Assembly (NCBI GenBank): GCA_030765645.1
Contig: JAVCCE010000059.1
Location: 62,001 to 126,000 of the forward strand
From: Candidatus Hinthialibacter antarcticus
GTDB taxonomy: Bacteria > Hinthialibacterota > Hinthialibacteria > Hinthialibacterales > Hinthialibacteraceae
Direction: 5' to 3'
Length of the DNA stretch: 64,000 nucleotides
The notes under the pieces: model-generated
Seen by the model: the letters and a program-made list of their open reading frames with translations, nothing else
Database searches by the model: none
What the model was told of the DNA's origin: nothing
Position numbers and translations under genes: made by a program
Part shown: one piece after another, positions 1-64,000 of the stretch
How positions within the stretch are numbered: the stretch's first letter is position 1
How the letters are laid out: each line of letters opens with the position of its first letter

Positions 1-92
1 TGATCGCTAACCCTTCCTATCTCTAGGGAGTTTTGGTAGAATCGCCGACGGTCGCCGCCCCAAACTAAAAGGCAGCGAAGGCAGCGGGGAGC

Positions 93-2189
93 ATGGCTAA
101 AAATCCATTACTGGTTATTGATATCGGGCAAAATCGAGTCAAGGTTCTCGAACTTGCTCTTAGCGGGAAGTCCGGGGTTAAAATCGTTAAGTCCGGGTCT
201 GAAACATTATCGTTAGACCCAAAAGCAGAACAAGCGGAAATTTATCAACGCATTCAAGAAACGCTTCCGCTGCTTCTGCAAAGCCTCGGCATCAAGCAAA
301 AACGCGCCATCGTCAGTCTTCCAGGACGGGCCGCGTTTACGCGCCGCTTACAGGTTCCCGTGGTTCGCGGGCGTCAGTTAAATCGCATTATCCGCTATGA
401 GGCCCGCCAGCATGTTCCCTTCCCGTTGGAAGAGATCAACATGGACTACGAGGTCGGCAAGCGCGATGAGCAGTCTGCTGAACTCGACATCAACCTCGTT
501 GCTGTCCGAAAAGAGATTGCGGACGGGTATGTCCGCGTCCTGAAAAAATGCGGCATTCGCGCTGACTTGATCGAAGCCGCGCCTCTCTCCATCTATAACG
601 CCTACGCCGCTACGCCTCACCGCGACCCCGAAGAAGTTACAGCGGTGGTTTCGATCGGCGCGTCCAGCACTGATATCGTCGTTGAACAAAACGGCAAGAT
701 GCAATTCATGCGCAGTGCACCAGTCGCAGGCGCATTTTTAACGGAATTGCTTGTCAAAAAATTTGATATTACCGCAGAACAAGCGGAAGAGTATAAATGC
801 AAACAGGCCGACCAATACACCGGTTCGGATGTAATAACCGCCGAAGACGTTGCGGGCGTGTTAGAAGGCGGGTTTGAGCGCATCGTAACCGAAGTACAGC
901 GCTCGTTCGATTTTTACGTCAGCCAGCCTGACGCGATGCCGGTGACCCGCGTATTTGTGTGCGGCGGCACTGTCAACATGGACGGCGTGGGCGAATTTTT
1001 AGAAGACCGCCTGGGCGTTCCCGTCTCTCAGTTGGATACGAGTGAAATTGAAGGCATCGAAGCCAGCCCTGAGAATGCGGGTGCGCTGAATAATGAAGCG
1101 GCCTTGGCAGGCATGGCGGTCCGTGTTGGAGGGCGCGCCGCTTGTGCGCTGAGTTTTGCTCCAGCATCGGTAAAGCAGCGTCTTGAACTCGAACGGCGTA
1201 CGCCGATTCTTTCCGTGATGGGCGTTATTTTAGTCGTCATGCTCGCAGGCGCGGTTTTCGCCTTGAATACCTGGGTCGAAAAACAAGCCCAAGCGGTTGA
1301 GCAGATGCAGCAAATTATCAGCCCGGGCGATCTGGCCAACCCTGAATTAAAAAAACAACGCGAAATACAAGATAAATATAACAACCGCTATTCGCGCATC
1401 TTCCAGGTTGCGAGTAAGCGCGGCGTTTTGAGCCGCATTTACCTCGAAGTTCAGGAAATGCTCCCTCAGGATATTTGGCTTGATTCCATCGACGTGAAAA
1501 GCGACCGCCTGACCATTGAAGGCCGCGCGTTGAACGATATGAAAATCGCCGCGTATATCCAAAACCTTTCGTTGTCGCCGTTTTTTGACAACGAGACTGT
1601 TTTACTTGAAAACGCGGTGTATTCATCTGATTCAAGCGGCGACTCGTCGCAGGTTGAATTCACCATTCAAATTGTCGCGTTTAATGATCCAACGGATGCT
1701 GAAATCAAGTTTATTGATGAACTTCGCAGCCGGATGGCGGACAGCACGATTGTGGCCATTCGGATTATCCGGCCTGAAAATTCAGCGCCGGACGCTGATG
1801 CGTCTCTGTTGGTTGGTTTGTATCAAACCGAATTTTCTGACGACAAGAGCCGCTTGGCCCTGTTCAATAAAATTGACAAGGCATTAGCCGCTGCTCAGTT
1901 CGACGTCGTCAAAACGATTGAACTGCGCATGCACGGCGGCAAGAACGATGAACGCGAACGCATGATTATTACCCGCGACAAACTCGCGAACTTTGGGGAA
2001 GGCAGCCTTGGCCCCGAAGAGTTTAAGCAAACATTTACGTTGGTTACGCCTTCACCCAGCCCGACCCCTTCGCCAACGCCGACGCCAGACCTCGAAGACG
2101 GCGACAGCAGCGGCGGTATGTACGGCGGTATGATGTACGGCGGCATGATGGGCATGGGCGGTATGGGCATGGGAATGATGGGTCAGTAA
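93..2189 (+). CDS. pilM: PilM-PilN fusion, type IV pilus inner-membrane platform protein
   Basis: Assembly protein of a type IV pilus or related secretion machine. Residues 1 to about 360 form a PilM-type actin-like ATPase: VIDIGQNRVKVLE at the N-terminus is the first phosphate loop, VVSIGASSTDIVVE the second, and RVFVCGGTVNMDG the adenosine loop. One membrane helix follows at about 372-393, then a PilN-like periplasmic region to about 640, a Ser/Thr-Pro linker (about 652-667) and a Gly/Met-rich tail up to the stop. PilM (cytoplasmic) and PilN (one helix) are usually separate genes, so this is a natural fusion. ATG at 93 has GGGGAG just upstream. A TPR membrane protein and a secretin follow on the same strand, which supports the assignment. 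Function of the Met-rich tail is unknown. Confidence 0.85.
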   Translation: MAKNPLLVIDIGQNRVKVLELALSGKSGVKIVKSGSETLSLDPKAEQAEIYQRIQETLPLLLQSLGIKQKRAIVSLPGRAAFTRRLQVPVVRGRQLNRIIRYEARQHVPFPLEEINMDYEVGKRDEQSAELDINLVAVRKEIADGYVRVLKKCGIRADLIEAAPLSIYNAYAATPHRDPEEVTAVVSIGASSTDIVVEQNGKMQFMRSAPVAGAFLTELLVKKFDITAEQAEEYKCKQADQYTGSDVITAEDVAGVLEGGFERIVTEVQRSFDFYVSQPDAMPVTRVFVCGGTVNMDGVGEFLEDRLGVPVSQLDTSEIEGIEASPENAGALNNEAALAGMAVRVGGRAACALSFAPASVKQRLELERRTPILSVMGVILVVMLAGAVFALNTWVEKQAQAVEQMQQIISPGDLANPELKKQREIQDKYNNRYSRIFQVASKRGVLSRIYLEVQEMLPQDIWLDSIDVKSDRLTIEGRALNDMKIAAYIQNLSLSPFFDNETVLLENAVYSSDSSGDSSQVEFTIQIVAFNDPTDAEIKFIDELRSRMADSTIVAIRIIRPENSAPDADASLLVGLYQTEFSDDKSRLALFNKIDKALAAAQFDVVKTIELRMHGGKNDERERMIITRDKLANFGEGSLGPEEFKQTFTLVTPSPSPTPSPTPTPDLEDGDSSGGMYGGMMYGGMMGMGGMGMGMMGQ

Positions 2190-2238
2190 ACCGGCGGTCG
2201 ATACTCGCAAAATCGCGGATTGAGAATGAGGTGCTCCA

Positions 2239-3798
2239 TTGGCTGGTAAGAAAAAGTTAAAAATTGATAAAGAGGCGCTGCTGGAATTTGCGGCCAAAAA
2301 GAAAGACCAACTCTTTCTTGGGGTGCTGGTTCTTGCATTACTCGGCGGCGGTTACTACATCTATACGCAAACCTCGATGTCGGTCAGTCAAATTATCGAC
2401 ACCGCGAAGGAGGGCGGCCCTGGCGGGGGCGCTACTGCTGGCGGTTCAGACATCGTCAATCCTGAAGAACTGGTCACCTTGCTGACCGCAAAGCGCTCTA
2501 AGGCAATGTATCAGGTCGAGCGTAACCCCTTCGGTTCGCCCGAAGAGCAATTGCGCATGCGGCAAGAAGTCGATGCATCCTATCAGCGCGGCGTGGACTT
2601 GTTTAATAATGGGCGTTATCAAGAAGCCATCGAACAATTCGACCGTGTCATTCAGCTTGATGTGACCGAGACGCGTATCAACTATCCCGTTCTTCCGTCT
2701 GAATATAAGCGCCGCGCCATGCAAGAAAATGCGCGCAGCAACTTAGATTCGATATTGACCAGCGCTCAAAATGACATCAACGAAGGCGACCGCCTCGCGC
2801 AAGGCAATCAAACCGAAAAAGCCATTGAAATGTATAACAGCGCCAGTTCAAATTTGGCTTCAGTGATTGACTCTGACCCAGAAGGCGCAGTGATCGGCGT
2901 TGAGAACCTTACCAAGGTCAAAACGCTGGAACAACAAGCGTTTAAAAAGTTCATTGGCCTTCGAGGAAAATCTCTCCTTGATGATATCAAGAACGAAACC
3001 GCTCTCTCCCGCCAAGTCGTGAACGGGCAAGATTTTATCGCCATGATGAAGGCGGCGATTTCCTTACAGCGATTGCAAGTTGAAATTCAACAAATTGACC
3101 CAAACGCCGAACTGGTCAACCGGACTTCGCGTACGCAGGTCAATGCGCTGACGACGCAGTTACAAAAGAAAATCCAAGACAATACCGCAATGTTGGTTAA
3201 TCAGGCTGTTCAGCAGTTCCAGCAGGCGATCCAAGCGTCTGATTTGGTCAAATCCCGTGAAGCATTAGCGATTCTCGTACAGGCGCGTCAGTTGAACCCG
3301 AAAGACGAGCAATTGACTGAAAATTTAAAAACTTTTGTCGCGCAGCGCGCCGATCTGGTGATTCAATCAGCGCAAGATTTTGCCGTCAAACAACGCGATA
3401 TCGTTGCGAAAGGCGATTACGCAAACTTTGATATCAACAACCGCGATTTGTTTATTGTTGAATTAAATGGCTTACTTGAGCGTAGCGCCAATTTAGATGA
3501 AACCAAGCGCGGTGAAGTTTTAAGTGCGCTTAACGTATTGAAACAACTGAAATTGCCGCCAGCGTTGACGCAGAAATATGAAATTCGCAGCGTTGAGTCA
3601 ATGGGCAACAGTTTCAAAGTGATCGTAGTGGATAAAACCAGTTCCTCTTCTAAGCCGAGGACGCTGATTTTACGTGAAGGCAGGCCTGACACCAGCACCA
3701 AGATTCAACTCAAGCAAGTTGACACTCAAGAGGGGTTTGTTATACTCTCGAGGCCTGATTATATGGACGCGAAAGTCCCTCTGTCGAAAACAAACTAA
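2239..3798 (+). CDS. Single-pass membrane protein with TPR-like repeats, PilO/PilP position
   Basis: Likely inner-membrane/periplasmic component of the pilus or secretion machine. A short basic cytoplasmic N-terminus (MAGKKKLKIDKE) is followed by one membrane helix at about 26-45. A helical region with TPR-like units follows (YQRGVDLFNNGRYQEAIEQF at about 114-133 is the clearest). The C-terminal 60 residues look beta-rich (RSVESMGNSFKVIVVDK). The start is TTG at 2239, 49 bases after the stop of the PilM-PilN gene, with a GAATGAGG stretch upstream. Its place between PilM-PilN and the secretin is where PilO and PilP normally lie, and the C-terminal part could play the PilP role of contacting the secretin. 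I see no firm PilO or PilP signature, so the role is inferred from position. Confidence 0.6.
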   Translation: MAGKKKLKIDKEALLEFAAKKKDQLFLGVLVLALLGGGYYIYTQTSMSVSQIIDTAKEGGPGGGATAGGSDIVNPEELVTLLTAKRSKAMYQVERNPFGSPEEQLRMRQEVDASYQRGVDLFNNGRYQEAIEQFDRVIQLDVTETRINYPVLPSEYKRRAMQENARSNLDSILTSAQNDINEGDRLAQGNQTEKAIEMYNSASSNLASVIDSDPEGAVIGVENLTKVKTLEQQAFKKFIGLRGKSLLDDIKNETALSRQVVNGQDFIAMMKAAISLQRLQVEIQQIDPNAELVNRTSRTQVNALTTQLQKKIQDNTAMLVNQAVQQFQQAIQASDLVKSREALAILVQARQLNPKDEQLTENLKTFVAQRADLVIQSAQDFAVKQRDIVAKGDYANFDINNRDLFIVELNGLLERSANLDETKRGEVLSALNVLKQLKLPPALTQKYEIRSVESMGNSFKVIVVDKTSSSSKPRTLILREGRPDTSTKIQLKQVDTQEGFVILSRPDYMDAKVPLSKTN

Positions 3799-4027
3799 GG
3801 GCCGTATTTTTTTGATTTTCGCGTGAATGCTGTTTGTCCCTCTTTAACTTTTAGGGAATCTTTGCTGCAATGATCGAGTGACGCGCCTTATCGCTAGGCG
3901 TAAGACTGCTCTTACGTTTGGTTTGCGTTTGCTACGATACGATGAATTGAATTCTTTGGGAGCCTGTCTCCCATTCTGAATAGTGAAACAGCCGGGAATC
4001 CGGTATATGAATAAGGAGTTACCTAGA

Positions 4028-7000
4028 ATGATTTGCAACTTGCGTCGGGTTCGTTTCCCCTTCTTGCATATCACGCAATGTCTTGCCATTGGGGCGTTGG
4101 CGGCGTTTTGCGCCGTAAATGCAACGGCAGGCATTCAACCGGCTGCCTTCGCGTCGTTACTCGCAGGCAAAACCGAAGTCGAACAGGCAACCGTCAAACA
4201 CCAAACGAATTACCTGTATTCGTTAGCGCGCAACCACATACGCGCCGGTGATGTCGAAAAAGGCAAAGCCTTGTTGCAACAAGCGCTTACGTTGGATCCT
4301 CAACACGCCAAAGCTAAACAGGAACTGCAACATTTGATTGACTCGGGCGTTTCGTCGGCTCCTTCGGCGATGCTCGCTGCCAATACAGCCAATTCGGGCG
4401 CCATGTCGGCGGCGGAACTGGTCGATTTGGCGAAATCGATGATGCAAGACAAAGATTACGCCGGCGCTCAGTCCGCGTTGGAATCTGCGTTGAAAAATGC
4501 CGAGAACGAAAAGCAAAAATCGGTGATTCGCGCTTATTTGATCGAAATTGGTAAAGAGCGGGAACGCGTTGACCAATTGCATCAGCAGGTCCTTGATTTC
4601 AATCTGACGCAGTTTGAAAAACAACTGCAAAAAGCCACTCTCTATATGGAGAACGGTCAACTCGACGAAGCGCAACGCGAATTAATGCGTGCGCAGCAAA
4701 TGGCGCCGGACGATAAGCGCGTTAGTCGTATGATGGCGCAATTAGACCGCCGTCAGGCCGAAATCACAGGTAAAGAAACGGCTGCGGCGAAAAGTTCGAT
4801 GCAAGTGAGCGCGAACGTTCAAGTTCAAGCCGCCGATGTTCTCTTCCAAGAAGGAAAAGAACTCTACCGTCAGGGGATGCTTATCGAAGCCACCCAAAAA
4901 TGGGCGGAGGCGCTTCAGTCTTTCCCTGAACATCAACAAGCGCAAACCTACTTAAACAATACCCGCTCGGAATATGAACAAGCCATCTCTGCGCGCAAAG
5001 CCTCAGAAGAAGCGGCAGCGGAAGACGGCGAATTTGAAGCGAAATTGGATGAAGAAATTCTCCAGTATTCGTCTTCCGGCGGTCGCGTTGACGTAAAAGA
5101 AGTCATCAGCTTCTTGAGCAACCTCAGCGGCTTGAACGCCGTGGTGGACGAAAACGTCGAAGGCAACGTCGCATTTGACGTCAAAAATAGCACCGTTCGC
5201 CAAGTCTTGAATCTTCTACAGAAACAATATGGTTTTGTGTGGAATCGCGAAGGCGACACCATCTTTGTCGAGCGGGGATTTGAAACACGAATCTTCCCGT
5301 TGGATGAAATCCAGTTCAAAACGCTCGAAGCGGTTTTGAACGATCCCAGCGTCTTGGAAGATTCAAGCCGCAATCTTCGCACGATTCTTTACGGCCCGAC
5401 GGAAGAATTTAACGTCCTCGGCAAGCAACTCTTCTTGAACCGTGTGACTCAGTCGTTGGTTGTGACCGATACGCGCGATAATCTTCGTATGGTCGAAGCC
5501 TTCTTGAAAAACGTACCGAATATCACTGGCGACAAAAAGCCGTTGGTGACCAAAGTCTACCAGGTAGATCGGGCCATTGCGAAAGACATCTATGAATTGA
5601 TTCGCTTGGCGCTCTTTGGCGACCAAGGCGCTTACGATGTGGCTGACAAGCGTCGTCAGTTGTTCTTGGAACCAAATTCCAGCAGCCTGATCGTGATTGA
5701 TTATACCGATAACATTCAAACGGTCGAAGATATTTTGGCCGATCAAACCATCATCAGCCGCCTCGAAGACGATCAACTCGAAGCAAAAGAGTTTCCTTTG
5801 ACGGATGTTGACGATGTTGAAGACACGCCGGAAGCGTATACCCGCCGTGAAATGTTCGTCAGTAAGATTTATGAAATCGTCAATCAAATGCTGGTCGGAA
5901 AAGAAGGCGTTGAGAAATATCGCCTTTCCGGCCGCAAAATCTTCACCGATGCAACCCGCGGCACCATCACAGTTGTTGATACGCCGGACAACATCCGCCG
6001 CGTTGAAGCCTACTTGAATAGCGTACGCGGTGAAACGACCCAAGACATCATTATTGAGTCGTTCCCAATCAAACACGTTAACGTATTTGAAATTGCTGAC
6101 GCGCTTGCTTACTTGTTCTTCGATGCGCAACAGTCCACACGAAATATGTTCTTGAGCCAAAACGGCTTCCAGTCACTTGGGACGGATGAAACGGGTGATA
6201 CCTCCGCGAGTCTCGACAACCTCTTTGAAGAAACCAGCCGGACCCGCTTTAACTTGTCAGGCGGCGGCGGCGGCGGAACAGACTTGCTGCAATTCTTCTC
6301 GATTCGTCTCTGGCCAGATATCAATACAAACAGCATCGTGATTCTGACGCCGGACCAGGAAGTCATTGACTTAGTCGTCCGCGTTATCAATACCTTTGAT
6401 AAGCCGCAGAAGATGGTCGAACTTGAAACACGCGTTGTGTCTGTCTCATTGACTGACTTACGCTCAATCAACTTTGACTGGTTGTTGACCAATCCGTTCC
6501 GCGGTGATTTTGATTTCAACCCAGACAATTTTGAAAGCGACGCCAGTTTGATTGAAGGTTCGGTTTCCGATCAAGATTTACCGCCCGGCGTTCAGTTTAG
6601 TTTGCATACGCTTGGTGAATCTCGTATAGACTTCATTATGAACTTGCTCGAAACCACCAATAGTTTGAATACATTGGCGGCCCCGAAAATTCTTTCAATC
6701 CCGAACCCGATTGATCCGCCGCGAATCTTCGTCGGTACGCAAATTCCCTTCGCGGAAGACGCCGACTTTGAAGATCAAGGCGATGATGACCCGACCAACA
6801 ACCGTTTGACGGTCGACTTCCAACGCGCCTTTGCTGGTACGATGTTGGCGTTCATGCCCTTCATCCTCAACGATGGCCACATCTACGTTGAAATGGCGCC
6901 GCAGATCATTGAAGCCGGTGAGCGCTTGCCACTGACGTTGACGGGTGAATCGTCCGGTCAAGAAGTACCGAACATTGGCCCTCTGCTTCTCAATCAGAAA

Positions 7001-7210
7001 TTTATCCAAACCAGCGTTCGTTTGAAAGACGGTAGCACGGTGGTGTTGGGTGGTTTGATTGACGAAAAAGAAAACGAGCAATTAAACAAGATTCCGTTCT
7101 TGTCAAAGATTCCGTTCTTGGGCAACTTCTTCACAGACCGCTTGGTCGAGAAGGTGAAGACCTCAACGCTGATCTTTGTTACGGCTCGTATTGTCGAACC
7201 GGATCTCTAG
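4028..7210 (+). CDS. pilQ: Secretin (PilQ/GspD family) with N-terminal TPR region
   Basis: Outer-membrane gated channel of a type IV pilus or type II secretion system, 1060 residues. A signal peptide (about 1-35, ending NATAG) is followed by TPR-like helices (about 40-330). An STN/N0-like domain comes next (about 350-415, with GLNAVVDENVEGNVAFDV), then several N1-type modules and a glycine run near 743. The secretin core spans about 795-1060, with RSINFDWLL, FVGTQIPF, STVVLGGLI and IPFLSKIPFLGNFF. An upstream in-frame ATG at 3983 exists, but ATG 4028 is chosen because AAGGAG (4013-4018) sits 9 bases before it and the signal peptide starts there. The TPR extension may replace a pilotin or PilF-like partner. 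A strong terminator follows directly. Confidence 0.88.
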   Translation: MICNLRRVRFPFLHITQCLAIGALAAFCAVNATAGIQPAAFASLLAGKTEVEQATVKHQTNYLYSLARNHIRAGDVEKGKALLQQALTLDPQHAKAKQELQHLIDSGVSSAPSAMLAANTANSGAMSAAELVDLAKSMMQDKDYAGAQSALESALKNAENEKQKSVIRAYLIEIGKERERVDQLHQQVLDFNLTQFEKQLQKATLYMENGQLDEAQRELMRAQQMAPDDKRVSRMMAQLDRRQAEITGKETAAAKSSMQVSANVQVQAADVLFQEGKELYRQGMLIEATQKWAEALQSFPEHQQAQTYLNNTRSEYEQAISARKASEEAAAEDGEFEAKLDEEILQYSSSGGRVDVKEVISFLSNLSGLNAVVDENVEGNVAFDVKNSTVRQVLNLLQKQYGFVWNREGDTIFVERGFETRIFPLDEIQFKTLEAVLNDPSVLEDSSRNLRTILYGPTEEFNVLGKQLFLNRVTQSLVVTDTRDNLRMVEAFLKNVPNITGDKKPLVTKVYQVDRAIAKDIYELIRLALFGDQGAYDVADKRRQLFLEPNSSSLIVIDYTDNIQTVEDILADQTIISRLEDDQLEAKEFPLTDVDDVEDTPEAYTRREMFVSKIYEIVNQMLVGKEGVEKYRLSGRKIFTDATRGTITVVDTPDNIRRVEAYLNSVRGETTQDIIIESFPIKHVNVFEIADALAYLFFDAQQSTRNMFLSQNGFQSLGTDETGDTSASLDNLFEETSRTRFNLSGGGGGGTDLLQFFSIRLWPDINTNSIVILTPDQEVIDLVVRVINTFDKPQKMVELETRVVSVSLTDLRSINFDWLLTNPFRGDFDFNPDNFESDASLIEGSVSDQDLPPGVQFSLHTLGESRIDFIMNLLETTNSLNTLAAPKILSIPNPIDPPRIFVGTQIPFAEDADFEDQGDDDPTNNRLTVDFQRAFAGTMLAFMPFILNDGHIYVEMAPQIIEAGERLPLTLTGESSGQEVPNIGPLLLNQKFIQTSVRLKDGSTVVLGGLIDEKENEQLNKIPFLSKIPFLGNFFTDRLVEKVKTSTLIFVTARIVEPDL

Positions 7211-7234
7211 AGAGACGTTCAAACGCTAAAACGA

Positions 7235-7267
7235 AACGCCCTGGTAATTTTCCAGGGCGTTTTTTTT
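7235..7267 (+). terminator. Rho-independent terminator of the pilus/secretin block
   Basis: A 10-bp perfect stem (AACGCCCTGG 7235-7244 with CCAGGGCGTT 7252-7261), a 7-base loop and a run of T to 7267. It lies 25 bases after the secretin stop. One of the clearest terminators in the window. Confidence 0.92.
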
Positions 7268-7303
7268 GACGCTTTTTCGTAAATTCTTGATCTTTCGATT
7301 TTT

Positions 7304-7387
7304 CAGGCATGGGTACAACTCTGCTCGCTTCAGTGCGGGCTTTCAAGCCCTTATGCACAGGCGCTCGAAGAGTTTCACCCATGCCTG
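7304..7387. repeat. 84-bp imperfect palindrome (REP/MITE-like element)
   Basis: CAGGCATGGGT (7304-7314) is mirrored by ACCCATGCCTG (7377-7387). Inside these arms AACTCT pairs with AGAGTT, and the centre is GGGCTT-TC-AAGCCC, so almost the whole 84 bp can fold into one long hairpin. No reading frame is needed to explain it. Its position between a terminator and the 3' end of the convergent MerR gene is typical of short palindromic intergenic repeats. No second copy was noticed in this window. Confidence 0.6.
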
Positions 7388-7450
7388 ATTGGTTTGTCAA
7401 TTTGTGAAATGCCGGAGCCTGTTTCCGAATCAACATTATGACCATCATGA

Positions 7451-7484
7451 CCATCCATCAATGTAATTACTCACTTACCGGATG
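7451..7484 (+). repeat. 34-bp dispersed repeat, copy 1
   Basis: CCATCCATCAATGTAA followed by a short variable stretch and ACTCACTTAC, ending GGATG. It matches the reverse complement of 15562-15595 at 31 of 34 positions. The unit is itself an imperfect palindrome (CCATCCA/TGGATG outer arms, GTAAG/CTTAC inner arms in copy 2). It lies in the 351-base gap between the secretin and MerR genes. Apart from the terminator, the palindrome and this repeat, I see nothing in that gap. Confidence 0.6.
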
Positions 7485-7561
7485 AACCAAAATTATGTTT
7501 ACTCGTGATTTTTAGCAGGGGCAATGTGAAGAATACAAATAGGGAAAATCATAGGGGAAAA

Positions 7562-8008
7562 TCAGGAAAGAAGTTTTAGAAGGTCTTTCAACTCGCTCTT
7601 GATCTCTTGGATGAGTTCTGGCGAATTGGGGTTTCCATTCGATTGAGCAGGCTCGTTGTTTTCGGATGGAGCAGCGGTTTCATTTGTCGGCGCTGGTTCT
7701 TTTGCCGCTTCGCGTTCTTGGCGCACAGCTTGAACCCCGGTGCGAAGTTTGCGTTCCGCGCCGTCTAAGGTATAGCCTTCTTGATAAAGAAGGTGCACGA
7801 TCTCAAACAAAAGTTCGAGGTCGTTACGCGTATACTTCCGTTGATTGCCGCCGACGCGCTTTGGATTTAACCGTGTGAATTTGGTTTCCCAATAGCGCAA
7901 AACATGCGGTTCAACACCGGTATACTCGCTCACCTCGCTGATCGAATAATAAATTTTATTCGGTATTTCATCGAGGCTCAAAGTGTTGGGTTTAGTTCGA
8001 GTGTTCAT
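7562..8008 (-). CDS. MerR-family transcriptional regulator
   Basis: Small DNA-binding regulator, 148 residues. The N-terminal half is a MerR helix-turn-helix: YSISEVSEYTGVEPHVLRYW at about 21-40, then NPKRVGGNQRKYTRNDLELL with the wing, and the helix LLYQEGYTLDGAERKLR. The C-terminal half is a low-complexity Ala/Pro/Asn/Glu linker followed by a short amphipathic helix (ELIQEIKSELKDLLKLLS). There is no obvious effector-binding domain or metal-binding cysteine, so it resembles the short MerR-like proteins of deeply branching bacteria rather than metal sensors. ATG at 8008 has AAGAGA upstream. Target unknown. Confidence 0.88.
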   Translation of the reverse strand: MNTRTKPNTLSLDEIPNKIYYSISEVSEYTGVEPHVLRYWETKFTRLNPKRVGGNQRKYTRNDLELLFEIVHLLYQEGYTLDGAERKLRTGVQAVRQEREAAKEPAPTNETAAPSENNEPAQSNGNPNSPELIQEIKSELKDLLKLLS

Positions 8009-8289
8009 GTCTCTTATAACTGTCTGAATACTATAATGATATATGTGCTAAGGTCAAGGACGTTTTTAATAATGGAAACAAATCATTTGTATAGAATTGG
8101 CGTCTTTCGAGTTGAATAATGGTGTAAGATGAACTACTTTAAGTAAAGACAAACCAAGTTGTTTTCCGCCCTTAACTATCATCGGCTTGTTTTTGGGCGG
8201 CTTGAATTTGGTTTTGAAGATTTCAATCATTTCATCTCTTTATAGATACATTCAGTGTCTCAGAAACCATTCTAATTGATAGGGCCCAA

Positions 8290-9759
8290 ATGATGACGAT
8301 TGAGAAATTTGTCAAATCAGAAGCGGATTTAAAATCTCTTGCAAATCATTTGAGCCAAATGGCGCAGCGAGAACCCCTGGCGGTATTTCGCTATAAGCAA
8401 ACCGTGTATGACATCTGTTTTGCCGACCGCGGGCGCAAGAATATCAACCAGTTTTCTTTGACCTCCACTTATAATGTCGAAAATATTGCGGAACAAGTCT
8501 TTTCAACGGTTCGCGGCGAAGAGTTATTTCCACAAAATATCAACGAGTTTGAATTATGGCGCGAGCGTACTGAGACCCATTATGTGTTTTCTTCAAAGGG
8601 CGCTGCGTTGCCGACGGAGACCTATGTTGATTGCCGTCCGATCCCAACTAATTATGACCGCTGGGATGATGACCTAACCGCATTTACGGCTGAGTATAAA
8701 GACGAGCGCATCACGCGTGAATTCGGCGTTGAACAGCGTATCGTCGTCAATTCGGCGGGCGGGGTGATTATTGAGTCAAAGCCGTTTTTGAATGTGTATT
8801 ACCGCCAAGGGTATGAGCCGCACATGGTGACGCGTACGCTTGGCGCCTATGTTTCGTCAAACGAAGATGTAGACCGCATGACGGGCCTGATTGACCTGAT
8901 GCCCGATCCGACGCCGGATGGACGCATTCGCAAATCGACGTCGTTCACGGACGCGTTTGCGCGGCTTCACGCCGTCTCGCGCGATATCGCTTACCCCTCA
9001 TTAGATGAAGCAGGCATGTCAGGGTGTTTGACCCATGATGTGATTATGCTCAGTGGAGTGTCCGCCCACGAAATATTCGGTCATCAGTTTGAGGAGCCAA
9101 TTCATCCCATCCCGGTCGGACATCAATCATTGTTTCCCATTGGCAAAAACGTCCAGAATGAAAACCTGATTCTATGCGACAACCCGCTGCAAACCGTGAA
9201 CGGCCTCGAAGTCATCGGGTCGTATCGTTACGATAGTTATGGGCGCCCGGCGAAAACGATCACTCATATCGATAACTCAACGGTGGTTCAACACCTCGGC
9301 GGAGAATACATCGACAAAAAGAACCTCAAAAAATTTTTGGGCGTCGATGAGAGCAAGTCGATCGGCTCCTCTCGACAGGGAGACGACGGACAGTTTCCCC
9401 AACCGCGCATGTCGTGCACGGTGTTGCGAGGCCGCGAGACGGTTGACGTTGACTGGGGCGGAAAAGTCTTGATGGCGCCATTTAACGGGTATGTGTTAGA
9501 CGGAAACTTTTTCAAAATTATGGCGTCAGAATGTTATGTGCTTGACGGCAATGGCGAGCCTAAACGCCTTGGGCCGTTAGAAGGCAGCCGCGCCATTTAT
9601 GACGCCATCATTGGAATGCATATTCTGCCCGGTCAGTCTTATCACACTGGTTCGTGTTTTAAACCCGGCGCGTTGGATGAAAATCTCGACTCAGAGGTCG
9701 CTGTCTCATTTCTCGCAAACCACCAATTGTGGGAACACCTGACCCTGCGCTCCATGTAA
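8290..9759 (+). CDS. TldD/PmbA-family metallopeptidase homologue
   Basis: 489 residues. The key motif is HEIFGHQFE, with H260-E261 and H265, matching the HExxxH zinc site of TldD rather than the inactive TldE/PmbA subunit. The C-terminal region (HTGSCFKPGALDENLDSEVAVSF) also fits the family fold. TldD normally works with TldE to degrade unfolded or modified peptides; no partner gene is visible here, so it may act alone or with a distant partner. The start is ATG 8290 or the adjacent ATG 8293; no strong ribosome binding site is visible. It stands alone, divergent from the MerR gene. Confidence 0.78.
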   Translation: MMTIEKFVKSEADLKSLANHLSQMAQREPLAVFRYKQTVYDICFADRGRKNINQFSLTSTYNVENIAEQVFSTVRGEELFPQNINEFELWRERTETHYVFSSKGAALPTETYVDCRPIPTNYDRWDDDLTAFTAEYKDERITREFGVEQRIVVNSAGGVIIESKPFLNVYYRQGYEPHMVTRTLGAYVSSNEDVDRMTGLIDLMPDPTPDGRIRKSTSFTDAFARLHAVSRDIAYPSLDEAGMSGCLTHDVIMLSGVSAHEIFGHQFEEPIHPIPVGHQSLFPIGKNVQNENLILCDNPLQTVNGLEVIGSYRYDSYGRPAKTITHIDNSTVVQHLGGEYIDKKNLKKFLGVDESKSIGSSRQGDDGQFPQPRMSCTVLRGRETVDVDWGGKVLMAPFNGYVLDGNFFKIMASECYVLDGNGEPKRLGPLEGSRAIYDAIIGMHILPGQSYHTGSCFKPGALDENLDSEVAVSFLANHQLWEHLTLRSM

Positions 9760-9846
9760 GCGTATTGATGGGCTGCCTGTAGAAATTCCCGCCTACGGTT
9801 GCTACTGTAGAGTTCTATTGTGGACTGTTACTTTCGGAGGAATACC

Positions 9847-11733
9847 ATGACTGCTGTGCGTTTTTGGCTGCTCCCGTTTCTGTTTGTATTGACGGCAAAT
9901 GCAGAGGTTCGGATGGAACCTTGGAACGCCGAAACGGTCCGCGCCGGGCTTGAGCGCGAAGAGGCCTATCACCCCTATCCAACCTATCAGCAGCGCGAGG
10001 CGTGGGAGCGTTGGCGCGAGATGGATGTATTCGCGGACGACTATGCGCAAATCCTTGAAGACGCCGCAAAATTGGCCCGCCAAGACCCGCCCTTTTTACG
10101 CGCAAGCGACTATCTCGATTATCAGCGCACCGGGCGGCGCACTCTCTATCAGAATATTTTATCGCAACGCCATCGCTTTCTCGCTACGTTGGCGCTGGCT
10201 GAATGTTTGCAAGGCGAAGGCAAGTTCCTCGATCCACTGATCGACATTTTATGGGCGTATTGTGAAGAGAGCGACTGGTCGCTGCCTGCGCATACCGACG
10301 GATTAGTGAATTTTGACAACCCTCCAATCGATTTGCGCGCAACTGTGACCGCCGCTGAGATGGCGTTTTATGCGTATATATTTGGCGATGCGTTGCCTGA
10401 GCGGGTGCAAATGCGCATCCGCTTTGAGTTGGAGCGCCGCATTTTTTCGCCGTATGAAAAACAGGATGATTTTTTCTGGTTAACCAGTACGCATAATTGG
10501 AACTCCGTTTGTAATGGCAATATCGTTACGGCGGCGCTGTATCAGATCGACGACGCTGACCGTTTGGCGCGCATCGTGACCAAGGCGCAGAACGCCATGA
10601 CGCATTATCTGAACGGCTTTGGCAAAGACGGCGGCACCGCTGAGGGACTTGGCTATTGGAGTTATGGTTTTAGTTATTATGTAGAAGCGGGCAAAGCGTT
10701 GCGTAACTACAGCAACGGGCGCCTTGATTTGTTTGCGCCGCCCATCGTACGGGATGTCGCTTTGTTGCCGATGCGGGTCGAACTGTCGCCCATGAAGTAT
10801 CCCAGTTTCTCAGACGGCGGCGACCGCTACCGCTTTTCAGCGCCCTTGTTGTCATATCTGGCGGATGTGTATCAGAGTGAAGCATTGCGCACATTCGCGG
10901 CGCGATACCGAGATGAAAACCTCTCCGTCTCGAGCGTAGACGGCCTGGTTAAGATGATGGTCGATACCGACCTGCCAGAGCCTAGCGACAGCGTCCACTA
11001 TGAGCCGTTTACCTTTTTGAGCGGCATCCAGTGGATGATTTCGCGCGTTGATCCGCAAGACCCGATGGGGCTTGTGGTCGCCGCGAAGGGCGGACGCAAC
11101 AATGAGCCGCACAACCATAATGACGTCGGTTCGTTCATTGTTCATTACAAAGGCGAGTCGATATTGACAGACCTGGGCGCGGCGGTGTACGACCGCGGCT
11201 TTTTCAGCAGCAAGCGCTATGAATATTGGGCGGCGCGTTCGCTGGGGCACCCTGTTCCGTTGGTGAATGGCAAAGAGCAACGCGACGGAGGAGGAACCGA
11301 AGCCGTTGCGGCAGCGACGCATGATGTTGGCGTTGATGTGCTGCAGTCTGACATCACCTCCGCCTATCCAGCCGAAGCCGGGTTGAAGCAATTGGTGCGG
11401 ACGGTGAAGGTGCTTCGAGACGGCAAGGGCGTGGTCGAAGTGATAGACCAGGCCGAGTTCAATGAGAAACCTGAATCATTTGAAACCGCTTTGATGACCT
11501 ATGCGGAGGTCGAGCGGGTCGATAAGACGACCTTGGTGGTGCGTGGAACGCAAGGCGCGTTGCGGGTGCAGGTGTTGACCGAAGGCGCTGCGATCCATAT
11601 TGATGAACATGACGCCCGCGAGTCGAAATTGCGCGTGGGCAGCGACCGGCCTATGTTTCGGCGAATCGCGATTCGCGCTATGGACGCGCAAGCGCAAACG
11701 CAACTACACTATCGCATTGAGCCAATGGATTAA
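9847..11733 (+). CDS. Exported heparinase II/III-like polysaccharide lyase
   Basis: Probable polysaccharide lyase of 628 residues, exported to the periplasm by a signal peptide (MTAVRFWLLPFLFVLTANA). The N-terminal two thirds is an alpha/alpha-toroid with STHNWNSVCNGNIVTAAL and GGTAEGLGYWSYG, which hold catalytic-type Asn and Tyr residues. The C-terminal beta-sandwich begins with EPHNHNDVGSFIVHYKGE, the typical HNHxDxGSF motif of heparinase II/III and oligoalginate-lyase families. Start ATG 9847 is preferred over GTG 9820 because GGAGG (9836-9840) sits 6 bases upstream and the signal peptide begins there. The substrate cannot be told from sequence. The nearby sulfatase suggests sulfated glycans, but that is inference. 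Confidence 0.82.
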   Translation: MTAVRFWLLPFLFVLTANAEVRMEPWNAETVRAGLEREEAYHPYPTYQQREAWERWREMDVFADDYAQILEDAAKLARQDPPFLRASDYLDYQRTGRRTLYQNILSQRHRFLATLALAECLQGEGKFLDPLIDILWAYCEESDWSLPAHTDGLVNFDNPPIDLRATVTAAEMAFYAYIFGDALPERVQMRIRFELERRIFSPYEKQDDFFWLTSTHNWNSVCNGNIVTAALYQIDDADRLARIVTKAQNAMTHYLNGFGKDGGTAEGLGYWSYGFSYYVEAGKALRNYSNGRLDLFAPPIVRDVALLPMRVELSPMKYPSFSDGGDRYRFSAPLLSYLADVYQSEALRTFAARYRDENLSVSSVDGLVKMMVDTDLPEPSDSVHYEPFTFLSGIQWMISRVDPQDPMGLVVAAKGGRNNEPHNHNDVGSFIVHYKGESILTDLGAAVYDRGFFSSKRYEYWAARSLGHPVPLVNGKEQRDGGGTEAVAAATHDVGVDVLQSDITSAYPAEAGLKQLVRTVKVLRDGKGVVEVIDQAEFNEKPESFETALMTYAEVERVDKTTLVVRGTQGALRVQVLTEGAAIHIDEHDARESKLRVGSDRPMFRRIAIRAMDAQAQTQLHYRIEPMD

Positions 11734-11764
11734 CGCCAATCTAAATTGAAATAACGGAATAACG

Positions 11765-12058
11765 ATGAATGATGAACAACGAGTAACCTTGATTCCACCC
11801 GAACAAGAAGAACACCGGGTGTATCACCAAACCGTGGTGGTGCAGAACCAAGGTTCGTTTCTGTTTCCAATAATTACGTTGTTGTTTACGCTTTTTATGC
11901 CGCCGATCGGGATCATTCTAAATTTGATCGGCCTTATAACAGGCCCGAATCGCGGTTGCTTTTTGGCGATGATTATTTTTCTGGTTATTCCAGGGTTAAT
12001 CTTGTCATTCTTTCTGTTGAGTTTATTTGGCTTTACCGCGTTTCTATCTTCATTTTGA
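11765..12058 (+). CDS. Small two-helix membrane protein, unknown function
   Basis: 97 residues. A polar N-terminus (about 1-30) is followed by two hydrophobic segments (about 31-58 and 66-95) separated by a TGPNRGC turn. I do not recognise a family. ATG 11765 follows the heparinase gene by 31 bases on the same strand, so it may be co-transcribed. Its last 9 bases overlap the 3' end of the convergent methyltransferase gene. Confidence 0.6.
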   Translation: MNDEQRVTLIPPEQEEHRVYHQTVVVQNQGSFLFPIITLLFTLFMPPIGIILNLIGLITGPNRGCFLAMIIFLVIPGLILSFFLLSLFGFTAFLSSF

Positions 12059-12664
12059 CCCCAACCAGCATTGCCGGACTGTGCTCCAACGCGGGATGAA
12101 GCGTGGCGTGGTCCGGCAATATTCAACATACTCGTCTCCCCAGCGCTCGGTTAACTCGCGTTCTTCAAAAATCACGATCAAATATATCAGCCCCCAACAT
12201 ATCAACGTACACGCATACGCCGCCGGATAGTTTGCGACGAATGACGCCGCTAGTCCAAACAGACAAAATTCCAGATAGCGCGGGTGGCGAATCAGGCGGT
12301 AGATTCCATTGCGAACCAGTTCCGCCTGGTGATTGCGGGGATCAAGTTCTGGCAGGCCGGAAAGCGTCTTGATGGGAAAATAGCGCTGCCGGATCAACAC
12401 AATAACGACCGAGGCGAGGAAAACACAGACGCCCAGCAGGGTTGTATCAAAGCGATAGCCCCAATCCCATTGCAACAACGTCGGACAAAGCGCAAACAAA
12501 CCAACCATTAATGGCGTCATCATTGAGAAGACGAAGGTATATATCAGGGCGGGCCGAAACCGGCGCCAGAAATGAATGAACGGATGGACGATGAGCCAAA
12601 ACGCCATCGCAGTTGGGAACAATGAAATGATGAATGCGGCCAAACTATAGCGAAATAAATCCAC
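12050..12664 (-). CDS. ICMT-like integral membrane methyltransferase
   Basis: 204 residues with about five hydrophobic helices and the C-terminal signature of the isoprenylcysteine carboxyl methyltransferase/phospholipid methyltransferase family: NGIYRLIRHPRYLEF, then EERELTERWGDEYVEYCRTT, where the RHP and the EE pair are the family S-adenosylmethionine and substrate contacts. It probably methylates a small lipophilic substrate at the membrane. Start is GTG at 12664, with AGGAA upstream. In bacteria this family has many substrates, so no specific function is claimed. Confidence 0.75.
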   Translation of the reverse strand: MDLFRYSLAAFIISLFPTAMAFWLIVHPFIHFWRRFRPALIYTFVFSMMTPLMVGLFALCPTLLQWDWGYRFDTTLLGVCVFLASVVIVLIRQRYFPIKTLSGLPELDPRNHQAELVRNGIYRLIRHPRYLEFCLFGLAASFVANYPAAYACTLICWGLIYLIVIFEERELTERWGDEYVEYCRTTPRFIPRWSTVRQCWLGSK

Positions 12665-12736
12665 GTTGTGTTCCTAGATTGATCTTTCATTTATTATACA
12701 TGAAGAATTGATTTGCAGCGGGTAAGGGAAATTCTG

Positions 12737-12770
12737 GGTAGGGTGGGCTGCTTCGCGAGCCCACCCTACC
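12737..12770. repeat. Perfect 12-bp inverted repeat (REP-like hairpin)
   Basis: GGTAGGGTGGGC (12737-12748) and GCCCACCCTACC (12759-12770) are perfectly complementary around a 10-base loop. There is no T-run on either side, so it is more like a repetitive extragenic palindrome than a terminator. It lies between the sulfatase 3' end and the ICMT-like gene start. Confidence 0.7.
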
Positions 12771-12816
12771 GTGCTAGATACAACACAATAGGTGGCGAGG
12801 CAGCCCCTCACCCCAG

Positions 12817-12837
12817 CCCTCTCCCAGCGGGAGAGGG
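12817..12837. repeat. Short GC-rich inverted repeat downstream of sulfatase
   Basis: CCCTCTCCC (12817-12825), AGC loop, GGGAGAGGG (12829-12837), 13 bases past the sulfatase stop on the minus strand. The surrounding CCCTCACCCCAGCCCTCTCC type of sequence is a kind of repeat found between genes in many unrelated bacteria. It could add transcript stability; without a U-tract it is not a canonical terminator. Confidence 0.6.
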
Positions 12838-12850
12838 AGTAAAAAAGCAC

Positions 12851-14203
12851 TCACATTACCGGATACAACTCGCTGGGCGTACGCGCGTTGGCCAAATGGT
12901 TGCGGATTTGCTCCATGATTTCTGGATGCTGGTCGGCGATGTTGTGTTCTTCGCCGATATCGTTTTTTAAATTGTATAACTCAATCGGATTTTTGATCGA
13001 ATCTTTGCGCACCGCTTTCCAATCGCCCATGCGCAATGCTTGATGAAATCCGCGCTCGTGAAATTCCCAATAGAGATAGTCATGGCTGCGCTGTTGTTCT
13101 CCCTTCAACGCATTCACCATTGAGATGCCGTCGATGTTGCCGGGGATGTTTCCGCCCGCGAGTTCAGCGGCGGTGGGCAGGAAATCCCAAAACGCCCAGG
13201 GTTGGTCGCTCTCAGAACCGGCTTCGATCTTGCCGGGCCAGCGGGCAATCATGGGGACGCGAATGCCGCCGTCGTGCATCGAACGCTTGATGCCGCGCAG
13301 CGGGCCGTTGCTGTCGAAAAAGTCGGGGTCGGCGCCGCCTTCGCGGTGAGGGCCATTGTCGCTGGTGAAGAAGACGATGGTGTTGTCGTCGATGCCGAGC
13401 TCTTTGAGTTGCGCGAACAACTTGCCAACGTCGCGGTCCATGCGGGTAATCATCGCGGCGTGGTTTTTTGACATCTGAGGCCAATCTTTGTCGCGATACG
13501 GTTCTGTTGATGGGACCGGCATTCCATTCTCGCGGCCTTCATTGAATGCGTGGGGGATGGTATACGCCAAGTATAAAAAGAACGGGTCATCTTTATTTTC
13601 GCGGACAAACGAAAGCGCGTCGTCGGTGAAGGCGTCGTGCGAGTAGGTCCAGCGTTCAAAAAAGTCGCGCTCTTGATTGCGCCATAAAAAGTCGGGGTAA
13701 TAGTTGTGGGCGCGGTGTTGGTTCAGGTATCCATAAAAATAATCAAAGCCCTGTCGGTTGGGGACGCCGCTGGTGTCGGGTTCGCCGATGCCCCATTTGC
13801 CGACCAGCCCTGTTTTGTAACCGTTTTGTTTGAGTATTTCCGCAACGGTCACGTCTTCGGGCAACAGCGGATGGCGCTTGTTGCCGCGCACCCGGCAATG
13901 GCCGGTGTGGTAGCCCGTCATCAGGCAGCAGCGCGAGGGCGCGCACACAGTCGAACCTGCGTAAACGTCAGTGAAGCGCATTCCTTCAGCGGCCATGCGG
14001 TCGATGTTCGGCGTTTGGATGGTTTTTTGTCCGTAGCAACCGAGGTCGCCGTAACCCAGATCATCAACCATAATGAAGATGATGTTCGGTTTGTCGTTTT
14101 GTGCGGATACGGGCTGCGCACCGGTAAATGAGAGGCCTGAGGCTGCGCCCAATGCTCCCGCTGATGTGTTTTGGATAAACCGCCGCCGATTTAGATTGCT
14201 CAT
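12851..14203 (-). CDS. Exported sulfatase (arylsulfatase A family)
   Basis: Hydrolyses sulfate esters, probably of glycans, outside the cytoplasm; 450 residues. A Tat-type signal (NRRRFIQNTSAGALGAASGL) opens the protein. NIIFIMVDDLGYGDLGCYG carries the metal-binding aspartates, and CAPSR is the C-x-P-S-R motif whose cysteine is converted to formylglycine. FFTSDNGPH supplies further metal ligands. Start ATG 14203 is chosen because AGGAGG (14211-14216) precedes it and the Tat signal starts there; a longer frame begins at 14365. Activation needs a formylglycine-generating enzyme, and a gene with that domain lies at the far end of this window. It is divergent from the SGNH hydrolase gene. Confidence 0.92.
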   Translation of the reverse strand: MSNLNRRRFIQNTSAGALGAASGLSFTGAQPVSAQNDKPNIIFIMVDDLGYGDLGCYGQKTIQTPNIDRMAAEGMRFTDVYAGSTVCAPSRCCLMTGYHTGHCRVRGNKRHPLLPEDVTVAEILKQNGYKTGLVGKWGIGEPDTSGVPNRQGFDYFYGYLNQHRAHNYYPDFLWRNQERDFFERWTYSHDAFTDDALSFVRENKDDPFFLYLAYTIPHAFNEGRENGMPVPSTEPYRDKDWPQMSKNHAAMITRMDRDVGKLFAQLKELGIDDNTIVFFTSDNGPHREGGADPDFFDSNGPLRGIKRSMHDGGIRVPMIARWPGKIEAGSESDQPWAFWDFLPTAAELAGGNIPGNIDGISMVNALKGEQQRSHDYLYWEFHERGFHQALRMGDWKAVRKDSIKNPIELYNLKNDIGEEHNIADQHPEIMEQIRNHLANARTPSELYPVM

Positions 14204-14377
14204 GTCTCCGCCTCCTAAAGACGATTTCAATATGATTAGAACATTGCGTTTCGCTATCTTACCATGCAGAGAAAATGCTTGGCTACAGCCGTGGGCTTTT
14301 CCGTCCGGGCTATTTGCATCCGTCTGAATCGCTGTCAGAATGAACCATGCTTTTCCATTATTCAAACGAGAGATGAA

Positions 14378-15484
14378 ATGAAACAGGTCCAGTACATCGT
14401 CTTTTTTTGCCTATTGATTTTTATGGTTGTTACTTCGGTTGTCGGCACGGCGACGGTCGGGTTTGCTTTTTTAGAGTGGCGGGCAACGCCCATTGAGAAA
14501 GAAGTAAAACTCGACGCATCAAAAGTCGATCTGGCGCCGGAGCTGGTTCCCTACGTCATGTTCGGTTCGCCAAAAAATACAACATGGCATGAAGTGTTCA
14601 TGCCTGCGTATGAGGGCGACGAGAACCCGCCGACCATTGCGCTCAATGAACACCGCTTTCGCTATGGGGCGCTTGATCTCGCCAAGCCGGACGACGAGCG
14701 CAGAATTTTTATGTTGGGCGGCTCTGTTGTGTTCTATGGGCATACCAACGAAACCACCATTGCGGGCTATTTGGAAGAAAAACTCAATTCACAAAACAAC
14801 CAGGCAACTCACGTCGTCAACGCCGGCGTGACCGGGTATATCTCCGAGCAGGAACTGGTATTGCTGACGACGAAGATTTTGGATTTCAGCCCTGACGCGG
14901 TGATTGTGTTTGACGGCTTCAATGATTTTTTGATGCCGACCTCGTATGGGTTAGAACTCGGCCAACCGTTTAAGTTCGATACCTTAGAACTGGCGTGGTA
15001 TGAGTCGAAAGACATGCTGCGGCGGCTTGCGGCGCAGCCCTTTCACCGGCACATGCTGGCGGGGTCTCACTTCATGCGTCGCTTTTCGCCTCACTGGTCG
15101 TACGTACGCTTCTTGCGCGATGATGAAATAGACAAAGAGAAGAATATGCAACCGCCGCAACCTTTAGCGATGGCGGAGCATTTAATGAACAACTGGCGCA
15201 AAATGGCGAAGCAACTCGAAGCGTATCGCATCGGCGGTTTATTTATTTTACAGCCGTTTAGTATGTCAGACAGCGGCGACTATGACGTACAGTATGGCGC
15301 CGTTGAAGCGGCGCTGCCGCAGCTCAACGCCGATTTTGCGCACTGCCAGCCAGCGATACAATTTAAATCCTATCGCAATGTAATGGCTGAAAAGAAAGCG
15401 TTGTTTTATGACGTCGTTCATACCTACGACGAAGGCAACCGCTATTACGCCGAGCTGATGGCGCGCGATCTGAGATTGCAATAA
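14378..15484 (+). CDS. Membrane-anchored or exported SGNH/GDSL hydrolase
   Basis: Esterase or acetylhydrolase-like protein of 368 residues. An N-terminal hydrophobic segment (about 6-30) is a membrane anchor or signal. SGNH blocks: RRIFMLGGSVVFYG (GGSV in place of GDS, nucleophile Ser), VVNAGVTGY (Gly), VIVFDGFNDF (GxND, Asn) and DVVHTYDEGN (Asp/His pair). This layout is common in proteins that modify surface polysaccharides. ATG 14378 starts the hydrophobic segment; a longer frame from 14264 would overlap the divergent promoter region of the sulfatase gene. Substrate unknown. Confidence 0.75.
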   Translation: MKQVQYIVFFCLLIFMVVTSVVGTATVGFAFLEWRATPIEKEVKLDASKVDLAPELVPYVMFGSPKNTTWHEVFMPAYEGDENPPTIALNEHRFRYGALDLAKPDDERRIFMLGGSVVFYGHTNETTIAGYLEEKLNSQNNQATHVVNAGVTGYISEQELVLLTTKILDFSPDAVIVFDGFNDFLMPTSYGLELGQPFKFDTLELAWYESKDMLRRLAAQPFHRHMLAGSHFMRRFSPHWSYVRFLRDDEIDKEKNMQPPQPLAMAEHLMNNWRKMAKQLEAYRIGGLFILQPFSMSDSGDYDVQYGAVEAALPQLNADFAHCQPAIQFKSYRNVMAEKKALFYDVVHTYDEGNRYYAELMARDLRLQ

Positions 15485-15918
15485 CACGCTGCCTTATTTT
15501 TTCAACGCAGCCGTCTAAGTCAGAGTTAGGATCGTCGCGAGAAGGGTCTTGTTTTTAGGCCCATCCAGTAAGTGAGTCCTTACATTGATGGATGGCCGTT
15601 ATTTTGATTACGAGAATGAATTCCAGCATATCAAAAATAGACAAACCTATTCAGGCAACCACTATAAATACTCGATTTGATACCCTGCTGCTTGCGGCGG
15701 GGTTTTTCATTCCCGCTTCTAATCCGCGCTATTTTGTCAAATGCTCTCTCTCGATTTTAGAAACGACTCTCAAATTGAGAGAGTGGATTCCAGCAATTTG
15801 TATCAAGTCGCCTTTTGAAATGACGATATCTAATTATGAACAAAATGAGTATTTGGTCTTTTATTTGCAACAATTAGTTACAGGATTAGGGTTGAATAAG
15901 CGACAGAGGAGAGGCGAC
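15485..15918. other. 434-base stretch without a supported gene
   Basis: An open frame runs through 15592-15918 and joins the next gene, but its peptide has no membrane or family pattern and the next gene has its own strong ribosome binding site at 15905-15914. The stretch holds copy 2 of the 34-bp dispersed repeat. I see no RNA gene here. Confidence 0.6.
15562..15595 (-). repeat. 34-bp dispersed repeat, copy 2
   Basis: The reverse complement matches 7451-7484 at 31 of 34 positions. Read on the plus strand, CATCCA...TGGATG and GTAAG...CTTAC form nested arms of a small imperfect hairpin. Two copies in 64 kb, both intergenic and in opposite orientation, suggest a genome-wide family. Confidence 0.6.
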
Positions 15919-16305
15919 ATGCAATTAGATTTCTTTAACAACTCCAGCTATAGTATCGAGATTTTCATTTATACGCTGCTCGCAATTAGCGTGGTGATCG
16001 CCGCTACGGTGTATGGCAACAACAAGTACCAATGGTTTCAAAAGATCAGCCGCTTTCGCGATGAGATGCACTCGCTGCAATTGGGCGCTGCCGATGAGGC
16101 GCTGCTGAGCGACCTGGTGCGCCGCTACATGATGAAAGAACCTAGTGAAGCGCTGGCGTCGCTGCCGCTGTTTGATGAACTCGCCCAAAAAGAAATCCAG
16201 CGAGTGTTATCCAGCCCCGGTTCGAGTGAAGCCAAAGAAGACTTTGTCAAACGTATTTATGAAATTCGCCAAAAAGCGTTTTTCCCGGAATGGGTTACAA
16301 ATTAA
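15919..16305 (+). CDS. Small single-pass membrane protein, unknown function
   Basis: 128 residues. A short polar N-terminus, one membrane helix (about 11-32) and a helical cytoplasmic or periplasmic domain with several acidic/basic heptads (ISRFRDEMHSLQLGAADEAL, then LFDELAQKEIQRVL). I recognise no family. ATG 15919 is preceded by AGAGGAGAGG, an excellent ribosome binding site, and this sets the start even though the frame stays open upstream to 15592. It appears to be a single-gene unit. Confidence 0.65.
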   Translation: MQLDFFNNSSYSIEIFIYTLLAISVVIAATVYGNNKYQWFQKISRFRDEMHSLQLGAADEALLSDLVRRYMMKEPSEALASLPLFDELAQKEIQRVLSSPGSSEAKEDFVKRIYEIRQKAFFPEWVTN

Positions 16306-16443
16306 TCCAAGAAAAATTTCCCACTCGGCGCTGGAATCACAGAGATGCCCACTGTTGTTCCGGCGCGTCCCCCTTCTAGAGCACGAATAACAATTCAAAC
16401 ATCCATACGCCATTTTCTAAATTCTAATCGTCAACGTTGTTGT

Positions 16444-16860
16444 TTACATTACTTCGACTTCTACGCGGGGAACGGATGTAATGGAGAGCGCATGTTTTAC
16501 GCCGTTGTAGATTGTCGGCGCATTCGCATCATGTTGAATGCTGAATGATACGCCTTGCGCGCTGACGTCAATTGAACGTAGCGGCGAACCGGAACGTGCA
16601 AATAGCAGGGTGCGGATTCGTGGGCGCAGTTTTTTTACCATTGATAAAGCGGTCGCGTTGTGAAACGCCGGGTAGGTTTCGTCATAAATGAGTAAGTCGC
16701 AGTTTTTCGCGACTGCATCTGCGATGGCTTCGCCTGGGTCGTCTTGGTGAAACAGCGAGGCGCCGTGGGGGGTGAGCGACGCAAGGATCCGCGATAACAA
16801 GACCGCGTCTTGCGTCATAATATAAATCTTCTTGCCGTAAAGTACGCCTTTAGGATTCAT
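16444..16860 (-). CDS. Degenerate receiver-domain (CheY-like) protein
   Basis: 138 residues with the alternating beta/alpha pattern of a response-regulator receiver domain and no output domain. Strand 1 is KKIYIMTQDAV, where the usual acidic pair is reduced to one Asp. DLLIYDETYP holds an Asp at the phospho-acceptor position. The position of the conserved Lys (VSFSIQHD) is not Lys. Loss of these residues suggests phosphorylation is impaired or absent. ATG 16860 has AGGAAAG upstream. No kinase gene is adjacent; the only histidine kinase in the window is 16 kb away. Confidence 0.55.
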   Translation of the reverse strand: MNPKGVLYGKKIYIMTQDAVLLSRILASLTPHGASLFHQDDPGEAIADAVAKNCDLLIYDETYPAFHNATALSMVKKLRPRIRTLLFARSGSPLRSIDVSAQGVSFSIQHDANAPTIYNGVKHALSITSVPRVEVEVM

Positions 16861-17139
16861 CTTTTTTCTTTCCTGTGTTGTTACACATTTCTGTCGGGCG
16901 CTTCTTCTATTAAAACAGTATCACAACGTGTAGAGGTTCGTCTTGTTATTCGCCCTTTTGCTTGTTCAATTTAATTATATCGCGCATGATATGCAGATGC
17001 CTAATTCGGTTTGATTCTTACAGTTGATTGTCAATTTGATAAATTTGATTGTTGGCGAGACACTTCAACGATAGCAAGCGTATACTATGAGCAGCGTCGC
17101 CGGAGTTATTTTGAACCATGATTGAAAACGGTGAAACGT

Positions 17140-17982
17140 ATGGATGCCGTAAAAGAAAATCCCTTACTTGATATCGCCCGGCGTTTGCGTTTGCGCATTC
17201 AATTGAATGAGACCGTGACCGATGCGCTTGATGAGTTCTCGGGGAAAATTCGTACGAACGCCGGATGGTTTGATAAGCCGGATGAAGTGCAGAATTTTAT
17301 TCATAAATTCCGCGACTATCTTCAGTCTTACTCATTAATCATTCAAAAAATCTTAAAACAAATTGAAGATGAAATTACAGAAGACCACATCCATTCGCTG
17401 CGAAACATCTCCAACCGCAATGATGTGGAACTGCAGCGCTGTTTTCAGTTTCAACGGTTTGCGATTGCGCGCGGCGCGAATGAAACGCAGGCGGAACCGA
17501 TCTTGCAAAAGATATATACGACGATACGCGACCGCATCGAAACCGATAAAGACTTGGGTGCGCTGATCGCTGATATGCTGCGCTTCGTACAAGCCCAAAC
17601 CGAGCATGATGCGCCTGAACAAACCGTCCACGACGGGCCGCATGGGCCCCGAATGGCGCTTCGCAGCAAAGATGTAGAGGATGAGTCGACGGGAGAGAAA
17701 GCCTACAAGTTAATCATCACTTTTTTCATTGCGACAAACCTCGGACGAATCATCGCATTAAGCGCATTTATCTGTATTGGGATTTCTTTTGCCATGAACT
17801 ACACCCAGAAAGGCCCTGGAATGATTGACGCCATTTCTAACTCGGATTTTGAAAAAGAAGCAGCGGAATTGGATGGCCCGAAAAAACCTAATTTGAGTGA
17901 AGACAGTCTGTTAGAAATGGTTCCTGTGTCAAAAGATATAATCTCGCCTACAAAAGAACAGAAGGCTCCCCGAGAACCTTAG
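17140..17982 (+). CDS. Unknown protein with one membrane helix
   Basis: About 280 residues, family not recognised. The first 180 residues look all-helical (for example FIHKFRDYLQSYSLIIQKIL). One membrane segment lies near residues 190-218 (LIITFFIATNLGRIIALSAF), and the tail is acidic and Pro/Lys-rich. ATG 17140 is given; in-frame TTG 17122 is an alternative, and neither has a clear ribosome binding site. The 279 bases upstream show nothing but AT-rich sequence. It lies alone between the receiver-domain gene and the seven-gene operon. Confidence 0.55.
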   Translation: MDAVKENPLLDIARRLRLRIQLNETVTDALDEFSGKIRTNAGWFDKPDEVQNFIHKFRDYLQSYSLIIQKILKQIEDEITEDHIHSLRNISNRNDVELQRCFQFQRFAIARGANETQAEPILQKIYTTIRDRIETDKDLGALIADMLRFVQAQTEHDAPEQTVHDGPHGPRMALRSKDVEDESTGEKAYKLIITFFIATNLGRIIALSAFICIGISFAMNYTQKGPGMIDAISNSDFEKEAAELDGPKKPNLSEDSLLEMVPVSKDIISPTKEQKAPREP

Positions 17983-18124
17983 TCGCTAATTACCCATACT
18001 TTATTAACTTTATAAAGTATAAACTCAATAAAGTGAGTCGGTTATTTGATGTATTCCTGTTGAATCCCCATATCACGTCGAGTATCATTCCAGTATGTTA
18101 TTTTATGGGGAGTGAACAACATCA

Positions 18125-19249
18125 ATGCTATATGCAACAGACTCCACACGAGACCTCGTATTTATTACGGTCACCTTGGAAGCAAGTGCGGATGATCCCG
18201 TATTCAATGCGTTTCATCAACTTGCCAACTACCTGAACAGCCGCAACGCGGTGTTATTGCAAGAGCGTATCTTTGCATCCACCAGCGAATTTGCGCGAAT
18301 CCAGGCCCAACGCGCCAAGGCGTTTGAAGGGCTGGGCGATGCAGTCGCGGTTGAGCCGACTTATATTGACGGCGCTGATTGCGAAGGCGCTCCTCTGGCG
18401 GGCATTCATGCGTTGGCAACTTGTCCGAAGTCGGATAAAGACGCGCCGCTGGTCATGCATGAAGGCCGGGCGATTGGGCGCTTTGTGCATGGGCGCGAGG
18501 CGGAATATTGCCTATTGTCTGATGTCAGTGCGTGGACAGGCCAAGATGAGCAAAACCCCTGCCGCGAAACCACGCAAGCCATTCAATTTGCCAACGACTG
18601 TTTGCAACGCCATCAGTGGTCCTATAAAGACGTGCGCCGCACCTGGTTTTATCTCGACAATATTTTAGATTGGTACGACGACTTCAACGCGGCCCGTAAC
18701 ATATTGTATAGCGAACTGGGCGTGTTGAACGGCAAGGCCAATTCGATGATTCCCGCCAGCACCGGCATTATGGGGAGCAACGCCAAGGGGCACCGCTGTA
18801 CCTTAGATTTACTCGCCGCCCGTCCACAAGGCGCCAAGTGCTTTTACGTAGAACGCCTCGTCAACAACAAGCAAAACGAAGCAACGGATTACGGTTCCGC
18901 CTTTTCACGCGGGATGGCGGTGAATACCGAAGTGGGACGCTATATGTTTATTTCTGGCACCGCGTCGATTGATGAAGACGGGCGTACCGTCCATCTAGAC
19001 GATTCAGAAGCGCAGATTCGACGCACGATGTTGAACGTCAAGGTGCTGTTAGAGAGCGTGAACGCAGACTTGTCGCACATTTGCCGCGCGACGGTGTTTA
19101 TGAAATATGCAAAAGACCTGCCGCTGTTTCGCAGCATTGCGGCGGAGTTTGGGTTTCCTGATATTCCTTTGGTCTGTACGGTCGCCGATGTATGCCGCGA
19201 CGACTTGTTATTTGAAATCGACGCAAGCGCAATCTTAAATTGGGTGTAG
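18125..19249 (+). CDS. RidA/YjgF-superfamily protein, FkbO/chorismatase-like layout
   Basis: 374 residues with a RidA-type domain at the C-terminus (GRYMFISGTASIDEDGRTVH at about 276-295, then RATVFMKYAKDLPLFRSI) after a related N-terminal part. Two RidA-like halves in one chain is the layout of FkbO/Hyg5-type chorismatases and of some uncharacterised Rid proteins. RidA proper deaminates enamine/imine intermediates; chorismatases cleave chorismate. Which applies cannot be told from sequence. No signal peptide, so cytoplasmic, unlike all the genes after it. It is first in a tight operon: the next gene starts 4 bases after its stop. GGGGAG lies at 18107-18112, 12 bases from ATG 18125. Confidence 0.65.
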   Translation: MLYATDSTRDLVFITVTLEASADDPVFNAFHQLANYLNSRNAVLLQERIFASTSEFARIQAQRAKAFEGLGDAVAVEPTYIDGADCEGAPLAGIHALATCPKSDKDAPLVMHEGRAIGRFVHGREAEYCLLSDVSAWTGQDEQNPCRETTQAIQFANDCLQRHQWSYKDVRRTWFYLDNILDWYDDFNAARNILYSELGVLNGKANSMIPASTGIMGSNAKGHRCTLDLLAARPQGAKCFYVERLVNNKQNEATDYGSAFSRGMAVNTEVGRYMFISGTASIDEDGRTVHLDDSEAQIRRTMLNVKVLLESVNADLSHICRATVFMKYAKDLPLFRSIAAEFGFPDIPLVCTVADVCRDDLLFEIDASAILNWV

Positions 19250-19253
19250 CGCC

Positions 19254-21026
19254 ATGCCTTCATACCTCACGCCTCGCTGTTTGCGGTGCACTGTCACCGC
19301 ATTGCTGTGCATTTTTATTGTGCATAGCCAGCCCGTTTTTTGTTTGAATCAAGACATTCTCTTCGTCCAAATTCCAAAGACATCTTTAGAATCGGGATTC
19401 ATCGGAGTTCCTGGTGGACGTTATGTAGACGGTTGCCGCATCATGCGGCTGAACCGCGACGGCGAATTGCAAAACCTGACGGAGGGTTTCGCTTCCGCCT
19501 GCGACCCGGCCGTTGATTTTGACGGCAATACGATTTACTTCACGGGTAAGCGCCATCCCGGCGACAATTGGCTCCTATTTAAAATGAACGCGGACGGCAG
19601 CGAGAAAGAGATGATTCCCACGGGGATTGCTCATAGCGTTTCGCCGTTGCGGGTTGGCTCGCTGTTTCATCTGAATGATGAGCACCCAGCGCCGCGTTTG
19701 GTATTCGTCGGGGCGGATGACGGTTGGTTAGAAACAATTGAGCATGATTCCAGCGCGCTCTATTCGTGTTGGATGGACGGCAGCGGCGTGCAGCGAATTA
19801 CACATAACACGCTTGCGGATTTTGATCCGACCGTGTTGCCGAACGGGCGCGTGGTTTATAGCAGCGTGCAAGCAGTCGGAAACAAGTTGCCAAATTGGAA
19901 ACTGATGGCGGTCAACATCGACGGCGCTGACGCCATGCTTTATTTTGGGCAAGATGAGCCGTTCTTTCGCATGTTACAGCCAGCAGCGTCACCCGATGGG
20001 CGCGTGTATTTTATCGAAGATGGGCGTCTCTCTTTTGTCGAACAATGGCGCCCACTTCACACCTACAAAAATCTTGCGAGCGGTTGGTTTTTGTATCCCT
20101 GTCCGATTGATGACGAATCGATCGTGATCTCAAAAAAAGAAGGCGACAAAGACATCTATGCTCTTGTGCGGCTTTCCGCCCAATCCGGCGCCGTGCTTGA
20201 AACGGTCTTGCAAGACAGCGAATACCATTGCGTCGATGCGCAAGTGTTGGCGCCGAACGAACGGGTCGACGGGCGCTCTAGCGTTGTGGATGTCAGAAAA
20301 GAGTCGGGCGTATTGTATTGCCTGAACGTGTATGAGAGCCAGCATGGGTTGGTTCGCGACCTCTCGCCTGGAGGAATCAAAGCAGTGCGCGTGATTGAAG
20401 GGCGCTATGGCAACCACTCCCCAGGGGGAAAGACGCTAGGCGAAGCCCTGGTAGAAGAAGACGGCTCGTTTTATTTGAAAGTCCCGGCGGATACGCCGTT
20501 GAGTTTGCAGCTGCTGGATGAAAGCGGCGAAGCGCTTCGGACGCAATGCGGCGCGATGTGGGTGCGCCCGGGCGAACGGCGCGGTTGCATCGGCTGCCAT
20601 GAAGACCCGGAACTGACGCCGCCCAACCGACTGGCGCAAGCGGTAGTCAAGCCGGCGTTCGATTTCACGTCGACGGCCCCAAAGCCTTGGCTGGATTTTG
20701 TCAGCGACATTGCACCGATGCTTGCTTCGACTTGCGTTCAATGCCACGACTCAACCCATCGGCTTGATTTTTCTTGTGACTCGACAAACAACCGGGAAGT
20801 CAAAGCAATCTATGACAAATTGACGCATGCGGAATCTCTCTCGTTAGACCCCACCAGCTCGACTGTTGGGCTTCTATACATTCAAGCCGGTTCCATTTTG
20901 CTAAGCCCGATTGTTCGCGAGATGCGCGACAAACCGCATTCGTTGGACGCAGACGTGATTCAAACATTCATTGACTGGATCAATCAGGGCGCGCCGTATT
21001 CTATTCAGACGGGAGAACAGCAATGA
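19254..21026 (+). CDS. Exported diheme beta-propeller protein, HzsA-related
   Basis: 590 residues. A signal peptide (about 1-31) precedes a TolB/WD-like propeller (about 35-330, with repeated DFDPTVLPNGRVVYSS-type blades), a middle beta domain and a C-terminal cytochrome c region with two heme sites: CIGCH at 445 (in ERRGCIGCHEDPELTPP) and CVQCH at 494. This order, and ERRGCIGCHE in particular, is that of hydrazine synthase alpha-subunit-like proteins, a family widespread outside anammox bacteria. No partner hydrazine synthase subunits are present, so hydrazine chemistry is not implied. Its stop overlaps the next start (ATGA). Confidence 0.78.
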   Translation: MPSYLTPRCLRCTVTALLCIFIVHSQPVFCLNQDILFVQIPKTSLESGFIGVPGGRYVDGCRIMRLNRDGELQNLTEGFASACDPAVDFDGNTIYFTGKRHPGDNWLLFKMNADGSEKEMIPTGIAHSVSPLRVGSLFHLNDEHPAPRLVFVGADDGWLETIEHDSSALYSCWMDGSGVQRITHNTLADFDPTVLPNGRVVYSSVQAVGNKLPNWKLMAVNIDGADAMLYFGQDEPFFRMLQPAASPDGRVYFIEDGRLSFVEQWRPLHTYKNLASGWFLYPCPIDDESIVISKKEGDKDIYALVRLSAQSGAVLETVLQDSEYHCVDAQVLAPNERVDGRSSVVDVRKESGVLYCLNVYESQHGLVRDLSPGGIKAVRVIEGRYGNHSPGGKTLGEALVEEDGSFYLKVPADTPLSLQLLDESGEALRTQCGAMWVRPGERRGCIGCHEDPELTPPNRLAQAVVKPAFDFTSTAPKPWLDFVSDIAPMLASTCVQCHDSTHRLDFSCDSTNNREVKAIYDKLTHAESLSLDPTSSTVGLLYIQAGSILLSPIVREMRDKPHSLDADVIQTFIDWINQGAPYSIQTGEQQ

Positions 21027-22645
21027 AAAGCATTCTGCTTCCGTTGATTGCTTTGGTTCTATTCGCTTCCACTTCGCTGGCTCAGGACGTTTTTCCGCAA
21101 TTTACTGATGCGACCGAGTCGGCGGGCATTCATTTCAAACACAGCATCGGCGACGAAAAGTTAGATAACATCATTGAATCGACTGGCGCGGGTTGCGCGT
21201 TTTTTGATTACAACAACGACGGCCAACTCGACATTTATCTTGTCAACGGAAGTTACCTGGCGGGGATCAACAGCATCCGCGGACGCAATCAACAAGGCAA
21301 GTTAAAGAACGCGCTCTATCACAATAACGGCGACGGGACCTTTCGCGACGTAAGCGAAGCGGCGGGCGTGGCGGATACCGGTTTCGGCATGGGCTGCGTG
21401 ACCGGAGACTACGACAACGACGGCGATGCGGATTTGTTCGTGACCAACTACGGGCCGGATGTTCTTTATCAAAACAACGGCGACGGCACGTTTTCAAATG
21501 TCACCCAACAGGCAGGCGTCGAAGACGACCGCTGGGGCATCGGCGCATCATTCTTTGATTATGACAAAGACGGCGACCTCGACCTCTACGTCGGCGCCTA
21601 TATTTTGTGGGACCCCGAATACAACTATTACTACGCGCCCGACAAGTTCCCCGGGCCGCTGTCGTATCCCGGACAGCAGGACGCGCTCTATCGCAATAAC
21701 GACGACGGGACCTTCACCGACGTAACCGAAGCCGCTGGATTAACCAATCCCGATGGGCGCGCCATGGGAGTGGCGACCTGCGATATCGACAATGACGGCT
21801 GGGTGGATATCTTCGTCGCCAATGACGCGATGGGAAACTACCTCTACCGCAACCTGGGCGATGGGACATTTGAGGACATCGCCTTGTTGACCGCGACCGC
21901 ATTCGGGCAGAACGGCGAGGCCCAGGCGGCGATGGGGCCGGAATTCGGCGACTTTAACCTCGATGGATTTCTTGACTTGCTGGTGCCTGATATGACCTAC
22001 TGCTGCCTGTACCGCAATACGGGCGACGGCTGGTTTGAAGAGATGAGCAACAAGGCGGGGGTGGCTGCATCCTGCGGGCAGTACACCAGCTGGTCTGGCA
22101 ACTTTTTAGATTTTAATCATGACGGTTGGATTGACATTTTTCTCTCCAACGGCGACAGCCACAAACTCGACGCGGAAGAAGACCTCATCTTGCTCAACCA
22201 AGGCGGCGAGCGCTTTGAAGACGTTTCGGCGCGGCTAGGCGCCGCCATGCAAGATAAGTTCGTTTCGCGCGGATCGGCGGTGGGCGATTATGACGGCGAC
22301 GGCGATTTGGATTTATTGATTGTGAACTTGAATAATCGCTGCCGCCTGTTGCGCAACGACGGCGCCTCGAATACGCCCTGGCTGCAAATCAAACTGCAAG
22401 GGACAAAAAGTAACCGCGACGCTTACGGCGCTGTCGTTCAAGTCACCGCCGGCGGCAAAACCCAAACGCGGTATATCACCAGCAGCTCAGGCTATTTGTC
22501 GCAGAGCCAACAGGCCGCGCACTTTGGCCTGGGCGAGAACAAGAGCGCTGAGCGCGTTGATATCCAGTGGCCTAGCGGCGAAAAGCAATCATTCGAAAAC
22601 GTGGATGCAAACCAAGTATTGACCATCAAAGAACCTCAACAATAA
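21023..22645 (+). CDS. Exported CRTAC1/ASPIC-UnbV FG-GAP propeller protein
   Basis: 540 residues: signal peptide (MKSILLPLIALVLFASTSLA), then an FG-GAP integrin-like propeller with seven calcium-type loops (DYNNDGQLD, DYDNDGDAD, DYDKDGDLD, DIDNDGWVD, DFNLDGFLD, DFNHDGWID, DYDGDGDLD), then an ASPIC/UnbV module at the C-terminus (VDIQWPSGEKQSF). Such proteins are secreted and calcium-binding, and are often encoded beside cytochromes in Planctomycetes and related groups; no reaction is known. ATG 21023 overlaps the preceding stop by 4 bases, showing translational coupling. Confidence 0.88.
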   Translation: MKSILLPLIALVLFASTSLAQDVFPQFTDATESAGIHFKHSIGDEKLDNIIESTGAGCAFFDYNNDGQLDIYLVNGSYLAGINSIRGRNQQGKLKNALYHNNGDGTFRDVSEAAGVADTGFGMGCVTGDYDNDGDADLFVTNYGPDVLYQNNGDGTFSNVTQQAGVEDDRWGIGASFFDYDKDGDLDLYVGAYILWDPEYNYYYAPDKFPGPLSYPGQQDALYRNNDDGTFTDVTEAAGLTNPDGRAMGVATCDIDNDGWVDIFVANDAMGNYLYRNLGDGTFEDIALLTATAFGQNGEAQAAMGPEFGDFNLDGFLDLLVPDMTYCCLYRNTGDGWFEEMSNKAGVAASCGQYTSWSGNFLDFNHDGWIDIFLSNGDSHKLDAEEDLILLNQGGERFEDVSARLGAAMQDKFVSRGSAVGDYDGDGDLDLLIVNLNNRCRLLRNDGASNTPWLQIKLQGTKSNRDAYGAVVQVTAGGKTQTRYITSSSGYLSQSQQAAHFGLGENKSAERVDIQWPSGEKQSFENVDANQVLTIKEPQQ

Positions 22646-22656
22646 CGGATTGAGCA

Positions 22657-25041
22657 ATGAATATACATCGGCTGGTTATTCTTTTTTTCTCCATTGCGTT
22701 AGCAGTTGCGTCGATGGTTTCGGCTGCTGAAGACCGCGTCTATCTCGGCGAAATCTCGTGCCGTGAATGTCACGCAAGCGCCGTCCACCAATGGCGGCAA
22801 AGCGCCCACGCCCGCGCCTACGTTGTGCTGGGGATGCCTGAGTCGAAAGAAATCGCCCGGCTGTCCGGCGTCGATGTTGACCCGTTTGAAAGCCCGATCT
22901 GTTTGGGCTGCCATACCACCGCTTCTGATACGGAAGCCTGGGAGCGCGACGCGGAGTTCTCGTATGAAGAGGGCATTCAATGCGAAATGTGCCACGGCGC
23001 CAGCAGTTCGTATCTCTCCATGCACGAAACCAGCAATTCGGATGAAGCGAGACAGGCGGGATTGTTCATTCCTGACGAACGCTTTTGTATGGTTTGCCAT
23101 AAAGAAAAGGGATCGCATACATCCGTTATCGACGTGAAGCCGTTTGTATTCTCTGAAGCATGGAAGCAGATTTCTCATTCAGAAGAGTATGGCAGAGACG
23201 CTGAATTAGACCCCGCTTGGAAACCGCCGCAGCCCAACCGCAACCAAGCGGGTGCTTATGAAACGGTTGAATACAAAACGCCTTGGAACCTGACGATTTC
23301 TCAAGACGGCGCCCGCTTGTTTGTTGTGTGCGAGGCGTCTGATAGCCTGATGGTATTGAATACGCAAGACGGCGCGATTCTGGCTGAAATTGAAGTCGAA
23401 AATCAGCCGCACGATGTTTGCTTGTCGCCGGATGAATCGCGCATTTACGTCTCCAATCGTGGTTCCGACAGCGTTTCAGAACTAGATGGGCGCAGTTATG
23501 AAATCTTACGGACATTGATTGTCGGCGACGAACCGCACGGAGTGATGATCGACGCCGCGAACCAATTTTTATACTCCGTGAATGCGGGCAGCAGCGATAT
23601 TTCCGTTATCGAATTGTCATCGGGCGAAGAAGCCAAACGCCTGTCTGCGGCGCGGGGCGCTTGGGCGATTGCCTCCAGCCCCGATCACAAAACTGCGTAT
23701 GTGACCAATAACCTTTCGCACTTTGTCGGATTTCGCGAGCCTTCGCGTTCGGAAGTTACGGTTTTGGATTTACAGCGCGGGGTTGTGAAAGACCGCGTGA
23801 TGGTTCCTGATGCGAATCTGATTCAAGGCGCCGATGTCTCTCCTGACGGCGAATTTGCGTTGTGTACGCTGATCCGAACCAAGAACCTGGTCCCGATGAC
23901 GCGGGTGTTGCAAGGCTGGGTGATAAACAACGGCTTCGGCGTGATTTGGCGCGACGGGCGCGTTGATCAATTGTTGATTGACGGAGTCGAGAACTATTTT
24001 TCTGATCCGACCGATATTGTGTTCCGACCGGATGGACGCTTCGCCTATCTTAGCGGCGGCGGCGTCGATGCGGTTGCCGTGATTGATATTGAAAAAATGA
24101 AATCAGTTTTGCAAAACGCCTCTGACCGCGACCGCCGCGAGCGTCTGCCCAATCATCTGGGCGTTAGCGCAGAGTATGTCGTCAAACGTATTGCCGTCGG
24201 ACGCAGTCCGCGCGGGATGGTCGCGTCGCGAGACGGGCGTTTCATTTATGTCGCGGACGGCCTTGACGATACAGTGTCGGTGATTGATGCGCAGACGCAA
24301 GAACGCGTGAACGTGTTTGACCTGGGCGGGCCGGAAGTCATTACCCAGGAGCGTTGGGGCGAACAGATTTTTCATAACGCGCGGGTCACGTTTGGGCGTC
24401 AGTTCTCATGTCATTCCTGCCATCCCGACGGCGGCGTCGACGGCATTACTTACGACATCGAGCCGGACGGCATCGGCGTACAGCCGGTCGATAACCGCAC
24501 CTTGCGCGGCATTCTCGATACGGCGCCGTTCAAGTGGGAAGGCACCAACCCGACGTTGAAACGCCAATGCGGCGCGCGCCTTGCGGTGTTCTTTACCCGT
24601 ATTGATCCTTTCACGCCGGAACAATCCGAAGCGCTCGACCGCTATATCTGCACCATCCCCAGGCCGCCCAACCGCTTTCGTACCGGCGACGAATTGACCC
24701 CGGCGCAACAACGCGGCAAAGCGATGTTCTTTAGAACGCATGATAACAGCGGGAATGAAATTCCTCTGAATGATCGTTGTTCCACATGCCATCCCGCTCC
24801 CTATTACACCAGCCGCACCGTTGAAGACGTCGGGACAAAATCGCCGCTGGATATTCATGGCGAGTTTGATGTACCGCATTTGAATAATATTTATGCGACT
24901 GCGCCTTACCTGCATGACGGGCGCGCGCCGACGCTGGAAGAAATCTGGACGGTGTTCAATCCACAGGATGAACATGGCGTCAGTAACGATATGACCAAAG
25001 ATCAACTTAACGATTTGATTGAATTTTTGAAAACGCTGTAA
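22657..25041 (+). CDS. Six-heme c554-like / YVTN propeller / MauG-like fusion
   Basis: 794 residues, exported (signal peptide about 1-22). Three parts: a tetraheme cytochrome c554-like region (CRECH at 35, CLGCH, CEMCH, CMVCH, to about 155); a YVTN beta-propeller (about 205-560, with repeated RIYVSNRGSDSVSELDGR-type blades); and a diheme cytochrome c peroxidase/MauG-like region (CHSCH at 585, CSTCH at 708, with DVPHLNNIYATAPYLHDGRA). MauG-type domains carry out peroxide-dependent oxidations on proteins or small molecules. Joining it to a c554-like tetraheme in one chain suggests an electron path built into the enzyme. It starts 11 bases after the CRTAC1 gene. Confidence 0.85.
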   Translation: MNIHRLVILFFSIALAVASMVSAAEDRVYLGEISCRECHASAVHQWRQSAHARAYVVLGMPESKEIARLSGVDVDPFESPICLGCHTTASDTEAWERDAEFSYEEGIQCEMCHGASSSYLSMHETSNSDEARQAGLFIPDERFCMVCHKEKGSHTSVIDVKPFVFSEAWKQISHSEEYGRDAELDPAWKPPQPNRNQAGAYETVEYKTPWNLTISQDGARLFVVCEASDSLMVLNTQDGAILAEIEVENQPHDVCLSPDESRIYVSNRGSDSVSELDGRSYEILRTLIVGDEPHGVMIDAANQFLYSVNAGSSDISVIELSSGEEAKRLSAARGAWAIASSPDHKTAYVTNNLSHFVGFREPSRSEVTVLDLQRGVVKDRVMVPDANLIQGADVSPDGEFALCTLIRTKNLVPMTRVLQGWVINNGFGVIWRDGRVDQLLIDGVENYFSDPTDIVFRPDGRFAYLSGGGVDAVAVIDIEKMKSVLQNASDRDRRERLPNHLGVSAEYVVKRIAVGRSPRGMVASRDGRFIYVADGLDDTVSVIDAQTQERVNVFDLGGPEVITQERWGEQIFHNARVTFGRQFSCHSCHPDGGVDGITYDIEPDGIGVQPVDNRTLRGILDTAPFKWEGTNPTLKRQCGARLAVFFTRIDPFTPEQSEALDRYICTIPRPPNRFRTGDELTPAQQRGKAMFFRTHDNSGNEIPLNDRCSTCHPAPYYTSRTVEDVGTKSPLDIHGEFDVPHLNNIYATAPYLHDGRAPTLEEIWTVFNPQDEHGVSNDMTKDQLNDLIEFLKTL

Positions 25042-25053
25042 AGGAGAAATGGC

Positions 25054-26232
25054 ATGTGTTGCCGGATTACATCTCTCGGTTTTATGCTGGCGGCTTGCAT
25101 TGCGATTGCGGCGTATGCGGATGACGCGATGTTGCCCGGCGAACCCTTCGTTTATACGGAGTGGGAAACTTTTTACGCGGAAGAAAACGGGCTGCCTAAC
25201 GATCATATTTTTGCGCTCAAAGCCGACGGCGACCGCCTATGGGTCGGGACGGAAAACGGCCTCGCCTGCTATGAAGACGGCCAATGGAAAACCTGGACGG
25301 AAGCGGACGGCCTGCCCTGGCGCGTTGTCAGCGGAATCGCAATTTCACCAAAGACCGGCGATGTGTGGCTGGGATTGTTCGGCGGCGGCGTGGCGCGGTT
25401 TAGCGCAGGGCGCTTCGACCATTTTCATCAGCTCAACAGCGGCTTGGTGAATGACGTTGTCTACGGCGTCACCATGGTCGGCGATGAACTCTGGGCGGCG
25501 ACCACCGCAGGGACCAGCCGCTATAACACCGCCAGCGGCGAGTGGGAAATCTATACCGAAAAAAACGCGCCGATGGAAGAAATCTGGTGCTACAGCATTG
25601 ATTCCGACCCCGCAAACCAAATGATTTACCTTGCCGTCTGGGGCGGCGGAATCCTTGAATACGATATGAAAACCGGGCAATGGACGGACCATCACGACCC
25701 TGATGGCGAAATGGAAATTGATCTGTATCGCGACGACGGGTTGATTCACATCATCACCACTTCCGTTTCATTTACTCAAGGCGTGATGTGGGCGTCGACG
25801 TACTTTGGGCTGAGTCGGTATGACGGACGCCATTGGCGCGGCTACATGGACCACGACAGCGGACTGCGCAGCAATTTCATCAACTTCGCCAAAGGCCGTG
25901 GCGGTTCGGCTTGTTATAATTGCACGGATGAAGGGTTCTCTGTCCTGACGGATTTTGAAAATGACGTTTGGGTTTCATATTACAGAGAGAGCGAAGACGC
26001 CAAACAATGGTCGGCGAAAATCCAAGTCGGCGCGAATGAAATTAGGACGCAGCCTATTGATCTTAATTTGCCCAACCACTACTCCATCGTCTGCGAATTT
26101 CAGGGCGAGGATGTCTGGCTTGGAACCGGGCACGGCCTGGCGCGCGGCAAGGGCGCCGGGTATTGGCCTGGATTAAAAAAGAAAACCGCGTTGGTCCTTC
26201 CACAAGAGGCGATCCAGGGAGAAACGCCATGA
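25054..26232 (+). CDS. Exported two-component-type (Reg_prop) beta-propeller
   Basis: 392 residues. N-terminal export signal; LAAC at residues 12-15 could be a lipobox, making it a lipoprotein, or the signal may simply end at AYA. The body is a propeller with ligand-type blades such as DRLWVGTENGLACYEDGQWK and ELWAATTAGTSRYNTASGEW, the pattern of the periplasmic sensor part of hybrid two-component proteins. No kinase domain follows, so the sensor stands alone. GGSACYNC adds a CxxC pair that lacks the His for heme. AAGGAG precedes ATG 25054; the stop overlaps the next start (ATGA). Confidence 0.75.
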   Translation: MCCRITSLGFMLAACIAIAAYADDAMLPGEPFVYTEWETFYAEENGLPNDHIFALKADGDRLWVGTENGLACYEDGQWKTWTEADGLPWRVVSGIAISPKTGDVWLGLFGGGVARFSAGRFDHFHQLNSGLVNDVVYGVTMVGDELWAATTAGTSRYNTASGEWEIYTEKNAPMEEIWCYSIDSDPANQMIYLAVWGGGILEYDMKTGQWTDHHDPDGEMEIDLYRDDGLIHIITTSVSFTQGVMWASTYFGLSRYDGRHWRGYMDHDSGLRSNFINFAKGRGGSACYNCTDEGFSVLTDFENDVWVSYYRESEDAKQWSAKIQVGANEIRTQPIDLNLPNHYSIVCEFQGEDVWLGTGHGLARGKGAGYWPGLKKKTALVLPQEAIQGETP

Positions 26233-27542
26233 AATTAAAATTTTCGATATTGGTTGCTTCGGCATTGGTGTTATGTTGTTTCAATTTCATTCAAGCGGAT
26301 GAAGAAGCGGCGGCGCCTAAATACGGCGACACGCCAGCGGAATACGTTCCATTTGGGAAATTCACAAAACCGTATAAAGAATTTTTTTTGGAACCGTTAG
26401 AATATACGGGCTATGGGCGGAATATTCCCGAACCGCAAGGGCTTGAATCAATCCGTATTGGTTTCATCGGTCCGATTGAGTCAACGGTGTCGGTCGCGAC
26501 GGGCGGTATGTCGCATGAAGAACCGTTGGGCGTACAGATGCTGCAAGGCGCGAAACTCGCCATCCAACAGGCCAACGCAAACGGCGGCTATCGCGGCGGG
26601 GTTCCATTTGAGTTGATGGTGCATAACGACAATGGCTTGTGGGGCGCATCCGGCAGCGAAATCATCGACATGGCTTACAAAGAAAAGTGTTGGGCCGTAC
26701 TTGGAACCATCGACGGCGCCAATAGCCATATCGCAATTCGGGTGGCGTTGAAGTGTGAGATTCCGGTGATGAACACTGGCGACACCGACCCGACGTTCAT
26801 TGAGACCAACATCCCCTGGGTGTTTCGTTGCGTGACAGACGACCGCCAGATGTGTTATTTGCTGTCGGATTATGTCTTCAAAAAATTAAAACTGACGCGC
26901 GTTGCGGCGTTGCGGGCGGGCAACCGCTATGGACGCATGAGCATTGATGAATTTCGCGACGCCGCCAAGCGGCTGGGGCATCCCTTTATGGCGGAACTGC
27001 AATACCCGCTTGGTTCCGACGATATGCGGCCTCAGTTAAAGCGCCTGCAAGCATTGGACGTTGAAGCGATCATTACGTATGGTGACGCGCGCGAATCGGC
27101 GTTGTTGCTCAAGCAAATGCGGGAAATGGGGATGCAGCAATGGCTCATCGGCAGCGACCGTATGGTGAGCGACGAGTTTTTTGAGATCGCAGGCGATGCG
27201 GTTGCGCAGGGCAAAGTTGCGGCGGGATATCCGTTTGATCCAACCCGCGACGACCCGAAGTGGGTCCAATTTCAAAAAGACTTTCAGGCGCAATTCAATA
27301 CAGCGCCGGGCCATTTCGCCGCGCATTCATTTGACGGCATGAATATGGTACTCGACGCGATCAATCAGGCGGGATTAAACCGGGCGCTGATTCGCGACGC
27401 GCTGGCGAACACGAAAACCTATCACGGCGTGACCGGAGATAAAGTGTTTGACGCCGTGTTTACCGACCGCAGCCCCGCGACCTTAGCGTTGTTGGAAGAC
27501 GGGGAATTTGAAATCTATACGCAAGATGAAGTTTTCGATTAA
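26229..27542 (+). CDS. Periplasmic ligand-binding protein (Leu/Ile/Val-binding type), paralogue 1
   Basis: 437 residues. Signal peptide (MKLKFSILVASALVLCCFNFIQA), a linker with PYKEFFLEPLEYTGYGR, then a type I periplasmic binding fold: IRIGFIGPIE, GAKLAIQQANANGGYRGGVP, AVLGTIDGANSHIAI and VAALRAGNRYGR. Start ATG 26229 is set by the ATGA overlap with the previous gene and by the signal peptide. Normally such a protein feeds an ABC importer, but no permease or ATPase is encoded nearby, so it may act as a sensor or scavenger for the redox proteins of this operon. The ligand is unknown. Confidence 0.82.
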   Translation: MKLKFSILVASALVLCCFNFIQADEEAAAPKYGDTPAEYVPFGKFTKPYKEFFLEPLEYTGYGRNIPEPQGLESIRIGFIGPIESTVSVATGGMSHEEPLGVQMLQGAKLAIQQANANGGYRGGVPFELMVHNDNGLWGASGSEIIDMAYKEKCWAVLGTIDGANSHIAIRVALKCEIPVMNTGDTDPTFIETNIPWVFRCVTDDRQMCYLLSDYVFKKLKLTRVAALRAGNRYGRMSIDEFRDAAKRLGHPFMAELQYPLGSDDMRPQLKRLQALDVEAIITYGDARESALLLKQMREMGMQQWLIGSDRMVSDEFFEIAGDAVAQGKVAAGYPFDPTRDDPKWVQFQKDFQAQFNTAPGHFAAHSFDGMNMVLDAINQAGLNRALIRDALANTKTYHGVTGDKVFDAVFTDRSPATLALLEDGEFEIYTQDEVFD

Positions 27543-28689
27543 TCGCCGTCGCGCTTTGACTGCGCTCATCAGCGGGATGGGGGGATTCGTTCTTCCATCC
27601 CGTTTTGCGTTTGGCGATCAGCAAACGCCGTATAAGCGTATGTTTGACGACCCGTTGCAATTCACCGGGCCGGATGGCTCTGCGTCGGGCGATCAATATT
27701 GCATCGGCGTCTTCTCGCCGGAGTCGGGAGAGCGCTCTTTGTTGGCGGGCGCTCAACTCGCGGCGGATGAAATCAATCAAGCAAAAATGCTCGACAAGCC
27801 GTTGCGTTTGATTCAGCGCTGGGCGGACGGTCCCTGGGGCGCCGGGTCGCAGCAACTCATCAAGATGGCGTACGAAGATGACGTGATCGCAATCATCGGC
27901 GGGCCGGACAGCGCCTCGACCCATGTCGCGCAGCAGATTGCATTGAAGGCGCACTTGCCCTTGTTGGCGCCAGCCGCGACCGACGCGACGCTGACGGAAA
28001 TTCGCGTTCCTTGGATTTTTCGGATGCCGCCCAGCGATGACGCAATGTCGGCGGCGTTAATGCAATCCGGCTGCATCAAAAACAATACGCGCATGGGCAT
28101 GATCTACGCTGACCTGCATGATGCGCGTATGGCGGCGACGGCGTTTCGCAAAGCGTTGCAAACGCAGAACGCGCCGCCGTTGTTTGATTTTATTGTTCCT
28201 GATGAAATCGGCGCGATGGAAACCGCCATGCAGCGAGCGGCGCAATTTTCACCGGACGTAATCTGGGTGTGGTTTCATCAAGCGCATTTTAAGAAGTTCA
28301 TTAAAAATGCGAAGCGGACGAATTTATGCAAGCGCATTCTGACGCAATGGAAAACCGACGACCCGGTTTCTATAAATAAATCAAGTGGGATTTCTATTAC
28401 ATCCGCTGCGCCGTTTTGGTGGGATACAGGTTCTATAAAAATTCAGAAATTCACAAAAAAATATTCAAAATTTATGAACGGCTCGAAGCCGTCCTATCGC
28501 GACGCCTTCAGCTATGATGCGATCAAGATGATTGCGGAAACGATCAAACGGGGCGGGAATTCGCGTAAGCAATTGCGCGACGCAATTGTAGGTCTAAATG
28601 GTTTCGAGGGTCTTGCCGGGCGTTATGAATGGGACAACGGCAATGGAAATCTTCTACAGCCCGTTGTTGTTCGATCAGGCGTTTATTGA
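27526..28689 (+). CDS. Periplasmic ligand-binding protein, paralogue 2, Tat-type signal
   Basis: 387 residues, paralogous to the preceding gene: the linker PYKRMFDDPLQFTG matches PYKEFFLEPLEYTG, and the fold motifs recur (YCIGVFSPESGERS, GAQLAADEINQA, AIIGGPDSASTHVA). The N-terminus MKFSINRRRALTALISGMGG looks like a twin-arginine signal, unlike its Sec-type neighbour, which hints at a prefolded or cofactor-bound state. ATG 27526 lies inside the end of the previous gene; TTG 27508 is an unlikely alternative. A local AT-rich patch (about 28365-28475) is unlike the rest of the gene. Last gene of the operon; its stop overlaps the convergent glycosyltransferase gene by 7 bases. Confidence 0.8.
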   Translation: MKFSINRRRALTALISGMGGFVLPSRFAFGDQQTPYKRMFDDPLQFTGPDGSASGDQYCIGVFSPESGERSLLAGAQLAADEINQAKMLDKPLRLIQRWADGPWGAGSQQLIKMAYEDDVIAIIGGPDSASTHVAQQIALKAHLPLLAPAATDATLTEIRVPWIFRMPPSDDAMSAALMQSGCIKNNTRMGMIYADLHDARMAATAFRKALQTQNAPPLFDFIVPDEIGAMETAMQRAAQFSPDVIWVWFHQAHFKKFIKNAKRTNLCKRILTQWKTDDPVSINKSSGISITSAAPFWWDTGSIKIQKFTKKYSKFMNGSKPSYRDAFSYDAIKMIAETIKRGGNSRKQLRDAIVGLNGFEGLAGRYEWDNGNGNLLQPVVVRSGVY

Positions 28690-30500
28690 TTGATGAATGA
28701 ACGCTGCATGATAGGCTCCACCCAATCCAACCAATTGTTGTACGTCCAATCGCGCTGAACGCGCTGCCAGGCTTGCTGGCGGATATCATTCATTTGTTCG
28801 GGATGCTGAAGATAAAATTCCACTTTTTGAACGGCTTCATCTAATGACTGGTACGACGCATATTCTTTGCCCGGTTCAAGAAATTCATCGAAGGCGCCGT
28901 CGGATAATTGAAAGCCGCCCATGCCCGCGATATTGAAGAAGCGCATGTTTGGCCCGGTCAAATGCCCTGTTGAATGAATATTGATAAAAATTGCGCCGCG
29001 CTTGAATAGAGTCTGCTCTTGCTCCATCGGCAGCGGGCCGTGTAAACATGAGGTCAACGGCGAATTGGGGGGTCTCCTCCAATTGCCATAGACGTGCAGC
29101 CCCTTGTCAGCGAGACGTTCGAGAATTTGCATGCGGCGCGCGGCGGTTGATTGGCAAAGCAGATAGCGAAACGCTTGATAGGATTCGTCCTCGCCTAAAT
29201 CCGGGATGGGATTTTGCTCGAGGTAATCATATAAATTCAATTGCAAATCAAATTCGCTTAATGCGCGTTCCGCTTCATTGATTGCGTTGAATGCGCGTTC
29301 GCGCGGTTTCCAGACTTGCAGCCAATGGTCGCGTTCGGCGGATTGCAGCCCAAGCGAGTTGCCGACGAACACGATTGGTAGTTCTCCGCAGGTCGGCGTA
29401 GGCGCGTCTGCGACGTAGTCAGCCATGATGGGAACAAAAGCCGCTTGCGGCGCGCCGCGTTGTTCATAGATCGAAATCAGGCGGCGGTCGATGACGGCGC
29501 ATATCTCATTGTCGTAATACTCGCGATCATAGTACGCGATGTTTGAAACCACTTGCACCCAAGGCGCACCGACCGCGTCGAACAGGTCGGGCGCCATGAT
29601 TTGCGGCGCATGGTAGGCATAACTGGCGATCAGTTCCGGGCGGAATTCATCAAGCGTATTGAGCAGTGTATGTTCTAACTCGCGCCGATACTCGCCCAGG
29701 CGCTGATCAAACCGAAAGCCTTTTAATTGAATCACGCGGTTTTGAATATTTCGCGCATTGAGCGCTTTTTGCATTGCTTCAATGTGCGCCTGCTGCGGGG
29801 CGCCAGGCCAACAGTCGAATAATAAAACGCGTTCAATCGGTTGTTTAGAATTCTCTGCCGTCTGTTTGAGCGAAGATAGTATTTCGCTTCGTTTTGATTG
29901 CGCCGCCTGGCTGCGGTGTGGATAGTCTGCTTGGAAACGCTCAACGATAGACTCATCGACTGCGTCGTCAAATACGATGCAGCAAGGCGATTGAGCGTTC
30001 CATAAACTGTTGTCATCAATGGTGCGCCATAGGCCGGCTTCCCTATCAGGCGTGATTGCAACTATGAAGCGCCCAGTCCTGATTGCATCGCGCAAATCAT
30101 TGGTGGAAAGGCAAAGGCGCATTCGTTCTGTGGATGGCTCCAAAACAACAACGCGCAATCGAGGCCGCTGTTGCAACAAAGAGGCCATCGGTCCGGCTGC
30201 GTATCCGGCTTTGCTTCCAATCAAGACGGCCAATTCTGAATCCGGTGGAATGCTTTGCATCGCGTTGCGAATGGCTGCAATCTCTTGCGCGGGCGACTGG
30301 CCGAATATCCATTGGTCCGGGTTTTTCAACGATCGAGCAGCGACTAACGTACCGAGAGATTGCACCTGGATGTCTTCATCATTGGTTGGGAACTGAACCT
30401 GTGTCGTGATTTTAGAACCGAACGCATTTAAGAATTTCAGATTGGCTGTGAATAGAGCCGTATTGAATTCGTGCAATGGAAGCCAAGTTGGATTATTCAT
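28683..30500 (-). CDS. CgeB-like glycosyltransferase family protein (A)
   Basis: 605 residues. The C-terminal third carries the CgeB/Glyco_trans_1_2 pattern: KGLHVYGNW, FKRGAIFINIHSTGHLTGPNMRFFNIAGMGGF, then LEPGKEYASYQSLDEAVQKV. The N-terminal 250 residues look like a Rossmann-type region also seen in flagellin or surface glycan modification proteins (SELAVLIGSKAGYA, RLRVVVLEPS). Probably a cytoplasmic sugar transferase acting on a surface structure. Its start overlaps the stop of the upstream paralogue by 8 bases, so the two are translated together. Donor and acceptor unknown. Confidence 0.68.
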   Translation of the reverse strand: MNNPTWLPLHEFNTALFTANLKFLNAFGSKITTQVQFPTNDEDIQVQSLGTLVAARSLKNPDQWIFGQSPAQEIAAIRNAMQSIPPDSELAVLIGSKAGYAAGPMASLLQQRPRLRVVVLEPSTERMRLCLSTNDLRDAIRTGRFIVAITPDREAGLWRTIDDNSLWNAQSPCCIVFDDAVDESIVERFQADYPHRSQAAQSKRSEILSSLKQTAENSKQPIERVLLFDCWPGAPQQAHIEAMQKALNARNIQNRVIQLKGFRFDQRLGEYRRELEHTLLNTLDEFRPELIASYAYHAPQIMAPDLFDAVGAPWVQVVSNIAYYDREYYDNEICAVIDRRLISIYEQRGAPQAAFVPIMADYVADAPTPTCGELPIVFVGNSLGLQSAERDHWLQVWKPRERAFNAINEAERALSEFDLQLNLYDYLEQNPIPDLGEDESYQAFRYLLCQSTAARRMQILERLADKGLHVYGNWRRPPNSPLTSCLHGPLPMEQEQTLFKRGAIFINIHSTGHLTGPNMRFFNIAGMGGFQLSDGAFDEFLEPGKEYASYQSLDEAVQKVEFYLQHPEQMNDIRQQAWQRVQRDWTYNNWLDWVEPIMQRSFINQ

Positions 30501-32340
30501 CAGCCGTTACTCCATAGCGTTCTTGAATGCGCTGTTGGAACGTACCGATTGCGCGCGGAACGCGGACGCTATACAAGTGTTCGCGCATGACCCGCGCGCG
30601 TCCTTTTTCGATGATGGCTTGCCGTTCTTCATCATGATTTAGAAAATGCGAAATCTTCGATTGGAGTTCATTCAGATCATGATAAAACGCCATTTCAATA
30701 TCCGGCTCAAAAAATGAATCGCCGCCGTCAATCCAATCGGTCAGGATGAATCCGCCGACCAAGGGGCAGTTATAATCGCGCTGGTTCAGGCTGGTCAGCG
30801 CTTGCAGGCTATGAATGTTGAGATTGATTTTGCTTGAATAGAAAATGTTGGGGACGTCGCGTTCGGGGTCCGCCGGGCCGCAAAAGCAATCAAGCAAAGG
30901 GTGGTTTTCTAAATAGAATTTCCAATCGTCATTGCCATAAATCTTTAGTCCAAACGGTCGCGCCCGTTCCAACACGGCGATACGCCAATGCGCGTTGGCG
31001 ACAATATACATGGCATAACGAAGCAATCGCGGCGCGTCATCGCGTTCGTCATCAATGACGCGTAAACCAAATTCGCTTTGGAATTGCAACAAGAGCGACT
31101 GATAACTGCGGTCGCGTTGTTGCGCTTTACAGCGGCCTGCTTTTTCCGCCAGCGCTGCTTCGGACGGCTTAAGGTGCAGCTCGTCGGCATTGAGGCATTT
31201 TACCTGCCCGATGTAACTGACAGGCGAAGCGAAGCATTCATCATATTGCGCCGTTGCGTGGTCCATATCAGCGACGTAAGGAAAAAAATCAACGCTTTGG
31301 GCATTCTTGGCCCGCAAGTCGTCAGCGTACGCGTTGTCCCAGGTGAAGACGAAGTCATGTTCGCCGAAGGCGTCGTCAACAAAACAATTCGGGTCGTCGA
31401 TGCACCAGATAAAGCGCGGCAAGCGAAGGTGGTCGAGTTGTTCGCGCCGGGCGAATTCAGCCGGGGAGCGGTTAATCATCATCATGGCGTCGGGACGCAA
31501 TTCAGCGATTTGTTTTAATAACCGGATGTCGCTGCGGAAGCCCGGCTCATGGTAGACGACTTCCATTTGATTGCGTCGGCATTCATCTAGAAAGCGCTCT
31601 TGAATATACGGGACAGCCTTTGCGGGATCGTTCGCCGTCGACGGAGCGAGTAAATGCTGCAACTGAGATCGGTCTTTTTTTGCGTAATACACTTCGGCGC
31701 CAGTCATCATTTGTTTAAAACGCGCTTTGCCATCGCTTGCGCATTGACGGATGAGCGCTTGCAACTCCGCCCAGGCTGACGTGCGGTCAGGACGACGCGC
31801 CGTGAGAGAGAATAAAATGTCGGGTTGATCGCAGGCGAAGTAATTATGCTCCCAAATCAGAGTTCGTACCTGATCGGCCCAATCGCCGCCGACCGCCCAA
31901 TCAATGCGGTTGCTATTGATCCAGGGCAGCAGCGAACAGGCGGCGAGGGCAAGGTGTAATTGACGCAGGTCTGGTTCAACGATGACCGCCGCTTTGCGCG
32001 GCGCTTGCGATAAGTACGAGGACAAAAGTTCGAGGCTGTACCCTAAATCGCTACCCAATACAAAAATAACATTAGACGTTTCGATGGCAGAAAAACGGTT
32101 GATTTCCTGCTCTTGTATGCGCCGCTGTTTCTCAATGGTTTCAGCCTCAAGTTGCACATCAAATATTCCATCGGCTTCAATCGCCGCTTCAACCAAATGG
32201 TCTGGCGACATCCGCAGCCACAGCGCTGCATCGCCAATGTCGTTGACTGGCAGCGGCGAAAGCCGCCCGGTCAACGCGCTTTGGTTTTCGTGGTATATCT
32301 CAGGAGAAAATTGTGTATGGCGAATCCAGGAAGAATTCAT
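30493..32340 (-). CDS. CgeB-like glycosyltransferase family protein (B)
   Basis: 615 residues, same layout as its downstream neighbour: an N-terminal Rossmann-like part (NVIFVLGSDLGYSLELL, RKAAVIVEPDLRQLHLAL), a central domain (LPRFIWCIDDPNCFVDDAFG) and a C-terminal CgeB-like transferase part (GLKIYGNDDWKFYLENHPLL, FYSSKINLNIHSLQALTSLN). No signal peptide or membrane helix. The pair probably arose by duplication and shares a pathway. ATG 32340 has no clear ribosome binding site; the 164 bases up to the divergent kinase gene hold AT-rich promoter-like sequence. Confidence 0.68.
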   Translation of the reverse strand: MNSSWIRHTQFSPEIYHENQSALTGRLSPLPVNDIGDAALWLRMSPDHLVEAAIEADGIFDVQLEAETIEKQRRIQEQEINRFSAIETSNVIFVLGSDLGYSLELLSSYLSQAPRKAAVIVEPDLRQLHLALAACSLLPWINSNRIDWAVGGDWADQVRTLIWEHNYFACDQPDILFSLTARRPDRTSAWAELQALIRQCASDGKARFKQMMTGAEVYYAKKDRSQLQHLLAPSTANDPAKAVPYIQERFLDECRRNQMEVVYHEPGFRSDIRLLKQIAELRPDAMMMINRSPAEFARREQLDHLRLPRFIWCIDDPNCFVDDAFGEHDFVFTWDNAYADDLRAKNAQSVDFFPYVADMDHATAQYDECFASPVSYIGQVKCLNADELHLKPSEAALAEKAGRCKAQQRDRSYQSLLLQFQSEFGLRVIDDERDDAPRLLRYAMYIVANAHWRIAVLERARPFGLKIYGNDDWKFYLENHPLLDCFCGPADPERDVPNIFYSSKINLNIHSLQALTSLNQRDYNCPLVGGFILTDWIDGGDSFFEPDIEMAFYHDLNELQSKISHFLNHDEERQAIIEKGRARVMREHLYSVRVPRAIGTFQQRIQERYGVTADE

Positions 32341-32504
32341 ATTAGTGAAATTTAGTTTTCAAGTTTAAGATGAAACTACTATAATGAACCGTTTTATTCG
32401 TGATATAGTTTTTTTGCATTGGAAGCATCACGCTGTTTGCCAGAACAATATTTTTAAAATCACCCAGATGGATTCTTCATAGTCTAAATGAAACGTTCTC
32501 TAAG

Positions 32505-34139
32505 ATGAATGCGAATCGAATGAAAAATAATTCACCAATGACCGAGTTGTCGCCCGGCGCCATACTCAAAAGATTACGTTACGCATTGTATGCCGTTTTC
32601 GGATTTGCTTTCTGTTTACTCATTATTGAAATTCTTGATCGGACAGACAATTTTCATCCTATAACAAATGCATTGGTGCGCTTAGTTATTTATTCAATTT
32701 TTATTCTTTCACTTTCAAAAATTTCGTCAGGCTATTTAAAAAGAACCAGATTTTACTATTCGATCTTTTTATTTTTCATGTTCATTTTTCTGCTATTTAT
32801 ATTCGATTTGACAGAAGAAATTCCCTATTTAGATGAAATTCCTATAATTGGACATGAAAGTTTGGTTCGCGGCGTCATTGAAAACTTTTCAATTTTAGGA
32901 AGCCTGATTTCTGCAATCATCGGCATATATTTTGCCGTATCGGATATCGCTTTACTTCGGCTGGAGTTGGACCAGGACAAGAAGCGGTTGCAAATTGCCC
33001 AGGATGACTTATTCAAAGAATCACTCTTGCGCGATTCAATTATTGAGAACGCTGCGGAAGGCTTGTGCGTTTGCCAGGAAGTTTCAAAGTCGCCCTATCT
33101 GCATTTTTCAATTTGGAACCGCCAAATGTTGGAGATCACCGGATATTCAAAAGAAGAAATTAACCGATTTGGATGCTTTCAAGTGTTCTTTCCTGAAGAA
33201 AAAAAACACCGGCTGGCGCTGAGGCGGCTGGAACGAATCAAGCAAAGAAAACAATTACACGTTGAGGAATGGCCGATTACGCGGGCGGACGGAATGAAAA
33301 GAATTTTCCGCATCTCGACCACAACGATTCAATTACATGATGAAATCGGTTCGCCTCATATTTTGTCGTTAATCTCAGATGTCACCGACCGAAAAGAACT
33401 CGAAGAACGATATCTGCTGGCGCAAAAACTCGAGTCCCTGGGGAAAATGGCTGGAGGGATTGCGCATAACATCAATAACTTGCTAACGGGAATCAGTGGA
33501 AACCTCGACCTTGCCATTGATGAAGCGGGGCCTGAACCCAGCCGGTTTTTGACGAACGCAAACAACGCGGCAAACCGCGCGGCGGAACTCGTCGAGCAGT
33601 TGCTGGCGTTTTGCCGCAAGGTGAAATTAGATTTGAAGCCGCATCGCATCAACGAAAGCGTACAAGAGGTTTCAGAACTTATACAACAAACGCTTGATCC
33701 AAGTATTCAACTTCATGTTGATCTTCAACCCGATCTCCCCGAGGTGTTGGCGGACCCGGCCCAGTTACATTCTGTCTTGATGAACCTCTGCGTGAATTCC
33801 ATCGACGCCATCGGAGAGAAACAAGAACATAGAGTTGACCCGGACAATTCAAATTATGAAATTTTGATACGAACATACAACGAATTCAGAAAAGAGTACA
33901 ACGAACATTTTTCCGTCATTGAGGTTGAAGACAATGGCAACGGCATCCACCCCGATGTCGTTGACCATATCTTTGAACCGTTTTACACAACCAAAACCGG
34001 AAGCGGCACAGGCTTGGGATTGGCGAGCGCGTTTGGCATTATCAAGCAACACAAGGGTTGGCTTGAATGCAACAGCGAGTCTGGTCAAGGCGCCATTTTC
34101 CGTATTTATCTTCCCGTACTATCGGACCCGAAAACGTAA
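32505..34139 (+). CDS. Membrane-bound PAS sensor histidine kinase (orphan)
   Basis: 544 residues. Four membrane helices in the first 150 residues, a linking coil, a PAS domain (about 180-300, LHFSIWNRQMLEITGYSKEE), a phospho-acceptor helix with GGIAHNINNLLTGI (His near 319), and a HATPase domain: N box LMNLCVNSIDAIGE, G1 VEDNGNGIHPD, F box IFEPFYTTK, G2 GSGTGLGLASAFGI. The H box has HN-I-NN instead of the common HDFNN. The protein ends after the ATPase domain. No response regulator is adjacent. ATG 32505 is followed by an in-frame ATG at 32520. Confidence 0.88.
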   Translation: MNANRMKNNSPMTELSPGAILKRLRYALYAVFGFAFCLLIIEILDRTDNFHPITNALVRLVIYSIFILSLSKISSGYLKRTRFYYSIFLFFMFIFLLFIFDLTEEIPYLDEIPIIGHESLVRGVIENFSILGSLISAIIGIYFAVSDIALLRLELDQDKKRLQIAQDDLFKESLLRDSIIENAAEGLCVCQEVSKSPYLHFSIWNRQMLEITGYSKEEINRFGCFQVFFPEEKKHRLALRRLERIKQRKQLHVEEWPITRADGMKRIFRISTTTIQLHDEIGSPHILSLISDVTDRKELEERYLLAQKLESLGKMAGGIAHNINNLLTGISGNLDLAIDEAGPEPSRFLTNANNAANRAAELVEQLLAFCRKVKLDLKPHRINESVQEVSELIQQTLDPSIQLHVDLQPDLPEVLADPAQLHSVLMNLCVNSIDAIGEKQEHRVDPDNSNYEILIRTYNEFRKEYNEHFSVIEVEDNGNGIHPDVVDHIFEPFYTTKTGSGTGLGLASAFGIIKQHKGWLECNSESGQGAIFRIYLPVLSDPKT

Positions 34140-34149
34140 TGGCAAACGC

Positions 34150-34884
34150 TTAAGGCTGCTCTTTGATTTCCAGTTCTTTAAATTGGATTTTTAGTTGATC
34201 GCCTTTGTGTATTTGCAATGCGATATGGCCTGATTCTCCGACGCGGCGTCTTGTGTGCGCGGCGTCGTCCAGAATGCCTTGTCCCTTGAAGTCAGTTATC
34301 ACAACGCCGTTGAGCACCGCGCGAATGTTAAGTCCCGCGACGGTGATTTCCATCTGGTTCCACGGCGTTTCGCCATCCGAAAAGTAGAAGACCCGCTGAG
34401 GAACCGACATCGACTCATTGACCCACTTGCCCTTGGGGATATCGGGGAAAATCCAACGCTGTACGCCGCGTGTTTCGTCCCACATCATGCCGCAGCGCCA
34501 GGGCGCGGGCGGGTGGATGTCGATCTGCGGGCCGTTGAGCCAACCGGATTCAACGTCGTAGCGACTGCGAATTTGAACGCCGCTATTGCCGGGGCTGTCG
34601 CGAAATGCGCGGAATTTAAAATGAAACGTGAAATTCTGATATTCTTGTTTGCTCATTAACCAGACATAGTCGTGTCCTTTTTGATTGAGCGAATCCGCTG
34701 TGATGGCCCCGTCTTGGACGCTCCAAAAAACGGTGTCCTTGTCTTCCGGTTTACACTGGACGCTCCATTCGCTTAGGTCTCGACCGTTAAAGAGAGATTT
34801 CCACTCTTCTTTTGTTTCACTTGAATGAACGGAAGTGAAGAAAAAAGCGTATAAAGTAAGTAGTAAGACTAATTGGCGCAGCAT
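34150..34884 (-). CDS. Exported DUF1080 (3-keto-disaccharide hydrolase-type) protein
   Basis: 244 residues with a signal peptide (MLRQLVLLLTLYAFFFTSVHS) and the concanavalin-like DUF1080 fold: WKSLFNGRDLSEW, FTFHFKFRAFRDSPGNSGVQ, NQMEITVAGLNIRAVLNG and IALQIHKGDQLKIQFKELEI. This family is greatly expanded in Planctomycetes and Verrucomicrobia; members bind or hydrolyse keto-sugars. ATG 34884 has GGGAG upstream. It is convergent with the kinase gene, 10 bases between stops. Confidence 0.85.
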   Translation of the reverse strand: MLRQLVLLLTLYAFFFTSVHSSETKEEWKSLFNGRDLSEWSVQCKPEDKDTVFWSVQDGAITADSLNQKGHDYVWLMSKQEYQNFTFHFKFRAFRDSPGNSGVQIRSRYDVESGWLNGPQIDIHPPAPWRCGMMWDETRGVQRWIFPDIPKGKWVNESMSVPQRVFYFSDGETPWNQMEITVAGLNIRAVLNGVVITDFKGQGILDDAAHTRRRVGESGHIALQIHKGDQLKIQFKELEIKEQP

Positions 34885-34992
34885 GATGATTTCTCCCGGG
34901 AGTGACGTTTCACTGTAGAGATTTATTACGCTTTTCTGTATTGTATGTCGAGGGTTGTAGCCAGGTTTTTATCATAATGAGGAGACGCAGGC

Positions 34993-35757
34993 GTGATCGA
35001 AGTCATTGACTTTCATAAGGCCTATCGTGATTTGGTCGCGGTTGAAGGCCTCAGTTTTAAAGTGCAGCCCGGCGAGATTATGGGGATGGTCGGGCCGAAC
35101 GGCGCCGGAAAAACCACCACGCTGCGATCATTGTGTGGAATTATTCCGCCAACAAGCGGGCAACTGTTCGCGGGCGGGTTTGACGTCGTTGAACAACCCG
35201 TCGAAGCCAAGCGCATTCTCGCCTATATCCCTGACGATCCCAAACTGTTTGATTCTCTCACCGTGTGGGAACACTTGGAGTTTGTCGCGGCGGCGTATCA
35301 ATTGAAAGATTTTGCGGGATACGGCGAACAAATCTTGAAGCAATTTGAACTTTGGGAGAAGCGTTCGACATTCGCGAACGAACTCTCGCGCGGGATGCGG
35401 CAGAAAGTCGCGATCAGTTGCGCGTACCTGCATGACCCGACGGTATTGGTCTTAGACGAACCACTAACGGGATTAGACCCGCGCGGCATCCGGCAAATGA
35501 AAGACTCAATCATTCAACGGGCGCAAAACGGCGCGGCGATTGTAATTAGCTCGCACTTGTTGAATTTAGTCGAAGATATATGCACTCATCTACTGATGAT
35601 GAACCGCGTTTCATTATTGTTTGGCAGCATTGATGAAGTGATGGAGAAATTTTCAAATCTTGACCGCCGCTCTTCGTTGGAAGAGATATTTTTCCAAGTG
35701 ACTGGCGCCGACGCGACGAATAATGCCCAACCAACAGAAACCGAAGATGCCAAGTGA
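34993..35757 (+). CDS. ABC transporter ATP-binding protein
   Basis: 254 residues. Walker A GPNGAGKTT, Q-loop region, signature LSRGMRQKVA, Walker B TVLVLDEPLTGLDP and the switch His (SSHLL). It is of the ABC-2/exporter class, with a short C-terminal extension. GTG 34993 has TGAGGAG upstream. It couples with the permease gene directly after it (TGATG overlap). Substrate unknown. Confidence 0.92.
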   Translation: MIEVIDFHKAYRDLVAVEGLSFKVQPGEIMGMVGPNGAGKTTTLRSLCGIIPPTSGQLFAGGFDVVEQPVEAKRILAYIPDDPKLFDSLTVWEHLEFVAAAYQLKDFAGYGEQILKQFELWEKRSTFANELSRGMRQKVAISCAYLHDPTVLVLDEPLTGLDPRGIRQMKDSIIQRAQNGAAIVISSHLLNLVEDICTHLLMMNRVSLLFGSIDEVMEKFSNLDRRSSLEEIFFQVTGADATNNAQPTETEDAK

Positions 35758-37427
35758 TGCCATCTAATTTTATCCCTCTTCTTTATTTACTCCGTCTGCG
35801 CACGAAAGCGTGGTTTCGCCACACGCTCTATAGTTTCTTTTCGTTCAAGCGCGCGATTTTTGCAGTCGTTGCGTTGTGCATGATTACCTTATGGATGATT
35901 CCGATGTTGTTCATGGGAGAGATGCGCGGACTGCCGCAAGTGGAGCAGGTGCGCTTGATGATGCCGCCTTTCTTCTTGATGTTTTTTGTGATGAATTTAG
36001 TGACTGCACAAAAAGATATGGCGTTGAACTTTGAGCCGTGTGAGATTGGTTTTCTGTTCGCTGGGCCATTTTCACGGCGCGATTTGCTGTTTTATAAATT
36101 ATGCGATTTTATGATGAAGTTGACGTTTAGCGCGTTAATTTTTTCGGTGGTGGCGAAACAGTGGGTGGCGTATTGGTTTGTTTCGTTTGTCGGCTTTTTC
36201 TTGCTGATGGTGTTTATGACATTGCTTGACATCGTGGTTGTCTTGATGATGCAGAATGTTGTGATGGACCGTCGCGTGAAGTGGACGCTTTTTGGTATTA
36301 TCTCGGCTGTCATTGTTGCTTTTCTCTTGTTTGAATACAGCACGATTGAAACGCTGATTGTATCCGGCGACTTGAAACAACCATCTGACTATATCAAAGC
36401 ATTTCATGCGACCTGGCTTGGAACCATTGTATTGGCGCCGTTCCAGGTGTTCGCATATCTGATTACGTCGCGCTCCTTTTTCTTTGAATGGATTTACTAT
36501 GCGTCGATCGCATTGGCGATTAACGCCGGATTGGTCTCTCTGATTTTATTCTTTGATAAAAACTATATTGAAGTGTCTCTCGAAGTCAGCCAGCGTATGT
36601 ATACGCGCCGCAAAAAAGCCCTGCAGGGCGGGGTGTTAGGACAATCCAGTTCGGTCAAATCGGCGATTCGGGGCGTCCCTCGGCTGCCGTGGTGGGGCGG
36701 GGCGGGGCCGGTGGCATGGCGGCAGTTGACCAGCGCCTATCGTCAATGGCCTTCGTTGCTGCGGCTATTTCTCATCACAGCAATCTTTATGGGGCCGTTT
36801 CTGATCTTTTCCGGCTTTGGTTCAGGCGGGGCGATTGCCGGGCTGGCGGCTGTGTTTGGGTTTGCGTTTATATTTTTCCCACAGCAAATTCGTTTTGATT
36901 TCCGCAGTGACATCGACCAAATCGAGTGGCTGAAACAGATGCCGCTCAATCCATACGGCGTGGTTGCAGGTCAACTCCTTACGCCTTCGTTATTTTTGTT
37001 GTGCTTTGTTTTAGTATTGGGTTCGATCACTCTCATCACAGGAGAATGGATGATGTGGATCGGCATGTTATGTTTTTCCGTGCCCGGCGTCGTATTAATG
37101 CTTGAAATAGAAAACCTGTTTTTCTTGTTGTTCCCTGTGAGAATGCAGCCAAACTCTGCTGGCGATATTCAATTTTTAGGGCGCATCTATTTGATGATGC
37201 TCTTGAAGATGCTGGTCATCGTGATTTGCGGCGGGCTTTCGTTTGGCATTGGCTTTGGCGCCGCATCGGTTGTGCAGGGGCTGCTTCCTGCTTTGTCAGA
37301 CCTATTATTTTATATAATCTTAGCGAGCGTCGCTTGGGTTGGCTGCGTTTTGTGGATGCTGGTGTTGTTCGTGTGCACGGTTTGGGCGTATCAACGCTTT
37401 GATTTAAGCGCGGACCGTCCGGCATAA
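35757..37427 (+). CDS. ABC exporter permease
   Basis: About 556 residues with ten or more hydrophobic segments, grouped at 30-60, 75-95, 120-215 and 315-550. The pattern resembles the putative ABC exporter family (the ABC_export type often paired with this ATPase class). ATG 35757 overlaps the ATPase stop by one base; in-frame GTG 35754 is possible. A soluble loop (about 255-320) divides the two membrane halves and contains a basic YTRRKKAL stretch. Exported substrate unknown. Confidence 0.78.
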   Translation: MPSNFIPLLYLLRLRTKAWFRHTLYSFFSFKRAIFAVVALCMITLWMIPMLFMGEMRGLPQVEQVRLMMPPFFLMFFVMNLVTAQKDMALNFEPCEIGFLFAGPFSRRDLLFYKLCDFMMKLTFSALIFSVVAKQWVAYWFVSFVGFFLLMVFMTLLDIVVVLMMQNVVMDRRVKWTLFGIISAVIVAFLLFEYSTIETLIVSGDLKQPSDYIKAFHATWLGTIVLAPFQVFAYLITSRSFFFEWIYYASIALAINAGLVSLILFFDKNYIEVSLEVSQRMYTRRKKALQGGVLGQSSSVKSAIRGVPRLPWWGGAGPVAWRQLTSAYRQWPSLLRLFLITAIFMGPFLIFSGFGSGGAIAGLAAVFGFAFIFFPQQIRFDFRSDIDQIEWLKQMPLNPYGVVAGQLLTPSLFLLCFVLVLGSITLITGEWMMWIGMLCFSVPGVVLMLEIENLFFLLFPVRMQPNSAGDIQFLGRIYLMMLLKMLVIVICGGLSFGIGFGAASVVQGLLPALSDLLFYIILASVAWVGCVLWMLVLFVCTVWAYQRFDLSADRPA

Positions 37428-37468
37428 TTTTAGTGTTGATATCAATGATAAAGGAAAGAGAGGACGGA

Positions 37469-38143
37469 ATGAAAAGGCTTCACCTCATACTTGTTGCATT
37501 ATTGGTTTGCATGACCGCTGTCGCAAAAGACGCTTACGATACGACCAAATGGGAAAAAGACATTTCGAAGTTTGAGAAACAAGACCAGGAAAACAATATC
37601 AAAAATGTCGATGTGTTGTTTTTGGGCAGTTCAAGCATCCGTATGTGGAAAATCAAAAAATGGTTTCCTGAATTGAACGCTATCAACCGCGGCTTCGGCG
37701 GGTCGCAGATCGAAGACAGCATTTATTATTTTGATCGCTTGGTTACGCCCTATCAGCCAAAAGTCATCGTGTTCTATGCGGGAGACAACGACGTCGGTTC
37801 AGGCAAAAGCCCGCAACGTGTGTTTAACGATTTCAAAACATTTATCCATCTGATGAAAACCAAGGCGCCCGGCTCGCGCCTGATTTATGTCGCGATCAAG
37901 CCAAGCATCAAACGCTGGAACCTGATTGACGAAGTGCGCGAAACCAACAAGATGATTCATCAGTATTGCGTAAAAAAATCCAACTTGGAATTTTTCAACA
38001 TTGATCCTCCCATGATTGGCCCCGATGGACACCCCCGCAAGGAAATTTTTCTTGAAGACGGGCTGCATTTGAATGAAGACGGCTATCAATTGTGGTCATC
38101 AATGCTGTATCCAAAGATTGAGCGTATGCTCAAAAAGGGCTAG
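37469..38143 (+). CDS. Exported SGNH/GDSL hydrolase
   Basis: 224 residues. Signal peptide MKRLHLILVALLVCMTAVA, then SGNH blocks: VLFLGSSSIRMW (nucleophile Ser), NRGFGGSQIED (Gly), VIVFYAGDNDVGSG (GxND, Asn) and FLEDGLHLNEDGYQLW (Asp/His). It fits the lipase/acylhydrolase class seen with ABC exporters of surface lipids or glycans. ATG 37469 is chosen because GAGAGGA precedes it and the signal peptide begins there; the frame is open from 37433. It lies 41 bases after the permease gene and may share its transcript. Confidence 0.85.
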   Translation: MKRLHLILVALLVCMTAVAKDAYDTTKWEKDISKFEKQDQENNIKNVDVLFLGSSSIRMWKIKKWFPELNAINRGFGGSQIEDSIYYFDRLVTPYQPKVIVFYAGDNDVGSGKSPQRVFNDFKTFIHLMKTKAPGSRLIYVAIKPSIKRWNLIDEVRETNKMIHQYCVKKSNLEFFNIDPPMIGPDGHPRKEIFLEDGLHLNEDGYQLWSSMLYPKIERMLKKG

Positions 38144-38216
38144 CCTGTAGTTGTGAGATGAAAGCAAATAGCCGAGCGATTTGCCCCAGTTGGTTGTGAG
38201 TTATAACCCACGTTCT

Positions 38217-38245
38217 ACACGCCTAAACGGAAAATTTAGGCGTGT
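38217..38245 (+). terminator. Likely terminator hairpin after the SGNH hydrolase gene
   Basis: ACACGCCTAAA (38217-38227) and TTTAGGCGTGT (38235-38245) form a perfect 11-bp stem with a 7-base loop. The following ATGTATTTTATGG is T-rich but not a clean U-tract, so termination is probable rather than certain. Confidence 0.55.
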
Positions 38246-38492
38246 ATGTATTTTATGGTTATTTATCAATGACTAATACAGTCAACTAATTGCCTAAAAA
38301 AAAGGAGGGATTCTTAAAAACATACATTGAAATTTTCTAGATAAACCTGTGTAACTATTTTTTTTATATAGACTTGCATTTTTTATCCGTTATTGAAAGT
38401 ATTTTGTAAATAAAATGATTAATTATATTGCATTTATCAAGTATATTAGAATTTTTTTTAGCACAAAAACTGCATTACGTCTTGATATGCTA

Positions 38493-38519
38493 TTTTAGCT
38501 ATTCTAGAATTTAGCTAAC
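38493..38519. promoter_or_regulatory. Palindromic operator candidate of the ArsR-type regulator
   Basis: TTTAGCTAT and ATTTAGCTAA flank the self-complementary centre ATTCTAGAAT (38501-38510), 15-40 bases before the ArsR start codon. AT-rich palindromes in this position are typical autoregulatory ArsR sites. ATTTAGCTAA recurs exactly at 54096-54105 and TTTAGCTAT at 54352-54360, in the divergent region between the two large cytochrome operons. Confidence 0.5.
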
Positions 38520-38533
38520 ATTGGAGCTACATC

Positions 38534-38890
38534 ATGGAAAATGAATCAGCAGCGTTACAGATTGCAAATCCCGAATTTCGCCGCATGCTTGCCGAGCGCA
38601 TTCGCGCTCTCGCTGATCCCACTCGAATCCACCTGTTGCATTGTCTCATGCAGCAGGAATTATGTGTTCATGAACTCGCCGAAAGCGTCGAAAAAAGCCA
38701 GGCCACGGTTTCTAAACATCTGGCCATTTTATTTCGGCATGGGTTTGTTGGACAGCGAAAAGAAGGCGTACAGACGTTTTACAGCGTCGAAGGCGAGGGG
38801 CTTCAATTTTTCTGTCAGTACATGTGTGCATCGCTGAAAGAACACTTGGATAAAATGGCCTCATTTGGCGGGCCGACACTGGCGCTATAA
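38534..38890 (+). CDS. ArsR-family winged-helix regulator, possibly thiol-based
   Basis: 118 residues. ArsR helix-turn-helix core: ALADPTRIHLLHCL, ELAESVEKSQATVSKHLAIL, and the wing GFVGQRKEGVQTFYSVEG. Cysteines at 37 and 44 (helix 2-3 region) and 94 and 98 (last helix, FFCQYMC) lie roughly where BigR/SqrR-type redox or sulfide sensors place their disulfide pair. The metal-site ELCVCDL of classical ArsR is only partly kept (ELCVHEL). GGAG precedes ATG 38534. It is followed by multiheme genes on the same strand, so it probably controls respiratory electron flow. Confidence 0.85.
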   Translation: MENESAALQIANPEFRRMLAERIRALADPTRIHLLHCLMQQELCVHELAESVEKSQATVSKHLAILFRHGFVGQRKEGVQTFYSVEGEGLQFFCQYMCASLKEHLDKMASFGGPTLAL

Positions 38891-38967
38891 GAAGACCACA
38901 TTGTAAGCATTAGCGGTTTGTTATTGCGGACCGCTTTATATAAAGGAGTGTGGAAAGGAATTTCATC

Positions 38968-40494
38968 ATGGCAAAGCACCTATGTATTATTGGAGCGTTC
39001 GTATTGGTATGCAGTTTAGGATTACCGGTATTCGCCCAAATGGATCACTCGTTCCTGATCCAAAATTATGAGGGAGCGAAAACCTGTGAAACTTGTCACG
39101 CTGGAACCGTCGAGCACATCCAATCAACGGTCCACTACAAGTTTGAGTCGCCCGTGCCTGAAGGCTATTTGTTTGAGGAAGACGGCGTGACGCCGCACGA
39201 AACCGAAGTCTCGGGTAAATTATGGAAATTATGCGGATTTCCGACGACTGTTCCCCAATTTAACTGGATGGGCAACCTGAAAGACGACCCCACCACTCCG
39301 CATATTGATAAGCCGGGTGGATGCGCCAAGTGCCACATCGGCGTTGGTTACAAGCCGTATTCCGCGACAGGGTTGGATACGCCAGCCGAAAATGAAACCT
39401 ATAATGTTGATTGTCTTGTCTGCCACGCGGAAAACTATTCGCGCAAATTATATGCAGGCGAAATGAACGGCGCCGCAGTGGTGATGGCGGCCCCGATTGT
39501 TGACGGCGCGTTGGATTTCAGCGGTATGACCGAAGCGGCCAAGACGGTCGGTAAACCCAAGTCGGAATATTGCAATCGCTGCCACGCGGCTGCTGGCGGC
39601 GGCAAGGTTGCGCTTGACGACATGGAATATAGTTTCAAACGCGGTTCGATTTATGATGAAGATCATGATGTTCACGCTGCGGCGGGCATGGCATGCACCG
39701 ATTGCCACTCGCTTCGTGAATTTAAAGGCGACCATCGCACCAAACGCAACCCCAATAATGATCTGTATGCGTTTGATACATTGGTTGAAGATCAAATGTG
39801 CCTCAGCTGCCATAGCGAAACCCCACACGAAGAAGGCTCGCGCTATAACGAACACGCCGGGTTCATTTCTTGCACGGGCTGCCACGCGACTTCAGAAGGC
39901 GGCGCGATTCGTAAAGACTTCGCCGTCACCACCGAACCAAACGCAGACGATCCTCTCGGCTTGTATGGCGTGAAGGTTGAGTTTGCTGACGATAATTTCC
40001 AACTCGATTTCCATTGGTTTAACGGTACCGTTAAAGGCGAAATCGAACCAAACGGCTCAAAAGGCAACGGCAAGATTTATCCTTACAAAACGGTTGCGTT
40101 CAATCAGCCGGTTGATGCAAACGGCCATCCGGTTCCATTAAAATGGGGCGTGATGTTCAAGACCGGCAACCTGCAAGAAGCGCTGAATCAGGGATTGGCT
40201 GCCTACAACGCGATGATAACCGATGAAATCCTCGCGACGACCACTTTGCCGCCGGTTCCAGGCGAATTCGCTGGCTTCAAAGAAAGCGAATGCGTATTTA
40301 GCATCAGCCACGGCATCACCAAAGAAAAAGCGCTGAACTGCACATGCTGCCACAGCGAAAACAGCGTGTTGAATTATGAATCGCTGGGCTTCACCGCTCA
40401 AGAAGCCACAACTTTGAAATCGTTCAACTTTGGCGACGATTGCGTACGCAGCGTCCCCGCTGCAGGCATCGACCAGTGGACGTTGTTCCGGTAA
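38968..40494 (+). CDS. Exported octaheme cytochrome c (OTR/HAO-like)
   Basis: 508 residues, signal peptide about 1-24, eight CxxCH sites in order: CETCH, CAKCH, CLVCH, CNRCH, CTDCH, CLSCH, CTGCH, CTCCH. The gap of about 170 residues before the last site and the sequence SISHGITKEKALNCTCCHSE resemble the octaheme tetrathionate reductase/hydroxylamine oxidoreductase-like superfamily, whose members reduce tetrathionate, nitrite or hydroxylamine. The substrate cannot be decided. ATG 38968 is preferred: AAGGAA sits 7 bases upstream and the signal starts there. A small inverted repeat (AGCGGT/ACCGCT, 38912-38935) lies in the gap after the ArsR gene. A terminator follows. Confidence 0.82.
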   Translation: MAKHLCIIGAFVLVCSLGLPVFAQMDHSFLIQNYEGAKTCETCHAGTVEHIQSTVHYKFESPVPEGYLFEEDGVTPHETEVSGKLWKLCGFPTTVPQFNWMGNLKDDPTTPHIDKPGGCAKCHIGVGYKPYSATGLDTPAENETYNVDCLVCHAENYSRKLYAGEMNGAAVVMAAPIVDGALDFSGMTEAAKTVGKPKSEYCNRCHAAAGGGKVALDDMEYSFKRGSIYDEDHDVHAAAGMACTDCHSLREFKGDHRTKRNPNNDLYAFDTLVEDQMCLSCHSETPHEEGSRYNEHAGFISCTGCHATSEGGAIRKDFAVTTEPNADDPLGLYGVKVEFADDNFQLDFHWFNGTVKGEIEPNGSKGNGKIYPYKTVAFNQPVDANGHPVPLKWGVMFKTGNLQEALNQGLAAYNAMITDEILATTTLPPVPGEFAGFKESECVFSISHGITKEKALNCTCCHSENSVLNYESLGFTAQEATTLKSFNFGDDCVRSVPAAGIDQWTLFR

Positions 40495-40520
40495 GCAGTA
40501 AACAATGCCAGTGAGAATTA

Positions 40521-40557
40521 GACTCCCCGGGCGGATATCGTTCGGGGAGTTTTTTTT
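40521..40557 (+). terminator. Rho-independent terminator after the octaheme gene
   Basis: ACTCCCCG (40522-40529) pairs with CGGGGAGT (40543-40550), followed by TTTTTTT to 40557. It separates the octaheme gene from the pentaheme gene, so the latter probably has its own promoter or relies on read-through. Confidence 0.9.
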
Positions 40558-40647
40558 AAATCCATGAAGCGAGTAGAATTGTACCTATACCTTTCGCAGC
40601 GAAAGATCAAATCGTTTGAGATGGGTTCTAATTATTGGAGATGGTTT

Positions 40648-42333
40648 ATGTTTCGTTCTGGTCTTACTTTTTTATTCATCGCTTCGTTATTACTGATTTT
40701 GGTTTCCAATCCATCAGCGCAGACTTTGCCGACCGAAGCGACTTCGTTAATGGTCGGCTCCGGCAACTGTGCGCTCTGTCATCAGAACCTGATTGACGCC
40801 GCCGGAAACGACGTATCCATCGACGCCCATTGGCGCTCGACCATGATGGCCAACAGCGCGCGCGATCCATTCTTTATCGCGAAAGTCAGCACGGAGGTCG
40901 CTCGCTTCCCCGCGTTGCGCGACGTGATCGAAGACAAGTGCGCCAAGTGCCATTTCGGCATGGCGCATGAACAGGCGCTGGCTGACGGCGCGGCGACGCA
41001 TATTTTAGAGGATGGTTTTACCAATCCCGATAACCCGTACCATGCAATCGGCATGGACGGCGTGTCGTGTGCGTTGTGTCACCAAATTCAACCAGACGGA
41101 TTAGGCGAACCGGATTCGTTCAGCGGCGGCTATGTGATTGATGACGCAAGGGTCAAACCAGACCGCATTATTTTTGGTCCTTACAGCAATCCGTTGATCA
41201 ATCCCATGCGCAATATCAGTCAATTTACGCCTGAATTGGGCGAGCATCTTACAGAATCAAAACTGTGCGCGTCTTGCCATACGCTCTACACGCCGACAGT
41301 GAATGACGCGGGCGAGGTGATTGGCGAATTTCCCGAGCAGACAATTTACCTGGAGTGGCTGCATAGCGCGTATGCAGACGGCGAGGGTGACGATGATAAG
41401 AGTTGCCAGGATTGCCACATGCCTCACGCCGAGGGAGGCGTCAGAATTTCCAACATCCCGCCTCATGCGGCGGCGCGCTCTCCATTCAGCCAACATCAAT
41501 TTGTCGGCGGCAATGTAAGTATGCTGGAGATACTCAGAGATAACGGTGATGAACTCAATGTGACCGCAACAAGCGGGCAGTTTGACGCAACCATTGAACG
41601 CGTCGTAAACCAACTGCAACAATCCAGCGCGGAAGTTGTGATTGATAATGTGCAGGGAGGGGACAAACTGCGAGTGTTTCTGACAGTCCTTAATCACACG
41701 GGCCATAAATTCCCGGCGGGCTATCCTTCTCGCCGCGCATGGATCCATTTCAAATTAATCGACGGCGCCGGCGCAGTCGTTTTTGAATCGGGCCGCCCGC
41801 TTGAAGACGGTCGTATCGAAGGCGCTGACAGCGATTTTGAAGACTCCGAACCCAAAATTGAAATGCATTATCCTGCGATCAGTCAACAAGAGGATGTTCA
41901 GATTTATGAAACGGTTTTTCAGGATTCAAATCTGAATATAACCCAAACGCTTCTACTGGCGGACAGGTACGCAAAAGACAATCGTATCCCACCGCTTGGG
42001 TTTGATTCGCTCAATGTGCCAGACGATATTAAACCTGACCGAATTACAACTCACGATAGCGGGTATGGAAGCGGGTATGGAAATGGGAAGGATGAAATCT
42101 TTTATACGATTGATTGGTCTGGCTTCGAAGGCCCGTTCAGCGTAGAAGCGGAACTGCTCTATCAATCAATTGCCCATCCCTACATTCGCGACATGCAGGC
42201 GTATGACACGCCAGAGGCAGCAGCGTTTTTGCGATATTATGAGGCTCTCGAACAAAAGTATGTGGTTTGCTCAAACGCCCGCATGGAAGGCATCGTGAAG
42301 GAAACATCTGTTCGTGATTGGCCGCAACGTTGA
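40648..42333 (+). CDS. Exported pentaheme cytochrome c with beta-sandwich domain
   Basis: 561 residues, signal peptide about 1-24. Five CxxCH sites in the first half: CALCH, CAKCH, CALCH, CASCH, CQDCH. The second half has no heme motif but carries LNHTGHKFPAGYPSRRAW, a conserved stretch of multiheme cytochromes whose C-terminal domain is a beta-sandwich, and whose His may be a distal heme ligand. Likely a periplasmic electron carrier or reductase. ATG 40648 has GGAG 7 bases upstream; the frame is open from 40564. A hairpin repeat follows the stop. Confidence 0.82.
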   Translation: MFRSGLTFLFIASLLLILVSNPSAQTLPTEATSLMVGSGNCALCHQNLIDAAGNDVSIDAHWRSTMMANSARDPFFIAKVSTEVARFPALRDVIEDKCAKCHFGMAHEQALADGAATHILEDGFTNPDNPYHAIGMDGVSCALCHQIQPDGLGEPDSFSGGYVIDDARVKPDRIIFGPYSNPLINPMRNISQFTPELGEHLTESKLCASCHTLYTPTVNDAGEVIGEFPEQTIYLEWLHSAYADGEGDDDKSCQDCHMPHAEGGVRISNIPPHAAARSPFSQHQFVGGNVSMLEILRDNGDELNVTATSGQFDATIERVVNQLQQSSAEVVIDNVQGGDKLRVFLTVLNHTGHKFPAGYPSRRAWIHFKLIDGAGAVVFESGRPLEDGRIEGADSDFEDSEPKIEMHYPAISQQEDVQIYETVFQDSNLNITQTLLLADRYAKDNRIPPLGFDSLNVPDDIKPDRITTHDSGYGSGYGNGKDEIFYTIDWSGFEGPFSVEAELLYQSIAHPYIRDMQAYDTPEAAAFLRYYEALEQKYVVCSNARMEGIVKETSVRDWPQR

Positions 42334-42345
42334 TGAATAGATAAT

Positions 42346-42381
42346 AACAACCCCGCCGCCGGAACGATCCAGCGGCGGGGT
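42346..42381. repeat. 36-bp hairpin repeat, copy 1 (bidirectional terminator)
   Basis: CCCCGCCGC (42351-42359) pairs with GCGGCGGGG (42372-42380); inside, GGA pairs with TCC around an ACGA loop. It differs from 45848-45883 at one position of 36, in the same orientation. It lies between two convergent genes; read on the minus strand the stem is followed by TTGTTATTATC, so it can end the leftward alpha/beta hydrolase transcript. Confidence 0.8.
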
Positions 42382-42395
42382 CGCAATTCGATTTT

Positions 42396-43385
42396 CTATG
42401 TATTGTCTGAGAGATTCACATTGCTTTTTAGGAAGTACAGCATACGCCCCGCAATGAAATCAACATCTTCTTCAAGCGCAAAATGCCCTGTGTCAAGCAG
42501 GTGGATTTCCACATTTTTCAGATCGCGTTTGTAGGGGTACGCGCCGTCAGCAGGGAAGATGTAGTCGTTCTTGCCCCACACAATTAACATCGGCGGTTGA
42601 TAGTCGCGAAAATACTTCTGCCACTTGGGGTACAACTTCGGGTTTGAGCCGTAGTCATAGAACATCTGCAACTGAATCTCCTGGCTGCCGGGGCGGTCTA
42701 ATAATGGTTGGTCAACCCGCCAGTTGTCCGGGCTGATTGCATCGGGATTGCGAACGCCATCGGTGTATTGCCATTTGGTTGCATCCAAGGTCAGTAGTTT
42801 TCGTAGTGCGTTGGCGTTTTCTTCGCTGCGGTCTTTCCAAAAGGCTTTGATCGGGTCCCAAAATTCTTTGAGGCCTTCATCGTATGCGTTTCCATTTTGC
42901 ACGATGATTGATTCAATGCGCTCTGGATATTTCGCCGCGAGACGAAAGCCGACCGGGGCGCCGTAGTCCATCACATACAGGCTAAATGTTTCAATTTGTT
43001 TAGCAGCCAAAAATTGATCGACAATCTTCGCCAGATGATCAAACGTATATTCAAATTCATCGACTGCCGGCGCCGAACTATTGCCATAGCCAGGATAATC
43101 AGGCGCAAGCACATGGTATTGCTCTGCAAGTTTTGGAATCAGATTTCGATACATGTGCGACGAAGTCGGAAAGCCGTGCAGCAGTAACACCGTTGGCGCT
43201 TGCTTTGGGCCGGCTTCACGATAGAAGATGTCTAAACCTTCAATTTCCACCGTTTTGTATTGAACTTGCTGAGCGAACGGTTGCTGTTCTGTCGCAAGGG
43301 CGTTTTTCCCCGTGTTTAAGGTGACGAAACATGCTGCGATAAACACAAAAACGATTTGCTTGTGAGACTTTGTAAACATCTTCAT
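42396..43385 (-). CDS. Exported alpha/beta hydrolase (haloalkane dehalogenase/epoxide hydrolase-like)
   Basis: 329 residues, signal peptide about 1-31. Core motifs: [20 protein letters not shown] (HG-x-P oxyanion region), [12 protein letters not shown], nucleophile elbow [11 protein letters not shown] with Asp 140 instead of Ser, and [12 protein letters not shown] with the catalytic His. An Asp nucleophile marks the haloalkane dehalogenase/epoxide hydrolase branch. A signal peptide is unusual for these enzymes and suggests a periplasmic or secreted role. ATG 43385 has AGGAAC upstream; the frame is open to 43460. It follows the AhpD-like gene by 62 bases and probably shares its sigma-54 promoter. 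Confidence 0.82.
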
Positions 43386-43447
43386 TATGGTGTTCCTTTC
43401 ACATCTTAGTTTGGTTAATAGAACTTGATTGCGGTTTGACAAGCGCT

Positions 43448-44017
43448 CTAGCAACTGCATGCGGCGGCTTTTTTAGGCGTTTTAATCGCCGCAGCAAGGG
43501 GGAAGTCAATGTCTGTTTCTGCGATGTGGTTGAAGTAATTGGTGAAGAGGTTGAGCGAAATATTGGCGATGATTTCAGCGATCTCTTCATCGGAATACCC
43601 AGCGGATTGTAATTGCTTGAATTCATCATCTGATATGAATCCGCGCTTTTCCGCGACGCGTTTTGAAAATTGAAGCGCGGCCTCGGTTTTTGGATTGGAT
43701 GAAGTCGCCTGACGGTTGTCGAGAATTTCCTCTTGACTCAATCCCAGCATTTTTCCAATGGCTGAATGAGCGGACAAACAATACTCGCACTGGTTGGTTT
43801 GACTTACGACCAGGGCAATTTGCTCGCGAAGGGTTGGGGTAAGCACACCCCCCGCTAATGCTCCACTAAAGTCCAGATAGGCTTGTAAGACCGCTGGGGA
43901 ATTGGCGAATGTCCTGATTAAATTTGGGATCATTCCAAGTTTACTATTCACTGCATCCAACATTTCTTTGACTTTTCCATTGGTTGTTTCTGGCTGAACC
44001 GCTTTAAGCCTTGGCAT
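43448..44017 (-). CDS. AhpD/carboxymuconolactone decarboxylase-family peroxidase-like protein
   Basis: 189 residues. The active-site motif [18 protein letters not shown] supplies the CxxC pair and the proton-relay His of AhpD-like alkylhydroperoxidases. The context [18 protein letters not shown] is typical of the CMD family, and the C-terminal [18 protein letters not shown] is also characteristic. It may reduce peroxides or act on a small metabolite. It ends in ACSC, a second cysteine pair. ATG 44017 has GGAGA upstream. First gene of a two-gene unit with the alpha/beta hydrolase; divergent from the sigma-54 activator. Confidence 0.88.
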
Positions 44018-44065
44018 GATCTATCTCCATTACTGTTTGTGGTGTGTTTCTATACTGTCTCTATC

Positions 44066-44081
44066 TGCATTTGCTGTGCCA
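44066..44081 (-). promoter_or_regulatory. Sigma-54 (-24/-12) promoter for the AhpD-hydrolase unit
   Basis: On the minus strand the sequence is TGGCACAGCAAATGCA, matching the consensus TGGCAC-n5-TTGCW, with the key GG and GC doublets at the right spacing. Transcription would start near 44055, about 38 bases before ATG 44017. The divergent gene encodes a sigma-54 activator. Confidence 0.8.
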
Positions 44082-44157
44082 AACAGGTTTTGAATTGTAA
44101 GGGCAATGAATACAAGTGATTGCGTTGGTTTTGTTGAAATGGATTCCGTGACGGAAT

Positions 44158-44201
44158 TTCGTTGTTAACGAATTTTCGTTTCTGTCCAACGAAATATCGT
44201 T
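44158..44201. promoter_or_regulatory. Clustered TTCGTT/AACGAA sites, candidate activator-binding region
   Basis: Alternating half-sites: TTCGTT 44158-44163, AACGAA 44167-44172, TTCGTT 44175-44180, AACGAA 44188-44193, TCGTT 44197-44201. They lie 100-145 bases upstream of the predicted sigma-54 start, the usual distance for an upstream activator sequence, and overlap the region just before the activator gene, where TATAAT (44201-44206) sits 7 bases from its ATG. Autorepression is therefore plausible. Confidence 0.65.
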
Positions 44202-44212
44202 ATAATTGGCGG

Positions 44213-45847
44213 ATGGAAGATAACCACAATCCACAAAAAAACTTCGAGTCTCTCAAACATCTACTTTTAATGATCGCTCAAGAGCGCTCGATAGATCGTT
44301 TGCTGGAGATGCTTGTACAAGGCTTGGCGGAAATTCCGCATATTGCCCTGGCCCGTTTATGGCTGGCTCTTCCTGGCGACCTCTGTCACCAGTGCCTTTT
44401 GAAAGCCGAGTGCCCTGATCAATCTGAGTGCCTCCATCTTGTAGCCAGTAGAGGGAAATCGCTGGTTGATACAGATGAATCATGGGGCGGAAAGAACGGT
44501 GATTTTCGACGCTTTCCTATTGGAATCAGAAAAGTAGGGATGATCGCCGCCGCGAAAGAGCCAATCATCATCAAAGAAATACAGCCGGATTCAGAATGGT
44601 TGGTGCGTCCCCAATGGGTTGAGGATGAAAAAATTGTTGGCTTCGCTGGTCAGCCTCTCCTATTTCGAGACGAGGCGCTTGGCGTTTTGATGGTATTTTC
44701 ACGAATTCATACAACTGAAGAAGAACTTATCTGGTTGAGAATGTTGGCGGACCACGCCGCCGCAGCCATCATGAATGCACGGGCGTTTGAGGAAATCGAG
44801 ACTTTGCGAAAACAGTTAGAATATGAAAACGATTATCTCAAACAAGAAGTGAATGAAGCGCATGCGTTTGGTGAAATCATCGGGCGAAGCGAGGCGTTGA
44901 AAAAAAATCTTGAACAAATCAACTTGGTCGCAGAGACAAACGCCAATGTATTGATTTATGGCGAGTCAGGCACTGGTAAGGAACTGGTTGCGCGTGAAAT
45001 TCATCACCGAAGCCAGCGCTGCAACAAACCGCTGATTAAAGTCAATTGTGCGTCTGTCCCCAAAGAGTTGTATGAGAGTGAGTTCTTTGGTCATGTGAAA
45101 GGCTCGTTTACCGGGGCGGTTCGAGACCGCTTAGGCCGTTTTCAAGCTGCGGACGGCGGTACGCTCTTCTTAGATGAAATTGGCGAAATCCCCATTGAAT
45201 TGCAGAGTAAATTGCTAAGGGTTTTGCAAGAAGGAGAGTTTGAGCGCGTTGGAGAAGACAAGTCACGCAAAGTGAATGTTCGTATTATCGCCGCGACAAA
45301 CCGCAATCTGAAAGAAGAAGTTGAAGCGGGGCGGTTTCGCCATGACCTCTACTACCGGTTGAATGTGTTTCCCATCGACGTGGCGCCGCTTCGGGACCGA
45401 AAAGAAGACATCCCGCTTCTTGTGGGGCGCTTTATTCAAGAGATTCGGCATCAATCCGGTCGCTCCTGCGGCATGTTTTCGCCCGCTCAGATGATTCAAT
45501 TACAACATTACGACTGGCCGGGAAATATCCGCGAATTGCAGAATGTCATAGAACGGGCGGTAATTATCAGCCAGTCCGGTCAATTACAACTCGACATTCC
45601 GCCGACAATCCAGTCGAGTTTAACGGTGGAACCCTCCAAAGGAACTGTTCGATTAGATGATGGAAAACTCTTAACGGATGATGAATTCAAACAACTAGAG
45701 AAAGAGAATATCATCAATGCGTTAATCAGAACAAAATGGAAAATTTATGGAGAGGATGGAGCCGCAAATCTTTTAGGGCTCAAGCCAACCACGCTCTCTT
45801 CAAAGATAAAAAAATATCAAATAGCAAAATCAACGGACGGTACATAA
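44213..45847 (+). CDS. Sigma-54-dependent activator with Cys-rich GAF domain
   Basis: 544 residues. The N-terminal GAF domain (about 20-190) contains four cysteines in C-x2-C-x5-C-x5-C (58, 61, 67, 73), followed by LHLVAS, possibly a metal or Fe-S site. The AAA+ domain has Walker A GESGTGKE (about 251-258), the loop GSFTGA (about 297-302, a variant of GAFTGA) and Walker [13 protein letters not shown]. The C-terminal Fis-type helix-turn-helix is [23 protein letters not shown] 44213 is chosen as the last start before the conserved region; there is no clear ribosome binding site, and a TATAAT 7 bases upstream hints at a leaderless mRNA. TTG 44162 is an alternative start. Confidence 0.9.
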
Positions 45848-45883
45848 AACAACCCCGCCACCGGAACGATCCAGCGGCGGGGT
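45848..45883. repeat. 36-bp hairpin repeat, copy 2 (bidirectional terminator)
   Basis: Same sequence as 42346-42381 with one change (A for G in the left stem), same orientation, beginning directly at the stop codon of the sigma-54 activator. On the plus strand GGGGTTTTCATTTTC follows the stem; on the minus strand GGGGTTGTTTTATG does. Terminator function is likely both ways, as the flanking genes are convergent. Confidence 0.8.
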
Positions 45884-45907
45884 TTTCATTTTCACTCGTA
45901 ATATTTT

Positions 45908-47056
45908 TTACTGGGCGGCAAAGCCAACGGCGGGGTCGTACTTCCAATCTTCATCATGACACTCGCTGCATGAAATCGCAATCTTCTCTTGCTGAAGAAG
46001 AATCACGCCGCCTTCGGTCGAGAGCGATTCGCCGTGGCAGTTTTCGCATTCCGCCTCAATATGGACTTCGTCAAATTTTGCGCCTGTGACTGCATGGTCG
46101 AAGCCTTCCAACGGCCAACCGCTGGCGTGACAACTTTTACAGGATGGGTTCAGCGCGACGAATTCGCCGCGTACGCTGTGGCAGTCGCGGCAATGGGCCG
46201 GCTCATGGTAGGGCTTCATCTGCCAGCCGGTAATGTCGTGCGAAAAGACATTATCAGTCTCGCGACCGTGGCAGTGTTCACATTCGGCTTCACCGTGACA
46301 AACAAAGCAATGGTCGTGCATCTCATCTGGCGCGATGTCGCCCATCGGCTTGAGTTCCGCCATGCCTTGGGTGTGACAGGCGTCGCAGGATTGATCAATA
46401 TGGCAGTCGCCGCAATTGCGGTCGTATTTCATGGCGTGGGTGCGGTGATGAAACGGCACCTTGTCGCCTTCTTCATATTCGGTCTCATAGACAATCAAAT
46501 CACGCATTTTCACGATGGGGTAGAAGCGTTTCGTCGATACGGTTGTGGCGACGCCGTGCAGGCGGCCTCCGGCTTTTTTCTCATGGCAGACCACGCATTC
46601 CGTGTTTGGGTCCCATTGAATGTGGCAGCCGATGCACTGGCGGTGGTAGGCGCCCTTCAAGCCGGGTTGCGCCAGGTTTTCATGAATGATTTCCATTGGG
46701 TGGCATGTAACGCAGGCGGCGGGAGCAATGCTGTTTTCGTTGTAATGATGGCAGGTAACGCAACCGTCTGCTGTGCTCGACATGTGCGCATGGGTTTCAT
46801 GGTTAAAACGAACGGGGACGTATAAATCTTCGATTGCTTGTAATTCGTCGAGAATGACAATGTCCGGCCCCATCCGCTCAATGGGCAGCACCTGGCTGGT
46901 ATTGCGCGGGCAGGGAACCAGGCAAGGCTCCTCTTCGGTCGGATTCAAACAGGTGTGGCACTGCTTGCAATCCAGCGGTTGGTCTTCATGCGCTGAAATA
47001 AAAAGAGGCGCCGTCAAACACGCGATGAGTAGGATAAACATTGATGTCGTTTTCAT
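45908..47056 (-). CDS. Exported 13-heme cytochrome c (class III/Hmc-like)
   Basis: 382 residues, signal peptide about 1-22. Thirteen CxxCH motifs: CKQCH, CVTCH twice, CIGCH, CVVCH, CGDCH, CDACH, CFVCH, CEHCH, CRDCH, CKSCH, CENCH and CSECH. Many His residues precede them (RFNHETHAH, FHHRTHA), as in cytochrome c3/Hmc-type proteins with bis-His hemes. Right after heme 1 come three further cysteines (in HTCLNPTEEEPCLVPCPR) that no heme motif uses. It is the last gene of the leftward operon, 10 bases after the ferredoxin-NrfD gene, and is probably the periplasmic acceptor of that complex. ATG 47056 has AGGAGA upstream. Confidence 0.87.
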   Translation of the reverse strand: MKTTSMFILLIACLTAPLFISAHEDQPLDCKQCHTCLNPTEEEPCLVPCPRNTSQVLPIERMGPDIVILDELQAIEDLYVPVRFNHETHAHMSSTADGCVTCHHYNENSIAPAACVTCHPMEIIHENLAQPGLKGAYHRQCIGCHIQWDPNTECVVCHEKKAGGRLHGVATTVSTKRFYPIVKMRDLIVYETEYEEGDKVPFHHRTHAMKYDRNCGDCHIDQSCDACHTQGMAELKPMGDIAPDEMHDHCFVCHGEAECEHCHGRETDNVFSHDITGWQMKPYHEPAHCRDCHSVRGEFVALNPSCKSCHASGWPLEGFDHAVTGAKFDEVHIEAECENCHGESLSTEGGVILLQQEKIAISCSECHDEDWKYDPAVGFAAQ

Positions 47057-47066
47057 GTTGGCTCTC

Positions 47067-49166
47067 CTAAGAGTCAATGTGCGCGTCATGATCAACGGGC
47101 AAGACGGGCAGCAAGATAACGGCGAAACGGTAGACCAAAACCAGAGTCGAGATTAATCCTGCCGTGACCAGAATTTCGCTGATGCTGGGCATGTATCGCT
47201 CAACCTGATAGACCGGGCGATACGCCGACAGAAACACATTGATACGGTTGAACGCGACGCCTAAGACGACAAGCGTTGAAGCGGTCATTAGCCCTGCAAC
47301 CGAACGGCGTACGTTTTCAAAACAGAGCATAACCATCGGCAGCGCAACGCCCAATCCAACCTCTGTTAAGAACAAGAGGCTGTGCGTACTGCCGTCAAAC
47401 ATCGCGCCAAGTTGTTCGCGAACAGCGAGGTCGCCGATCTTGAAACTAAGGTAGACCAAAAGAATGACGGGAATCGCCTTGCTCAACGAAGACAGCAGGT
47501 GCAATTCCGGTTTTCGCTTGAATGATTTCGACGCCAATACCGATTCAAAAATTACCATTGGGAACCCGACGGAAATGGCCGAGAGTAAAAATAGCAACGG
47601 CAAAATAGGCGTATACCACAGCGTGTTCATCTTCCAGGGCGCGATCATCATCAACGCGCCAAGCGACGACTGGTGCATAAATGACAACACCACGCCTGCA
47701 ATGATGAAGAACATCATCACTTTCGACAGCGTCGCGTCGGCAATGGTCAGAAATGAGTCGATTGGCTTATTCAGTGCGCTCAAGGGGCTGGGCAGATTTA
47801 CGCGTCCCTTAAAGCGTTCCGCCACGATGGGCAAAAATTCGATGTAGAGAACTGTGAGGTAAAACGTAACGCACAGGCCGACTTCAAACAAAACGGAATG
47901 GCCCGACCACATCCACGGCATCATCGGATGCCAGACGTTGTAGTATCGTCCTAAATCCGCTGTCAAACCAATGACGACGAAGGTGTAACCCAACACTGCC
48001 GTTAACAGCGCCGGTCGGACCAAGTCGTGATATTTTTCGCGATGGAAAATATGCGCAACGGCGGCGGTGGTAAAACCGCCTGCTGCGAGCGCAACGCCAG
48101 TGGCGACGTCGATGGCGATCCAGATTCCCCAAGGGAACTGGTCATTCAGGTTTGTTACGGAGCCTATGCCGAAAATGAAGCGCCATAGCCCAGCCAGTAG
48201 TCCTGCGCCAGCGACTAACATCAGCGCAATGACGCCTGGAGTGATAAACTGGCGCTCTACCGGGGCTGCATGGGAAATGTGTTCGTCTGTTTCATTGACT
48301 TCTTTGGTACGTTTGGTGAATGCCGCCGCCATTCCTAACACGCCGAAGGCCGCCGCCTGGGGAATAAAATGTTTGAAGATTCCATGTTGAAGCGGTTCGG
48401 TAATCTGCGGGGGCGCTTCGGTCCCGAGAGTCGGCAGACCGGTGTCTTCAAAAGGCTGGCTGGATATATACATCCATGATGCCCCGCCGACTTCATGCTC
48501 GCCGTAGACATGGTCAATATAATCATCGGGATGAGTGTCCACCAACTGATGGGCGAGCGTGACCAACTCGTCCCGCTTGCCGAAGGTCAGGCACTGCGGA
48601 GGACAAACCTCGACGCACGCCGGGACGCCGCCGTCAGAGATGCGCTCAATACAGAACGTACATTTCTGCACCTTAGGAACCAGCGGCTCATCATACTCAT
48701 ACGCGGGAATCTGGAACGGACACGCCACCATACAATAGCGGCACCCCATACAACGGCCGGCGTCATATTCGACTGCGCCGTTTTCCCGTTTCTCCAATGC
48801 GGACACAAGACACGCTGACACGCAAGCCGGGTCGTCGCAGTGCATACATTGAAACTTTACGTTTAAGGGTTTCTCTGCGGCGGGCGGATCATACTGGTTG
48901 ACGATGGTGTAGTGGTCAGAGTCAGGGCGCCTCAACATTTCGAAGACGTCCACCGTTTCCCATGATTCCAGCGTTTGGGTGGGTAAGTGGTTTGACTCGT
49001 TGCAAGCCCACTCACACTTGCGGCAGCCGATGCACTTTGTTACGTCTACTAATACGCCGTATACATCCGCTAAGTTTTGTTTCGCTTCATTCGCAAAAAC
49101 GGGACGGCCTGCAACGCAGACCGTCCCGGCAATTGAAGCGGTTCTAAAGAAATCGCGTCTGTCCAT
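47067..49166 (-). CDS. Ferredoxin-NrfD fusion, quinone-linked oxidoreductase subunit
   Basis: 699 residues. A Tat signal (MDRRDFFRTASIAGTV) is followed by an NrfC/HybA/HmcB-type domain with four [4Fe-4S] cysteine sets: CIGCRKCEWAC, CMHCDDPACVSAC, CMGCRYCMVAC, and CTFC...PACVEVC. After a linker (about 255-300) comes an NrfD/PsrC-type domain of about eight to nine membrane helices (for example WSGHSVLFEVGLCVTFYL). The two are normally separate subunits (NrfC+NrfD, HmcB+HmcC); here they are one chain. The domain exchanges electrons with the quinone pool. ATG 49166 has AGGAG upstream. It sits between the 11-heme and 13-heme genes. Confidence 0.9.
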   Translation of the reverse strand: MDRRDFFRTASIAGTVCVAGRPVFANEAKQNLADVYGVLVDVTKCIGCRKCEWACNESNHLPTQTLESWETVDVFEMLRRPDSDHYTIVNQYDPPAAEKPLNVKFQCMHCDDPACVSACLVSALEKRENGAVEYDAGRCMGCRYCMVACPFQIPAYEYDEPLVPKVQKCTFCIERISDGGVPACVEVCPPQCLTFGKRDELVTLAHQLVDTHPDDYIDHVYGEHEVGGASWMYISSQPFEDTGLPTLGTEAPPQITEPLQHGIFKHFIPQAAAFGVLGMAAAFTKRTKEVNETDEHISHAAPVERQFITPGVIALMLVAGAGLLAGLWRFIFGIGSVTNLNDQFPWGIWIAIDVATGVALAAGGFTTAAVAHIFHREKYHDLVRPALLTAVLGYTFVVIGLTADLGRYYNVWHPMMPWMWSGHSVLFEVGLCVTFYLTVLYIEFLPIVAERFKGRVNLPSPLSALNKPIDSFLTIADATLSKVMMFFIIAGVVLSFMHQSSLGALMMIAPWKMNTLWYTPILPLLFLLSAISVGFPMVIFESVLASKSFKRKPELHLLSSLSKAIPVILLVYLSFKIGDLAVREQLGAMFDGSTHSLLFLTEVGLGVALPMVMLCFENVRRSVAGLMTASTLVVLGVAFNRINVFLSAYRPVYQVERYMPSISEILVTAGLISTLVLVYRFAVILLPVLPVDHDAHIDS

Positions 49167-49203
49167 GATGTTTCTCCTGGAGGAAGGAGAAACGCAGAAG
49201 CGC

Positions 49204-51156
49204 CTACTCTTTTGGCGACGCCTCTCCATCCTCGATGATGTTTTGCTTCTTAAGACGCTCGTACTCTAACGGATGGCGATGCTTCAAGTGGTTCACGGTC
49301 ATCTTGCCGTTTAACCAGGTGACGCTCATCGGGTATTCTTCCGGGTGGAAAATCACGAAGAAGAAGTGCCAGACAATGATCGCCAATGTTGCCAATATAG
49401 CTTCATAGTAGTGTATCTCTTCTGCAATGTCTATCAACCATTTAGGCATATATTCAAATGCTAATATAGGGAACCATAAAATAAGCCCGGTCGCCACCAT
49501 GATGATGATGCCCCAGATCAACGCCCAGAATTCCATCTTTTCGGTGTAGTCATAGCGGTCAAACTTCGGCGGCTCCTGCCGTCTGCCGAGATAGAACATC
49601 ATGTGTTGCCAGAAATGCACCACGTCTCGCGGCCCGGGCATAAAGGCCATCGTCTCGCTGCGGCCGCGCTTGGTGAGAATCATATAGCCTCCATACAACA
49701 CCGACGTGACGATCATGGTGGCCCCGGCGACGCGATGCAGGAAGGCGCGGATGTATTCGGTAAACCCGGCAAAAGACAACATGGTCACCCACCACGAATT
49801 GGGGCTGATGAGCGCAAATCCGGTAATTGCCAACATAATGAAAGTGATGGTCAACATGACGTGGCAGAATATTTCAAACCCGGTAAAGCGTTGATATGAA
49901 GTTTGGCTGCCCTCTTTGCGGAATTTCTCTTTCATCAACGCCCAAATAATCACGCCGTTGTGAAGCAACATGCCGCCGATAATGAGAATGATGAGCGGGA
50001 TGTATAAGCGGGGCACCCAAGCGACGATGTATTCGGAACGCAAGGTCACGTCAGAGTGAATCGGCGCCGCAAGAACATTTTTGCTGATACCGGGGTGGCA
50101 TGTTCCACAGGTTTGAACCAAGCGCTCCGGGCTGACCGTCGAGCGGGGGTTTGATGACGGCAGAATGAGGTGGTTGCCGTGGCAACTACTGCAAATGGCG
50201 ACTTTTTTGGATCCGCCCTGTAAGGCCAAGCCGTGGTAACTGTCGAAATAGTTGTCGACTTTCCCGCCGGCGATCTGGTACTTTTCATTAATAACAATAG
50301 ACGAGTGGCAGCGTCCACAGGTGTTGTCGGACAGTTGGAAGAACGAAACCGGCGAGCGTTCGTCTTCGGTGCGGAAGATGGCGTGTTCGCCGTGGCAGTC
50401 GGTGCAGATCGGGGCGTCTTTGTGTCCATCGGTGGCTGAGATGCCGTGTGAACTCTCTAAAAACTGGTCGCGTTCGATGGTGTGGCATTGCCCGCAGGTT
50501 TGCGCCACATTGCTGAAGTTGGTTTTTGAACGGACGTTGTTAAGCGGCAGGATGCTGTGAAAACCGTGGCAACTCACGCAGGACGGCGCGTTTTTATTGC
50601 CCGCAGTGAGTTGGCGCGCGTGGACGCCTTCGCGGTAGAGCGATTCCATCTTAGGCGCGTCGGTGTCGTAGTGGTGAATGATGTGGTCGTCAGAGTGGCA
50701 AGCGCCGCAGGTGTCTGTCACGTTAAATAATTCTACGGGTGAGTTTTCATCGTGCGCGGGCAATATCTGGTGCGCTTCGCCGTGACACTGAACGCAAGTG
50801 GGGCCTTGCTCGCCTTTATGCACTGAGAGGGTGAGTTCTTCCTGGATGTCGTCGTGGCACTGCGTGCAGCTGACTTTGTTCAGCGCGTCTTCGTGTGGAA
50901 TCTCTTCGATATCGTCATGGCAGTCGATACAGGCGAATTCGGCGTGAATCGAATGAGAATTAAGTTCACGGTTGATGAACATCGAAACTTCTTCGCCGTC
51001 AATTTCGCCGACGATATCCGCTTCGCCGTGACATTCCATACATGATTGGTTGTCGTCTACGTCTTGCGCGAATGCAACGGGGGTAGGCGGGACAAGGCCA
51101 ATGAGGGCGATGGCGCCAAACGCAACAATCCATAGAACCGCCGTTCGAATTTTCAT
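49204..51156 (-). CDS. 11-heme cytochrome c fused to cytochrome b-type membrane domain
   Basis: 650 residues. Signal peptide about 1-30; eleven CxxCH motifs starting at residues 39, 76, 97, 121, 150, 193, 221, 251, 280, 322 and 350. The membrane domain (about 383-605) resembles formate dehydrogenase gamma/cytochrome b561 subunits, with His residues in hydrophobic helices (GFEIFCHVMLTITFIM, YIRAFLHRVAG, WHFFFVIFH) that can ligate b hemes. The layout is that of Geobacter CbcL, an inner-membrane quinol-oxidising cytochrome. Hemes 1-3 stand at the same positions as in the 19-heme neighbour, so the two are paralogues. ATG 51156 has AGGAGA upstream. Confidence 0.9.
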   Translation of the reverse strand: MKIRTAVLWIVAFGAIALIGLVPPTPVAFAQDVDDNQSCMECHGEADIVGEIDGEEVSMFINRELNSHSIHAEFACIDCHDDIEEIPHEDALNKVSCTQCHDDIQEELTLSVHKGEQGPTCVQCHGEAHQILPAHDENSPVELFNVTDTCGACHSDDHIIHHYDTDAPKMESLYREGVHARQLTAGNKNAPSCVSCHGFHSILPLNNVRSKTNFSNVAQTCGQCHTIERDQFLESSHGISATDGHKDAPICTDCHGEHAIFRTEDERSPVSFFQLSDNTCGRCHSSIVINEKYQIAGGKVDNYFDSYHGLALQGGSKKVAICSSCHGNHLILPSSNPRSTVSPERLVQTCGTCHPGISKNVLAAPIHSDVTLRSEYIVAWVPRLYIPLIILIIGGMLLHNGVIIWALMKEKFRKEGSQTSYQRFTGFEIFCHVMLTITFIMLAITGFALISPNSWWVTMLSFAGFTEYIRAFLHRVAGATMIVTSVLYGGYMILTKRGRSETMAFMPGPRDVVHFWQHMMFYLGRRQEPPKFDRYDYTEKMEFWALIWGIIIMVATGLILWFPILAFEYMPKWLIDIAEEIHYYEAILATLAIIVWHFFFVIFHPEEYPMSVTWLNGKMTVNHLKHRHPLEYERLKKQNIIEDGEASPKE

Positions 51157-51236
51157 GTTTATCTCCTGTTGTGGGCGATTCGCGTTGATAGTCTCAACGC
51201 AATAGTATATGTGAAACGAACTCAGCCGTTTTCTTC

Positions 51237-54041
51237 TTACATATAGACAAACAACATGCCATAGATAATGGCCCCGACCAAGGTCAGGCCGATGGTCAAG
51301 AACGATAGGCCAAAGATCCAGGAGCCTATCACCAACCAGCGCGGCGGCGGGCCGACGATGTAATCTTCCAGCACGCCTTCTTCAACCATTTGATCGTACT
51401 CACGCTTCCGCTCTTCTTTGAAATGTTCGATGGGAATGCGTCCGGTGAAGATGACCGGGTCCATCGGGAACACGCCCGGGCGGAAGTGCGTGTTGAAAAA
51501 GTGAATCGTGAAAATAAACGCAGAGGCCAAGAGCGCTTCGTCGCTGTGAATAATGGTCGCAACATTAATGAACCAACCGGGCAAAATACGCGTCGCCGTC
51601 ACGGGGAACCAAAGTATTAATCCCGTCGTCCCAATGATTGCGACGCCCCAGAATACGGCGAAGTAGTCAAATTTTTCCCAATACGTCCAACGCCCAAAGG
51701 TTGGACGGGGGCCAAGCCCGAGGAACCATTTCATGTTCGCGCCAAATTCACGCAGGTCTTGCAGGTTCGGCACCATCGAATAGTCCGCTGTAAAGAGGCC
51801 TTTGATGGTCATGCGTCCTGAAGCAAACAGGCGTCCTAACATGAACAGGTGCGTTCCAAAATAGGTGAACGTAATAATGGCGGCGAAGCGGTGAATGATG
51901 CCGGTCCAGTATGGGCCGCCCAATGCGCCGGATAGCCAGCCAAAGAACGCCACGTCAGGGAACTTCAAAGTCATGCCGGTCGCGGCCAGGCTCAGGAAAC
52001 TCACAATCACCATCAGGTGTAGGATGCTGTGAACGGGCCGGAAGCGGCGGACAAATTTTTGGTCAGAGCCGTATTTGATAATCGGCCCGCCATATTTCAA
52101 ATGATGAATGAGCGAGCGAATAAACCACAACAACGTATGTAAGCCAAAGAAGCCTAAAGTGCCGACCAATAAGGTCGTCATAAATAAGAACGAATAATAC
52201 AACGATGGATAGTTTTCTTTATCATGGTGGGTCGCATGAGTCAGGAACCCGGTGAACTTGCGGTGAGACCCGGGGTGGCATTCCTTGCAGGTGTCAATGA
52301 TGTTGTTGAAATGCAGCGACGAACGCGGATCGGAGGACGAGAAAATGCTGTGCGAGCCATGGCAATCATTGCAACGCGCCGCAACCGTATCTCCCAGTTT
52401 AGAGACTTTGCCGTGATAGGTTTCAAAATACGTTTCCGTTAACTCTTCATGGCAATGACCGCATTGCTGGATGATCTGCGTGCGGAAACTTGCCTCATCC
52501 GTTCGTTGCGCGGAGTGCGACTGGTGGCAATCGTGGCAAGTCGGCAATGGTTCATCAGTGGTGCTCACCAACGAACTGTGAATGCTCTGTTGGAAAGTCT
52601 CAAATATGCCCAAGTGGCATTTGCCGCAGGTTTCGGCTACATGCGCCGGGTTCACAGATGATTCGGGATCGTTCGCAGGCAACGCGAGGTGGGCCGTATG
52701 GCAATCGGAGCACATGGCGGTGACGGTCAAGCCGCTTTCCATCAGCCCCTTGCCGTGGATGCTCATGCTGTAACTTTCCTGAATGTGCACGGTTTCTGTA
52801 TTGCGCAGCGCAGCCGATTGGCCGTCGGCGTGGCATTGGCTGCACAATACGGGCACATTGCGCGAAAAGGTTTTTGAGGTGGAGTCTGTCTTGGGCAAAA
52901 TTTCATGATCGCCGTGGCAGAAGACGCAAGACGGCGCATCAGGATCGTTTCGTAGTTCTAATTGCCCATGAACGCTTTTTAGGTGCTTTTGGGCGTCTTC
53001 TTCATGGCAAATTGAGCAATCGACCGGCTGGCTGTCTTTGCAGACGGGCGTGTTGTCAGGATGAACGTCAAAGTGACAGCTTACGCAAGTCAGTTTTGAG
53101 TGGATCGAACGCTGCAGCGGATCGCGGTCGACAAACAAGTCAACGATCTCGCCATTCTCTTCTTTATGTAAGCGATCATCTTTGTGGCAGGTCATGCAGG
53201 TCTCATCGCTGATGCGCGGGCCGTCGTCGTAATAGACGCGTCGTATCTGGTGCGGCTGGTGGCAGTCGATACAGACCGGCAGTTTGTCTGCTTCTTGTTG
53301 CCACAGACGGCCTTCGATGACTTTCTCGTGAACGCGCTCAATTTGCCCGTGGCAGGTCATGCAGGTTGAAGACAAATTGGCGATGTTGATTTTAGAATTG
53401 GGATTTTGATGAGGCAGGATGTCGTGCGTCCCGTGGCAACTGGTGCAAACGGCGGAAACCGTTAGCCCCCGGCGCAACAACCCTTCGCCGTGAATCGACA
53501 TCGAATAATTGGAGACGACGTTGTGCTGGTGCAGTTCATGCGTCTCCGTCATCGGCGTGCCTTCTTTATGGCACTGCCCGCAGGTCGAGGGAATATTAAA
53601 AATGTATGTTTTTGATTCTGGGTCCGTGGGCGGCAGCACATCGTGTTTGCCGTGGCAGGTGAAGCATTTTGGCGCCAGCGCATCTTTACGTTCGAGCGCA
53701 GCGACGCCGTGGACGCTTTTTGCAAAGACTTCTAACTGGTCATCGTGGCAGGTAGAGCATTCAACTTTTTTGAGTTCAAATTCGTGTGGAAACTCTTCGA
53801 TATCGTCATGGCAGTCAATGCAGGCAAAGCCGCCGTGGATGGATTTTTCAAACTTGGCGTAATCGACAAAAACAGAAACTTCGCGGTCATCAATTTCGCC
53901 GGTAATGTCTTCTTCGCCGTGACATTCTATACACGATTGGTTGTCATCAATTTCCTGACAAAACGCTGGAATCGTAAAAAACAGAATAAAGAGAGAAATT
54001 AAAGTGGAGCGATGTATGTTTGTTGTTGTGAAGCGATGCAT
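51237..54041 (-). CDS. 19-heme cytochrome c fused to cytochrome b-type membrane domain
   Basis: 934 residues. Signal peptide about 1-28; nineteen CxxCH sites. Two eight-heme units repeat with the same spacing: sites start at 37, 74, 95, 126, 154, 199, 227, 257 and again at 282, 319, 342, 372, 400, 444, 472, 502, an offset of 245-247. A third partial unit has sites at 527, 557 and 585. YSMSIHGEGLLRRGLTVSAV in unit 1 matches YSMSIHGKGLMESGLTVTAM in unit 2. The membrane domain (about 615-850 plus a last helix near 905-930) is cytochrome b561/FdnI-like. ATG 54041 is set by GAGGTG just upstream; in-frame GTG 54047 is an alternative. First gene of the leftward operon. Confidence 0.9.
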   Translation of the reverse strand: MHRFTTTNIHRSTLISLFILFFTIPAFCQEIDDNQSCIECHGEEDITGEIDDREVSVFVDYAKFEKSIHGGFACIDCHDDIEEFPHEFELKKVECSTCHDDQLEVFAKSVHGVAALERKDALAPKCFTCHGKHDVLPPTDPESKTYIFNIPSTCGQCHKEGTPMTETHELHQHNVVSNYSMSIHGEGLLRRGLTVSAVCTSCHGTHDILPHQNPNSKINIANLSSTCMTCHGQIERVHEKVIEGRLWQQEADKLPVCIDCHQPHQIRRVYYDDGPRISDETCMTCHKDDRLHKEENGEIVDLFVDRDPLQRSIHSKLTCVSCHFDVHPDNTPVCKDSQPVDCSICHEEDAQKHLKSVHGQLELRNDPDAPSCVFCHGDHEILPKTDSTSKTFSRNVPVLCSQCHADGQSAALRNTETVHIQESYSMSIHGKGLMESGLTVTAMCSDCHTAHLALPANDPESSVNPAHVAETCGKCHLGIFETFQQSIHSSLVSTTDEPLPTCHDCHQSHSAQRTDEASFRTQIIQQCGHCHEELTETYFETYHGKVSKLGDTVAARCNDCHGSHSIFSSSDPRSSLHFNNIIDTCKECHPGSHRKFTGFLTHATHHDKENYPSLYYSFLFMTTLLVGTLGFFGLHTLLWFIRSLIHHLKYGGPIIKYGSDQKFVRRFRPVHSILHLMVIVSFLSLAATGMTLKFPDVAFFGWLSGALGGPYWTGIIHRFAAIITFTYFGTHLFMLGRLFASGRMTIKGLFTADYSMVPNLQDLREFGANMKWFLGLGPRPTFGRWTYWEKFDYFAVFWGVAIIGTTGLILWFPVTATRILPGWFINVATIIHSDEALLASAFIFTIHFFNTHFRPGVFPMDPVIFTGRIPIEHFKEERKREYDQMVEEGVLEDYIVGPPPRWLVIGSWIFGLSFLTIGLTLVGAIIYGMLFVYM

Positions 54042-54405
54042 GTCCACCTCGGTGTGTAGTTCTCAACAATGCGTTTACTTTAAGAGTATATTCCTATTTA
54101 GCTAAGAAAGTAAACGGTGCAATCAGGTTTTTGGTCAATCTTTACAGTCAAATCAGGTTGCGCCGTTTAATCAATAAAATTTAAATTTATTAATTTGATA
54201 AATAATAATATATATAAAGTTTATAAACTATTTTTTGGGAACAAATTAACTTTCTATTCCGATTAAACCATAGAAATGAAAAAAAATCACAAAAATTTGA
54301 ATTAAGATATTGCCAAAACGAAGGACAATGTGTTAGATATATTCATTGCTGTTTAGCTATCAAGCGATTCAGCCTATATAACGCTTCATCTTTGGGTATT
54401 TCGGA
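54042..54405. promoter_or_regulatory. 364-base divergent control region between the two cytochrome operons
   Basis: AT-rich and full of repeats: GTTTACTTT (54073-54081) with AAAGTAAAC (54107-54115); TAAACGGTGCAA (54111-54122) with TTGCGCCGTTTA (54158-54169), one mismatch; direct repeats AATCAGGTT at 54121 and 54151, 30 bases apart; and the ArsR-type words ATTTAGCTAA (54096-54105) and TTTAGCTAT (54352-54360). No reading frame fits. It must hold the promoters of both operons. Confidence 0.65.
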
Positions 54406-56277
54406 ATGGTACGTAACATCTTGCTTGCTGCTTCATTGTTCGTCGCTTTATGCGTTGCTCCACAGGCGTACGCGCTGGTGGAAATACTTCCCATATCTCC
54501 ACGAATTGTTGACCAGGCGGACGACGACTTCTTTGACGTTACATCCTCTGGCATTCCGATTGTCAGTTTGGGATCCAAAGCGTTTCTTCAAGTTTCCGCC
54601 GATGAAGCGCTGACCGGAATTTCCTGGACTTTTTCCAGCAAGCCCGCTGGCTCAAATACATCCTTCTTAAACGGAACTTCTACGCTAACCGCTCTCATTC
54701 CAGATGTCGTTGGCATCTATGAAGTGCGGGTAAGCGCGACCCTGGCATCCGGCGAGGCCTTGAATGACGCTGTCAGTATTGTTGCCGGAACCTTTGAGGG
54801 CGTCGGCAATTTAAATGGCGCCGCTGGTTTTCCCCATTGCGCGGTTTGCCATCCAGCTAACGCCGACGAATGGCTAGACACAACCCACGCGACAATTCTC
54901 TCGTCTCATTTAAATGGGATGAAATCCGGTCAGTATGACGAATCATGCTTTGAGTGTCACTCGTTGGGGTATCGTCCTGGCGCGTTACCGCCCAATGGCG
55001 GTTTTGACGACGCCGCCTCAGCAGAGGGCGTTGAAGTCGGCGATTTGGCCGACCAGGTCAACTTGGCGTTTGAAGTGAATCACGATAATGATCCCGATAA
55101 CGATGTCGCTTTCTGGGAAGAATTAAGCCCGGCCCTTCGCGCCGAATCAAACGTGCAGTGCGAAATGTGCCACGGCCCCGGCAGCCAACACCGAGGCGTT
55201 AAACAAGGTATCTTTAAGCCTTGGAACTCCAACTCCTGTAATCAATGCCATGATTCAATGGGCTTCGATGGTCATCCATACTCGCATGACTCATCAGGTC
55301 ATTCCAAAGTTATTAGCACTTTTGCCAGTGACCCCGCCCGGCTTCAAACGTCGTGCGCGAAATGTCACTCCTCCGAAGGTTTTGTGACTTTGGCTGTTGA
55401 CGGCGGGACGGTGGATGATCTGGATGCTGGTATTGCACCTCACGGCGTGACCTGTGTGGCCTGCCATGATCCGCATGATGCGGCGCTGCCCAGTCAATTG
55501 CGCTTGAGCGGCGACGTTGTGTTAGAGAGCGGCCATACATACAGCGGCGGCAAGGGCGGGTTATGCGCCAGTTGCCACGACTCGCGTATTAGTTCCGACC
55601 TGTTAGCGTATATCGAAACCAGTACGCGCGGGCCGCACCACGGTACCCAAGCCGACGTGATGTTGGGCGTGAATGCGTGGGACTTCGGTGCGCCGTTCGT
55701 CAGCACGGAATCTGTACATAATGAAGTTGTCGAAGATACCTGCGTCGCTTGCCACATGGCGACTGTACCCGACAATGGCTGGACGCAAGAGCAGGGGACA
55801 GTGCTCGGCGGTCACAGTTTCGCCGTCGTGAATGCTGAAATGGGCATTGATAATCATGGCAACGCTTGCCTGTCTTGCCACTTGACCATGACGGATGTTG
55901 ATCGGTTGTTGCCTGAATCAGGCCAGGATTATGACGGCAATGGCGTCAAAGAAGGCATCCAAACCGAGATCAAAGGTTTGATGGCGGCGACGGCGGCCAA
56001 ATTACAAGAACGCTATCCAGACGTAACCCTCAATGACGATTTATCGCTGAACGTTCCGTCTGCGGTATTCGCGCTGTTGACTTTTGATGAAAAGGCGGTC
56101 ATTCACAACTACCGCTTGATGCACAACGACGGCAGTTACGGCGTTCACAATGCGCGTTTCACCGTTGAAGTCTTACAGAAATCATATAGCGCTTTGGTGG
56201 AGACTGGCTTCGCGTCTGATTTCCCCACGGCGTTTACTGTTGGTTCAGTGAACGTTATAGACTGGCCATCATACTAA
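54406..56277 (+). CDS. Exported nine-heme cytochrome c with N-terminal beta domain
   Basis: 623 residues. Signal peptide about 1-23, a beta-sandwich of Ig/PKD type (about 25-130, GISWTFSSKPAGSNTSF), then nine CxxCH sites: CAVCH, CFECH, CEMCH, CNQCH, CAKCH, CVACH, CASCH, CVACH, CLSCH. The C-terminal 130 residues are heme-free and helical. FECHSLGY and QCEMCHGPGSQH match the c554-type modules of the next gene. The Ig-like domain suggests a place outside the outer membrane or contact with a surface partner. First gene of a four-gene rightward operon. ATG 54406 has only a weak ribosome binding site. Confidence 0.84.
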   Translation: MVRNILLAASLFVALCVAPQAYALVEILPISPRIVDQADDDFFDVTSSGIPIVSLGSKAFLQVSADEALTGISWTFSSKPAGSNTSFLNGTSTLTALIPDVVGIYEVRVSATLASGEALNDAVSIVAGTFEGVGNLNGAAGFPHCAVCHPANADEWLDTTHATILSSHLNGMKSGQYDESCFECHSLGYRPGALPPNGGFDDAASAEGVEVGDLADQVNLAFEVNHDNDPDNDVAFWEELSPALRAESNVQCEMCHGPGSQHRGVKQGIFKPWNSNSCNQCHDSMGFDGHPYSHDSSGHSKVISTFASDPARLQTSCAKCHSSEGFVTLAVDGGTVDDLDAGIAPHGVTCVACHDPHDAALPSQLRLSGDVVLESGHTYSGGKGGLCASCHDSRISSDLLAYIETSTRGPHHGTQADVMLGVNAWDFGAPFVSTESVHNEVVEDTCVACHMATVPDNGWTQEQGTVLGGHSFAVVNAEMGIDNHGNACLSCHLTMTDVDRLLPESGQDYDGNGVKEGIQTEIKGLMAATAAKLQERYPDVTLNDDLSLNVPSAVFALLTFDEKAVIHNYRLMHNDGSYGVHNARFTVEVLQKSYSALVETGFASDFPTAFTVGSVNVIDWPSY

Positions 56278-56303
56278 TTTGTTCAACCTAAGGAGTATGC
56301 ATC

Positions 56304-56870
56304 ATGAAGAAAATTATCTTGCTCGCATGTTGTTTGACCGCCATTGGACTGATGCTTCTTCCGTCGCAAGTCACCGTTAGCGACGAAGAAGAAATTGAAT
56401 TCGTCGGCGCGGCGAAATGTAAAATGTGCCACAATCGCGCCAGCAGCGGCAAATTTCACGACGACTGGTCAGAAAACAAACACGCAAAAGCCTTTGATTT
56501 GTTAAAAGGCGATGAACAAAAGAACCCAGAATGTCTCGCCTGCCACACCACCGGCTATGGAAAGCCCGGCGGATTTGTGAGCCTGGAAGAAACCCCCAAA
56601 TTAGCAGGCGTTCAATGTGAAATGTGCCACGGCCCCGGAGGCAAGCACTATAAATCAAAAAAAGATAATGTGATTGCTCACGCTTGGGAGCCGGAAGCCA
56701 AGACCTGCGAAAAATGCCATAACGACAAAAGCCCCGACTGGGACCCTGAACGCTACGAAAAAGACGGCAAAAAAGGCGGCTTCATTTATGATGTCGCTGT
56801 AAAAAAATCCAACCATAACGCAGTGTTTGAAGCATTGGGCAAAAAGCCTACAAAGACGGGCGATCTGTAA
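56304..56870 (+). CDS. Tetraheme cytochrome c554-like electron carrier
   Basis: 188 residues, signal peptide about 1-24. Four CxxCH sites: CKMCH, CLACH, CEMCH, CEKCH, in the c554 order (KCKMCHNRASSG, ECLACHTTGYGKPGG, QCEMCHGPGGKHY). A small periplasmic shuttle of this kind can link the inner-membrane complex to an outer-membrane conduit. ATG 56304 has AAGGAG upstream; it lies 26 bases after the nine-heme gene. Confidence 0.86.
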   Translation: MKKIILLACCLTAIGLMLLPSQVTVSDEEEIEFVGAAKCKMCHNRASSGKFHDDWSENKHAKAFDLLKGDEQKNPECLACHTTGYGKPGGFVSLEETPKLAGVQCEMCHGPGGKHYKSKKDNVIAHAWEPEAKTCEKCHNDKSPDWDPERYEKDGKKGGFIYDVAVKKSNHNAVFEALGKKPTKTGDL

Positions 56871-56900
56871 GATACAACAAAGGACAATGGCGCAGCCGGT

Positions 56901-58280
56901 ATGAACATCACGATATCCCGATTCTTTCTAAGCATTCTTCTTCTCGGCGCGGCGGGGGCGGTCTCGTTTCCTGCCGACGCCGCAGATGCTGACGCGGACG
57001 TTGAAAGCGCGACCCACTCGTTTTCAGCGATGAAAATAAAAGGCAGCCTCAACAGTTCCTATTATTTTCGTAGCAGCGATGGAGAAGATGACAACGATTT
57101 GTATACATACCTCTCCATGCAATTCGATGACATCGTCGAAGACCACATGGACGGCGCCTTCTCGCTTTTCTGGCATTATGACCTGGACGGCGAAACCGGC
57201 GGCAGCTATGCGTATGATCCGTTTCTCGACATTGACCAAGCCTCCAGCCGCGAGTTTCGCGCCTACACAGGCTACGTCAAATTGAAAGAACTCGGTTTTG
57301 AAAGCAGTTGGTTGCGCCTTGGCCGCCAGGTGTTGGAAGAAATCGACTACGCTCACTTCGACGGCGCGACCTATGGGTTCTCGCCGATGGAGAAATTAGA
57401 AATCCAATTCTTCGGCGGCGCTCCGGTCACATTCTATTCCGGCAGCGGCGGCGATGCGTTTTATGGAACCAACATCGACTACCGCTTTTCCGAGCGGCTG
57501 CGTGTCGCGGGGCGGTATTACCGTTATGATTCCGATCCCTTCCAGGATGACATCGCTGAAATTGAAATCTGGAACCAAGTCACCTCATGGTTAATGACCC
57601 ACGATAAATTTTCCTTGTTAGACGGAGAGCCGTACTTGCTCGAAGATAATGTCTACGCCCGCTTCGAGGCGATTGATTTAGACGTGTTCTTCAAATGGCT
57701 GACGTTATTTGACCATGTTGAAGATCACACCGTTAATTTCAATCCCTATTTTCCATTGTTAAATGGATACGAACCGTTTAACTATATTTCGTTGTACGGT
57801 ATCAAAGGGCTGGGCAAATATTTGAGTGTTTCAGGCGGGGTTGATTATCGCGCCGCTGACGAAGGAACCGACGTCGAAGAGTATAATAATCGCGATTACG
57901 TTCGCGGAACGGTCGGCGTTGAAGTGTACCCGACCGAACAACTCACCATCAGCGCAAACGCAGAGTTTTGGCGCGCCGATCCCGACGACGAGTTCACCGG
58001 TTTCTCAGGTGAAGTTGAATATAAGCCAAACAAAAAATGGACGCTGGCCGCCGGGGCGGAATATGGCGAATACGTTCAAGAATATCGCGACGAGTTTTTG
58101 TTGTTCTTCGGCGAGTCGCGGGTATTCCGTATCAGTCCCGATGTGATTACCTACTACGCCAGCGTCAAATGGCAGCCGACCAACCGGGTTTATACCAAGG
58201 CGTCGTTTGAGATTGAAGACAGCGATTATGAGGACGACGAATGGTACGCCTTACGGTTGCAAGCAGGGGTGACGTTTTAA
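56901..58280 (+). CDS. Outer-membrane beta-barrel, candidate porin of a porin-cytochrome complex
   Basis: 459 residues. Signal peptide about 1-27. The rest is alternating polar/aromatic strands with short acidic turns (KIKGSLNSSYYFRSSDGEDD, GAFSLFWHYDLDG, TISANAEFWRADPDDE), and the chain ends in GVTF, a C-terminal aromatic residue as expected of barrel proteins recognised by the BAM machinery. It has no CxxC. Flanked by tetraheme and 11-heme genes, it is in the place of the porin in MtrB- or OmbB-type conduits, but I do not recognise either family in its sequence. It starts 30 bases after the tetraheme gene. Confidence 0.72.
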   Translation: MNITISRFFLSILLLGAAGAVSFPADAADADADVESATHSFSAMKIKGSLNSSYYFRSSDGEDDNDLYTYLSMQFDDIVEDHMDGAFSLFWHYDLDGETGGSYAYDPFLDIDQASSREFRAYTGYVKLKELGFESSWLRLGRQVLEEIDYAHFDGATYGFSPMEKLEIQFFGGAPVTFYSGSGGDAFYGTNIDYRFSERLRVAGRYYRYDSDPFQDDIAEIEIWNQVTSWLMTHDKFSLLDGEPYLLEDNVYARFEAIDLDVFFKWLTLFDHVEDHTVNFNPYFPLLNGYEPFNYISLYGIKGLGKYLSVSGGVDYRAADEGTDVEEYNNRDYVRGTVGVEVYPTEQLTISANAEFWRADPDDEFTGFSGEVEYKPNKKWTLAAGAEYGEYVQEYRDEFLLFFGESRVFRISPDVITYYASVKWQPTNRVYTKASFEIEDSDYEDDEWYALRLQAGVTF

Positions 58281-58282
58281 TT

Positions 58283-59245
58283 ATGATGAATAACGCCATT
58301 CGTAACTATATAACGCCGTTCGTAATTGTTCTTGCTGGTTTGTGGATCGCCGGGTGCGACCCCGCTGAGACGCCGCAGAATTTTCCTCACGGTCCGCACA
58401 TTGAGCAAGAGATCGAATGCGACGCCTGCCACTCAATCGAGCCGGAAGGCATCACCATGCCGGCGGTCGAGACATGCACCATGTGTCACGATATTGAAGA
58501 AGACGAAGCCTATAATCGTTGCAAGGAATGCCATGACAAAGTCGGCTTCCATTTGACCAATGACAAGACGGAACTTCTGGTCAGTCATCAGGATGAGTTC
58601 GATTCCAGCATTCCTGATGCGATTAAAGAATTGCAGTATCAACACGCAGAACTTTGGGAAGATTCTTCCGAATGTTTGCTGTGTCACGGCAACTTAACGA
58701 ATGCGAAAGGCTCGTCTGTCGACAACATTCCCAGTATGGAAGTTGCGATGGCAGTGCATGACGCAAAAGGTTTCTCAAATGATTGCCAGATGTGCCATAG
58801 TGAAATCAATGAGTGGACGGCCCCGGCGAATCACGACTCATCCTGGGACCGCATCCACGGACAGTTCGCAATTATTCAAGGCAAGCAAGACTGCTTGATG
58901 TGCCACCAGGAGTCCACTTGCCAAACCTGTCATTCGCTCGAAAAACCGCGCAACCACACATCGTTGTTCCGTCATAAGACGCACGGCGTGTTGGCGTCGT
59001 TTGATCGCGGCAAGTGCATGACATGCCACCGCAGCGATGAATGCACCGTTTGTCACCAATCCAGCGCTGATCCAATTCCAGCGGCGTCATACCACACGCC
59101 AGACGCTTCATGCCTGTCCTGCCATAGTCCTATGGCGTCACAAGGGCCGGCTCCAAGACCGCCGCAGCGCTTCTTTAAGCCGATGCCGCACCGTATGATG
59201 ATGGGGCTGACCGCAAGTAAGTGTCTGGAATGTCACATGTTCTAA
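58283..59245 (+). CDS. 11-heme cytochrome c lipoprotein
   Basis: 320 residues. The signal peptide ends in a lipobox, GLWIAGC (Cys at about 25), so it is a lipoprotein. Eleven CxxCH sites follow: CDACH, CTMCH, CKECH, CLLCH, CQMCH, CLMCH, CQTCH, CMTCH, CTVCH, CLSCH, CLECH, the last only two residues from the stop. Very high heme density (one per 27 residues) fits a molecular wire set in or beside the barrel encoded just upstream. ATG 58283 (or 58286) lies two bases after the barrel stop; the frame is open from 58241. Last gene of the operon. Confidence 0.87.
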   Translation: MMNNAIRNYITPFVIVLAGLWIAGCDPAETPQNFPHGPHIEQEIECDACHSIEPEGITMPAVETCTMCHDIEEDEAYNRCKECHDKVGFHLTNDKTELLVSHQDEFDSSIPDAIKELQYQHAELWEDSSECLLCHGNLTNAKGSSVDNIPSMEVAMAVHDAKGFSNDCQMCHSEINEWTAPANHDSSWDRIHGQFAIIQGKQDCLMCHQESTCQTCHSLEKPRNHTSLFRHKTHGVLASFDRGKCMTCHRSDECTVCHQSSADPIPAASYHTPDASCLSCHSPMASQGPAPRPPQRFFKPMPHRMMMGLTASKCLECHMF

Positions 59246-59452
59246 TGGGATTTCCGCGAGAGGAAACGACAGCGTTTCTATATTTCTTATTGTAGAGTCT
59301 TATGCCAAAAAAAAGATGAGATTGGCTGGACATAAGTTGACTTTTCTAGTACCCTTATACCAAGTTTCATAAGATTGTCGGTGAATTCCGCAATCGAAGA
59401 CACAACATTTTTGTACGATATCACCAACGACATTTCATAACTTGATTCGCTT

Positions 59453-60454
59453 ATGATGCTACTACCCGCATCCTATAGGAACCGTATACTTGATCCGCAG
59501 CAGGGCGCCGATCAGCTGCAAGCAGGTTATCGCCCTGCCGATCTGCATGTCCACTCATCATGTTCGTATGATGTGCTGCCGTTCCCTGACTTCCACCCGG
59601 AAGCCATTTATCAAGAGGCGTTTAAGCAGGACTTTGCGTTTATCTCGATTACCGACCACGATACGATGGACGCATACGATATTATTGGTTGGGAGCGCGA
59701 ACGTCTGGTTCCCGGCGTCGAGATCACATTGTGCGATCCGGTGCGAGTGGGGCATACCATCCATGTGAACGTCTACCAACTCAATAAGTCGCAATTCAAA
59801 ACTCTGAGCGATATCGCACAAAAAGACCGCAACATTGAGACGTTTGTTGCATTCTTAAAAGACCAAAATCTTCCCTATACCTATAATCATCCCTTCTGGT
59901 TTGTCCCCAAAGAAAAACCCAACTACCGGGCGGTCGATGAAATTATCGAACTGTTTCCGGTGATTGAATACAACATGAAGCGCGTCCGTAAGAAAAACCT
60001 GATGGCGCTTTGGCTGGCGGGCAAATATAACAAAGGCATCATCGCCTCGACGGATACCCATATCGGCAAAATTGGTCGCGCTTATACGTTGTCTCAGGGC
60101 GAAACCTTTGCGGAATATTTTGAAAACATCGCCAACTGCAACGCATATATCGTCCCGCAAGATTTGAATATTAAGAACCTGAATTATGAGATCGCCACTT
60201 GGATCGAAGTCATGTTCAGCCTGGATGACGTCGATTGGGAAAAATCGCGCATCACCGGGTTCAAAGCGGTCGATGAACTGATTAACTTTTTCGCGATGAA
60301 TACCTCCGAAGACTACCCGCGCGTGTTTCCCTTGATGGAGTCTTTTTTCCGCAAGATCGCCAAAACCGGGTTCTTTTCGCTGTTATATCTAGGCTCACAA
60401 AACTACAAAGCCCGCAAGATCCGCAAACTGTTAGAAATCCCCAACCTCGCGTAG
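59453..60454 (+). CDS. PHP-domain metal-dependent phosphoesterase
   Basis: 333 residues. PHP motifs are complete: DLHVHSSCSYD, ITDHDTMDAY, VPGVEITL, YNHPFWFVP and ASTDTHIG supply the His/Asp/Glu ligands of a trinuclear metal site. The C-terminal 120 residues are helical and unique. No signal peptide. It precedes btaA-btaB on the same strand by 77 bases, so it might release diacylglycerol or process a lipid phosphate for betaine-lipid synthesis, as PlcP does elsewhere; this is inference from position. Start ATG 59453 or 59456. The 207 bases upstream hold nothing I recognise. Confidence 0.8.
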   Translation: MMLLPASYRNRILDPQQGADQLQAGYRPADLHVHSSCSYDVLPFPDFHPEAIYQEAFKQDFAFISITDHDTMDAYDIIGWERERLVPGVEITLCDPVRVGHTIHVNVYQLNKSQFKTLSDIAQKDRNIETFVAFLKDQNLPYTYNHPFWFVPKEKPNYRAVDEIIELFPVIEYNMKRVRKKNLMALWLAGKYNKGIIASTDTHIGKIGRAYTLSQGETFAEYFENIANCNAYIVPQDLNIKNLNYEIATWIEVMFSLDDVDWEKSRITGFKAVDELINFFAMNTSEDYPRVFPLMESFFRKIAKTGFFSLLYLGSQNYKARKIRKLLEIPNLA

Positions 60455-60484
60455 CCATTCGGTTGTCAGGGTGAAGCGAATGGC
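60454..60484. repeat. 8-bp inverted repeat between the PHP and btaA genes
   Basis: GCCATTCG (60454-60461) and CGAATGGC (60477-60484), 15-base spacer, starting at the PHP stop codon. It could be an operator or a weak attenuating hairpin; no T-run follows. Confidence 0.4.
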
Positions 60485-60531
60485 GTACGATACCATTCCT
60501 CAAGCACAATTGCGCGGCAAAGGAACGATCC

Positions 60532-61755
60532 ATGAGCGTCGATTCACCAACGCTGATAAAGAATGCTGTTGAACATCACTCGGCTGTTTCTAAAAAAGGG
60601 TTTTTAGAACGGCTTTTTTCATTCTGGTTTGACGGCTTTGTTTATAACCAGATTTGGGAAGACCCCCGCGTTGATATGGAAGCGCTACGGGTTGACGAAA
60701 ACAGCCGCATCATGACCATCTCGTCAGGCGGATGCAATATTCTCAATTACCTGACCGCGAAGCCGGACGCGATCCATGCGGTTGACCTCAACCAATATCA
60801 CATCCATTTTACCACGCTCAAATTTACCGCGTTGCGCCATCTGCCCAATTACGACGCGTTTTTTGATTTTTATGGTCGCGCTGACAAACCATCGAACGTC
60901 GAAAATTACGAGCGATTTCTGCGAGACCATCTCCCCAATGAAACGCGCGAGTATTGGGACGGTTCCGCCTTTGGCGTGAATGCGCGCATCGAATATTTTG
61001 AAAAGAACCTATATAACTATGGCGCGATGGGCTTCTTCATTCGTTTCGTTCATAAACTGTGCGAATGGTTCGCCAAACATCCGCGCCTGATGTTAGAAGA
61101 GAACGATCCACAAAAACGCGAGGAACTGTTCGAGCGTGTGTATGGGCCGTTCTTTGACACCTGGATCGTGAAGTGGTTAGGGCGGATGCCGTTTATGTTT
61201 TACAGTCTGGGCATCCCGCCGCAGCAATTCGAGTTTATGAAAAAAGAATGCAACGGGCAGTTGAACGAACTCTGCCGCGAGCGCATCAAGCGCATGTGCT
61301 GCCAGTTTCCGATTGAAGAAAACTACTTCGCCTGGCAGGCGTTCGACCGCAAGTATGACGTGGAGAACCGCGTTGCTCTGCCCGATTATCTCAAACAGGA
61401 AAACTACGAGACCGTCAAAGCGGGGCTGGACAACGTCACCCTGCAACTGGTCTCGACGACGAATTTTCTCAAAGCCCAACCTGACAACAGCCTCAACCGC
61501 TATATTCTTCTCGACTCAATGGACTGGATGGACGCCGACGATATGACCGAACTGTGGACGGAAATCGCGCGCACCGGCGAACCCGGCAGCCGCGTGATTT
61601 TTCGCACGGCGTCGTTCGAGTCGCCCATCGAAACCGCCCTGCCTGATGAACTGCGCAAACGCTTCGTCTATGAAGAAGAAGCCTCGAAGGCGTGGTTTAT
61701 GCAAGACCGCTCCGCGATTTACGGCGGTTTTCACGTCTATGAACTAACGGCGTAG
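60532..61755 (+). CDS. btaA: Diacylglycerol 3-amino-3-carboxypropyltransferase (betaine lipid synthesis)
   Basis: First enzyme of DGTS betaine lipid synthesis: moves the 3-amino-3-carboxypropyl group of S-adenosylmethionine to diacylglycerol. 407 residues, DUF3419/BtaA family: YNQIWEDPRVDMEALRV at the front, then the cofactor-binding ITISSGG-type segment (MTISSGGCNILNYL), IHAVDLNQYH, and late motifs LQLVSTTNFLKA and RYILLDSMDWM. No signal peptide. ATG 60532 has AAAGGA 7 bases upstream. The next gene, btaB, starts 2 bases after its stop, the usual btaAB order. Confidence 0.87.
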   Translation: MSVDSPTLIKNAVEHHSAVSKKGFLERLFSFWFDGFVYNQIWEDPRVDMEALRVDENSRIMTISSGGCNILNYLTAKPDAIHAVDLNQYHIHFTTLKFTALRHLPNYDAFFDFYGRADKPSNVENYERFLRDHLPNETREYWDGSAFGVNARIEYFEKNLYNYGAMGFFIRFVHKLCEWFAKHPRLMLEENDPQKREELFERVYGPFFDTWIVKWLGRMPFMFYSLGIPPQQFEFMKKECNGQLNELCRERIKRMCCQFPIEENYFAWQAFDRKYDVENRVALPDYLKQENYETVKAGLDNVTLQLVSTTNFLKAQPDNSLNRYILLDSMDWMDADDMTELWTEIARTGEPGSRVIFRTASFESPIETALPDELRKRFVYEEEASKAWFMQDRSAIYGGFHVYELTA

Positions 61756-61757
61756 CC

Positions 61758-62414
61758 ATGACTGAGTCTGCCAACCATGCCGAATTGATGGACCAGGTGT
61801 ATCGCTATCAGCGCTACATCTATAACATCACCCGCAAATTTTACCTGCTGGGCCGGGACTCGTTGATTGACGAGATGAATGTGAACCCCGGCGAGCGCGT
61901 ACTTGAAATGGGCTGCGGCACCGCCCGCAATTTGATTGTATTCTCCAAGAAGAACCCCGAAGTCATTTGTTACGGTATCGACGCGTCGCAGGAGATGCTC
62001 GACACGGCGCAGAAAGACGTGAACCGCGCGGGGCTGACTGAGCGCATTGTCTTAAAACGGGCGCTGGCGGAGCAGGTTCGGTATGAAGAAATATTCAGTT
62101 TAGAACAGCCGTTCGACGCAGTGATTTTTTCATACTCGCTGTCGATGATCCCCACTTGGAAAGACGCGATCCAGACTGCGCTCGATAATCTCCGTCCGGG
62201 GGGCATGATCTATATTGTCGACTTTTGGGACCAAAGCGGTTGGCCGAAATGGTTTCAATTTATATTGCGGCAGTGGCTGGCGTTGTTTCATGTCCATCAC
62301 GAGCCGGAACTGATTGATTTTCTCAAAACGTTTGAAAACAAAGGCGCGGGCAAGATCGAGATTGACTCTATCTTTCGCCGCTACGCCTTCAAAACCCGCC
62401 TGAAAAAAAAATAA
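61758..62414 (+). CDS. btaB: Betaine lipid N-methyltransferase
   Basis: Second step: three S-adenosylmethionine-dependent methylations of the diacylglycerol-homoserine head group to give DGTS. 218 residues, class I methyltransferase: VLEMGCGTARNL (motif I), CYGIDASQEML, FDAVIFSYSLSMI and LRPGGMIYIVDFWD. The N-terminal YRYQRYIYNITRKFYLLGRD is highly typical of BtaB. It ends RRYAFKTRLKKK. The stretch encoding RRYAFKTRL is repeated exactly (27 bp) at 63616-63642. Confidence 0.87.
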   Translation: MTESANHAELMDQVYRYQRYIYNITRKFYLLGRDSLIDEMNVNPGERVLEMGCGTARNLIVFSKKNPEVICYGIDASQEMLDTAQKDVNRAGLTERIVLKRALAEQVRYEEIFSLEQPFDAVIFSYSLSMIPTWKDAIQTALDNLRPGGMIYIVDFWDQSGWPKWFQFILRQWLALFHVHHEPELIDFLKTFENKGAGKIEIDSIFRRYAFKTRLKKK

Positions 62415-62435
62415 CCCTCCTTTAGGCATCAAGCC

Positions 62436-62518
62436 GGGGAGGGCGAGGCTCCTGCCGAGCCGCATTAATGGAATACGCTATCGGTTTTACGCGGCTCACC
62501 AGGAGGTTCGCCCTCCCC
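62436..62518. repeat. Long inverted repeat (28-bp arms)
   Basis: Arm 1, 62436-62463, and arm 2, 62491-62518, are complementary at all but a few positions, with a 27-base loop. Key parts are GGGGAGGGCGA...CTCCTG...GAGCCGC. It lies between convergent genes, 21 bases after the btaB stop. This GAGGGCGAGGCTCCTGCCGAGCC type of palindrome is a recognised style of dispersed repeat in PVC-group genomes; it may also end transcription. Confidence 0.7.
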
Positions 62519-62533
62519 ATAAAAGATATGTTT

Positions 62534-63490
62534 TCACCTATTCATGCGCCTGACGATAGGCGATTCAGTGGCTGATGGTGTGAAGAAATCATCGCTGAAT
62601 TCGACATCACCATTTTTTACGTCAATTAAGGTAAACACCAATTCATCGCGAAAGCCGTCTTCAAAAAGTTTTTGACTGTGTACAACTTTTGGTACAAGCA
62701 ATCCGCCGTGGTCTTCAAAGTCTTCGCAGACAAATTGGAGAATAACCTTGCCGTTTTGAATATGTTCGCATTTTGTCCAATAGTTGGGGTTTTCGTCGAG
62801 CAGGGTGAACTCAACATGTCGGTCTCTGCTCTGCAAGGTCGGGCTTTCAACAAATAATTTTTGGACGCCGTCTTTGTTGATTAGGCGTTTTTCGTAGTGG
62901 GCCGATGGGGCAAATACGGTTTCCATGCCCGAGCCAAAGCGGGCGAAACAGCCAAAGTCAGTCCAGCGGCGGGTTAAAAAATCTCCCGTTCTGACTACGT
63001 TGTCATCAACAGTCGTCATCGTGCCATTGAGGCCGTCGTACAGGTAAAAATGTTCTGTTCCATTGGGCTCATTGGGGCGATAGACATCTTGCCGAATTTT
63101 TGTCCCATCGGATGAGAAGACATATATAGCGTCTACAGGTTGCTTTTTGATGGCCTCTTGTCGCTCCGCGATCATTTCTTCAAGGTCTTCATCTGTTACA
63201 CAAGCCCAATTTTGCTCTTCTTCGGAAGATAAAGTTTTATTTTTTCTATCTTGTAAAAATTTTTGGTATTGCTGAATCTCATCCTTGTAGTCTTCAATGA
63301 TTGAGTCGGGCATGTTGACGTCGTAGAATTCCAATACTTGGAAAGTGAGTTGTATATTCTGAACAGATTGGAATTCTTTTTGAACGGATTGAGATAATTC
63401 AAGAATGGAAGCGACTTCAGCTATTGCATTAGATTGAACAAAGAATAGCGCTAAAAAAGAAACTGAACTGAGAATCAATCTTTTATTCAT
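62534..63490 (-). CDS. Exported protein of unknown function, LolA-like features
   Basis: 318 residues with a signal peptide (MNKRLILSSVSFLALFFVQSNAIA). A helical part (about 25-110, Glu/Lys/Gln-rich) is followed by a beta-rich part with QDVYRPNEPNGTEHFYLYDG and a C-terminal FTLIDVKNGDVEFSDDFFTPS, which resembles the end of LolA-like outer-membrane lipoprotein-sorting domains common in Planctomycetes. Not secure. ATG 63490 has GGAGGGGAG upstream; a longer TTG start at 63508 is unlikely. Its codon use looks more AT-rich than that of its neighbours, and it lies between the two copies of the btaB 3' end, so it may have arrived by insertion. Confidence 0.6.
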   Translation of the reverse strand: MNKRLILSSVSFLALFFVQSNAIAEVASILELSQSVQKEFQSVQNIQLTFQVLEFYDVNMPDSIIEDYKDEIQQYQKFLQDRKNKTLSSEEEQNWACVTDEDLEEMIAERQEAIKKQPVDAIYVFSSDGTKIRQDVYRPNEPNGTEHFYLYDGLNGTMTTVDDNVVRTGDFLTRRWTDFGCFARFGSGMETVFAPSAHYEKRLINKDGVQKLFVESPTLQSRDRHVEFTLLDENPNYWTKCEHIQNGKVILQFVCEDFEDHGGLLVPKVVHSQKLFEDGFRDELVFTLIDVKNGDVEFSDDFFTPSATESPIVRRMNR

Positions 63491-63538
63491 CTTCTTTCTC
63501 CCCTCCAAATCTGTCGGTGACTAGAATATATCTCTTAT

Positions 63539-63551
63539 GGGGGGGGGGGGG
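63539..63551. repeat. 13-base G homopolymer
   Basis: Thirteen consecutive G on the plus strand, 48 bases upstream of the start of the leftward exported-protein gene. Such tracts are slippage-prone and, in a promoter, can act as phase-variable switches; assembly error in length is also possible. Confidence 0.7.
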
Positions 63552-63597
63552 TAAATATCTTTTTCTAAAATTTTTGCTATATAAGTATAGGTAACAT

Positions 63598-63743
63598 GAA
63601 ATCGACCCGGTCTTCCGCCGCTACGCCTTCAAAACCCGCCTGCGCAAAGAGGGCGAGAAGCCCGCGCCGAAGCGAAGGAAATTGTACTCACCTTGCGAAT
63701 TTTCTCACTCTCGAATCACGACGCGAAAGCCCAGCGCAACGTA
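63598..63743 (+). pseudogene. Fragment matching the 3' end of btaB
   Basis: In the frame from 63598 the peptide EIDPVFRRYAFKTRLRKEGE matches EIDSIFRRYAFKTRLKKK at the end of btaB, and 27 bases (63616-63642 with 62376-62402) are identical. It has no start, only about 15 residues of homology, and runs on to a stop at 63741-63743, overlapping the convergent FGE-like gene. It could be the original btaB 3' end, displaced by an insertion that duplicated part of it, or a relic of a second btaB copy. Confidence 0.5.
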
Positions 63744-64000
63744 GACATCGTCGGGTTGGAAGGTGCTGCGTACGGCGCTGCGGACGAATTGCGGGCCGTC
63801 TTGCCACGAGCCGCCGCGAATGATTTTTGAGCGGCCCCGCTCCGGCCCGGCGGGGTCGACTTGCGCCTCGCTGGAATAAAACGCAAACCAATCGTCGCAC
63901 CATTCCCAGACGTTGCCGAGCATGTCATAGACGCCAAAATCATTCGCCTCAAATGATCCCACCGGCGCGACGGCGGCGAAACCATCGTCACACGGGAACG
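63705..64000 (-). CDS. Formylglycine-generating-enzyme (FGE/SUMF1)-domain protein, 5' end cut by window
   Basis: Only the C-terminal 98 codons lie in the window; the frame continues past 64000. The visible part is the FGE-sulfatase/C-type lectin-like core: APVGSFEANDFGVYDMLGNV, WEWCDDWF, IIRGGSWQDG, and the end LGFRVVIRE. True FGE converts the sulfatase Cys to formylglycine using two active-site cysteines; other members of the domain family (EgtB, PvdO, kinase-linked types) do not. Here WEWCDDW has one Cys, and the exact family cannot be decided from the fragment. Confidence 0.85.
   Translation of the reverse strand, partial: FPCDDGFAAVAPVGSFEANDFGVYDMLGNVWEWCDDWFAFYSSEAQVDPAGPERGRSKIIRGGSWQDGPQFVRSAVRSTFQPDDVYVALGFRVVIRE

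Follow-up and report, generated by a model that had tools for sequence, protein, structure and literature searches.

A conserved operon in Candidatus Hinthialibacter antarcticus combines hydrazine synthase-like subunits with a chorismatase-type gene

Gene content and conservation of the operon

The window is the whole stretch of 64,000 nucleotides analysed from Candidatus Hinthialibacter antarcticus contig JAVCCE010000059.1. Positions 18125–28689 of its + strand hold seven tightly coupled ORFs (Table 1). The first gene is separated from alpha by 4 bases, CRTAC1 from the beta-gamma fusion by 11 and the fusion from the Reg_prop gene by 12. Overlaps of 4 bases join alpha to CRTAC1 and Reg_prop to SBP1 (ATG at 26229), and SBP2 (ATG at 27526) overlaps SBP1 by 17 bases. 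The initial annotation had described seven coupled genes with three gaps and three overlaps, and every ORF and junction agrees with it, as do its counts of four propellers and eight heme sites. The propellers are of the PD40, FG-GAP, YVTN/lactonase and Reg_prop types, while the CXXCH motifs are divided between alpha (two) and the fusion (six). Judged by eye, six proteins carry signal-like N-terminal leaders, that of SBP2 being an RRR Tat-like leader, and the first gene product has none. These identities match the periplasmic redox unit of propellers, hemes and ligand-binding proteins that had been proposed at the outset. Scans of the operon for promoters and terminators gave nothing usefully above shuffled sequences.

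Table 1. Features of the operon, in coordinates of the window
Feature	Position	Strand	Evidence
Chorismatase-type (FkbO/Hyg5-like, Rid superfamily) cytoplasmic protein, 374 aa	18125..19249	+	TIGR04444, PDB 5ag3/4bps, AF2/Foldseek, residues
HZS alpha (HzsA)-like, 590 aa: beta-propeller, HZS_alpha middle domain, CIGCH, CVQCH	19254..21026	+	Pfam, NF052339, PDB 5c2v_A
CRTAC1-type FG-GAP propeller, ASPIC/UnbV C-terminus, 540 aa	21023..22645	+	domain matches; conserved position
Fusion of c554 module, HZS beta-like 7-bladed propeller and HZS gamma/MauG-like diheme domain, 794 aa, 6 CXXCH	22657..25041	+	NF052342, PDB
Tetraheme cytochrome c554 module, aa ~29-154 of fusion	22741..23118	+	Pfam Cytochrome_C554; comparison with relatives
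Gamma-like diheme domain, aa ~566-794 of fusion: gamma-I CHSCH, Trp627, Cys638, gamma-II CSTCH	24352..25038	+	alignments
Reg_prop-type periplasmic propeller, 392 aa, without kinase part	25054..26232	+	domain match; conserved
SBP1, type I periplasmic binding protein (Peripla_BP_6/HAAT family), ~437 aa	26229..27542	+	domain match
SBP2, diverged SBP1 paralogue, Tat-like leader, ~387 aa; TTG alternative at 27508	27526..28689	+	domain match

Conservation of the operon extends far outside this strain. In all five other genomes of the family the genes are present and follow one another as they do here (no SBP2 match in G002), and the order is kept in most of 80 wider loci bearing more than 10 phylum labels. 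These were found by an alignment-based scan of genome contigs; a single-sequence scan of contigs with alpha found no relatives. Since the family genomes and most wider loci share this order, the adjacency is not due to chance, and the genes do not lie scattered in relatives, the outcome that the initial annotation had named as its refutation. Complete flanks are available for 32 loci: the six periplasmic genes are all present in 26, only SBP2 is missing from four, and two have fewer. In almost every locus CRTAC1 separates alpha from beta-gamma, and most relatives have a tandem pair of c554 modules compared with the single module here. A search of upstream and downstream flanks for further universal partners yielded only DAHP synthase and a nitrilase-like gene (some Planctomycetota).

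The cluster had been likened to PQQ-dehydrogenase-associated clusters, with which it shares a YVTN-type propeller and a type I binding protein. This analogy was rejected, as the operon has no PQQ dehydrogenase and its TIGR03863 and TIGR03866 scores (20 and 108 bits) are far below the cut-offs of 413.6 and 287 bits.

A hydrazine synthase homologue without key hydrazine synthase residues

The alpha protein matches Pfam HZS_alpha (74.6 bits), NF052339 (112 bits, cut-off 800) and PDB chain 5c2v_A of hydrazine synthase (HZS). The best match of its AF2 model is 5C2V alpha (E 8.7e-27), the next unrelated fold being at 4e-10. The model is poor at the C-terminus (overall pLDDT 62), and heme pockets were therefore not taken from it. 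The fusion matches NF052342 (184.9 bits, cut-off 1250) as well as 5c2v_B (E 5.5e-36), 5c2v_C and the cytochrome c554 structure 1bvb, giving an architecture of c554, HzsB-like and HzsC-like parts. Its earlier description as a six-heme/YVTN/MauG fusion was right about the six hemes, the propeller and the MauG-like part, and its identity is now revised to an HZS beta-gamma homologue fused to a c554 module. An HzsA-like alpha and an HZS beta-gamma homologue together make this an HZS-like alpha plus beta-gamma operon.

Clusters of the form alpha-CRTAC1-(c554)-beta-gamma were published in December 2025 as HZS homologues, with no function given (Hagglund 2025; PMC12758564). By its sequence, the operon fits their clade I. 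It has the clade I gene order alpha, CRTAC1, beta-gamma and the N-terminal c554 module on beta-gamma, which adds four hemes here and eight in most relatives; a single module is likewise reported for Opitutus terrae and two elsewhere (PMC12758564). Retention of gamma-Cys165, replacement of His144 by Trp and absence of Tyr591 are also shared with the clade I homologues as there described. Our tree comprises only anammox sequences and 57 operon relatives. The initial statement that no described pathway has this make-up thus holds in part: the cluster itself has been described, and the account gives no function and makes no mention of a chorismatase-type first gene or DAHP synthase (PMC12758564). 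No Reg_prop gene was found in the available part of that account, and its remark on binding proteins seems to concern another clade.

Anammox HzsABC (PDB 5C2V) has homologous alpha, beta and gamma folds and the same triple-Cys gamma-I heme, and differs from the operon in several respects. Tyr591, the proximal ligand of the alpha-I heme after the CXXCH, has no equivalent in any of 81 operon alphas, compared with a CH-x-GSY motif in 7/7 anammox proteins. The gamma-His144 position in the gamma-I pocket is Trp in all 57 operon sequences having a letter there (Trp627 in this fusion) and His in 5/5 anammox sequences. Judged from sequence only, the third thioether cysteine of heme gamma-I, gamma-Cys165, is kept in 56/58, including Cys638 here. 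Full-length anammox HZS alpha copies score 1351–1641 bits against 112 for this alpha. The operon also has fused c554 hemes and a reversed gene order. No PF13447 match for an HAO/HDH-family gene was found in this genome, which is ~96% complete, so that the absence is not absolute.

The operon is predicted to build an HZS relative lacking the key catalytic residue of that enzyme, and a true hydrazine synthase was rejected on the missing Tyr591, the His144 replacement and the low alpha score. That an anammox-type host has gone unrecognised here is very improbable, even though the subunits are the same, with beta and gamma fused, and anammox has been proposed for UBA1845 Phycisphaerae with hzsA beside a fused hzsBC (PMC10732223). 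Both subunits miss the NCBIfam HZS cut-offs by a wide margin, no HAO/HDH-family gene was found, and anammox was dismissed for these clades in the published account (Hagglund 2025; PMC12758564).

The retained gamma-I heme could potentially serve nitrogen-oxide chemistry instead, reducing NO (or hydroxylamine) with c554 electrons while the chorismatase has a function of its own or is just weakly connected; in the current model of HZS, NO is reduced at gamma-I (PMC12607021). We consider this unlikely, because the Trp makes the pocket more MauG-like, the chorismatase link recurs across several clades, and octaheme HAO-family genes were found in only about half of the operon genomes tested, a patchy co-occurrence that argues against a fixed nitrogen partner. 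The CCP/MauG family membership of the gamma-like domain, its conserved Trp and the near-constant adjacency of CRTAC1 to beta-gamma would suit a role in protein maturation, in which the domain oxidatively modifies a residue or builds a protein-derived cofactor in a partner such as CRTAC1 or the Reg_prop protein and there is no small aromatic substrate. That role is also improbable; it leaves the binding proteins, chorismatase and DAHP synthase unexplained, and there is no known modification site.

A chorismatase-type first gene and its genomic partners

The first gene had been annotated as RidA-like. The Rid superfamily deaminates imines (PMC4433059), and Arg105, required for this, is Val in the first gene and Ser in single-domain forms, which argues against a Rid deaminase. 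Its sequence matches PDB 5ag3/4bps, and its AF2 model (pLDDT 87) matches Hyg5 and FkbO along the whole of its own length. The top seven Foldseek matches are all chorismatases (E 6e-17 to 6e-15, TM 0.63–0.73). Chorismatases are marked by a catalytic Glu334 and CH-II Gly/Gly/Cys residues (PMC7170507), for which the predicted counterparts, E364 and G214, G278 and C357, are invariant in nine relatives. We call the protein chorismatase-type and not a TIGR04444 subfamily member, since it scores 58.5 bits against a cut-off of 325. It shares the two-domain fold and these residues with FkbO, Hyg5 and XanB2, and unlike them accompanies a periplasmic heme complex rather than a polyketide, pigment or ubiquinone pathway. 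On fold and residues it probably has chorismatase activity; given its TIGR04444 score and its ~19% identity to Hyg5 in the structural alignment, its substrate could have shifted from chorismate.

Many loci have the chorismatase-type gene or a single-domain form adjoining the operon, and DAHP synthase adjoins it in 10/80. Both genes also occur within other HZS-like clusters (L175, L193-L196, L201). New here is the presence of a chorismatase-type gene, often with DAHP synthase, in HZS-like clusters of several clades. Of 15 operon-bearing genomes of other phyla, 14 have a chorismatase-type gene or its single-domain form somewhere; G044 gave no match. Among 199 Planctomycetota genomes, a chorismatase-type gene is found in 14/18 with a non-anammox HzsA-like protein and 10/181 others (Fisher p ~4e-12, not phylogeny-corrected), in many cases elsewhere in the genome, outside the operon. 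The seven anammox genomes of this sample gave no match. The link to chorismate is well supported, and the first gene, together with the genes often found beside the operon, points to the handling of a chorismate-derived aromatic rather than to hydrazine production.

Oxidation of an amine or amino acid, captured by the binding proteins and oxidised by the heme complex, with the Rid protein hydrolysing the resulting imine or enamine, would agree with the activity of the Rid superfamily (PMC4433059) and with the nearest solved homologues of the binding proteins, which are amino-acid binders. Sequence comparison assigned no ligand to either binding protein. The replaced Arg105, the full-length chorismatase fold and the DAHP synthase linkage, which it leaves unexplained, make it a doubtful alternative.

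Proposed role and implications

From the gene identities and their conservation, the HZS-residue loss, the chorismatase fold with its catalytic residues and the genomic coupling, all read from sequence or models, we consider it plausible, at even chances, that the operon encodes a clade I HZS homologue, not a hydrazine synthase, serving a chorismate-derived aromatic pathway. The cytoplasmic chorismatase would convert chorismate to pyruvate and hydroxybenzoate (3-hydroxybenzoate by its signature), supported in other genomes by the linked DAHP synthase. The aromatic or a derivative would then get to the periplasm (the operon has no obvious aromatic exporter), where SBP1 and SBP2 may hold substrate or product. 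The chances that the periplasmic complex takes the chorismatase product as its ligand are about even. More tentatively, the alpha/beta-gamma complex might catalyse heme-dependent redox chemistry or coupling of the aromatic at the gamma-I heme, with the fused c554 hemes exchanging electrons with the respiratory chain.

The origin of HZS is an open question, and to our knowledge its only relatives are without a known substrate. The recurring link of chorismatase and DAHP synthase to several HZS-like clades provides a first concrete and cheaply testable substrate hypothesis, and argues against inferring anammox from hzs-like genes in metagenomes. It is a speculative prospect that non-anammox HZS-like complexes form a widespread, multi-phylum family acting on chorismate-derived hydroxybenzoate by a new heme-dependent coupling or oxidation, with an undescribed aromatic redox product. 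If so, an enzyme that processed aromatics would have been co-opted as anammox hydrazine synthase.

Hydrazine synthase-like subunits of the operon

The seven open reading frames of the operon, their coupling and their eight CXXCH motifs are as the initial annotation described. Its label "MauG fusion" for the 794-aa product has been replaced: this protein joins a cytochrome c554 module, a propeller resembling hydrazine synthase (HZS) beta and a diheme domain resembling HZS gamma. The beta-gamma fusion scores 184.9 bits against NCBIfam NF052342 and matches two chains of the HZS structure (5c2v_B, E 5.5e-36; 5c2v_C, E 8e-18). Two places upstream lies an HZS alpha-like gene (Pfam HZS_alpha, 74.6 bits; PDB 5c2v_A), for whose modelled product Foldseek returned HZS alpha as the top match (E 8.7e-27) and TolB-type propellers not before 4e-10. 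With an alpha-like gene and a beta-like/gamma-like fusion, the operon therefore encodes diverged forms of all three HZS subunits.

A true hydrazine synthase is rejected on lost HZS residues and a low NF052339 score, and no octaheme HAO/HDH-family gene was found in the window's genome. Full-length authentic anammox HZS alpha sequences score 1351-1641 bits against NF052339, compared with 112 for the window alpha. Anammox HZS alpha carries GSY (Tyr591) after the alpha-I CXXCH, whereas in alignment with authentic sequences Tyr is absent from the six residues after this motif in all 81 operon alphas. Likewise aligned, the gamma-His144 position is Trp in 57/57 operon proteins, and gamma-Cys165, the third thioether, is retained in 56 of 58. 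The roles of these residues are described in PMC12607021 and PMC12758564. A very long, fully supported branch of the beta-gamma tree parts the operon proteins from anammox. The window beta-gamma has a single c554 module and six hemes in all, one of several such reductions among relatives, most of which have ten hemes. The operon features agree with clade I of Hagglund et al. (2025; PMC12758564), where clade I was likewise rejected as hydrazine synthases, and the alpha-CRTAC1-beta-gamma cluster is of an already published kind.

Conservation of the operon and other loci in the genome

All five other genomes of the same family that were examined hold the set in unchanged order, one (G002) without an SBP2 match; no close alpha match occurs in genomes from the neighbouring family of this taxonomic order or from other families in the class. 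In G005 the operon region occurs twice with the same match values, on contigs C124 and C153 (L037, L038), through duplication or assembly artefact.

Scanning genome contigs with the alpha alignment turned up 284 relatives. The best 80 were retained; their records are labelled Planctomycetota, Acidobacteriota, Verrucomicrobiota, Gemmatimonadota, Omnitrophota, Desulfobacteraceae, Latescibacterota, Caldithrix, Aminicenantes, Sumerlaeota and others. Such labels come from the submitters and are in some cases evidently mistaken: the near-identical loci L043, L044 and L046 stand under Deferribacteres, FCB group and Actinomycetota and are mislabelled bins. Scattering of the genes in relatives, named at the outset as the refuting pattern, was looked for and is not what is seen: alpha-CRTAC1-beta-gamma-Reg_prop-SBP1-SBP2 is kept in 26 of 32 full-flank loci (our count; overlapping frames shuffle the ORF start order in three of the 26), four lack only SBP2 and two have fewer genes. 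In the divergent acidobacterial locus L117, CRTAC1 precedes alpha, the gamma-Cys165 equivalent is missing (RQDG) and the tree branch is long. Immediately 3' of SBP2, Planctomycetota repeatedly have a nitrilase-like CN_hydrolase gene in the opposite orientation (L055, L060, L065, L066, L081).

The genome (G000) holds at least two more HZS-like sets, with no chorismatase-type match beside either. The window also contains a region resembling a quinone-linked respiratory complex and, running into the operon 3' end, two tandem genes that overlap by 8 bases.

Coordinates of the operon and of other loci in the same genome
Feature	Location	Strand	Details
Operon	window 18125-28689	+	seven genes
First gene	window 18125-19249	+	374 aa, chorismatase-type
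HZS-like set	G000:C28 (L009:214-5173)		alpha 995 aa, then beta-gamma 624 aa, two CXXCH
HZS-like gene	G000:C65 (L008:7343-9955)		alpha-like, 870 aa, at contig end
Respiratory complex-like region	window 47067-59245		NrfD/FeS and several multiheme cytochrome genes
NrfD/FeS protein	window 47067-49229		
Multiheme cytochrome gene	window 51237-54047		
Multiheme cytochrome gene	window 54406-56277		
Multiheme cytochrome gene	window 56304-56870		c554-type, similar to c554 module of the operon fusion
Multiheme cytochrome gene	window 58241-59245		
Two tandem proteins	window 28683-32340	-	605 and 615 aa, C-terminal Glyco_trans_1_2 domain

The chorismatase-type gene and its neighbours

The first gene had been called RidA-like, but its Rid (PF01042) match is confined to the C-terminal third, and its full-length PDB relatives by sequence are the chorismatases Hyg5 and FkbO. 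The top seven Foldseek matches of its AF2 model (pLDDT 87) are all chorismatases, with Rid proteins covering only part. The catalytic Glu334 of Hyg5 and three CH-II residues (PMC7170507) correspond to E364 and to G214, G278 and C357, all invariant in nine relatives. Two relatives also score above Pfam's threshold for the N-domain of FkbO/Hyg5. Rid Arg105, required for imine hydrolysis (PMC4433059), is replaced by Val. In other genomes its place is taken by a single-domain form of 160-200 aa that carries this signature too.

DAHP synthase, with which the shikimate pathway begins, is encoded next to the operon in 10 of the best 80 of 284 loci (Pfam-confirmed for two; L043 above the NCBIfam cut-off). 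The chorismatase-type gene or its single-domain form is present somewhere in 14 of 15 genomes from other phyla that bear the operon; when outside the operon, it is usually elsewhere in the same genome. In G041 (L190:5258-9441), DAHP synthase and a chorismatase-type gene of the single-domain form cluster with a second CRTAC1, apart from the operon. Other HZS-like clades show the orders DAHP-CRTAC1-(alpha)-beta-gamma-Reg_prop-Rid-SBP (L194, L196), alpha-beta-gamma-chorismatase (L193, L201) and beta-gamma-chorismatase-alpha (L195, L175); because the genes adjoin in several differently ordered clusters, the chorismatase link is independently supported. In a single sample of 199 Planctomycetota, the chorismatase-type gene is present in 14/18 genomes with non-anammox HzsA-like genes versus 10/181 others (Fisher p 4e-12, relatedness of genomes ignored). 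No chorism-, L-PSP or DAHP word occurs in the main text of the Hagglund paper (2025; PMC12758564), and our literature search found no paper linking hydrazine synthase and chorismatase; within that literature and to our knowledge, the link to chorismatase and DAHP synthase, conserved from clade to clade, is new.

A possible aromatic ligand

To the observed gene identities, conservation, residue losses and genomic coupling we add a proposed mechanism, to which amine oxidation, nitrogen-oxide chemistry and protein maturation are rivals. The solved homologues of SBP1 include higher-scoring amino-acid binders as well as Rhodopseudomonas-type receptors, which bind aromatic acids, so the ligand may be of either kind. 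In two Gemmatimonadota (L177:7940-10805, L178:8173-10981) the chorismatase-type gene adjoins a MenA-like UbiA prenyltransferase, a hint of a prenylated aromatic or quinone. In the proposed mechanism, chorismate would be converted to hydroxybenzoate in the cytoplasm, and the product would be transferred outward and captured by the type I SBPs; the triple-Cys gamma-I heme with its Trp, connected through the c554 hemes, may then be the site of redox chemistry.
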